From: Lysobacterales bacterium
GTDB lineage: Bacteria > Pseudomonadota > Gammaproteobacteria > Steroidobacterales > Steroidobacteraceae
Assembly: GCA_003819815.1 (NCBI GenBank)
Contig: RPQJ01000024.1
Span: 1-37,296 of the forward strand
Direction: 5' to 3'
DNA: 37,296 bases
In this document: positions 1 to 37,296 of the stretch, one piece after another
Layout of the letters: the number at the start of each line of letters is the position of its first letter
Position numbering within the stretch: the first letter of the stretch is position 1
Translations under genes and position numbers: made by a program
Notes under the pieces: generated by a model
Database searches by the model: none
What the model was told of the DNA's origin: nothing
What the model saw: the letters and a program-made list of their open reading frames with translations, nothing else

Positions 1-1749
1 GTCGCGGAGCTGGCCGGATCGTATCGCTTCCTGCGCCGGCTCGAGAACCGGCTGCAGGAGCGCAACGACGAGCAGACGCACGACCTGCCCCGCGACGAGA
101 CGGGACGCGCGCGGCTCGCGCTCGCGATGGGCATGCCGGACTGGCCTGCGCTCGCGACCGTGATCGCGCAGCACCGCGACCGCGTGAGCAGCCACTTCCG
201 CGCCCTGGTGTTCGCACCTGCAGCGCCCACAGAGGGCGAGGCGGGTCGGGCGCTCGTCTCGCTGCTCGAGGACCAGGTCGACGTCGCCCGCCGCAGCGAA
301 CTGCTGCGCGTGGCCGGTCTCGCCGAAGCAGAGGCCGTGTCGGCGCGTCTCGAGCTGCTGCGCGACAGCGCCTATTACCGCCGGCTCGACGATACCGGGC
401 GACGCCGCCTGCACACGCTGCTGCCGTCGCTGCTCCAGTCGCTGGCGGGCCGTGGGGCGGAGGCGCTCGCGCTCGGCCGGCTGCTGCACGTGCTGGAGTC
501 GATCGGCGGCCGAACCGTCTATCTCTCCCTCCTCAACGAAAACGCCGTCGCACGTCGCCGGCTCGTCGAGCTCTGCGCCCAGTCGCAGTTCCTGACCGAC
601 CAGATCGCGTCGTTCCCGCTGCTGCTCGACGAACTGCTCGACGAGCGCCTGTTCGAGTCGACGCCGACGCGCGCGGAATTCGAGCACGACCTGCGCGTGC
701 GCATGGCCGGCGCCGGCGTCGACGATCCCGAGCACCAGGTCGAGCTGCTCCGGCAGTTCCAGCGGGCGGCGGTGTTCCGCGTCGCCGTCCCGGACCTCAC
801 GGGACGCCTGCCGCTCATGAAGGTGAGCGACCGCCTCACGGACATCGCGGAGCTGATCGTCGGCGAGGCGCTCGATCTGTCGTGGCAGCAGATCGTCGCG
901 CGACACGGTGTTCCACAGTACGGTCCCGACGAAGCGCACCTCGCCGGTGCCGGCGTGATCGTCGTCGCCTACGGCAAGTTCGGCGGGATCGAGCTCGGCT
1001 ACGGCTCCGACCTCGACCTCGTCTTCCTGCACGATTCCTCGGGCGACGTGCAGCACACGACCGGGCCCAAGCCCGTCGACAACGGCGTGTTCTTCCTGCG
1101 GCTCGTGCAGCGGCTCGTGCACGTGCTCGCCGTCCATACCGCGGCCGGCCGGCTCTACGAGGTGGACACGCGCCTGCGGCCGAGCGGCAAGGGGGGGTTG
1201 CTGGTGCAGAGCATCGAAGGCTTCGGCGATTACCAGCGCGCCGAGGCCTGGACGTGGGAGCACCAGGCACTGCTGCGAGCGCGCGTCGTCGCCGGGCCGG
1301 CCGCGCTGCGCGACCGGTTCGAGAGCCTGCGACGCGACGTGCTGCGCCACGCCGTTCGGCGCGCGACGCTGCGGGACGACGTGCGCACGATGCGCGAGCG
1401 CATGCGCGCCGAGCTCTCGCGCTCGGGCCCCGGCCAGTTCGACCTCAAGCAGGACCCGGGCGGCATCACCGACGTCGAGTTCCTCGCGCAGTACTGGACG
1501 CTGCTCTGGTCCGAACGCTACGAGGAGCTCGTGACGTACTCGGACAACATCCGGCAGCTCGAGAGCCTGGCCTCCGCCGACCTCGTGCCGCAATCGACCG
1601 TGGACGTGCTGACGGCCGCCTATCGCGCGTACCGCCAGCGGATGCACCACCTGTCGCTCGACGCGGCGGACAACGTCGTGCCGGCGGAGGAATTCGCCGA
1701 GACGCGTGCCGCGGTCACCGCCATCTGGACCGCGACGATGGAAGGCTGA
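1..1749 (+). CDS. glnE: Glutamine synthetase adenylyltransferase/deadenylyltransferase GlnE, C-terminal part (5' truncated by window edge)
   Basis: Frame open from base 1 (VAELAGSYRFLRRLENRLQERNDEQTHDLP...), then GYGSDLDLVFLHD nucleotidyltransferase motif and FDLKQDPGGITDVEFLAQYW typical of GlnE. Confidence 0.95.
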   Translation, partial: VAELAGSYRFLRRLENRLQERNDEQTHDLPRDETGRARLALAMGMPDWPALATVIAQHRDRVSSHFRALVFAPAAPTEGEAGRALVSLLEDQVDVARRSELLRVAGLAEAEAVSARLELLRDSAYYRRLDDTGRRRLHTLLPSLLQSLAGRGAEALALGRLLHVLESIGGRTVYLSLLNENAVARRRLVELCAQSQFLTDQIASFPLLLDELLDERLFESTPTRAEFEHDLRVRMAGAGVDDPEHQVELLRQFQRAAVFRVAVPDLTGRLPLMKVSDRLTDIAELIVGEALDLSWQQIVARHGVPQYGPDEAHLAGAGVIVVAYGKFGGIELGYGSDLDLVFLHDSSGDVQHTTGPKPVDNGVFFLRLVQRLVHVLAVHTAAGRLYEVDTRLRPSGKGGLLVQSIEGFGDYQRAEAWTWEHQALLRARVVAGPAALRDRFESLRRDVLRHAVRRATLRDDVRTMRERMRAELSRSGPGQFDLKQDPGGITDVEFLAQYWTLLWSERYEELVTYSDNIRQLESLASADLVPQSTVDVLTAAYRAYRQRMHHLSLDAADNVVPAEEFAETRAAVTAIWTATMEG

Positions 1750-1833
1750 ACCGGCGGCGGCCCGCGAGTCGCACGGCGTGCCGGCAGTCGGCGGGCAATT
1801 GCGAAAACCCGGGCGCTCGCCTAAGGTTTCGCG

Positions 1834-2235
1834 ATGACCGAACTCCTCGTGCCCGTTTCCCCCGGCGAGCTGATCGACAAGATCACCATCCTCGAGATCA
1901 AGTCGCAGCGCATGACCGATCCCGCGAAGCTGCACAACGTGCGCACGGAGCTCGCGCTCCTGAACGACACGTGGCGCGCCTCACCGTTCGCGAAGTTCGA
2001 CATCGAGGCCGAATGGACCGGCCTCCGCGACGTCAACGCGAAACTCTGGGACGTCGAGGACCTGCTCCGCGACCTGGAGCGCGACGGGCGCTTCGACGCC
2101 GAGTTCGTCGAACTCGCGCGCGCTGTCTACTTCACCAACGACGAACGCGCGGCGATCAAGAAGCGCATCAACACGAAGCTCGGCTCCACGCTGGTGGAGG
2201 AGAAGAGCTATGCGGAGTACGGGAAGCGGAAATAG
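1834..2235 (+). CDS. DUF6165-like small protein
   Basis: 133 aa ORF MTELLVPVSPGELIDKITILEIKSQRM...; resembles the DUF6165 family often found near LPS genes. Confidence 0.75.
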   Translation: MTELLVPVSPGELIDKITILEIKSQRMTDPAKLHNVRTELALLNDTWRASPFAKFDIEAEWTGLRDVNAKLWDVEDLLRDLERDGRFDAEFVELARAVYFTNDERAAIKKRINTKLGSTLVEEKSYAEYGKRK

Positions 2236-2250
2236 GGCCGGGGGACACCC

Positions 2251-2451
2251 TCAGCCCCGCTTCAGCGTGTACTCCGCCGAGCAATACGGGCACTTCGCCC
2301 AGCCGGTCTTCTCGATCGGCAGGTAGACGCGCGGATGGCTGTTCCAGAGCTGCATGCTCGGCATCGGGCACGAAAGCGGGAGGTCGTCCGGCGTCACGTC
2401 GTAGTGGTGCTGGGCGTTCGGCTGGATGAGCTTGTCGCTTGCTTCGGCCAT
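2251..2451 (-). CDS. Small zinc-finger (CHCC-type) domain protein
   Basis: 66 aa from ATG at 2451: MAEASDKLIQPNAQHHYDVTPDDLPLSCPMPSMQLWNSHPRVYLPIEKTGWAKCPYCSAEYTLKRG; SCP...H...CPYC pattern. The longer ORF 2251..3153 is a frame extension over the GT9 gene. Confidence 0.85.
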   Translation of the reverse strand: MAEASDKLIQPNAQHHYDVTPDDLPLSCPMPSMQLWNSHPRVYLPIEKTGWAKCPYCSAEYTLKRG

Positions 2452-2519
2452 CTCGGCGTGTCCTGGTACGCCGCACGGGGCGCGGCCGGATCGCATTATC
2501 GCCCAGTGCGCGGCGAGCG

Positions 2520-3590
2520 TCAGCGGGTCGGCGTGCGGGGTGCGCCGGCCGCCATCAGCGCGTCGAGCCGCTCGACGACGTCCTCGGGCCGGATGAGGTC
2601 CATGACGCCGGGGTGCTCGATCTTGGTCGTCCACGGTATCTCCGCGGCCGGACGCCCCCGGAATGCCCGCGCGGCGGCGTCGTAGCGGTCGACGCACCAT
2701 GGCCGGCTGTAGTAAGGACCGCTGCGCTCGGGATTGGTCGCCGCGTAAAGTCCTACGACGGGCGTGCCGACGGTCGTGGCCATGTGCACCGGCCCTGAAT
2801 CCGGGCTCACCAGCGCGACCGCCCGCTCGAGCGTCGCGAGGAGCTGCAGCAGCGTGTCGCGACCCACGAGATTCACGACCGGCTCCCGGGCGAGTTGCTC
2901 GATGCGTGCCCCCGTCTCCCGCTCGAGCGGGCTCGGACCTCCGCAGATGAGCACCTGCAGGCCGTGGCGCCTCGACGCGTGGTCCGCCACGGCGGCATAG
3001 CCCTCCGCGGACCAGTTGCGGAGCACGTGGCTCGAGCACGGGCTGATGACGAGCGTCGGACGTCCTTCCGGGATGACGTTGCGGGCGTACTCGAGCGCGG
3101 CCTCGGGCAGCGGGATGTCCCAGCGCATCGAGCGCCGGCGGAGGCCGAGGCACTCAGCGAAACCGAACAGTCCGTCGAGCACGTGCTCGCGGCGGCGCGG
3201 CTCGATGCGACGGTTGGTGAAGAGCCACTGCAGCTCGCGGGCCCGGGCGCGGTCGAAGCCGATCCGGGTCGTCGCAGGCACGAGCGCCGCGGCGAGGCTC
3301 GCGCGGATCGCGAGCTGCATGTGCAGCAGCGCGTCGTAGCGACGTCCCGTCATCCGCCGCCGCAGTTCCGCGTACGCAGCCCGTCCCGCGCGCTTGTCGA
3401 ACACGACGAACTCCACGTCGGGCAGGTGGCCAAGCAGCTTGTGCTCGAGCTTGCCGATGATCCACGTGCAGCGAACGCCGGGCCAGGCGTCCTGCATCGT
3501 GCGGACGACGGGCAGCACGTGGCACACGTCGCCGATCGCCGAGAGGCGCAGCACGCACAGGTTCCGAGGTGCGTCGGCGGGTCCGGGCAT
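2520..3590 (-). CDS. Glycosyltransferase family 9 (lipopolysaccharide heptosyltransferase-like)
   Basis: LCVLRLSAIGDVCHVLPVVRTMQDAWP N-terminus and LVSPDSGPVHMATTVGTPVVGLYAATNPERSGPY C-terminal GT9 signature. Confidence 0.9.
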   Translation of the reverse strand: MPGPADAPRNLCVLRLSAIGDVCHVLPVVRTMQDAWPGVRCTWIIGKLEHKLLGHLPDVEFVVFDKRAGRAAYAELRRRMTGRRYDALLHMQLAIRASLAAALVPATTRIGFDRARARELQWLFTNRRIEPRRREHVLDGLFGFAECLGLRRRSMRWDIPLPEAALEYARNVIPEGRPTLVISPCSSHVLRNWSAEGYAAVADHASRRHGLQVLICGGPSPLERETGARIEQLAREPVVNLVGRDTLLQLLATLERAVALVSPDSGPVHMATTVGTPVVGLYAATNPERSGPYYSRPWCVDRYDAAARAFRGRPAAEIPWTTKIEHPGVMDLIRPEDVVERLDALMAAGAPRTPTR

Positions 3591-3656
3591 GGGTAGGCAG
3601 CGGCAGTCCGATGGTGAACAATCCGTCCCGGGACACGTCCAGGAACGTCGAACGAA

Positions 3657-4379
3657 GTGAGCGCCGGGCCGGAAACGCGCGTGCGAACGGACCGCGGCGC
3701 GATGCTATACGATGCGTCGCGCAGCGGCCAGTTGGCGGAACCGGCGTTCGAGCCGGGACATTGGCATGGGCGCGGCAGCCTGGAGGAGGTCGCGGGCGGA
3801 CGCGGCACGGTCGCGTTCGTGCGCGACGGCGATCGCCGCTGGGTGCTGCGTCACTATCGCCGTGGCGGCGCCGTGGCGCGGCTCCTCGACGACCGTTATC
3901 TCTGGACGGGCGAGGATCGCACCCGCTCGTTCCGCGAGTGGCGGCTGCTGCACGCGCTGCACCAGGCGGGCCTGCCGGTGCCGGCGCCCGTCGCCGCACG
4001 CTACGTCCGCTCGGCTCTCACCTATCGCGCCGACCTCGTGACCGAGGAGTTGCCGACGCGGCTCACGCTCGCGCGTGCGCTCGCGAACGCGCCGCTCGAG
4101 CCCGACCGGTGGCGCGGGATAGGGCGAGTGATCGGACGGCTGCACGCGCACGGCGTCCGGCACGCCGACCTGAACGCGCACAATCTCCTTCTTGCGGGCG
4201 ATGGCGCGGTGTACGTCGTCGACTTCGACCGCGGCCGTTTCGAGGCCCGGGGCGGCTGGGAGCGCGACGTGCTCGACCGGCTGCATCGTTCGCTCGCGAA
4301 GGTCACGGCGAGGCTGCCGCCCGAGCGCTGGACGGACGGCGACTGGAAGGCGTTGCTCGAAGGAGTCGCCGCCGCATGA
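3657..4379 (+). CDS. kdkA: 3-deoxy-D-manno-octulosonic acid (Kdo) kinase KdkA-like
   Basis: WVLRHYRRGGAVARLLDDRYLWTGEDRTRSFREWRLL; GVRHADLNAHNLLL kinase catalytic loop; overlaps waaA start by 4 nt (ATGA). Confidence 0.88.
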   Translation: MSAGPETRVRTDRGAMLYDASRSGQLAEPAFEPGHWHGRGSLEEVAGGRGTVAFVRDGDRRWVLRHYRRGGAVARLLDDRYLWTGEDRTRSFREWRLLHALHQAGLPVPAPVAARYVRSALTYRADLVTEELPTRLTLARALANAPLEPDRWRGIGRVIGRLHAHGVRHADLNAHNLLLAGDGAVYVVDFDRGRFEARGGWERDVLDRLHRSLAKVTARLPPERWTDGDWKALLEGVAAA

Positions 4380-5692
4380 TGCGCGTGATCTACGTGACCT
4401 TCACCTACCTGCTGGCGCCGCTCGCCGTTGCGATGGAGGGCTGGAAGGCGCTCTGGAATCCGGACTACCGCGGTCGCCTGCACCAGCGCCTGGGCTACGT
4501 GGAACCGTCGCCGGCCCCCGGCTGCATCTGGGTCCACGCGGTCTCGGTCGGCGAGGTGCAGGCGTCGGCCGCCCTGATCCGCGCACTCGAGCAGCGATTT
4601 CCCGGCATCCCGGTGATCGTCACGACGGTCACGCCGACCGGTGCGCAGCGTGCGCGCGCGCTCTTCGGCGCACGCGTGCCGCATCGCTACCTGCCGTACG
4701 ACCTCCCCGGCGCGGTGCGCCGCTTCCTCGACCGGACGCAGCCGCGCGTCGCCATCATCCTCGAGACCGAGATCTGGCCGACGCTGTACCACGAGCTCGG
4801 TCGCCGCCGCATCCCGCTCGTCATGGCAAGCGCGCGCGTCTCGACCCGCTCGGTCGACCGCTACCGCCGCATGGCCAAGCTGTTCCGCGAGACGCTGTCG
4901 CACGGGATCCTGATCGGCGCTCAGACGCCGGCGGATGCCGAGCGTTTCCGGACGATCGGTGCGGCGCACGACCGCGTGCGCGTCACGGGCAACGTGAAGC
5001 TCGATCTCGACATCCCCGAGTCCACCGTCGCGGCAGGGCGGGCGTTTCGAGCCGGGTGCGCGGCGTCACGTCCGGTGTGGATCGCGGGCAGCACGCACGA
5101 GGGCGAGGAGGATGCGTTGCTCGCCGCTCACGAGCGCGTCTGCACGCGGCATCCCGAGGCGCTGCTGATCCTCGTGCCGAGGCACCCGCAGCGCTTCGAC
5201 GCCGTGAAGGCGCTGCTGCGCCGCCGCGGCCGCTCGTTCGTCTCGAGGAGTTCAGGTGACCGTCCCGACCGTGGCCACGGCGTGTACCTGGTCGATACGC
5301 TGGGCGAGCTGCAGATGTTCTACGCGGCGGCCGACGTCGCCTTCGTCGCCGGGAGCCTCGTGCCGATCGGCGGGCACAACCTGCTCGAGCCCGCGGTGCT
5401 CGGGCTGCCGATTCTTTCCGGGCCGCACACGCAGAACGCCCAGGACATCGCCGACCTGCTGCAAGACGCCGGCGCGCTCCGGATCGTGCGCAGCGGTGCG
5501 GAGCTCGCGCAGCGCGTGGAGGAGTGGTTCAGCGATCCGGCGCTCGGCCGCACGGCCGGCGCGGCGGGTCGCCACGCGGTCGAGCAGAGCCGCGGCGCCG
5601 TCGACCGGCTGGTCGCTATGGTGTCGCCGTTGCTGGAACCGGCGCCGGGCGCACGATCGGCAGCGGGGCTGGCGTCGTCAGGAGGCCGTTGA
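4376..5692 (+). CDS. waaA: 3-deoxy-D-manno-octulosonic acid transferase
   Basis: MMRVIYVTFTYLLAPLAVAMEGWKALWNPDYRGRLHQRLG; WVHAVSVGEVQAS; GGHNLLEPAVLGLPILSGPHTQN. True start is internal to the 3569..5692 ORF. Confidence 0.93.
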   Translation: MMRVIYVTFTYLLAPLAVAMEGWKALWNPDYRGRLHQRLGYVEPSPAPGCIWVHAVSVGEVQASAALIRALEQRFPGIPVIVTTVTPTGAQRARALFGARVPHRYLPYDLPGAVRRFLDRTQPRVAIILETEIWPTLYHELGRRRIPLVMASARVSTRSVDRYRRMAKLFRETLSHGILIGAQTPADAERFRTIGAAHDRVRVTGNVKLDLDIPESTVAAGRAFRAGCAASRPVWIAGSTHEGEEDALLAAHERVCTRHPEALLILVPRHPQRFDAVKALLRRRGRSFVSRSSGDRPDRGHGVYLVDTLGELQMFYAAADVAFVAGSLVPIGGHNLLEPAVLGLPILSGPHTQNAQDIADLLQDAGALRIVRSGAELAQRVEEWFSDPALGRTAGAAGRHAVEQSRGAVDRLVAMVSPLLEPAPGARSAAGLASSGGR

Positions 5693-7112
5693 TCTGCGAA
5701 AGGTCCGTCGGGACCAGCACGCCGGACGCCGACTTCAGGCGCACGAGGTTGATCAGGTAGTCGTAGCGGCTGCGTGCGAAGTCGCGCTGGGCCTCGAAGA
5801 GCCGCCGCCTCGCATCGAGCACGTCGACGGTGGTGCGTGTTCCGACGTCGAAGCCCGCCTCGGTGGCCTCGAGCGCAGTCTGGTTCGACTTCACGGCCTG
5901 CTGCAGTGCCTGCACCCGCGCCTTCTCGGCGAGCACTCCGAGATAAGCATCGCGGGTCTCGCGCTCCGCGCCGCGCAGGGCGCCTTCGAGGCGCTCGCGC
6001 TCGGCACGGTGCAGGTAGGTCTGTTCGCGGACCTGCGAGCGCGTGATGCCGCCCGCGAAGACCGGGATGTTCACCCGCACGCCGATCTGGTCGTCCGTCC
6101 GGTTGAAGTCGGCCGGGAATTCCTGGGCCGGCAGGTTCGGGTCCTGGAACTCCTGCGGCACGCGCGTGAGCGAGTCCGCGACGCTGTCCGACTCGCCGTA
6201 GCGGGCGAAGAGGTCCACGGTGGGCATGTGGCCCGCCTGCGCGATCTTGACGTTCGACTTCGCGATGTCGACGCCGAGCCTGGCCGCGATGACGTTCAGG
6301 TTCTGCTCGACCGCATTGTCGACCCAGAACTGCTCGTCCAGCGGTTGCGGCTGGTCGAGCGGCATCGAGTCCGAGGGCTTCACGAGCTGCTCGTAGGCCT
6401 CGCCGGTGAGCTCACGCAGGAATTCCTGCGCGGTCGCGAGCGCGCGCTTCGCGGCGATGACGCCGGCGGTCGCGCTGTCGTGCGCCGCGCGGGCTTCCTG
6501 CACGTCCGTGATCGCGATCAGGCCCACCTCGAAGCGCTTCTCCGCCTGCTCGAGCTGGCGGTTGACCGCCTCGAGCGTCGCCTGGGCAGCGCCGAGCGTG
6601 TCGTCGGCCGCGAGCACGTCGAAGTAGCGCTGAGAGACGCGGACCATCAGGTCCTGCTGCGCGGCGCGGTAGTTCGCCTCGGCGAGCGCGACCCGCGAGT
6701 CCGACTGCTTGAGGCGCTGCCACTGGTCCCAGCGGAACAGCGTCTGCGTGAGCTGGGCGTCGTAGTCCCAGTAGCGGTCGGTCGTGGTCTCGTTCGTGAA
6801 CGGCACGGACACCGCCACGGCCGAGGATTCCCCGGTCACCGGATCGACCACCTCGCGGAACTGCCGCTGGAAGCCCTCCGAGTCCGTGCTCCCGGTATAG
6901 ACCTGACCGCCGACGTTGACCTGAGGCAACAGCAGCCCGCGGGCCTGCGGCTTCGCCTCGAGGGCGGCCATCCGGCGTGCCTCCGCCTCGCGGATGAGCG
7001 GATCGCTCTTGGACGCGTCCTGGTACACCTCGAGCAGGTTGACGGCCTGCGCGGCCGGACCGAGGAGGATGAGGGCGATGCCCCAGGCGAGCACGGAGGA
7101 ACGTTTTTGCAT
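5616..7112 (-). CDS. tolC: TolC family outer membrane efflux protein
   Basis: Signal peptide MQKRSSVLAWGIALILLGPAAQA, LLEVYQDASKSDPLI, repeated coiled-coil TolC halves, GTRTTVDVLDARRRLFEAQRD. Confidence 0.93.
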   Translation of the reverse strand: MQKRSSVLAWGIALILLGPAAQAVNLLEVYQDASKSDPLIREAEARRMAALEAKPQARGLLLPQVNVGGQVYTGSTDSEGFQRQFREVVDPVTGESSAVAVSVPFTNETTTDRYWDYDAQLTQTLFRWDQWQRLKQSDSRVALAEANYRAAQQDLMVRVSQRYFDVLAADDTLGAAQATLEAVNRQLEQAEKRFEVGLIAITDVQEARAAHDSATAGVIAAKRALATAQEFLRELTGEAYEQLVKPSDSMPLDQPQPLDEQFWVDNAVEQNLNVIAARLGVDIAKSNVKIAQAGHMPTVDLFARYGESDSVADSLTRVPQEFQDPNLPAQEFPADFNRTDDQIGVRVNIPVFAGGITRSQVREQTYLHRAERERLEGALRGAERETRDAYLGVLAEKARVQALQQAVKSNQTALEATEAGFDVGTRTTVDVLDARRRLFEAQRDFARSRYDYLINLVRLKSASGVLVPTDLSQINGLLTTPAPLPIVRPAPVPATATP

Positions 7113-7151
7113 GGACTCACCGAAACGACGGGACCGGCGCGTGGCCGATGG

Positions 7152-7173
7152 GTGTTATACTAGACTATATCAC
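7152..7173. promoter_or_regulatory. AT-rich imperfect palindrome gtgttata-N6-tatatcac in the pcm-tolC gap; candidate tolC promoter/operator
   Basis: Arms at 7152-7159 and 7166-7173 complementary at 7 of 8 positions; AT-rich patch in a GC-rich neighbourhood, about 40 bp upstream of the tolC start. Confidence 0.4.
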
Positions 7174-7209
7174 TAGGCGGGACGCTGGCTAGCCCCGCCG
7201 GTTCGCTCG

Positions 7210-7866
7210 TCAGAAGACGAATTTCGGCGGCTCCGCGGCGTGGATCAGCGGGTCGACGAACGTCTCGAACAGGCTCTCGCGGACGCACTGCCCGGGGGCC
7301 GAGCAAACGACGCGCCGCGCTTCCATGGCTGGTCCGCTGCCGACGATGGCGAACAGGCGGCCGCCGGGCTGCAACATCCGTTCGAAGCGCGTGTCGTAGA
7401 CGGGGAGCGACCCGGTGAGCACGACGACGTCGTAGCGCTCCGGGCCGGCCGGCAGCGCATAGACGTCCGCTGCCGCGACGCTGACGTTGTGCACGCCACC
7501 GCGGCGCAGCGCTTCCCTCGCGCCGTCGGCGAGATCGGGAAAGATCTCGACGGAGCGAACCGCGCGGGTGAGCGCGCCGAGGCAGGCGGCGAAGTAGCCG
7601 GTGCCCGTGCCGACCTCGAACACCGTGTCCTCTGGCTTCAGCTCGAGCGACTGCAGGATGCGGCCTTCCAGGCTCGGCGAGAGCATCGCCTGCCCGTGGC
7701 TGATCGGGACGTTCATGTCTGCGAACGCGAGTTCGCGGCAGGCGGCGGGCACGTAGGCCTCGCGCGGCGTGCGCTTCATCGCGTCGAGGATGCGGAGATC
7801 GAGCACGTCCCAGGCGCGTACCTGTTGCTCGATCATCTGGCGGCGGGCGGCTTCGAGGTCCAGCAT
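7210..7866 (-). CDS. pcm: Protein-L-isoaspartate O-methyltransferase family protein
   Basis: MLDLEAARRQMIEQQVRAWDVLDLRILDAMKRTPREAYVP; EDTVFEVGTGTGYFAACLG SAM-binding motif. Start placed at ATG 7866 rather than the 8520 ORF start. Confidence 0.88.
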   Translation of the reverse strand: MLDLEAARRQMIEQQVRAWDVLDLRILDAMKRTPREAYVPAACRELAFADMNVPISHGQAMLSPSLEGRILQSLELKPEDTVFEVGTGTGYFAACLGALTRAVRSVEIFPDLADGAREALRRGGVHNVSVAAADVYALPAGPERYDVVVLTGSLPVYDTRFERMLQPGGRLFAIVGSGPAMEARRVVCSAPGQCVRESLFETFVDPLIHAAEPPKFVF

Positions 7867-7984
7867 GGTGATGGGTCCGCAGTGAGGCGCGAAGGTTACG
7901 GTCTCGACCCGGGAGCGACAAGCCGAGGTTGCCGCATGATTATGGTGAATCCGGCAGGTGCGCGCGACCCGTTCGTTTATGCTT

Positions 7985-8066
7985 CCCTCGCGATCGACTA
8001 GAACAACAACTCGCGAGGGGATGAGGCGCCACGGGGCGCCGTTCTTTCCGGGGACAAGGCCTGTCC
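7985..8066 (+). other. Three successive inverted repeats in the leader of the GGDEF-EAL gene
   Basis: ccctcgcga (7985-7993)/tcgcgaggg (8011-8019), 9 bp perfect; ggcgcc (8025-8030)/ggcgcc (8035-8040) followed by gttcttt; ggaca (8052-8056)/tgtcc (8062-8066). Confidence 0.5.
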
Positions 8067-8076
8067 GGACCACACG

Positions 8077-10362
8077 ATGCTGAACGTCGCCCTGGTTGCG
8101 CTCGGTTTGCTGGTCGTCCTGCTGGGCGTCCTGCTCGCGAAGCGCACCCGCGAGGTCCGCGACGTCCGCGACCTCGCCGAGCGTCTCACGGCCGTCGCAC
8201 AGACCGGCGACGTCGGGGAGCGGCTCTCCGAGCACTCGACGTCGGGCAGCGCGGGCGAGCTCGCCATGGGCGCGGACCGGCTCATCGCGCGACTGCGGCA
8301 CGAGACCGAGGCGCGCGTGGAGCGGGAAGCGCTCTATCGGCGGCTCAACGAATCGATGAACGAGGCGGTCGCGGTCGAGTGCGACGGACTGCGCATCGCG
8401 AACGTGAGGTTCGCCGAGCTGTGCGGCGCCTCGACGACGTCGCAGCTCGTGGGACGATCGCTCGTCGACTTCGTGAGCCCGGACTTCGCGGAACTCGTCG
8501 CCGAGCACCTGCGGCGCCACCTCGCGGGCGAGCCTGCGCCCGCACGGCTCGAGGCCGAGCTACGGACGGCTCCCGGCCATGTCGCACGGGTCGAGCTCGC
8601 GTTCGCCCGCACGACGTACGAAGGCCAGCCGGCCGTGCTCGTCTCGGCCGTCGAGATGACCCCCGCCCTCGAGCCGTCGCCCCCGGGCCGCGGACAGGCG
8701 ACCGCGTGGGAAGCGCTCGACGCCCTCGGCGAAGGCATCCTCACGACCGACGTCGACGCACGGATCGCGTACGCCAACAAGGCCGCCGAGGAACTCGTCG
8801 GCAAGCCCGCGACGGAACTGATCGGCCGCACGCTGATCGAGGTGATGCAGCTCTCGGAGGAGGGCGATCGCCGCTCGCTCGCCGACCCCGTGCGCCAGTG
8901 CCTCGCCTCCGGCGGGCGCGTGCACCTCGGCCGACGCGGGCTCGTGGTCACGGGCAACGGCGAGGGCGAGCGCTCGATCGAACTCTCCGTGGCGCCGCTG
9001 CGCGACGCGGCAGGCGAGCTCTCGGGCGCCGTCGTCACGCTGCGCGACGTGAGCGAGCTGCGCGGGCTCACGCGCCAGCTGTCCTACCAGGCGAGCCACG
9101 ACGCGCTCACCGGCCTCGTCAACGTCCGGGAGTTCGAGCGGCGGCTTCAGGAGTCGCTCGAGGCCGCGCGGACGCTCGGGCAGCGCCACGTGCTCTGCAA
9201 CCTCGACCTCGACCGCTTCAAGGCCGTAAACGACGACGTCGGCCACGTCGCCGGCGACAACATGCTGCGCGAGGTCGCCGCGCTCATCAAGAACGCGGTC
9301 CGAGACTCCGACACCGTCGCCCGGGTGGGCGGCGACGAGTTCGGCATCCTGCTCGTCGGCTGCCCGCTCGAGAAGGCGCGCCAGATCGCCGACGACGTCG
9401 TCCGCGCCGTCGCGGACTACCGCTTCGTCTGGAAGGACAAGATCTTCAACATCGGCGTGAGCGTGGGCCTCGTCGAGATCTCCCGCGAGAGCGGCTCGCT
9501 CGACGACCTTAAGCACGCCGCGGACTCCGCCTGCTACGTCGCGAAGCGCCAGGGCAGCCACGTGCACGTCTATTCGGCCCGCGACGAGGCCGCCGCCCGC
9601 AGTCGCGGCGAGATCCAGTGGCTGCAGCAGCTGAAGACTGCGCTCAAGGAGGGCGGTTTCGAACTGTACGCGCAGCCGATCGTCTCCGTCGACGAGAACG
9701 AGCCGCAGGGCCCGGGCCTCGAGGTGCTGCTGCGGCTCAGGGACGAGACCGGTGCGTCCGTCGCGGCCGCCGAGTTCATGAAGCCGGCGGAGCGCTACCG
9801 GCTGATGCCGGACGTCGACCGATGGGTCGTGCAGACGGCGCTCGCGGCGCTCGCCCGGGGCGCCGTGAAGCTGCCGCCCGGCCGCAGCCTGTGCGTGAAC
9901 CTTTCCGGGCAGACGCTCGGCGACGCCGCGTTCCTCGAGTTCGTCGTGGACTGCCTCGACCGCACGGGCGTGGCGCCCGACCGCATCTGCTTCGAGGTCA
10001 CGGAGAATTCCGTGATCACGAACGTCGAGCACGCGCGCCGCTTCATCGACGTGCTGCACGGCATGGGCTGCCAGTTCGCGCTCGACGACTTCGGCCGCGG
10101 CCTGAGTTCCTTCGCGAACCTCAAGAACCTGTCGCTCGACTACCTGAAGATCGACGGCTACTTCATCCGCAACCTCGCCACGGACACCGTGAACCAGGCG
10201 ATGGTGACCGCGATGATCAAGCTCGCACGGTCGCTCAACTTCCGTGTCGTCGCCGAGCACGTCGAGGACGTGAGCTCGCTCGAGTCGGCGCGTCGCATGG
10301 GCGTCGACTTCGTGCAGGGCTACCAGGTCGGCCGCCCCCAGCCGCTCGCGACCACCGGCTGA
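8077..10362 (+). CDS. Membrane-anchored PAS-GGDEF-EAL protein (cyclic-di-GMP turnover)
   Basis: N-terminal TM helix; PAS-like segments; RDSDTVARVGGDEF (I-site RxxD plus GGDEF); EVLLR in the EAL position, CVNLSG, EVTENS, LDDFGRGLSSF, LKIDGYFI. Confidence 0.95.
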   Translation: MLNVALVALGLLVVLLGVLLAKRTREVRDVRDLAERLTAVAQTGDVGERLSEHSTSGSAGELAMGADRLIARLRHETEARVEREALYRRLNESMNEAVAVECDGLRIANVRFAELCGASTTSQLVGRSLVDFVSPDFAELVAEHLRRHLAGEPAPARLEAELRTAPGHVARVELAFARTTYEGQPAVLVSAVEMTPALEPSPPGRGQATAWEALDALGEGILTTDVDARIAYANKAAEELVGKPATELIGRTLIEVMQLSEEGDRRSLADPVRQCLASGGRVHLGRRGLVVTGNGEGERSIELSVAPLRDAAGELSGAVVTLRDVSELRGLTRQLSYQASHDALTGLVNVREFERRLQESLEAARTLGQRHVLCNLDLDRFKAVNDDVGHVAGDNMLREVAALIKNAVRDSDTVARVGGDEFGILLVGCPLEKARQIADDVVRAVADYRFVWKDKIFNIGVSVGLVEISRESGSLDDLKHAADSACYVAKRQGSHVHVYSARDEAAARSRGEIQWLQQLKTALKEGGFELYAQPIVSVDENEPQGPGLEVLLRLRDETGASVAAAEFMKPAERYRLMPDVDRWVVQTALAALARGAVKLPPGRSLCVNLSGQTLGDAAFLEFVVDCLDRTGVAPDRICFEVTENSVITNVEHARRFIDVLHGMGCQFALDDFGRGLSSFANLKNLSLDYLKIDGYFIRNLATDTVNQAMVTAMIKLARSLNFRVVAEHVEDVSSLESARRMGVDFVQGYQVGRPQPLATTG

Positions 10363-10396
10363 GCCGCACGGCCGCCTTTCGGGTATCGTCGCGGCG

Positions 10397-11203
10397 ATGA
10401 TCATCATCGCCAGCCTGCACGTCCATCCGGTGAAGTCCTGCCGCGGCTTCGCGGTGGAGTCCGTACGGCTCGAGGCGTCGGGCCTCGAGCACGACCGTGA
10501 GTGGATGATCGTCGATGCGGCCGGGCGATTCGTCACTCAGCGCGAACTGCCCTCGCTCGCGCTCGTGGGGACGGCGATCGCCGGTCGGGTGCTGCGCCTC
10601 GCCGCGCGGGGCCTCGAGCCCGTGGACGTGCCGCTCGACCGCGAGGGGCCGCCGCGTCCGGTCGTCGTGTGGGACGAACGGCTGAACGCATTCGACGAAG
10701 GCGACGTCGCGGCCGAGTGGCTGTCGACGTTTCTCGGACGGCCGCTGCGGCTCGTGCGGTTCGATGCGCGCGCGCGACGCACGAGCGACCCGCGCTGGAC
10801 GGGCGAGGTCGAAGCACAGACGCGCTTCTCGGACGGCTACGCGCTGCTCGCGATCTCCCGGGCGTCCCTCGAGGACCTGAACGCGCGCCTGCCGGTGGCG
10901 CTGCCGATGGACCGTTTCCGGCCGAACCTGGTGCTCGACGGACTGCTGCCCTACGGCGAGGACGCGCTCGGGGACCTCGTGGCGGGCGACGTACGGCTGC
11001 GCCGCGTGAAGCCGTGCACGCGCTGCGTGATCACGACCACCGACCAGGCCACCGGGCGCGTCGACGGCGTCGAGCCCATCAGGACGCTGAAGACGTATCG
11101 CTGGGATGCCGCGCTGCGCGGCGTCGCGTTCGGCCAGAACCTGATCGTCGTGAGCGGCGAGGGCGCTACGCTGCGGGTGGGCCAGCGGCTCGACGCCGGT
11201 TGA
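10397..11203 (+). CDS. MOSC domain-containing protein (YcbX-like)
   Basis: IIIASLHVHPVKSCRGFAVESVRLEASGLEHDREWMIVDAAGRFVTQRE N-terminal MOSC barrel; RVKPCTRCVITTTDQATG. Confidence 0.92.
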   Translation: MIIIASLHVHPVKSCRGFAVESVRLEASGLEHDREWMIVDAAGRFVTQRELPSLALVGTAIAGRVLRLAARGLEPVDVPLDREGPPRPVVVWDERLNAFDEGDVAAEWLSTFLGRPLRLVRFDARARRTSDPRWTGEVEAQTRFSDGYALLAISRASLEDLNARLPVALPMDRFRPNLVLDGLLPYGEDALGDLVAGDVRLRRVKPCTRCVITTTDQATGRVDGVEPIRTLKTYRWDAALRGVAFGQNLIVVSGEGATLRVGQRLDAG

Positions 11204-11585
11204 CCCAGAGCGGCATCAGCGCGAGCAGCAGCACCGCGACGTAGTACGCCGTGCCGGACACCGGGTCGCGCGTCGCGAAGTAATCCTCGAGCGTCAGGCC
11301 GCGCAGCCGCAGCACTAGCGTGAATTCCGCGGCGAGCAGCAGCGTGGCCGCGAGCCACCCCATCGCGAGCCGCGGCCCGCGCCCCTGCGGAACCTCGAAG
11401 CGTCGCGTCACGAATCGCGCGGCGAGCCACGTGACTGCGAGCATGACCGGCAGCTCCACGAGTTCGGCCGCGCGAGTGCCGATGCGCGGCGCGAGCCACA
11501 GCAGGCGGACCGGGGCCAGCGCAAAGCCGGCGCCGAAGGCGAGGGCGAAGTAGGCGAATGCGGCGGCGAGCAGGCGGGCCGTCAC
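11166..11585 (-). CDS. Hypothetical multi-pass membrane protein
   Basis: GTG start at 11585 overlapping the stop of the upstream thioesterase gene; VTARLLAAAFAYFALAFGAGFALAPVRLLWLAPRIGTRAAELVELPVMLAVTWLAARF, about 4 hydrophobic segments. Confidence 0.7.
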   Translation of the reverse strand: MTARLLAAAFAYFALAFGAGFALAPVRLLWLAPRIGTRAAELVELPVMLAVTWLAARFVTRRFEVPQGRGPRLAMGWLAATLLLAAEFTLVLRLRGLTLEDYFATRDPVSGTAYYVAVLLLALMPLWVNRRRAAGPPAA

Positions 11586-12019
11586 GGCGTCGCTTGCGGC
11601 CGCGGTTCCATCATGAGTTGCGTCTGCGACACGACGGCGCACAGCCGTCCGTCTTCGCGCCGGATCGTCGTCTGCCACACCATGGTGGTCCGGCCCTTGT
11701 GCAGCGCGATCGACTCGCCCGTGACCGTCGTGCCGCCGGGTGCCGCGGCGATGAACTTCGTGCTCGACTCGATCGTCGTCGTGTTCGCACCCGGGGCGAG
11801 GTTGAGCACGGTGCCGATCGCGCCCAGCGTGTCGGCGAGACTCATCACCGACCCGCCGTGCAGGATGCCGCCCACGGTGCTCACCTCGGGACGCACGCGC
11901 AGCCGGCCCACGACGCGCTCCGGCGTCGCCTCGAGGAGCTCGATGCCGAGCAGGCCGGGCAGCGTCGGCGCAATGAGCTGCTGGATCGCGGCGACGGAAT
12001 GGACGGGCGTCGTGTTCAC
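11582..12019 (-). CDS. PaaI family hotdog thioesterase
   Basis: RVVGRLRVRPEVSTVGGILHGGSVMSLADTLGAIGTVLNL; hotdog motif HGG..MSLADTLG. Confidence 0.85.
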   Translation of the reverse strand: MNTTPVHSVAAIQQLIAPTLPGLLGIELLEATPERVVGRLRVRPEVSTVGGILHGGSVMSLADTLGAIGTVLNLAPGANTTTIESSTKFIAAAPGGTTVTGESIALHKGRTTMVWQTTIRREDGRLCAVVSQTQLMMEPRPQATP

Positions 12020-12387
12020 GTGGGCTGCTCCTCGGCGTGCCAGATGTCCGGAGACCGATAGGCGTAACGGTACGCCGCATAGAAGGCCGGTGCGACCAGG
12101 AAGAGCAGCACCCCCGTGACCAGCCGCGCCGTGGTGCCGGCCATGGCCGCGGGTATCGTCGAGATCAGCGTGGCAGCGAGCACGACCCAGAAGGCCGGCG
12201 CCCAGTAGCGGTGCGCTCCGATGCGCCGGCGCAGGGCATAGCCCCAGGTCGCGACCAGCAGCACGCCGGTCAGGAACCAGTTCGCGAGGGTGCGGACGTC
12301 GAAGGCGCCGTGGGAGAGGTTCGAGTACTCGCCCGCGACGATCGCCACGGTCAACAGCGCGGCGTAGGCCGCCCAGGCCTTGCGCAC
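12016..12387 (-). CDS. Hypothetical membrane protein
   Basis: 123 aa with about 4 hydrophobic helices; overlaps the thioesterase start by 4 nt, consistent with an operon. Confidence 0.7.
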   Translation of the reverse strand: MRKAWAAYAALLTVAIVAGEYSNLSHGAFDVRTLANWFLTGVLLVATWGYALRRRIGAHRYWAPAFWVVLAATLISTIPAAMAGTTARLVTGVLLFLVAPAFYAAYRYAYRSPDIWHAEEQPT

Positions 12388-12397
12388 CGTTCAGTCC

Positions 12398-12751
12398 TCA
12401 GTAGTGCGGCGGAATTTCGACCGGAGCCGCATCGGACGTGCGGCCCTCGACCTCGGCCAGTTGCTGTCGCAAGCGCTCGATCCGCGCGAGCGCAGCGTCG
12501 AGCTCCTGCTGTTGCCGGTACATCACGTCGCTCAGCTCCTGCGAGGCGCGTTCGAGGTGCGCGACCTTGAACTCCACTGCGTCGAGCCGGCCCGCGACGG
12601 TCGCAGCCGCCTGATCGACGCCGTGCGCCACCTCGAGCGCGCCCTCGTGGCAGAGACCCTGCACGCGAGCCTCGACGTAGGCGCGCGCGGCCGGGGGCGA
12701 GAGGCCTCGTGGTGCGTCTTCGATGCCTTCGATGTCCAGCGCGCAGGTCAT
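12398..12751 (-). CDS. SlyX-like coiled-coil protein with N-terminal extension
   Basis: C-terminal part LDAVEFKVAHLERASQELSDVMYRQQQELDAALARIERLRQQLAEVEG...PPHY matches the SlyX pattern (coiled coil ending PPHY); about 52 extra N-terminal residues. Confidence 0.65.
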   Translation of the reverse strand: MTCALDIEGIEDAPRGLSPPAARAYVEARVQGLCHEGALEVAHGVDQAAATVAGRLDAVEFKVAHLERASQELSDVMYRQQQELDAALARIERLRQQLAEVEGRTSDAAPVEIPPHY

Positions 12752-12927
12752 CCGGTATGCGATTCGATGCCGTCGTGCCGCGATAGTGCCGCTCGCGCAT
12801 GGCCGAAGCAAACCGCGTGGCGGCCGGGCCGGCTTGACGACGGGGAAATCGAGGTTAACTTCGAGGGCAGGGCCGGTCGGCTGTCTTCCGTCGTCGACCT
12901 TGACGAGGCGCAGGAGGGACTCTGCCG

Positions 12928-13794
12928 ATGAACTCTCAACGCACAATGGCTTACCGCGGCGTTCCGTCCGCCTTCGTGTACACGCTGCGGGCCGTGCGGC
13001 GCGTCCGCCGTCCAGGCGAGCTCTCGCCCGGCCTGGTCGCGGCATGGCCGGGTCATCGCGCCGATCGGAGGCAGCTTCGGGCGTGGCTAGCCGCCACCGG
13101 GCTGCCGGCCGGTCCCGCTCTGCACATCCTCTACCCGTACACGTTCGGCTTTCGACTCGCGATGTCCCTCCTCACCCACCCGTCGGCGCCGGTGCCGATC
13201 TGGAAGGTGCTGCAGGTCCGCGCGACGATTCGCCAGTACAGCGCGATCGAGGTCGACGCGCCGCTCGACTTCGAGACGCGCTGGGCGGCCGGCCGGCCGG
13301 TGGCGAAGGGCGCGGAGTTCGACCTGGATACGACGGCGAGCGTGGCCGGCATGTGCCGCTGGGAGAGCCGCGTCACTTTCTACAGTCGCGGCGCATACGG
13401 CGAACCGGCGGCCGTGCCGCCCGTCGAGCGAGCGCCCGGCGAGTTCGGCCCGGAGCGGGCGCGCTGGACGCCGCGCGACGCTCATCACCTCGACTTCGCT
13501 CGGTACACCGGCGATTACAACCCGCTGCATTTCGCGGACGGCTATGCACGACGGCACGGCTTCGCGGGTGCGCTGTTCCATCCGCCACGCATGCTCGCCG
13601 AATGCGTCGCCCGGTTGCCCGAACCGGGTGGCAATGGCCCGGCCCGTGTCGACGCATGGTTCAAGGGACCCGTGCTGCATCGGCGCGAGGTCGTGCTGCG
13701 AGGCGGAAGCGCGGCCGACCCCGGAGCCTTTGCGCTCCACCTGGAGCCCGCTCGCCCGGCCCTCGTGGGCCGGCTCGAATCGCACGGGCGTTGA
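12928..13794 (+). CDS. MaoC-like double-hotdog dehydratase/acyl-thioester protein
   Basis: DFARYTGDYNPLHFADGYARRHGFAGALFHPPRMLAECVARLP (MaoC hydratase motif) with an N-terminal hotdog-like half. Confidence 0.78.
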   Translation: MNSQRTMAYRGVPSAFVYTLRAVRRVRRPGELSPGLVAAWPGHRADRRQLRAWLAATGLPAGPALHILYPYTFGFRLAMSLLTHPSAPVPIWKVLQVRATIRQYSAIEVDAPLDFETRWAAGRPVAKGAEFDLDTTASVAGMCRWESRVTFYSRGAYGEPAAVPPVERAPGEFGPERARWTPRDAHHLDFARYTGDYNPLHFADGYARRHGFAGALFHPPRMLAECVARLPEPGGNGPARVDAWFKGPVLHRREVVLRGGSAADPGAFALHLEPARPALVGRLESHGR

Positions 13795-13825
13795 GCGCGG
13801 GGCGCCGTTGCTGCAGGCTTGCGCG

Positions 13826-15103
13826 ATGTCAGCCCAGTCGAACCCGGGCACGCCCGTCGTGCGTCCGCCCGAATCCCGTGCAGAAGCCGAGGCTCTCGAT
13901 CGCCTGGACCCGCTTTCGACGGCACGGGAGCGGTACTCCCTTCCGCCCGGCATCGTGTACCTGTGCGGCAACTCGCTCGGGGCAATGCCGTTCGGCGCGG
14001 CCCGCCGCGCGCGCGAGGTCGTCGAACGGGAGTGGGGCGAGGACCTGATCCGCAGCTGGAACGTGCACGACTGGTTCGGCCTGCCCGAACGCGTTGGAGC
14101 GCGCATCGCGCGCCTGATCGGCGCGCAGCCGGACGAGGTGGTCGTGGCGGACAGCACGTCGATCAACCTCTACAAGGCAGTGAACGCGGCGCTCGGGCTG
14201 CAGCCTGGCCGGCGCGTGATCGTCGCCGAGACGGGCAACTTCCCGACGAACGCGTACGTGCTGCAGGGGCTCGCCGCACGGCAGGGCGAGGCTCCCGTCG
14301 TCCGCGCCGTCGACCGTGCGGGCGTGCCCGGCGCGATCGATACGGACACCGCGGTCGTCGTGCTGACCCACGTGCACTATCGGGACTGCGCGGCGTTCGA
14401 CCTCGCCGGGATCACGGCGCGTGCGCACGAGGCGGGGGCACTCGTGGTCTGGGACCTCTCGCACAGCGTGGGGGTGCTGCCGCTCGGCCTCGACGCCGCG
14501 CGTGCGGACTTCGCGGTGGGCTGCACCTACAAGTACCTCGGCGGCGGGCCCGGATCGCCGGCGTTCATTTACGCCGCGGGGCGGCATCACCCGCGTCTCG
14601 AACCCGGGCTCCCCGGCTGGTGGGGCCACGTTGCGCCGTTCGCGCTGCGCGAGGACTGGGACCCCGCTGCGGGCATCCGGCGCCTGCTCACGGGCACGCC
14701 GTCGATCATCGCGCTTTCGGTCCTGGACGCGGCGCTCGACGAATTCGAACCGGTGGCGGTCGAGGCGCTGCACGCAAAGGGAAGGGGTCTCGTCGCCGCG
14801 TTCATGGACCTCGCGCGCCGGCGCTGCGTGCAGCACGGCGTCGGGGTCGCGACGCCCGACGATCCCGCGCGCCGCGGGTCGCACGTCGCGCTGCGTCACG
14901 CGCACGGCTACGAGATCATGCAGGCGCTCATCGCACGCGGCGTCATCGGCGACTTCCGCACCCCCGACGTCATGCGCTTCGGACTCGCACCGCTCTACGT
15001 GCGCTACGTCGACGTGTGGGATGCGGTCGAGCACCTCGTCGCCGTACTCGACTCCGGCGAATGGCAGGATCCGCGGTACGCCGCGCGCAGCCGCGTCACC
15101 TGA
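13826..15103 (+). CDS. kynU: Kynureninase
   Basis: IVYLCGNSLGAMP; DSTSINLYKAVNAAL; VVWDLSHSVGVLPLGLDAARADFAVGCTYKYLGGGPGSPAFIY (PLP lysine motif); 425 aa from ATG 13826. Confidence 0.94.
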   Translation: MSAQSNPGTPVVRPPESRAEAEALDRLDPLSTARERYSLPPGIVYLCGNSLGAMPFGAARRAREVVEREWGEDLIRSWNVHDWFGLPERVGARIARLIGAQPDEVVVADSTSINLYKAVNAALGLQPGRRVIVAETGNFPTNAYVLQGLAARQGEAPVVRAVDRAGVPGAIDTDTAVVVLTHVHYRDCAAFDLAGITARAHEAGALVVWDLSHSVGVLPLGLDAARADFAVGCTYKYLGGGPGSPAFIYAAGRHHPRLEPGLPGWWGHVAPFALREDWDPAAGIRRLLTGTPSIIALSVLDAALDEFEPVAVEALHAKGRGLVAAFMDLARRRCVQHGVGVATPDDPARRGSHVALRHAHGYEIMQALIARGVIGDFRTPDVMRFGLAPLYVRYVDVWDAVEHLVAVLDSGEWQDPRYAARSRVT

Positions 15104-15109
15104 CGCGAT

Positions 15110-15919
15110 TCACCCGAACGTGCGGCAGAGCATCCGCGCAGCGACGATCGTGAGGAACACGCCAAAGGCCGCGCTCAGCCGGCGCCGGTCGAGGCTGTGC
15201 GCGAGTCGCGCACCCCACGGTGCCGCGATCACCGTCCCCACCGCGATCAGCGCGAAGCCGGTCAGGTTGACGAGGCCGACCGTCCCGGACGGCACCGGGA
15301 CGACCGGCCGCGCGAGCAGGTAGCCCACGGTCCCGGGTATCGCGATCGCGAGTCCAAGCAGGTTCGACGTGCCGACCGCGCGGTGCACGGGCTGGCTGCA
15401 GAGCGTCAGCACGGGCACGCTCAGCGTGCCGCCGCCGATTCCCATCATGCTCGAGACCAGACCGATGCCGGCGGGCAGCGTGCGTCCCAGCGGCCCGCGC
15501 GGCACGGACGGTGCGAGCACCTTGCCGTCGAGCGGCAGGATCATCTTGATCGCAGCCATCGCCGCGACCACGCCGAAGAGCCCGGTCAGGACGTGCGCAG
15601 GGGCCCGGCTGGCGAGCAGGCTGCCCGCCAGGGCGCCCGCAGCGACGGCAGGCAGCCACATCTTCGCGACGTCGAGGTCGACCGCCCCGCGCCGGTGATG
15701 CGCACGGGCGGACGCGATCGAGGTCGGCACGATCGTCGCGAGCGACGTGGCCACCGCGATCGGCATCCGTACCGAAGGATCGACGCCGAGGAATCCGAGC
15801 ATGGCCTCGAGCACCGGGACGATGACGATGCCGCCGCCGACCCCGAGCAGGCCCGAAATGGTCCCGGCGACGAGTCCGGTGCCGAGCGCCGCGAGCGCGA
15901 CTTCGATCCAGCTATCCAA
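15110..15919 (-). CDS. Sulfite exporter TauE/SafE family permease
   Basis: TTG start at 15919 overlapping the stop codon region of the OPT gene; GLVAGTISGLLGVGGGIVIVPVLEAML and SSMMGIGGGTLSVPVL repeats typical of TauE/SafE. Confidence 0.85.
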   Translation of the reverse strand: MDSWIEVALAALGTGLVAGTISGLLGVGGGIVIVPVLEAMLGFLGVDPSVRMPIAVATSLATIVPTSIASARAHHRRGAVDLDVAKMWLPAVAAGALAGSLLASRAPAHVLTGLFGVVAAMAAIKMILPLDGKVLAPSVPRGPLGRTLPAGIGLVSSMMGIGGGTLSVPVLTLCSQPVHRAVGTSNLLGLAIAIPGTVGYLLARPVVPVPSGTVGLVNLTGFALIAVGTVIAAPWGARLAHSLDRRRLSAAFGVFLTIVAARMLCRTFG

Positions 15920-17819
15920 GCGTCGTTCGCCCGCCGCTGCGGCCGCCGCGCAGCAGGAATGCACACACCGCGCCCGCGACGAAGAGCGCGACCACCTCGC
16001 CGGCGAGACCGCCGAGCCGCGGATCCATCGATTTCGGCGCGAGACCGGCGGCGACGAGCCCCGCCACCGCGACGCCCGCCAGGCCCTCGCCCGCGACGAG
16101 TCCCGACGCCGCGAGGATGCCCGGATCGCTCTCGCCCTCGGACAACGGACGGCGGTCGCGCTCGACGAGCGCGCGCACGCAGCCGCCCACGTAGAGCGGC
16201 GCCATCGTCGCGAGCGGCAGGTAGACGCCGATCGCGAACGCGAGGCCCGACACGCCGCACAGCATCGCGCCGATCGCGAGACCGGCACCCGTCAGCACGA
16301 GGTCCCACGGCAGCGCGCCCGAGAGCACGCCCTCGATGATCGTCTTCATGAGCGTGGCCTGTGGCGCCGGAATCTCCCGCGAACCGAACTCGTAGGCCTC
16401 GCCGAGCAGCAGCACCGTGGCCGCCACGGCCCAGCACGCGAACGCCGCGCCGATCAGTTGCCCGAGCTGCTGGCGGGCGGGAGTGGCGCCGACCAGCCAG
16501 CCCGTCTTCAGGTCCTGCGAAATGTCGCCCGCCTTGCTCGCGGCCACCGCGACGATCGTGCCGACGGTCAGTACGCCGGCCCGCGCATCGGGGCCCACCC
16601 AGCCGGCCGCGGCGAACACCGACGCGGTGCCGAGCAGCGTGACGAGTGCGATGCCCGAGGTGGGTTGCGACGAGACGCCGACGATACCGACGATGCGCGC
16701 GGCGACGGTGACGAACAGCACGCCGAACACGCCGACGCCGGCCGCGAGCACGGCGCGCTGCATCGGGTCCATGTTGCCGGCGAACACGCCCGGCACGAAG
16801 GCGGCCGTCAGTACGACGAGCGCGACGCCGCCGAGCACGAAGCCGCCAGGCAGGTCCCGGTCGGTGCGTTCGGGCGCGGTGCCGCCTTGTACACCGGAGC
16901 CCTTCATGCCGCGTGCGACGGAGACGAATGCCCCGGCCATCGTCGGCAGGCCGCGCAGCACGGTCAGGATGCCGGCCGTCGCGACGGCGCCGGCGCCGAT
17001 GTAGCGCACGTACTTCGACCAGATGTCGCCCGCGCTCATGTCCGCGACGAGGCGCGTCGTCTCGGGATACAGCGGCGTCGACATCGCGCCGCCCATCCAC
17101 GCGATCAGCGGCGTGATCGCGAGCGCCGAGATGATCGCGCCGGCTACGCAGACCGCGGACTGCCGGTACCCGAGGATGTAGCCCACGCCGATCAGCGCCG
17201 GGGCGATTTCGAGCGCGACCTCTGCCTTCGGCAGCACGGGGATCGCGGCGCTCACCTCGCCCGGCAGCAGGTAGACGAGCGAGATCGCGAGCTTGACCGC
17301 GGCGCCCACGGCCATGCCCCGGAAGATCCAGGCGCTCGCGCTCCTCGCGCTGCCGGACTCGCTCACGGTCGCGCGCAGCACCTCCGCGCAAGCGGTGCCC
17401 TCGGGATAGGGCAGCTCGTGGTGGGCCTGCACGATCAGCAGGCGCCGGAGCGGCACCATGGCCGCGATGCCGAGTACGGCGCCGAGCAGCGCGAGTGCGA
17501 CCACCTGCAGGTAGGGCGGCACGGCGCCCCAGAGGAAGAGCGCTGGTATCGTGAAGATCGTGCCCGTCGCGAGTGAGGTCGACGCGGATGCGATCGTCTG
17601 CGAAAGATTCGCCTCGAGGATCGTCCCGGGCGTGCGCATAAGGCTGAAGACGGCGACAGTCATCACCGCGGCCGGGATGGATGCGGAGACGGTCATGCCG
17701 ACCCGGAGCCCGAGGTAGGCGTTGGCGGCGCCGAAGACGATCCCGAGCGCGATGCCGACCGCGATCGCCTTCAGGGTGAATTCGGCGACCTCGCCTGGCA
17801 CTCGTTGCATGACGGACAT
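15912..17819 (-). CDS. OPT family oligopeptide transporter
   Basis: EFTLKAIAVGIALGIVFGAANAYLGLRVGMTVSASIPAAVMTVAVF; LPYPEGTACAEVLRA; multi-pass 635 aa protein. Confidence 0.93.
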   Translation of the reverse strand: MSVMQRVPGEVAEFTLKAIAVGIALGIVFGAANAYLGLRVGMTVSASIPAAVMTVAVFSLMRTPGTILEANLSQTIASASTSLATGTIFTIPALFLWGAVPPYLQVVALALLGAVLGIAAMVPLRRLLIVQAHHELPYPEGTACAEVLRATVSESGSARSASAWIFRGMAVGAAVKLAISLVYLLPGEVSAAIPVLPKAEVALEIAPALIGVGYILGYRQSAVCVAGAIISALAITPLIAWMGGAMSTPLYPETTRLVADMSAGDIWSKYVRYIGAGAVATAGILTVLRGLPTMAGAFVSVARGMKGSGVQGGTAPERTDRDLPGGFVLGGVALVVLTAAFVPGVFAGNMDPMQRAVLAAGVGVFGVLFVTVAARIVGIVGVSSQPTSGIALVTLLGTASVFAAAGWVGPDARAGVLTVGTIVAVAASKAGDISQDLKTGWLVGATPARQQLGQLIGAAFACWAVAATVLLLGEAYEFGSREIPAPQATLMKTIIEGVLSGALPWDLVLTGAGLAIGAMLCGVSGLAFAIGVYLPLATMAPLYVGGCVRALVERDRRPLSEGESDPGILAASGLVAGEGLAGVAVAGLVAAGLAPKSMDPRLGGLAGEVVALFVAGAVCAFLLRGGRSGGRTTLG

Positions 17820-17897
17820 GATGGCCCAGCCGGGAGCCGGAAAGAAACCGGCCCTCTCGGCGACGTCCGGCCGCGTCGATGCGATGATGGCGGCACC

Positions 17898-19232
17898 ATG
17901 GGATCAGGTCGCCTCCTTTCCCCGATACCGGGCCGGGCCCGCGCGCGTGCCGTGCGCGCGGCGTCGGCACTCGTGCTGCTGGCCGTGACGCAGTTGCCCG
18001 GAATCACGTCGGCAGGCGATTCGAGCGCGTCCGGCGCGGTCGTGCATCCCGCCTCGACCGCGGGCGGCGCGCCGGGACCGGTCGTCGCGATCGGCGGCGC
18101 CCTGCGCTACGACCACGCAGCGGTGTGGTCGCGCCTCGTCGCACTCGCGGGCGGGCCGGGCGCACGCTACGTCGTGGTCGCGACGGCATCGTCCGATCCG
18201 GCTGCCGTCGGGGCACGTGTCGTGGCAGCGCTCGCGACCCACGGAGCGTCGGCGGAGGCGCTGCCGGTCGCGCCGGAACTCGCGGGTACGGACGCGCAGC
18301 GCGCGGCCCGCGATCCGGAGATGGTCGAGCGGGTACGCAGGGCGCGGGGCGTCTTCTTCACCGGCGGCGCGCAGGAACGCATCGTCGACACGCTGCAGCC
18401 GGGCGGCGAGGCCACGCCGTTGCTCGACGCGATCCGCGAACTGCACGCCCGTGGCGGCGTGATCGCGGGAACCTCCGCGGGCGCGGCCGCGATGAGCGGC
18501 GTGATGTTCCGCGACGCGACCGACGTGATCGCCGTCATGAAAGGCTCGCTGCGGCCGGGTCGCGAAGTCGACGCCGGACTCGGCTTCACGGGCGAGGGAC
18601 TGCTGGTCGACCAGCACTTCCTGCGGCGCGGCCGCCTCGGGCGACTGCTGCCGCTGATGCTCGAGCGCGGCATGCGGTTCGGACTCGGCGTGGAAGAGGA
18701 CAGCGCCGCGATCGTCCACGCCAGCTCCATCGAGATCGTGGGCGCGGGCGGAGCGTTGTTCGTCGACCTCGTGCAGGCCTCGAGCGACCCGGCGTCGGGT
18801 GCGTTCAACATTTCGAACGCGCGCCTGAGCTTCCTCGGCGATGGCGATCGGCTCGACCTTCGCACCCGCGTCGTCACGCCTGCGCCCGTGCGTGACGGCG
18901 AGGGGCGCATCGATGCCGCCGCGCCCGGCTTCAAGCCGCACCACGAGCAGGCGCCCTACCTGCTCGACGTGCTCGGCGAGGGCGCAGTCCTGCGTGCGAT
19001 GACGATCGCCGTCGACGGTCCCGGCGAGGTCCGCGGGCTCGCGTACGATGCACGACCGGACGCGGCGCCACCGAACGACCTCGGCTTCGAGTTCCGCTTC
19101 CGTCGCGACGCGCTCACGGCAGGCTGGTACAGCTCGGCCTCGGGCACCGACGCCTACACGCTTGCGGGCGTGCGGCTCGACGTGGCACCCGTGCGGCTCG
19201 CGCGCCCGTTGTACGCGCCGTGGTCACGCTGA
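17898..19232 (+). CDS. Cyanophycinase (peptidase family S51), predicted exported (CphE-like)
   Basis: Putative signal peptide MGSGRLLSPIPGRARARAVRAASALVLLAVTQLPGITSAG; VVAIGGAL; GVFFTGGAQERIVDTL; nucleophile motif VIAGTSAGAAAMSGVM; GLGFTGEGLLVDQHFLRRGRLGRLLPLM. Confidence 0.88.
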   Translation: MGSGRLLSPIPGRARARAVRAASALVLLAVTQLPGITSAGDSSASGAVVHPASTAGGAPGPVVAIGGALRYDHAAVWSRLVALAGGPGARYVVVATASSDPAAVGARVVAALATHGASAEALPVAPELAGTDAQRAARDPEMVERVRRARGVFFTGGAQERIVDTLQPGGEATPLLDAIRELHARGGVIAGTSAGAAAMSGVMFRDATDVIAVMKGSLRPGREVDAGLGFTGEGLLVDQHFLRRGRLGRLLPLMLERGMRFGLGVEEDSAAIVHASSIEIVGAGGALFVDLVQASSDPASGAFNISNARLSFLGDGDRLDLRTRVVTPAPVRDGEGRIDAAAPGFKPHHEQAPYLLDVLGEGAVLRAMTIAVDGPGEVRGLAYDARPDAAPPNDLGFEFRFRRDALTAGWYSSASGTDAYTLAGVRLDVAPVRLARPLYAPWSR

Positions 19233-19262
19233 GCGGGCCGCCTCCACACTGAAGGGATCCCC

Positions 19263-20393
19263 ATGCTTGAACGACGCCACGAGCTGGTCTCCGCCACACC
19301 GGGCACGCGCCGCGAACTCCTGAGCCTCCACTACGGCACGCCCGGGACCGGCCCCAAGGCGCTGGTCCAGGCATCGCTGCACGCCGACGAAGTGCCCGGC
19401 CTTCTGGTCGCGCACCATCTGCGCGCGCGCCTCGCGGCGCTCGAGTCAGCCGGACGGATCCGCGGCGAAGTCGTGCTCGTGCCGTATGCGAATCCCGTGG
19501 GCCTCGGGCAGTGGGTGCTCGCGTCCCACGAGGGACGCTTCGATCTCGCGAGCGGCGAGAACTTCAACCGGCACTACGCGAATCTCACGCTGGCCGCGGC
19601 CGACCACCTCGCGCCGCTCGTCGAAAGCGGCGGCACCGTGTCCGTGCCTGCGGTGCGCGAGGCGCTGCGTGCCGCCGCGGCCGCACTGCCGGCGCCGACG
19701 GAGCTCGCGAGCCTGCGCCGCGAACTGCTCGGGCTCGCGATCGACGCCGATCTCGTGCTCGACCTGCACTGCGACAACGAGGCCGTGCTGCACCTCTACA
19801 CGGCCACCTGGCTGTGGCCGGATGTCGAGCCGCTCGCGCGCCTGACCGGCAGTCGGGCGGTGCTGCTGGCCGACGAGTCGGGCGAGGAACCCTTCGACGA
19901 GGCCTGCTCGAGCGCGTGGCCACGGCTCGCCGCGGAACTCTCGCGGCGTGCGGGCCGCGCCATCGAATTGCCGCCGGCCTGCGTGTCGGTCACGGTCGAA
20001 CTGCGGGGCGAGCGCGACGTCGAGCACGGGCTGGCCACCGTCGATGCCGACGCGATCGTTCGATACCTCGTGGCGCGCGGGCACGTCGCCGGCGATGCGC
20101 CCGTGCTGCCGGACCTGCAGTGCGAGCCGACGCCGCTCGCCGGCTCGATACCGCTCGTGGCGCCGCACGGCGGCGTGCTCGTCCACTGCTGCCGGCTCGG
20201 ATCCGACGTGCGTCGCGGCGACCGGGTCGCAGAGATCGTGGATCCCTCGACCGGCGTCGTCACCGCGCTTGCAAGCCCGGTCGACGGCGTCTGCTACGCG
20301 AGGGAGAGCCGTCGGTTCGTACCCTCGGGCACGCGCGTGGCCAAGATCGCCGGCCGCGAACGGCTGCGCAGCGGCAACCTGCTGTCGGACTGA
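19263..20393 (+). CDS. Succinylglutamate desuccinylase/aspartoacylase (AstE/AspA) family Zn-hydrolase
   Basis: LVQASLHADEVPGLLVAHHL (HxxE zinc motif); VPYANPVGLGQ; ENFNRHY; ADLVLDLHCDNEAVLHLYT (third zinc His); SVTVELRGE (catalytic Glu region). Confidence 0.88.
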   Translation: MLERRHELVSATPGTRRELLSLHYGTPGTGPKALVQASLHADEVPGLLVAHHLRARLAALESAGRIRGEVVLVPYANPVGLGQWVLASHEGRFDLASGENFNRHYANLTLAAADHLAPLVESGGTVSVPAVREALRAAAAALPAPTELASLRRELLGLAIDADLVLDLHCDNEAVLHLYTATWLWPDVEPLARLTGSRAVLLADESGEEPFDEACSSAWPRLAAELSRRAGRAIELPPACVSVTVELRGERDVEHGLATVDADAIVRYLVARGHVAGDAPVLPDLQCEPTPLAGSIPLVAPHGGVLVHCCRLGSDVRRGDRVAEIVDPSTGVVTALASPVDGVCYARESRRFVPSGTRVAKIAGRERLRSGNLLSD

Positions 20394-20432
20394 ACGGCCG
20401 GGCCCACCCCATGCGGGAGGCGGCCCGCCGGC

Positions 20433-20912
20433 TCACAGCTTGAACGTCGAGAGCAGCAGGCTGGTCTCCGTACTCGAGACACCGTCGAGACGACGCAGCC
20501 GCCCCAGCACGCCGTCGAATGCCTCGAGCGTGTCGGCGCGCAGTTCGGCCACGATGTCCCAGCGGCCGTTCGTGCTGTGCAGCGCGGTCACCGCAGGATC
20601 GCCACGCAGGGCCTCGATCACGGACTCAATGCGGTTGCCTTCGACCGCGATCGTCGTGAGCGCGCGCACGCGCTGCTCCTCGACCTGGGGCCTGAGCCGC
20701 ACGGTATAGCCGACGATCGTGCCGTGCGCCTCGAGTCGCGCCATGCGGTTCTGGACCGTACCGCGGGAGACGCCGAGTGCTTCCGCGAGCGACGCGACCG
20801 TGGCGCGCGCGTCGTTTCGCAGCAGCGCGATGAGGCGCAGGTCGACGTCATCGACCGTCGAGCGCACGCCGGGCGGCCGTCCGGGACTCGTCTTTTTTGA
20901 TCGATTAGTCAT
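20433..20912 (-). CDS. Lrp/AsnC family transcriptional regulator
   Basis: DLRLIALLRNDARATVASLAEALGVSRGTVQNRMARLEAHGTIVGYTVRL HTH plus AsnC ligand-binding domain. Confidence 0.94.
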   Translation of the reverse strand: MTNRSKKTSPGRPPGVRSTVDDVDLRLIALLRNDARATVASLAEALGVSRGTVQNRMARLEAHGTIVGYTVRLRPQVEEQRVRALTTIAVEGNRIESVIEALRGDPAVTALHSTNGRWDIVAELRADTLEAFDGVLGRLRRLDGVSSTETSLLLSTFKL

Positions 20913-20960
20913 ATGAGAATGTCATTATGATTCAAAAATCGAGCAAATCGAGCGTTTGTC
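20905..20960. promoter_or_regulatory. AT-rich regulatory region between lrp-like and ornithine cyclodeaminase genes
   Basis: Two short palindromes tcatatga (20909-20916) and tcattatga (20922-20930) plus a tandem direct repeat aaatcgagc-aaatcgagc (20936-20953). Confidence 0.45.
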
Positions 20961-21068
20961 TGTCTTTTTTCTGGCCGGACCCGTCGTGAATACTGGGCCT
21001 CACAAACCGCCGGCCGGGCCCCCGGGCTCCGGCACGGCCCATACGGTTGCGACAGGAGGGATGAGGCC

Positions 21069-22130
21069 ATGGTCGACTTCGTGGGTATCGAGCGCGTCCG
21101 CGAGCTCGTCGAGCGGACCGGCACGGCTGCGTTCATCGAGCTGCTGGCGGCCGAGATCGAATCCGACTTCCGGCGCTGGGCGGAGTTCGACAAGTCGCCC
21201 CGGCACGCCGTGCATTCGCCCGTCGGCGTGATCGAGCTGATGCCGATCAGCGACGGCAGGCTGTACTCGTTCAAGTACGTCAACGGGCATCCCAGGAACA
21301 CCGCCCAGGGACTGCTCACGGTGACCGCCTTCGGCGTGCTCGCCGCCGTCTCCACGGGTTATCCGCTGCTCCTGTCCGAGCTCACCGTGACGACTGCACT
21401 GCGCACTGCGGCGATGTCGCTGCTCGCCGCCCGCTGGATGGCCCGCCGCGACAGTCGCGTGATGGCGCTCATCGGCAACGGCGCGCAGAGCGAGTTCCAG
21501 TCGATCGCGTTTCACGGGTTCGGCGTTCGCGAGCTGAGGCTCCACGACGTGGACCCGGCCGCGACCGCGAAGCTCGAGCGCAATCTCGCGGCGCTCTCGC
21601 TCGACGGGCTCCGCGTCGTGCGCTGCAGCTCGGCGGCCGAAGCGGCGCGCGGTGCCGACATCGTCACGACCGTCACGGCCGACAAGCGCAACGCGATCAT
21701 CCTGACGCCGGAAATGATCGAGCCCGGCATGCACCTGAACGCCGTCGGCGGCGACTGCCCAGGCAAGACCGAACTCCACGGCGACATCCTGCGACGCCCT
21801 GACGCGCGCGTGGTCGTCGAGTACGAGCCGCAGTCGCGCATCGAGGGCGAGGTGCAGCAGATGCCCGCGGACTTCCCCGTCGTCGAGTTCAGCGACGTCG
21901 TTTCCGGACGCGCGGCCGGCCGCGCGACCGATCGTGAGGTCACGATCTTCGACTCGGTCGGTTTCGCGCTCGAGGACTTCTCCGCGCTCAGGCTCGTGCA
22001 CCGGCTGAACCGCGCCGATCGCGCCCGGCCGACCGTGGACCTCGTCCCCGACCTCGCGGATCCCAAGGATCTCTACTCCGTGCTTGCGCCGCGTGCGGCC
22101 GGTTCCGTGAAACTGAGGGCCTCGGCGTGA
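21069..22130 (+). CDS. ocd: Ornithine cyclodeaminase
   Basis: YSFKYVNGHPRNTAQGLLTVTAFGVL; TGYPLLLSELTVTTALRTAAMSLLAA; MALIGNGAQSEFQSIAF. Confidence 0.94.
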   Translation: MVDFVGIERVRELVERTGTAAFIELLAAEIESDFRRWAEFDKSPRHAVHSPVGVIELMPISDGRLYSFKYVNGHPRNTAQGLLTVTAFGVLAAVSTGYPLLLSELTVTTALRTAAMSLLAARWMARRDSRVMALIGNGAQSEFQSIAFHGFGVRELRLHDVDPAATAKLERNLAALSLDGLRVVRCSSAAEAARGADIVTTVTADKRNAIILTPEMIEPGMHLNAVGGDCPGKTELHGDILRRPDARVVVEYEPQSRIEGEVQQMPADFPVVEFSDVVSGRAAGRATDREVTIFDSVGFALEDFSALRLVHRLNRADRARPTVDLVPDLADPKDLYSVLAPRAAGSVKLRASA

Positions 22131-23113
22131 GCCGCCGGTCCGTGCCGGTCGCGAGCCTCATCGGCGCGCCGACCGACGTCGGTGCGAGCGAGCGGGGCGC
22201 CTCGATGGGGCCGGAGGCGCTGCGCGTGGCCGGCATCCAGCGCCGCCTCGAGGCCCACGGCCTCAAGGTGATCGACCGCGGCAACCTCGCCGGTCCGGGC
22301 AACCCGTGGCTCCCGCCCGCGGAAGGCTATCGGCACCTGGCCGAGGTCGTGCACTGGAACCGCGCGGTCCACGATGCCGTCCACGCGGAGCTGGGCCGCA
22401 ACCGGCTGCCCATCGTGCTGGGCGGCGACCACTCGCTCAGCGTCGGCTCGATCAGCGCCGTCGCGCGCCACTGTCGCCGCACGGGACGCAAGCTGCGCGT
22501 GCTGTGGCTCGACGCGCACGCGGACTTCAACACCTCCGAGCTTTCGCCGAGCGGCAACCTGCACGGCATGCCGCTCGCGTGCCTGTGCGGCTTCGGTCCC
22601 GCGGAGCTGCTGGCGGTCGGCGGCGAATCGCCCGCGATCTCGCCGGACTGCGTGCGACAGATCGGCATCCGCAGCGTCGACGCGGGCGAGCGCCGCTTCG
22701 TCCACGAGCAGAACCTCGACGTCTTCGACATGCGCTACGTCGACGAGATGGGCATGCGGCAGACGATGGAGGACGCGCTCGCCGGCCTCGACGCCGACAC
22801 GCACCTGCACGTGAGCTTCGACGTCGACTTCCTCGACCCCGAGATCGCGCCCGGCGTCGGCACGACGGTGCCAGGCGGCCCGACCTACCGGGAAGCACAG
22901 CTATGCATGGAGATGATCGCCGACACGGGCCGGCTCGCGTCGCTCGACATCGTGGAGCTGAACCCGGCGTTCGACGTCCGCAACCGCACTGCGGCGCTGG
23001 CGGTCGATCTGGTGGAATCGCTGTTCGGGAAGAGCACGCTCGTGCGACGGCCCGGGCGCGCGGTGCCGACGGCGCGGCGGGAAGCGGCGGGGGCGAGGCC
23101 GGTGCGCCACTGA
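22127..23113 (+). CDS. rocF: Arginase
   Basis: GTG start overlapping ocd stop; metal-ligand motifs VLGGDHSLSVGSI, LWLDAHADFNT, SFDVDFLDPEIAPGVGTTVPGG. Confidence 0.95.
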   Translation: MSRRSVPVASLIGAPTDVGASERGASMGPEALRVAGIQRRLEAHGLKVIDRGNLAGPGNPWLPPAEGYRHLAEVVHWNRAVHDAVHAELGRNRLPIVLGGDHSLSVGSISAVARHCRRTGRKLRVLWLDAHADFNTSELSPSGNLHGMPLACLCGFGPAELLAVGGESPAISPDCVRQIGIRSVDAGERRFVHEQNLDVFDMRYVDEMGMRQTMEDALAGLDADTHLHVSFDVDFLDPEIAPGVGTTVPGGPTYREAQLCMEMIADTGRLASLDIVELNPAFDVRNRTAALAVDLVESLFGKSTLVRRPGRAVPTARREAAGARPVRH

Positions 23114-23133
23114 TGGGCGCGGGCCGCTTCGTC

Positions 23134-23139
23134 TAGAAT
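23134..23139 (+). promoter_or_regulatory. Possible -10 element (tagaat) upstream of alaX
   Basis: TAGAAT about 30 bp upstream of the GTG start; no convincing -35 seen. Confidence 0.25.
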
Positions 23140-23168
23140 CACGGTCCCGCGACGACGCCGAGGCCGCC

Positions 23169-23876
23169 GTGACCGCCACCGTAGCCGTTTACCAGCAGGA
23201 CGCCTATGCGCGCTCCTGCGAGGCGAGCGTCCTCGAGAGCGGGCCGGACGGAGTCGTGCTCGATCGCACGGTGTTCTATCCGCTCGGCGGCGGACAGCCC
23301 GGCGACACGGGCCTGCTCGAGTCCGGCGACGGACGGACGTGGCGCGTCGTCGATACGCGCAAGGGCGAAGGCGGTCGCGTGCTTCACCTGCTCGAGCCGG
23401 ACACCGCGCCTCCCGAGACGGGACTCGCCCTGACCCCGGCTCTCGACTGGGACCGGCGCTACGCGCACATGCGCATGCACAGCGCCCTGCATCTGCTCGG
23501 CGCCGTGCTGCGCTACGGGGTGACGGGCGGGCAGATCGCGGCCGACAAGGGGCGGCTCGATTTCGACACGCAGGACGAGATCGATCGCGATCGGGTCACC
23601 GCGGCCGTCAACGCGCTCGTCGCGGCGAACCTCACGGTGGGCTCGCGCTGGATCACCGACGAGGAACTCGACCGCCAGCCCGAACTCGTGCGGACGATGT
23701 CCGTGCAGCCGCCGCGCGGCGTGGGCCGTATCCGGCTGCTCGACATCGACGGCGTCGACCTGCAGCCCTGCGGCGGCACTCACGTGAAGGCGACGGGCGA
23801 AATCGGCCCCGTCGTCGTCACGAAGGTCGAGAACAAGGGCAAGCGCAACAAGCGCGTCTACATCGCCTTCGCCTGA
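23169..23876 (+). CDS. alaX: Alanyl-tRNA editing protein AlaX-like
   Basis: FYPLGGGQPGDTG; HMRMHSALHLLGAVL; LQPCGGTHVKATGEIGPVVVTKVENKGKRNKRVYIAF. Confidence 0.93.
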   Translation: MTATVAVYQQDAYARSCEASVLESGPDGVVLDRTVFYPLGGGQPGDTGLLESGDGRTWRVVDTRKGEGGRVLHLLEPDTAPPETGLALTPALDWDRRYAHMRMHSALHLLGAVLRYGVTGGQIAADKGRLDFDTQDEIDRDRVTAAVNALVAANLTVGSRWITDEELDRQPELVRTMSVQPPRGVGRIRLLDIDGVDLQPCGGTHVKATGEIGPVVVTKVENKGKRNKRVYIAFA

Positions 23877-23886
23877 GGCGGAAAGG

Positions 23887-24819
23887 TCAGGGGCCGATCG
23901 CGAGGCGGAAGCCGAGATTGTTGGCTCGATACTTCTCGGGCCTCGGCGTGGGCGTTCCCGAGGCGCGGTGCGTGCACTTGCCGTCCTTCGTGCAGTCCCG
24001 AACCCACTCGAGCCCCTCGGCCGGCGGCGGCTTCAATTCGAAGGAATTGGCCGCGGCGGCCTCGGCCGGCGCGAACGCGTACTGCCACTCCGCCGACCGC
24101 GGCAGGCGGAATCGCAGGCCGGTCGTTTCGTTGATCCACGCGACGTAGGCCTCGACGTCTGGCCAGCTCACGCAGGTCACCGGCTCGAGTGCAGCCTCGG
24201 CGGAGAACGGGGGCGACTCGTCCGCCGCCGTGCCCTCGCAGGTGTCGCTCGGATCCTCGGTCTTCGTGCTGTAGTTCGTCGCGTTGACGAACTTGTCGAA
24301 ATCCCCGCGCGTCACGGGCGCACGGGCGATCGAAAACGAGCCGATGGCCGTTTCGCGCTGGCCTGCGGCGGCCGCGAGCGTGCCCGAGGGGACGAAGGTG
24401 TAGCCCTCGATCATGGACCGTATCTGGTCCGAGAGGTCCTGCTGGTACTTCGCGTACGTCCGGGTCGCCTCGGCGTACGCTTCGCCCGCGGGTGCTGCGA
24501 CACGGAAATAATCCCCGTACGCCCGCTCGGCGCGCAGCGGGTCGCCGGACGTGCGCGCCAGTTCGGCCTCTGCGAAGTACAGGCCGGGCGGCACCGTCAC
24601 GCCGGATCCCTCGAGTCGCCGGTAGTCGTCCATGGCCGCGTACAACGCCGCGGCGTCGCCGCGGGTCATCGCCGCGACCGCGCTGTCCTTCAGGCGCTTT
24701 TCCTGTGCCGCGGCCGGAGGATCTTCGCCTCGCGCGGTCGCGGCGAGCAGGACGAACAACGCCATCGCGCCGAGGCACGCGCCCGGATGCACTCGATGCG
24801 AGGCACGCACGTGATTCAT
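23887..24819 (-). CDS. SUMF1/formylglycine-generating-enzyme-like exported protein, probably non-catalytic
   Basis: Signal peptide MNHVRASHRVHPGACLGAMALFVLLAATARG; GSFSIARAPVTRGDFDKFVNATNY; PVTCVSWPDVEAYVAWINETTGLRFRLPRSAEWQYA; ends NNLGFRLAIG. Confidence 0.85.
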   Translation of the reverse strand: MNHVRASHRVHPGACLGAMALFVLLAATARGEDPPAAAQEKRLKDSAVAAMTRGDAAALYAAMDDYRRLEGSGVTVPPGLYFAEAELARTSGDPLRAERAYGDYFRVAAPAGEAYAEATRTYAKYQQDLSDQIRSMIEGYTFVPSGTLAAAAGQRETAIGSFSIARAPVTRGDFDKFVNATNYSTKTEDPSDTCEGTAADESPPFSAEAALEPVTCVSWPDVEAYVAWINETTGLRFRLPRSAEWQYAFAPAEAAAANSFELKPPPAEGLEWVRDCTKDGKCTHRASGTPTPRPEKYRANNLGFRLAIGP

Positions 24820-24821
24820 CG

Positions 24822-26651
24822 TCACAGGTCCATCACCTTGACCGCCGTGTCGGCGTATTCGGGAGGAGGGTTCTCGCCAAACTGCACTTTGCCGTCCTTG
24901 TCGATCCATTGATAGAGCTGCGCGGCGGCCTCGGGCTCGGCCGGTTCGCCCGCTCCCGCAGTAGCGCCCGCACCCGCATCGGACGTGGCCGGCTTCGCGG
25001 CCGCGGTTGCCGGTGCTGGCGCAGTCGCGGGCGCCGTCTCCGAAGCCGTTGCTGCAGCCTCGATCCCCGGGCCCTGACTCGTCGCGCGGGGAACGACCGT
25101 CGCAGGCGGCGATCCGGGCGGTGACGCTTTTGCGGGCGGGGCCTGCCGAGCCTGCGTCGACGCCGGTGGCGAGGTTTCGGCGACCGACGGTGTCGCTTCG
25201 GCAATGCCTTCCGCTGAAACTGCCGGCGACTCGACCGTCGGGATCTCCGGCGGCGACTCCGGCCTGGCGGACTCGTCCTTCTTCGCATTCCAGTACGCAG
25301 CGAAGAACCCCAACCACGCGATGCCGGCGATCGTCAGCGCGACCGTCCGCCCCACCCGCTTGCGGGGGGCAGCATCCGCAATCGCGGGCCGAGCCGCAGC
25401 CGGGGCGTCCTCGCGAGTCGCGGTGATCGGGCGCTCGACCGGCGCGAACGCGTGCACGAGTTCCATCACGTCCGCGAGCCGCCGCTCGCGGTCGAAGTCG
25501 AGTGCCCGGGCGAGCGCGGCATTCTGCGCCTGGGTGATGCCGACGACGGGCTCGAACTTCATTTCGCGGAACCGTGCGTCGACCGCCGACTTGCGACCGA
25601 ACGGGTGCCGGCCCGTCAGCGCCTCGTATGCGACGAGGCCGAAGGCGTACACGTCGTCGCGGGGATCCGGCGGTGCTGCGGCCAGCATCTGCTCCGGGCT
25701 CGCGTACGCGTTCGTCCACGCGCCGAGGCCGCCCGCGTCGAAGACCGTCAGCGCCGCATCGTTGCCGGGCGTGGCGTCCTTGGCGATGCGCGCGATTCCG
25801 AAGTCGATGACCTTGACCTCGCCACTCCGCATTACGAATACGTTGGCGGGCTTGAAGTCGGAGTGCACGACGCCGCGCGAGTGCGCGTGACGCAGCGCGC
25901 TGCCCGCGCCTTCGATGACCGCCCGTGCCTGCTCCGGAGGCAGGCCGGTACCGGGCTGCCGGGCGAGCATGCGGTCGAGCGAATCACCCTCGAGCAGTTC
26001 CATCACGAGATAGACGTGGGAGCCGTCGCGGTCGAAATCGTAGACCGCCGCGATGTTGGGGTGCGATAGCTGCTGCATCCGCCGCGCCTCGCGCTGCAGC
26101 GCGACGAGCGCATCCGGATGCTGCTTGAAGTCCTCGGTCAGGACCTTGATGGCGACGAACGGGTTGCGATCCCGGGCTTCCTCGCGGCGGTGGTCGCGCG
26201 CTCGAAAAACCACGCCCATGCCGCCTTCGCCGACCAGTTCCTCGATCACGAATCGATCGCGGATGACGTAGCCGACGCCGATCCGCGTGTCCGTCGATTC
26301 GGACTCGGCCCACCGGCGCCAGCTGCCCGACCGGCCCGCGCCCGAAGCTTCGGTCGGTGCAGGCGCCGCGTCCGGAGTCGGCGGCGAGTCGCGGACCTGC
26401 GCTGGAACATCCGTCGCCGGGCGCAGCATCGTGGCCTCGGGCGCCGCAGCCGGCGTCGCCAATGCCCGTTGCAGCGCGTCCGCGACGTCCTGGTCCAGTG
26501 ATCCGTCGCTGACGCGGATGCCGAGCGCATCCGCGACGTCGGAGTCCGGGAGAGGACTCGAGCCACGAAAGGCGCGGATCTCGTGCGCCGCCTCTGGAAC
26601 CGTAAGGGATCCGTCACCGAGACCGTCCAGTATTCGCTCGAGCCGGGTCAA
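24822..26651 (-). CDS. Transmembrane serine/threonine protein kinase (PpkA-like kinase domain) with C-terminal DUF4124-like domain
   Basis: LVGEGGMGVVFRARD; VAIKVL; GVVHSDFKPANVFVM; KVIDFGIARI; TM segment VALTIAGIAWLGFFAAYW; tail AAQLYQWIDKDGKVQFGENPPPEYA. Start proposed at TTG 26651 (AGGA about 8 nt upstream); the ORF is open to 26852. Confidence 0.85.
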   Translation of the reverse strand: MTRLERILDGLGDGSLTVPEAAHEIRAFRGSSPLPDSDVADALGIRVSDGSLDQDVADALQRALATPAAAPEATMLRPATDVPAQVRDSPPTPDAAPAPTEASGAGRSGSWRRWAESESTDTRIGVGYVIRDRFVIEELVGEGGMGVVFRARDHRREEARDRNPFVAIKVLTEDFKQHPDALVALQREARRMQQLSHPNIAAVYDFDRDGSHVYLVMELLEGDSLDRMLARQPGTGLPPEQARAVIEGAGSALRHAHSRGVVHSDFKPANVFVMRSGEVKVIDFGIARIAKDATPGNDAALTVFDAGGLGAWTNAYASPEQMLAAAPPDPRDDVYAFGLVAYEALTGRHPFGRKSAVDARFREMKFEPVVGITQAQNAALARALDFDRERRLADVMELVHAFAPVERPITATREDAPAAARPAIADAAPRKRVGRTVALTIAGIAWLGFFAAYWNAKKDESARPESPPEIPTVESPAVSAEGIAEATPSVAETSPPASTQARQAPPAKASPPGSPPATVVPRATSQGPGIEAAATASETAPATAPAPATAAAKPATSDAGAGATAGAGEPAEPEAAAQLYQWIDKDGKVQFGENPPPEYADTAVKVMDL

Positions 26652-26845
26652 CGGTGGATTCCTGATGTTGTTCTGAAACTCGGAACAGGCAACGAGGCTA
26701 ATTCCATTGACGGTCGACAGCAAGCGACGAGTTGGTCGCGTGTCCGCCCGGTCAAGAGCGCGCGTCGTCGTCGCGCCATCGCGGTGCGGCGCCCGCGTGT
26801 GCTGCAATGCAATAGCGCTGCGCCTGTTGCGAAACCACGTGCCCG

Positions 26846-26851
26846 TTGACA
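26846..26851 (+). promoter_or_regulatory. Possible -35 element ttgaca upstream of the T6SS operon
   Basis: Perfect TTGACA in the divergent intergenic region, but no good -10 at 16-18 bp. Confidence 0.25.
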
Positions 26852-26930
26852 ATCCAACGGGAAAAGCGAATCTTCGGCGCCTCAGAACACTGAGACCCGA
26901 GACACGGCCCGAAGCAGGGGGGGAACCGTG

Positions 26931-26972
26931 ATGGGCGTCAGACCCGTGCGGCCGTCAAAACAACAAGGGTAG
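26931..26972 (+). other. Candidate leader ORF (13 aa, MGVRPVRPSKQQG) immediately upstream of and in frame with tssA
   Basis: ATG 26931 preceded by ggggggga; TAG at 26970-26972; tssA ATG at 26976 in the same frame. Confidence 0.4.
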
Positions 26973-26975
26973 TCG

Positions 26976-27974
26976 ATGGACCCGGCAGTTGCCCGACTCG
27001 TGGAGCCGATCGACGGAGAGCATCCGTGCGGGGTCGATCTCGAGGACACGCCTTTGCTCGCGTCGTTCGACGCCTACCGCGTGTTCGGCCAGATGACGGC
27101 CCCACCGGGCGACATCGACTGGCGCGAGATCCGTGACAAGGCGCTCGAGGGACTGGAGCAGAGCAGGGACCTGAGATTGCTCTCCCACCTCGCCGCGGCG
27201 TCGCTGCGCACGGATGGACTGCAGCGCTTCTGCGACGTCCTGCACGTGGCGGCACGCTGGCTAGACGACCACCCGGACCACGTATTTCCGCGTGTCGACG
27301 AGGACGCGATCCTGCGCAAGAACGCGCTCAACGGCTTCTCCGACCGCATGGCGATCGTGGACGCCGTGCGCCGGCAACCCTTCGTGATGCACCCCCAGCT
27401 CGGCGCGTTCGCACTGCGTCATTTCGAGATCGCTTCGGGCAAGCTCGCCCCCGCCGAGGCCGACGGCGAGCCGCCTACCGAGGCCCAGCTGAGCGCCACC
27501 CTCGAGGGCGCCGACGGCGAGAAGCTCGTGGCGATGGAGGCGAGCCTCGCTGCTGCGGTGGAGGGCCTGCGGCGCGTCGAGTCCTCGATGCGCAACGCGC
27601 ACGGCGCCGAGGGCACGCCGGAGTTCGAGCCGCTGCTCGGCCCGCTGGTGCAGATCCACAAGCTGCTCGCGGACCAGCTCGCGGCGCGCGCGGCCAGCGC
27701 CGCGCCGGTCGAAGGCGCCGAGGCCGGTGCCGGCGGCGAGCCGGGCGCCGCAGCCATCATCGGCGTGGGCAGCATCCGCTCGCGCGACGACGCGATGCGC
27801 GCGCTCGATGCCGTCGCCGAGTTCTTTCGCAAGAACGAGCCGTCGAGCCCGCTGCCGATGATGGTCGAGCGTGCGAGGCGCCTGATCGGCAAGGACTTTC
27901 TCGAGCTGCTGTCGGACCTAGCGCCCGACGGCCTCGACCAGGCGAAGCACGTCGGCGGAGTTCGCGACGAATAG
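26976..27974 (+). CDS. tssA: Type VI secretion system protein TssA
   Basis: LVEPIDGEHPCGVDLEDTPLLASFDAYRVFGQ; ImpA_N-like region; RSRDDAMRALDAVAEFFRKNEPSSPLPMMVERARRLIGKDFLELL. Confidence 0.93.
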   Translation: MDPAVARLVEPIDGEHPCGVDLEDTPLLASFDAYRVFGQMTAPPGDIDWREIRDKALEGLEQSRDLRLLSHLAAASLRTDGLQRFCDVLHVAARWLDDHPDHVFPRVDEDAILRKNALNGFSDRMAIVDAVRRQPFVMHPQLGAFALRHFEIASGKLAPAEADGEPPTEAQLSATLEGADGEKLVAMEASLAAAVEGLRRVESSMRNAHGAEGTPEFEPLLGPLVQIHKLLADQLAARAASAAPVEGAEAGAGGEPGAAAIIGVGSIRSRDDAMRALDAVAEFFRKNEPSSPLPMMVERARRLIGKDFLELLSDLAPDGLDQAKHVGGVRDE

Positions 27975-28022
27975 CGTGGCCGGCTCCGGCCGGTCATTCG
28001 GAAACCTTCAGGAGGAGTAACC

Positions 28023-28538
28023 GTGTCTAAGCAGAGCAGTCAGAAGTTCATCGGCCGCAACCGTGCGCCGCGCGTGCAGATCGAGTACAACGTCGAGCTG
28101 TACGGCGCGCAGAAGAAGGTGCAGGTCCCGTTCGTGATGGGCGTCATGGCCGACCTGAGCGGAGACGCGAAGGAGCCCCTCCCTGGGGTCGACGAGCGCA
28201 AGTTCCTGAACGTCGACGTCGACAACTTCGACGAGCGCATGAAGTCGATGAAGCCCCGCGTCGCCTTCAGCGTGCCGAACACGCTCACCGGCGAGGGCAA
28301 CATGCAGGTCGACATCACGTTCGAGAGCATGGACGACTTCTCGCCGGCCGCGGTCGCACGCAAGGTCGACGCGCTCAACCAGCTGCTCGAGGCGCGCCAG
28401 CAGCTCTCGAACCTGATCACGTACATGGACGGCAAGGCCGGCGCCGAGGAGCTGGTGGCCAAGGTGCTGAACGACCCGGCGCTGCTCAAGACGCTCGCTT
28501 CCCAGCCCAAGCCGGAAGGCTCGGGCGACGGCAACTAA
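28023..28538 (+). CDS. tssB: Type VI secretion system contractile sheath small subunit TssB
   Basis: GTG start with strong aggagg SD; SSQKFIGRNRAPRVQIEYNVELYGAQKKVQVPFVMGVMADLSGD. Confidence 0.96.
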   Translation: MSKQSSQKFIGRNRAPRVQIEYNVELYGAQKKVQVPFVMGVMADLSGDAKEPLPGVDERKFLNVDVDNFDERMKSMKPRVAFSVPNTLTGEGNMQVDITFESMDDFSPAAVARKVDALNQLLEARQQLSNLITYMDGKAGAEELVAKVLNDPALLKTLASQPKPEGSGDGN

Positions 28539-28557
28539 TCCAACTTCGGGGACGACC

Positions 28558-30048
28558 ATGGCTGACGCAAGACAGGAACAGGCGGCACAGGGCGCAGTGC
28601 AGGAGGCCGACCAGTTCGCGGCACTGCTGCAGAGGGAATTCAAGCCCAAGACGGACCGGGCCCGGGCCGAGGTGGAGAACGCGGTGCGCACGCTCGCCGA
28701 GCAGGCGCTGCGCGAGACGACCGTCGTCTCGGACGACGTGATCGGCACGATCAAGGCGATCATCGCCGAGATCGACAAGAAGCTCTCGGACCAGGTGAAC
28801 GCGATCATGCACCAGGAGCGCTTCCAGCAGGTGGAGAGCGCCTGGCGCGGGCTGCATCACCTGGTGAGCAACTCCGAAACCGACGAGATGCTCAAGATCC
28901 GCGTCATGAACATCTCGAAGAAGGACCTGGCCAAGACCCTGAAGAAGTACAAGGGCACGGCATGGGACCAGAGCCCGCTCTTCAAGAAGCTGTACGAGCA
29001 GGAATACGGGCAGCTCGGCGGCGAGCCCTACGGTTGCCTGGTGGGCGACTACTACTTCGACCACACCCCGGGCGACGTCGAACTGCTCGGGCAGATGTCG
29101 CAGATCGCCGCCGCGGCACACGCCCCGTTCATCGCCGCTGCGTCGCCGACGGTGATGGGTATGGACACCTGGCAGGAGCTCGCGAACCCGCGCGACCTCG
29201 GCAAGATCTTCTCCTCTCCCGAGTATGCGGGCTGGCGCTCGCTGCGCGAGTCGGACGACGCGAAGTACATCGGCCTCGCGATGCCGCGGTTCCTTGCACG
29301 CGTGCCGTACGGCTCCAAGACCAACCCAGTCGAGGAGTTCGACTTCGAGGAGGAGACCGCGGGCGGCGACCACACGAAGTACACGTGGGCCAACGCCGCC
29401 TACACGATGGCGGTCAACATCAACCGGGCCTTCAAGCAGTACGGCTGGTGCACGGCGATCCGCGGCGTCGAGTCCGGCGGCGCGGTCGACGGGCTGCCCG
29501 TGCACACGTTCCCGTCCGACGACGGCGGCGTGGACATGAAGTGCCCGACCGAGATCGCGATCAGCGACCGCCGGGAGGCGGAGCTGGCCAACAGCGGCTT
29601 CATGCCGCTGATCCACCGCAAGAACACGGACGTCGCGGCGTTCATCGGCGCGCAATCGCTGCAGAAGCCGGCGGAATACACGGACGCGGATGCGAGCGCC
29701 AACGCACGTCTTTCCGCTCGCCTGCCGTACCTGTTCGCAAGCTGCCGTTTCGCGCACTACCTGAAGTGCATGGTCCGCGACAAGGTGGGCTCGTTCAAGG
29801 AGCGGGCCGACATGGAGCGCTTCCTGTCGGACTGGATCAAGGACTACGTGCTCGGCAATCCCGGCAGCGCCGGCGACGAGCTCAAGGCACGCAAGCCGCT
29901 CGCGGGTGCCGAGGTCAAGGTCACCGAGATCGAGGGCAACCCGGGCTACTACGCTGCGTCCTTTCACCTGCGGCCGCATTACCAGCTCGAGGGCGTGAAC
30001 GTCACGATGAGCCTGGTCTCGCGGCTGCCCTCGGAGAGGGGCGGCTAG
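28558..30048 (+). CDS. tssC: Type VI secretion system contractile sheath large subunit TssC
   Basis: FQQVESAWRGLHHLVSNSETDEMLKIRVMNISKKDL; FDFEEE; NANARLSARLPYLFASCRFAHYLKCMVRDKVGSF-type C-terminus. Confidence 0.97.
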   Translation: MADARQEQAAQGAVQEADQFAALLQREFKPKTDRARAEVENAVRTLAEQALRETTVVSDDVIGTIKAIIAEIDKKLSDQVNAIMHQERFQQVESAWRGLHHLVSNSETDEMLKIRVMNISKKDLAKTLKKYKGTAWDQSPLFKKLYEQEYGQLGGEPYGCLVGDYYFDHTPGDVELLGQMSQIAAAAHAPFIAAASPTVMGMDTWQELANPRDLGKIFSSPEYAGWRSLRESDDAKYIGLAMPRFLARVPYGSKTNPVEEFDFEEETAGGDHTKYTWANAAYTMAVNINRAFKQYGWCTAIRGVESGGAVDGLPVHTFPSDDGGVDMKCPTEIAISDRREAELANSGFMPLIHRKNTDVAAFIGAQSLQKPAEYTDADASANARLSARLPYLFASCRFAHYLKCMVRDKVGSFKERADMERFLSDWIKDYVLGNPGSAGDELKARKPLAGAEVKVTEIEGNPGYYAASFHLRPHYQLEGVNVTMSLVSRLPSERGG

Positions 30049-30062
30049 GAGTTTCGGATGGA

Positions 30063-30092
30063 CCGACCCCGGGCGCGACCGCCCGGGGTCGG
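30063..30092 (+). other. Perfect 13-bp stem / 4-nt loop hairpin between tssC and hcp
   Basis: ccgaccccgggcg (30063-30075) - cgac - cgcccggggtcgg (30080-30092). Confidence 0.8.
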
Positions 30093-30132
30093 CGGACTGG
30101 CGAATGCGACGGCATGAACGAGGAGAATTCCA

Positions 30133-30618
30133 ATGGCTGTTGACATGTTCATCAAGATCGACGGGATCAAGGGCGAGTCGAAGGACTCCAAGCACAAGGG
30201 GGAGATCGACGTCCTCGCCTGGAGCTGGGGCCTGTCGAATTCGGGCACCTTCCACATGGGCGGCGGCGGCGGCGCCGGCAAGGCCAGCATGCAGGACCTG
30301 AGCTTCACCAAGTACGTCGACGCGGGCTCCGCCGACCTGCAGCTGAGCTGCGCGACCGGCAAGCACATCGCGAAGGCCAATCTCGTGGTCCGCAAGGCGG
30401 GCGACAAGCCGCTCGAGTACATCCTCATCGAGCTGACGGAGTGCCTGATCACCTCCGTCAGCACCGGCGGTTCGGGCGGCGAGGATCGGCTCACGGAGAA
30501 CGTGACGATCAACTTCGAGGAAGTGCACTTCACCTACTGGACGCAGGACGACAAGACCGGCGCCAAGGGTGAATCGTCCGAGTTCAAGTACAACATCGCC
30601 GAGAACACCAAGAAGTGA
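30133..30618 (+). CDS. hcp: Hcp family type VI secretion tube protein
   Basis: MAVDMFIKIDGIKGESKDSKHKGEIDVLAWSWGLSNSGTFH; DLSFTKYVDAGSADLQLSCATGKHI. Confidence 0.97.
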   Translation: MAVDMFIKIDGIKGESKDSKHKGEIDVLAWSWGLSNSGTFHMGGGGGAGKASMQDLSFTKYVDAGSADLQLSCATGKHIAKANLVVRKAGDKPLEYILIELTECLITSVSTGGSGGEDRLTENVTINFEEVHFTYWTQDDKTGAKGESSEFKYNIAENTKK

Positions 30619-30631
30619 GTTCCGCCGGACA

Positions 30632-30658
30632 CGGCGGCGCCCTCCAGGGGCGCCGCCG
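30632..30658 (+). other. Perfect 11-bp stem / 5-nt loop hairpin directly after the hcp stop
   Basis: cggcggcgccc (30632-30642) - tccag - gggcgccgccg (30648-30658); no following T-tract, so not a canonical intrinsic terminator. Confidence 0.75.
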
Positions 30659-30695
30659 CCGGCCCGTGGCCGCACCATACAGTCGGGTGGCGTAA

Positions 30696-31520
30696 ATGAC
30701 GCAGCAGAGCGGCTCGAGCCTGCGGGAAACCGCGGAAGACTGTTTCCGTCGCGGCGACCTGCCCGGTTGCCTGCGGTCGCTGCAGGACTCGGTACGCCAG
30801 AGTCCCGCGGATGCGAAGCTCAGGATCTTTCTCGCCCAGGTGCTTATGGTGCAGGGCGACTGGGGCCGGGCGCTGAACCAGCTCAAGGTGATCGGCGAGA
30901 TGGAGGCGAGCGCGCTGCCGATGATGCACGCCTACAGCGCCGCCATTCAGTGCGAGCGCCTGCGGGCCGAGGTCTTCGCAGGCACCCGCAGCCCGCTGCT
31001 GTTCGGCGAGCCGCTGCCGTGGATCGCCCTGCAGATGCAGAGCGTCGCGCTGCTTGGCAGCGGACGCGAGGCCGAGGCGGCGGAGTTGCGCGCCCAGGCG
31101 TTCGAAGCGGCCCCCGCGACCGCCGGCACCCTGAACGGCGAGCCCTTCGAGTGGATCGCGGACGCGGACTCGCGCCTCGGCCCGATGCTCGAGGTGCTGC
31201 TGAACGAGGCGTATTACTGGATCCCGTTCGAACGGATCGCGAGCATACGGGTCGAGCCTCCGAGCGATGCCCGCGACCTCGTGTGGCTGCCCGCGGAGTT
31301 CCGCTGGAGCAACGGCGGCGAGGCCATGGGCCTGATCCCGGTGCGTTATCCCGGTTCGGAGTCGAGCGACGACGCGGCGATCCGCCTCGCACGCAAGACG
31401 GAATGGCGTTCGATCGGGCCGGATGCCTACCAGGGGCTCGGCCAGCGGATCCTGACCACCGACGGCCCGGAGGTCGGGCTGCTGGAGCTGAGGGAACTGC
31501 AACTGCAGCCAGCCTCTTGA
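30696..31520 (+). CDS. tagJ: TagJ/ImpE family type VI secretion accessory protein
   Basis: TPR-like N-terminus FRRGDLPGCLRSLQDSVRQSPADAKLRIFLAQVLMVQGDWGRALNQLKV; FEWIADADSRLGPMLEVLLNEAYYWIPFERI; RKTEWR. Confidence 0.92.
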   Translation: MTQQSGSSLRETAEDCFRRGDLPGCLRSLQDSVRQSPADAKLRIFLAQVLMVQGDWGRALNQLKVIGEMEASALPMMHAYSAAIQCERLRAEVFAGTRSPLLFGEPLPWIALQMQSVALLGSGREAEAAELRAQAFEAAPATAGTLNGEPFEWIADADSRLGPMLEVLLNEAYYWIPFERIASIRVEPPSDARDLVWLPAEFRWSNGGEAMGLIPVRYPGSESSDDAAIRLARKTEWRSIGPDAYQGLGQRILTTDGPEVGLLELRELQLQPAS

Positions 31521-31560
31521 CCAGACCTTACTGGCCGGGGTCGGGCGATCCGGAGCATCG

Positions 31561-32337
31561 ATGGTCGAGTTGAGCCTCAAGGACCGACTGCAGCCGGCGC
31601 TCCTCGACCGGCTGGTCGACGACGAACGCGTGGTGACGGTCTACCAGGTCGCGCTGGACCCGGCACTGCTGCGCGAACACGGCCTGACCGAGCCGGACGT
31701 CGAACGCGAGCTCGGCTTGCAAGGCCTGCAGCGCGTGCGCGGCTCCGCGGACGGCCCGCAGGGCGCCCCGGTTCACGTCTATCGGTCGACGGGCGGACCG
31801 TCGCTGCAGGCCTCGTCGCGGCAATTGCGGGTGCGTTCGCCGAGGGACCCGGCCGGCGTACCGCTGGCGAACCTCGGACGCGTCGAGGCCGGAACCGCCG
31901 TGAACGCGCAGCTCGAATCTCCGGAGCGCCGTGCCATGTCGATGAACCGGCTGCGCGAGGCCGTGCTGCGCGACCTGCGCTGGCTCTTCAACGCGAGCGG
32001 GATCGACGACGTCGTGGATCTCGCCCGTTATCCCGAAGTGCGCCGCTCGGTGCTCAACTACGGCCTGCGATCGCTGGCCGGAAAGCCCGTGAGCTCGGTC
32101 GACCCGGTCGAGGTTTCGCGTCGCATCCGCGACGCGATCGCGTACTTCGAGCCACGCCTGAGCGGCATCCGCGTCACGCCGGAAGTGCAGGACGACAAGG
32201 TGGAGGGCATGACGCTCTCGTTCCTAGTGGAGGCGGAGCTGTGGGGGCAACCGGTGGCGCAGCACGTCTCGCTGCGGACGAGCATCGACGTCGAGACCGG
32301 CGACGTCGCGGTCGCCGACCGGGCCGCACGAGCCTGA
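31561..32337 (+). CDS. tssE: Type VI secretion baseplate subunit TssE, with internal insertion
   Basis: LKDRLQPALLDRLVDDE N-terminus; then RLREAVLRDLRWLFNASGIDDVVDLARYPEVRRSVLNYGLRSLAG; ELWGQPVAQHVSLRTSIDVETGDVAV. Confidence 0.9.
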   Translation: MVELSLKDRLQPALLDRLVDDERVVTVYQVALDPALLREHGLTEPDVERELGLQGLQRVRGSADGPQGAPVHVYRSTGGPSLQASSRQLRVRSPRDPAGVPLANLGRVEAGTAVNAQLESPERRAMSMNRLREAVLRDLRWLFNASGIDDVVDLARYPEVRRSVLNYGLRSLAGKPVSSVDPVEVSRRIRDAIAYFEPRLSGIRVTPEVQDDKVEGMTLSFLVEAELWGQPVAQHVSLRTSIDVETGDVAVADRAARA

Positions 32338-32344
32338 TCCCGCG

Positions 32345-34216
32345 ATGGATACCCGGCTCCTCCAGTATTACAACCGCGAGCTGCAGTTCATCCGCGAGAT
32401 GGGCGCAGAGTTCGCCGAGGCGTACCCGCGTATCGCGGCCCGGCTCGGCATGGACGGCATCGACTGCGCCGATCCGTACGTCGAGCGGCTGATCGAATCG
32501 TTCGCGTTCCTGGCGGCGCGAGTGCAGCTCAAGCTCGACGCTCGGCATCCGGATTTCACCCAGCACCTGCTGGAGATGGTCTATCCCTCGTTCTTGGCGC
32601 CGGTGCCCTCCGCGGCCGTCGTCGAGCTCGTGCCGACCCCGGCGGAGAGCAGCCTCAAGGAAGGTTTCAGGGTGCGGCGCGGCACGCCCCTGCGTGCCCA
32701 GGTCGGCGGCTCGGGCGGAACGCCCTGCGAGTACCGCACGGCCCACGACGTCGTGCTCTGGCCGCTCTCCGTGACCGGCGCACGCTACGTCGTGGGCACG
32801 AGCTCCTTCGCCTCGCCGGCGCTGCGACTCAATCCGCGCTGCCGCGGTGCGATCCGGCTCGACCTGCGCACCGACGAGGGCATCGCGCTCAGCGACCTGC
32901 CGCTCGATTCCCTGACCGTGTTCGTGTACGCCACGGCCGATCACGCGGGCAAGATCTACGAGCAAGTGCTCGCGAACGGCGTCGGCGTCGTGGTGCGTTC
33001 CAAGGCGTCGGGCCGCGCCGTGGCGCTGCCGGCGTCGGCGATACGCCCCGTCGGCTTCGACGACGAGGAAGCCCTGCTGCCGCTCGCTCCCCGCGGATTC
33101 GAAGGCTACAGGCTGCTCCAGGAATACTTCGCGTTCCCCGACCGGTTCCTGTTCTTCGCCGTCGACGGCCTGCGTGCGGCACTCGCGGATCTGGATGGAG
33201 GGGAGTTCGAGCTGCTGCTGCTCGTCGACCGTTGCCTGCCGGATCTCGAGAACGCGCTCGACGAGTCCCAGTTCCGCCTGAATTGCACGCCCGCGGTGAA
33301 CCTGTTCCCGCGCGCGCTGGATCGCATCCACCTCTCGGCACACGAGACCGAGCACCACGTCGTGCCCGACCTGAGCCGACCGATGGACTTCGAAGTCTAC
33401 GCCATCGACCGGATGGTCGGGATCGGCTCCGGCACTGACGCGCTGCTCGAGATCGCGCCGCTCTACTCGAATCATCACCGCAGCAGCGAGACCGACACGC
33501 GGGCTTACTACACCGTGCAGCGGCGGCCCCGCCTCGCGTCGCAGCGGCAGCAGCGCAGCGGCGCGCGGACAAGCTATCTCGGCTCCGAGTGCTACGTCTC
33601 GATCGTCGACTCACGCCAGCGCGAGCTGTCCGGCGAGATCCGACAACTCGACGTGAGCGCCCGCTGCACCAACCGCGACCTGCCGTTCGGCCTGAGCTTC
33701 GGCAAGTCGCGGCTCGAGTTCGATCTCGACGGCGGGGCCCCCGTGCAGACCGTCCGCTGCCTCGCCGGCCCGACGCAGCCGCGCCCGTCGTCGGCATTCG
33801 GCGACACGGCCTGGCACCTCATCGGGCACCTGACCCTCAATTACCTCTCGCTTTGCGATACCGACCCGGACAAGGGCGCCGAAATGCTTCGGCACCTTCT
33901 CGGGCTCCACGCCGACCCGAACGACCCCGTCGCCCACCGCCAGGTCGACGGCGTGCGCCGCGTCGCGCACCAACCCGTCGTGCGCCGCGTCCCGGGCGGT
34001 GGCCCGATCACCTACGGCCGCGGCCTGCAGGTGACGATCACGGTCGACGACTCGGCGTTCGAAGGCGCCGGCGCGCTGCGACTCGGCACCGTACTGCAGC
34101 GCTTCCTGTCCCGGCACGTCTCGATCAACTCGTTCGTCGAAGCAAGACTCCACTCCGCAGCGCGCGGTGAGATCAAGCAATGGCCGGCCCGGACAGGCAC
34201 TCGGCACAGCCTCTAG
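32345..34216 (+). CDS. tssF: Type VI secretion baseplate subunit TssF
   Basis: LLQYYNRELQFIREMGAEFAEAYPRIAARLGMDGIDCADPYVERLIESFAFLAARVQLKLD; GRGLQVTITVDDSAFEGAGALRLGTVLQRFLSRHVSINSFVE. Confidence 0.97.
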   Translation: MDTRLLQYYNRELQFIREMGAEFAEAYPRIAARLGMDGIDCADPYVERLIESFAFLAARVQLKLDARHPDFTQHLLEMVYPSFLAPVPSAAVVELVPTPAESSLKEGFRVRRGTPLRAQVGGSGGTPCEYRTAHDVVLWPLSVTGARYVVGTSSFASPALRLNPRCRGAIRLDLRTDEGIALSDLPLDSLTVFVYATADHAGKIYEQVLANGVGVVVRSKASGRAVALPASAIRPVGFDDEEALLPLAPRGFEGYRLLQEYFAFPDRFLFFAVDGLRAALADLDGGEFELLLLVDRCLPDLENALDESQFRLNCTPAVNLFPRALDRIHLSAHETEHHVVPDLSRPMDFEVYAIDRMVGIGSGTDALLEIAPLYSNHHRSSETDTRAYYTVQRRPRLASQRQQRSGARTSYLGSECYVSIVDSRQRELSGEIRQLDVSARCTNRDLPFGLSFGKSRLEFDLDGGAPVQTVRCLAGPTQPRPSSAFGDTAWHLIGHLTLNYLSLCDTDPDKGAEMLRHLLGLHADPNDPVAHRQVDGVRRVAHQPVVRRVPGGGPITYGRGLQVTITVDDSAFEGAGALRLGTVLQRFLSRHVSINSFVEARLHSAARGEIKQWPARTGTRHSL

Positions 34217-35205
34217 CGGCGGTCGAGCAGCTCGGGCGGGAACCGTACCGCTTCAGCCTGTTCGCCGCCCTGCGCGTGCTCGAGCGCGCCGATCCTGCGC
34301 GACCGCGACTCGGCGAGGCGCGCCGGGCGGCCGACGACCGGGTGCGCATCGAGCAGCTGCCTCACCTCACGTTCGCGCCGAGCGACGTCGCGACGTTTCA
34401 GGCGACCAGCGGCGGAAAGCTCCGGATCGCCCAGTTCGGCTTCGGCGTCTTCGGTCCGAACGGCGCGCTGCCGTCGCACCTTTCGGAGTACGCGTTCGAG
34501 CGCCGGCGGCACCACGACGACGGCGCCGTCAGCGATTTCGTCAACCTCTTCCAGCATCGCATGACGGCGCTGTTCTATCGCGCATGGGCCGAAGCCGACC
34601 CGGTCGCGAGCCACTCCCGGCCCGACGACGACGATTTCGCCACGTATCTCGGAGCGCTCGCGGGGCTCGCGGGCGCGCCCGCGCTCGGTCGCGACTCGGT
34701 GAGCGACTACGCAAAGCTCTTTCGAGCCGGCCTGCTGGCCTCGGCCTCGCGCCCCGCCGACGGCCTCGAGACCCTGCTCTCCGACTACTTCGGCCAGCGC
34801 GTCGCGGTCCGCGAGTTCGTCGGCGGCTGGCTTCGAGTGCCGGACGGCCTGCGCACACGCCTCGGCGAGACGGACGGGTACGCGACGCTCGGCCGGGACG
34901 CGACGCTCGGCACGTCCTCGTGGCAGCGGCAGAGCCGCTTCGAGCTCGCGATCGGGCCGCTGCGGTTCGAGGAGTTCCTGCAGTTCCTGCCCGGGTCCCG
35001 CGCGCTGCGCGCGCTCGGGGACCTGGTCCGGTTGTACACGTCCGGAGAGTGGTCGTGGCAGGTGCGCCTGCTGGTCGACGACGGCGACGCGCCGGGCGTC
35101 TCGCTCGGCAAGGTCGGGCGCCTCGGCTGGACGAGCTGGCTCGGCGGCAAGCGCGGCATCGCGTCCGACGTGGTGCTGCAGGAAGGACACGCGGCGGCCG
35201 CCTGA
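34180..35205 (+). CDS. tssG: Type VI secretion baseplate subunit TssG
   Basis: LGREPYRFSLFAALRVLERADPARPRLGEARRAADDRVRI; FGVFGPNGALPSHLSEYAFER; start overlaps tssF by 37 nt. Confidence 0.94.
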   Translation: MAGPDRHSAQPLAAVEQLGREPYRFSLFAALRVLERADPARPRLGEARRAADDRVRIEQLPHLTFAPSDVATFQATSGGKLRIAQFGFGVFGPNGALPSHLSEYAFERRRHHDDGAVSDFVNLFQHRMTALFYRAWAEADPVASHSRPDDDDFATYLGALAGLAGAPALGRDSVSDYAKLFRAGLLASASRPADGLETLLSDYFGQRVAVREFVGGWLRVPDGLRTRLGETDGYATLGRDATLGTSSWQRQSRFELAIGPLRFEEFLQFLPGSRALRALGDLVRLYTSGEWSWQVRLLVDDGDAPGVSLGKVGRLGWTSWLGGKRGIASDVVLQEGHAAAA

Positions 35206-35262
35206 AACGGCGGTTCGGAACCCATGGATTCGCAAGCCAAAGGCTAAAGGTGGAGAGGCAGC

Positions 35263-37296
35263 ATGAGTGACATCAGCCGGGTCGCATTGTTCGGCAAGCT
35301 GAACAGCGTCGGGTACAAGGCGATCGAGGGCGCGACGGTCTTCTGCAAGTTGCGGGGCAACCCGTACGTCGAGGTGGTGCACTGGCTGCACCAGATCCTG
35401 CAGCTGCAGAACTCGGACATCCACTGCATCGTCCGCGCGTTCTCGCTCGACCCGGCGAAATTCGCGCGCGACGTCACCGAGACGCTCGACCGCCTGCCGC
35501 GCGGGGCCACGTCGATCTCCGACCTCTCGCCGCACATCGAGGATTCGGTGGAGCGCGCGTGGGTGTGGGCCACGCTCAAGTACGGCGACACGCAGGTGCG
35601 CACCGGCTATCTCGTGGTCGCGATGCTCAAGACGCCGACGCTCAGGAACCTGCTGAGCGGCATCTCGCGCGAATTCGACAAGGTCAAGGTCGACCAGCTG
35701 GTCGAGGACTTCGAGCAGATCTGCGCGAGTTCGCCCGAGAAGACGCTTGCGGCGAGCGACGGCAGCCAGCTGAGCGGTCAGGCCGCCCCGGGCGAGGCGA
35801 GCGGCGCCATGGCGCCCGCGCAGATGGGCAAGCAGGAGGCGCTGAAGAAATTCACCGTCGACCTCACCGAGCAGGCCCGCGGCGGCAAGATGGACCCGAT
35901 CGTCGGTCGCGACGACGAGATCCGGCAGGTGATCGACATCCTGATGCGCCGCCGGCAGAACAACCCGATCCTCGTCGGCGAGGCCGGCGTCGGCAAGACG
36001 GCGGTCGTGGAGGGCTTCGCGCAGCGCATCGCGCGCGGCGACGTGCCGCCGAGCCTCAAAGAGGTCGAACTGCGCGCGCTCGACGTGGGCCTGCTGCAGG
36101 CCGGCGCCAGCATGAAGGGCGAATTCGAGCAGCGCCTGCGCTCGGTCATCGACGAGGTGCAGTCGAGCCCGAAGCCGGTCATCCTCTTCATCGACGAGAC
36201 GCACACGCTCGTGGGCGCGGGCGGCGCCGCCGGCACCGGCGACGCGGCCAATCTCCTCAAGCCCGCGCTCGCGCGCGGCACGCTGCGCACGGTCGGTGCG
36301 ACCACGTTCGCCGAATACAAGAAGCACATCGAGAAGGATCCCGCGCTCACCCGGCGCTTCCAGACCGTTCAGGTCGACGAGCCCGACGAGCCCAAGGCCA
36401 TCCTGATGATGCGCGGCGTGGCGAGCACGATGGAGAAGCACCACCAGGTGCAGATCCTCGACGAGGCGCTCGAGGCGGCCGTGAAATTGAGCCACCGCTA
36501 CATCCCGGCGCGCCAGCTGCCGGACAAGAGCGTGAGCCTGCTCGATACCGCCTGCGCGCGCGTGGCGGTGAGCCTGCATGCGACGCCGGCGGAGGTGGAC
36601 GACAGCCGCAAGCGCATCGAGGCGTTCGAGACGGAACTTGCCATCATCGGTCGCGAGAAGGCCATCGGCGTCGACATCGGCAGCCGCGAGGCCGAGGCCG
36701 ACGAGCAGCTTGCGGCCGAACGCAAGCGGCTGGCGGAGCTCGAGGCCCGGTGGGCCGAGGAGCGTACGCTGGTCGACGAGCTGCTCGCGCTGCGAGCAAA
36801 GCTGCGTGCGGGAATCAAGCCCGTCGAGGGCACGGGCAGCAAGCTCGAGGCCGAGGCCACGGCCGAGTCGGGCGGGGCCGCGGCGCCGATCGACGGTGCC
36901 GAGCGCGAGGCGCAGATGGCCCGGTTGCAGGAAGTACAGAAGCAGCTCGCCGAACTGCAGGGCGAGAATCCGCTGATCCTGCCGACCGTCGACTACCAGG
37001 CCGTGGCGGCCGTGGTGGGTGACTGGACCGGGATCCCGGTCGGCCGCATGGCGCGCAACGAGATCGAGACGATCCTGAAGGTGGCCGACAGCCTGGCGCA
37101 GCGCGTGATCGGGCAGGACCACGCGATGCACATGATCGCCAAGCGCATCCAGACCTCGCGCGCGGGTCTGGACAATCCGAGCAAGCCGATCGGCGTCTTC
37201 ATGCTGGCGGGCACCTCCGGCGTCGGCAAGACCGAAACGGCGCTCGCGCTGGCCGAGGCGCTGTACGGCGGCGAGCAGAACCTGATCACCATCAAC
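35263..37296 (+). CDS. clpV: Type VI secretion ATPase TssH/ClpV, 3' truncated by window edge
   Basis: Open in frame to the window end; not in the supplied ORF track. MSDISRVALFGKLNSVGYKAIEGATVFCKLRGNPYVEVVHWLHQIL; GEAGVGKTAVVEGFAQRIA; LFIDETHTLVGAGG; FMLAGTSGVGKTETALALAEALYGG. Confidence 0.96.
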   Translation, partial: MSDISRVALFGKLNSVGYKAIEGATVFCKLRGNPYVEVVHWLHQILQLQNSDIHCIVRAFSLDPAKFARDVTETLDRLPRGATSISDLSPHIEDSVERAWVWATLKYGDTQVRTGYLVVAMLKTPTLRNLLSGISREFDKVKVDQLVEDFEQICASSPEKTLAASDGSQLSGQAAPGEASGAMAPAQMGKQEALKKFTVDLTEQARGGKMDPIVGRDDEIRQVIDILMRRRQNNPILVGEAGVGKTAVVEGFAQRIARGDVPPSLKEVELRALDVGLLQAGASMKGEFEQRLRSVIDEVQSSPKPVILFIDETHTLVGAGGAAGTGDAANLLKPALARGTLRTVGATTFAEYKKHIEKDPALTRRFQTVQVDEPDEPKAILMMRGVASTMEKHHQVQILDEALEAAVKLSHRYIPARQLPDKSVSLLDTACARVAVSLHATPAEVDDSRKRIEAFETELAIIGREKAIGVDIGSREAEADEQLAAERKRLAELEARWAEERTLVDELLALRAKLRAGIKPVEGTGSKLEAEATAESGGAAAPIDGAEREAQMARLQEVQKQLAELQGENPLILPTVDYQAVAAVVGDWTGIPVGRMARNEIETILKVADSLAQRVIGQDHAMHMIAKRIQTSRAGLDNPSKPIGVFMLAGTSGVGKTETALALAEALYGGEQNLITIN

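Follow-up and report, generated by a model that had tools for sequence, protein, structure and literature searches.

The window, i.e. the whole stretch of 37,296 nucleotides that was analysed, encodes a putative exported cyanophycinase, a predicted cyanophycin dipeptide hydrolase (beta-Asp-Arg hydrolase), CphZ, and enzymes of arginine catabolism. In brief, positions 15912-17819 (minus strand) encode an OPT-family oligopeptide transporter (TIGR00733, PF03169), divergent from an S51 family cyanophycinase, putatively of the exported CphE type, at 17805-19232 (plus strand; TIGR02069, PF03575 and alignment). The cphZ gene at 19263-20393 (plus strand), assigned by phmmer, Foldseek, alignments and a tree, is followed by an Lrp/AsnC-family regulator at 20433-20912 (minus strand; PF01037, PF13404), a homologue of which accompanies an ornithine cyclodeaminase-arginase pair at another CphZ locus, L074. 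The ornithine cyclodeaminase (OCD; ornithine to proline) is encoded at 21069-22130 (plus strand; NF005762, 526.9 bits against a cut-off of 350), and the arginase (arginine to ornithine and urea) at 22127-23113 (plus strand; TIGR01229, 289.8 bits against a cut-off of 227.6); these two genes share 4 bp. The cyanophycinase, regulator, ornithine cyclodeaminase and arginase fit a route from beta-Asp-Arg via arginine and ornithine to proline. By eye, the region 26976-37296 holds a type VI secretion-like cluster, with tssA-, tssB-, tssC-, hcp-, tssF- and tssG-like genes and a VgrG-like gene at the end.

The cyanophycinase scores above the NCBIfam cut-off (TIGR02069, 134.2 against 126.6 bits), and all its catalytic residues are in place: Ser in GTSAGA, His in DQHF and Glu in EED. 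Its likely start is the ATG at 17898, followed by a hydrophobic stretch that resembles a signal peptide by eye, and the protein thus looks exported. In an alignment inspected by eye, the cyanophycinase of locus L051 has a similar stretch, and the other cyanophycinase of the same genome as the window does not.

The sequence-only reading had placed an AstE/AspA-fold gene directly after the cyanophycinase, and this holds. The cphZ gene starts 30 bp after the cyanophycinase stop, which ends at 19232, and is preceded immediately by a purine-rich GAAGGGA. The reading frame is uninterrupted from ATG to TGA and encodes 376 aa, in which no signal peptide was seen. Pfam AstE_AspA_cat (PF24827) matches the product with 43 bits against a cut-off of 25. 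The motifs HADE (residues 40-43), DLHCD (167-171) and VTVELRGE (243-250) lie where that reading had put them, and NFNR is found at 100-103. The predicted Zn ligands are H40 (codon 19380), E43 (19389) and H169 (19767), and the predicted catalytic residue is E246 (19998); none of the four varies in alignments of 10 and of 35 homologues. Judged by these residues, the AstE/AspA-type Zn site with its catalytic Glu is complete. The family-specific invariant residues agree as well, except for residue 127, which is Ser here and Asn in at least 97% of the homologues.

A phmmer search of the PDB gave 8EIN and 8EIP as the top two matches, with 256 and 253 bits over residues 12-368 (E 7e-75); the next solved family follows at 70 bits (3FMC) and 68 bits (3LWU). 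A confident AlphaFold model (pLDDT 94.7) used with Foldseek again gave 8EIN/8EIP as best (E 2e-44, TM 0.90), with the next solved family at TM 0.82. The PDB sequence records name both entries only "Succinylglutamate desuccinylase". In Foldseek, their titles give "cyanophycin dipeptide hydrolase CphZ", with Acinetobacter baylyi as the source, for the wild type and for an E251A mutant in complex with a ligand whose name begins with "beta-" and which we take to be beta-Asp-Arg. The Glu changed to Ala in 8EIP aligns with E246 of the window protein. At about 40% identity, the A. baylyi enzyme is the nearest characterised protein. The two are homologous over their full length and have the fold, the Zn ligands, the catalytic Glu and the HADE, DLHxD and NFNR motifs in common; they differ in that the window gene has a putatively exported cyanophycinase and the arginase, OCD and Lrp genes as neighbours, with cphA1 on another contig.

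Based on these observations, we assign the gene product with high confidence to the CphZ-type cyanophycin dipeptide hydrolases. Hydrolysis of beta-Asp-Arg is a well-supported prediction for it, and we infer its own substrate from that of the family. The idea that an AstE/AspA-fold Zn enzyme next to a cyanophycinase could act on beta-Asp-Arg was correct, as such an enzyme is called CphZ both in the titles of the best matching structures and in the literature, but the proposed novelty was not: the family was crystallised and published in 2023 (Sharon et al., PNAS 2023, e2216547120; ref. 49 of PMC10206079, which describes CphZ in words). The window protein is an ordinary member of that family in a mildly unusual neighbourhood. 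The sequence-only reading is an independent confirmation that AstE/AspA-like genes beside cyanophycinase genes are CphZ.

In PMC10206079, the same reaction is ascribed to the isoaspartyl dipeptidases IadA and IaaA, which are promiscuous and unrelated to CphZ and to one another. The claim that neither was present stands for the genes annotated in the window and, for IadA, for the whole genome as assembled (an incomplete MAG, 86.8%, in 213 contigs), where no match was found. In the whole genome it does not extend to IaaA, as an IaaA-type gene is located on contig C84, with a second copy on the short contig C211. The proteins from these two contigs are identical, and the copies are probably an assembly duplicate or a strain variant.

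The genome also encodes cphA1, with another cphA-like (Mur ligase) gene after it (G000:C127:475-5039), and a cytosolic-type cyanophycinase at a contig end (G000:C75:235-975). In genomes of the same genus cphB adjoins cphA1 (e.g. G005:C80), and the pair was therefore probably split by a contig break in this assembly. Together, these two contigs hold a complete internal cyanophycin set that lies apart from the window locus and is kept in same-genus genomes. We compared eight genomes of the genus, mostly incomplete too: CphZ gave no match in any of them, all eight have cphA1, whole or as a large fragment, and six have an IaaA-type gene. A CphZ locus, the Steroidobacteraceae MAG record L051, is present in G027, a genome of the same family.

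These data bear on a variant compatible with the CphZ identity, namely that CphZ is the sole enzyme for the beta-Asp-Arg step of the cell's own cyanophycin store, a true replacement of IaaA or IadA. The genome does have cphA1 and lacks iadA, but we consider this unlikely given the IaaA-type gene here and in six of the eight relatives, the absence of CphZ from all eight despite their cphA1, and the apparent export of the adjacent cyanophycinase, the cytosolic-type one being encoded on another contig. With an IaaA-type gene, cphA1 and another cyanophycinase of the cytosolic type all encoded in this genome, CphZ is an addition to the known route. A non-orthologous replacement of the final step of cyanophycin degradation, as had been proposed, is thus valid for CphZ as a family and rejected for this genome. 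The two enzyme types coexist, and it follows that absence of iadA and iaaA is no precondition for CphZ.

Eighty relatives of the window CphZ were collected from named genomes; most belong to Burkholderiales or other Betaproteobacteria, and Pseudomonas and Methylobacteriaceae are also represented. Viral contigs gave no relatives. Within 8 kb of cphZ in the 80 homologues (tblastn probes, at least 60 bits), the neighbours included a substrate-binding protein in 60, an ABC ATPase in 52, a permease in 49 and a TonB receptor in 17. Genes for cyanophycinase (17), an AraC-type regulator (15) and arginine succinyltransferase, AstA (10), also recur. In locus L074, an Lrp-OCD-arginase group as in the window adjoins substrate-binding protein, permease, CphZ and ATPase genes, and its arginase is intact. 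A YfcC-like (ArcD-labelled) transporter is found near cphZ in eight of the 80. In L072, L093, L097, L110, L115, L118, L121 and L126, such a transporter adjoins cphZ in place of the ABC system, so that CphZ is linked to yet another kind of transporter.

In the tree, 3FMC and 3LWU fall outside the CphZ family (support 100), and the window protein groups with those of L047, L048, L051, L052, L065 and L076 (support 99). The branch of 8EIN is long and its exact position unsure. Loci of the aot type, with the order permease-CphZ-ATPase-ArgR (L033, L039, L041-L043), belong to the same family, and the group containing L041-L043 includes the window CphZ. AotO of Pseudomonas is reportedly a CphZ. The window protein is of the same subfamily as AotO of the Pseudomonas aot operons, but the neighbours examined include an OPT transporter and no genes of an aot-type ABC transporter. 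The cyanophycinase-linked members, 17 of 73 rows, are scattered over the tree with at least seven changes, and a clade of their own, suggested earlier as a check, is thereby rejected.

AstE succinylglutamate desuccinylase and aspartoacylase have the superfamily and the Zn chemistry in common with the window protein. A rival reading takes the protein for an AstE/AspA-superfamily desuccinylase or deacylase (acting on N-succinylglutamate, N-succinylarginine, N-acetyl-aspartate or, as DoeB/EutE, N-acetyl-diaminobutyrate) that lies beside a cyanophycinase by chance. It draws on Pfam naming the superfamily only and on AstA near L051, L065, L076 and other homologues, which points to succinylated arginine products in related pathways; we find it very improbable, as NCBIfam gave no AstE match and only DoeB far below its cut-off (22.3 against 402.7 bits), the solved succinylglutamate desuccinylase 1YW4 reaches TM 0.46 against 0.90 for CphZ, and L39, A41, P45, F101, D171 and A174 are common to the window protein and 8EIN and not to 3FMC or 3LWU.

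With the gene read as cphZ, the most likely role of the locus is scavenging of extracellular cyanophycin. In brief, the exported cyanophycinase would degrade foreign cyanophycin, and the beta-Asp-Arg dipeptide would enter the cell by uptake. Cytosolic CphZ would split it into Asp and Arg by means of water activated by Zn, E246 acting as the general base, and arginase and ornithine cyclodeaminase would convert Arg via ornithine to proline. The Lrp-type regulator may co-regulate the genes of the module. The cell's own store is probably served by the separate cphA1, cytosolic cphB and IaaA-type set elsewhere in the genome. This suggests a division of labour between a conserved cycle for the cell's own store and an optional module that deals with foreign cyanophycin.

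The OPT transporter, which takes the place of the aot-type ABC transporter beside cphZ and is the one mildly unusual point of the locus, is a candidate importer of the dipeptide. An OPT gene is also found near the CphB-CphZ pair in L051. In the same-genus genomes G003, G005, G007 and G032, which have no CphZ match, the OPT orthologues adjoin other genes (phospholipase D-like, glycerol kinase, DUF1343-like; named partly by eye), and OPT as an obligate partner of CphZ is unsupported. We tentatively suggest, as a rather doubtful possibility, that in this lineage OPT imports the beta-Asp-Arg released by the exported cyanophycinase. If so, the locus would be a scavenging unit of new composition (OPT, CphE, CphZ and arginase/OCD) in a cell that also has a complete internal cyanophycin cycle.

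Five genes (cyanophycinase, CphZ, Lrp, OCD and arginase) lie between OPT and an AlaX-like gene in the window (15912-23876). In the same-genus genome G003 the OPT and AlaX-like genes are approximately 2.4 kb apart with one phospholipase D-like gene between, which suggests that the interval holds a variable insert. The five-gene cassette is likely variable or acquired. It is unlikely that the contig is a contaminant, as its OPT gene shares 85% identity with those of two genomes of the genus, and its AlaX-like gene 72% with that of a third, in which OPT and AlaX are likewise near each other.

In other genomes, S51 cyanophycinase-like and IaaA-type (Asparaginase_2) domains are found in one protein. 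Such fused reading frames are encoded in G018 (L159:1172-3157, minus strand), G022 (L160:1201-3375, minus strand) and G010 (L161:1403-3580, minus strand), all of the same family, and in G128 of another family (G128:C11:138628-140523). A non-exhaustive literature search found no description of the fusion. Where inspected, the N-terminus is signal-peptide-like, and an exported two-step cyanophycin-degrading enzyme is possible. The fusion would couple the same two activities as cyanophycinase and CphZ by another route. In G187, the S51 cyanophycinase-like and IaaA-type proteins are encoded by adjacent separate genes.
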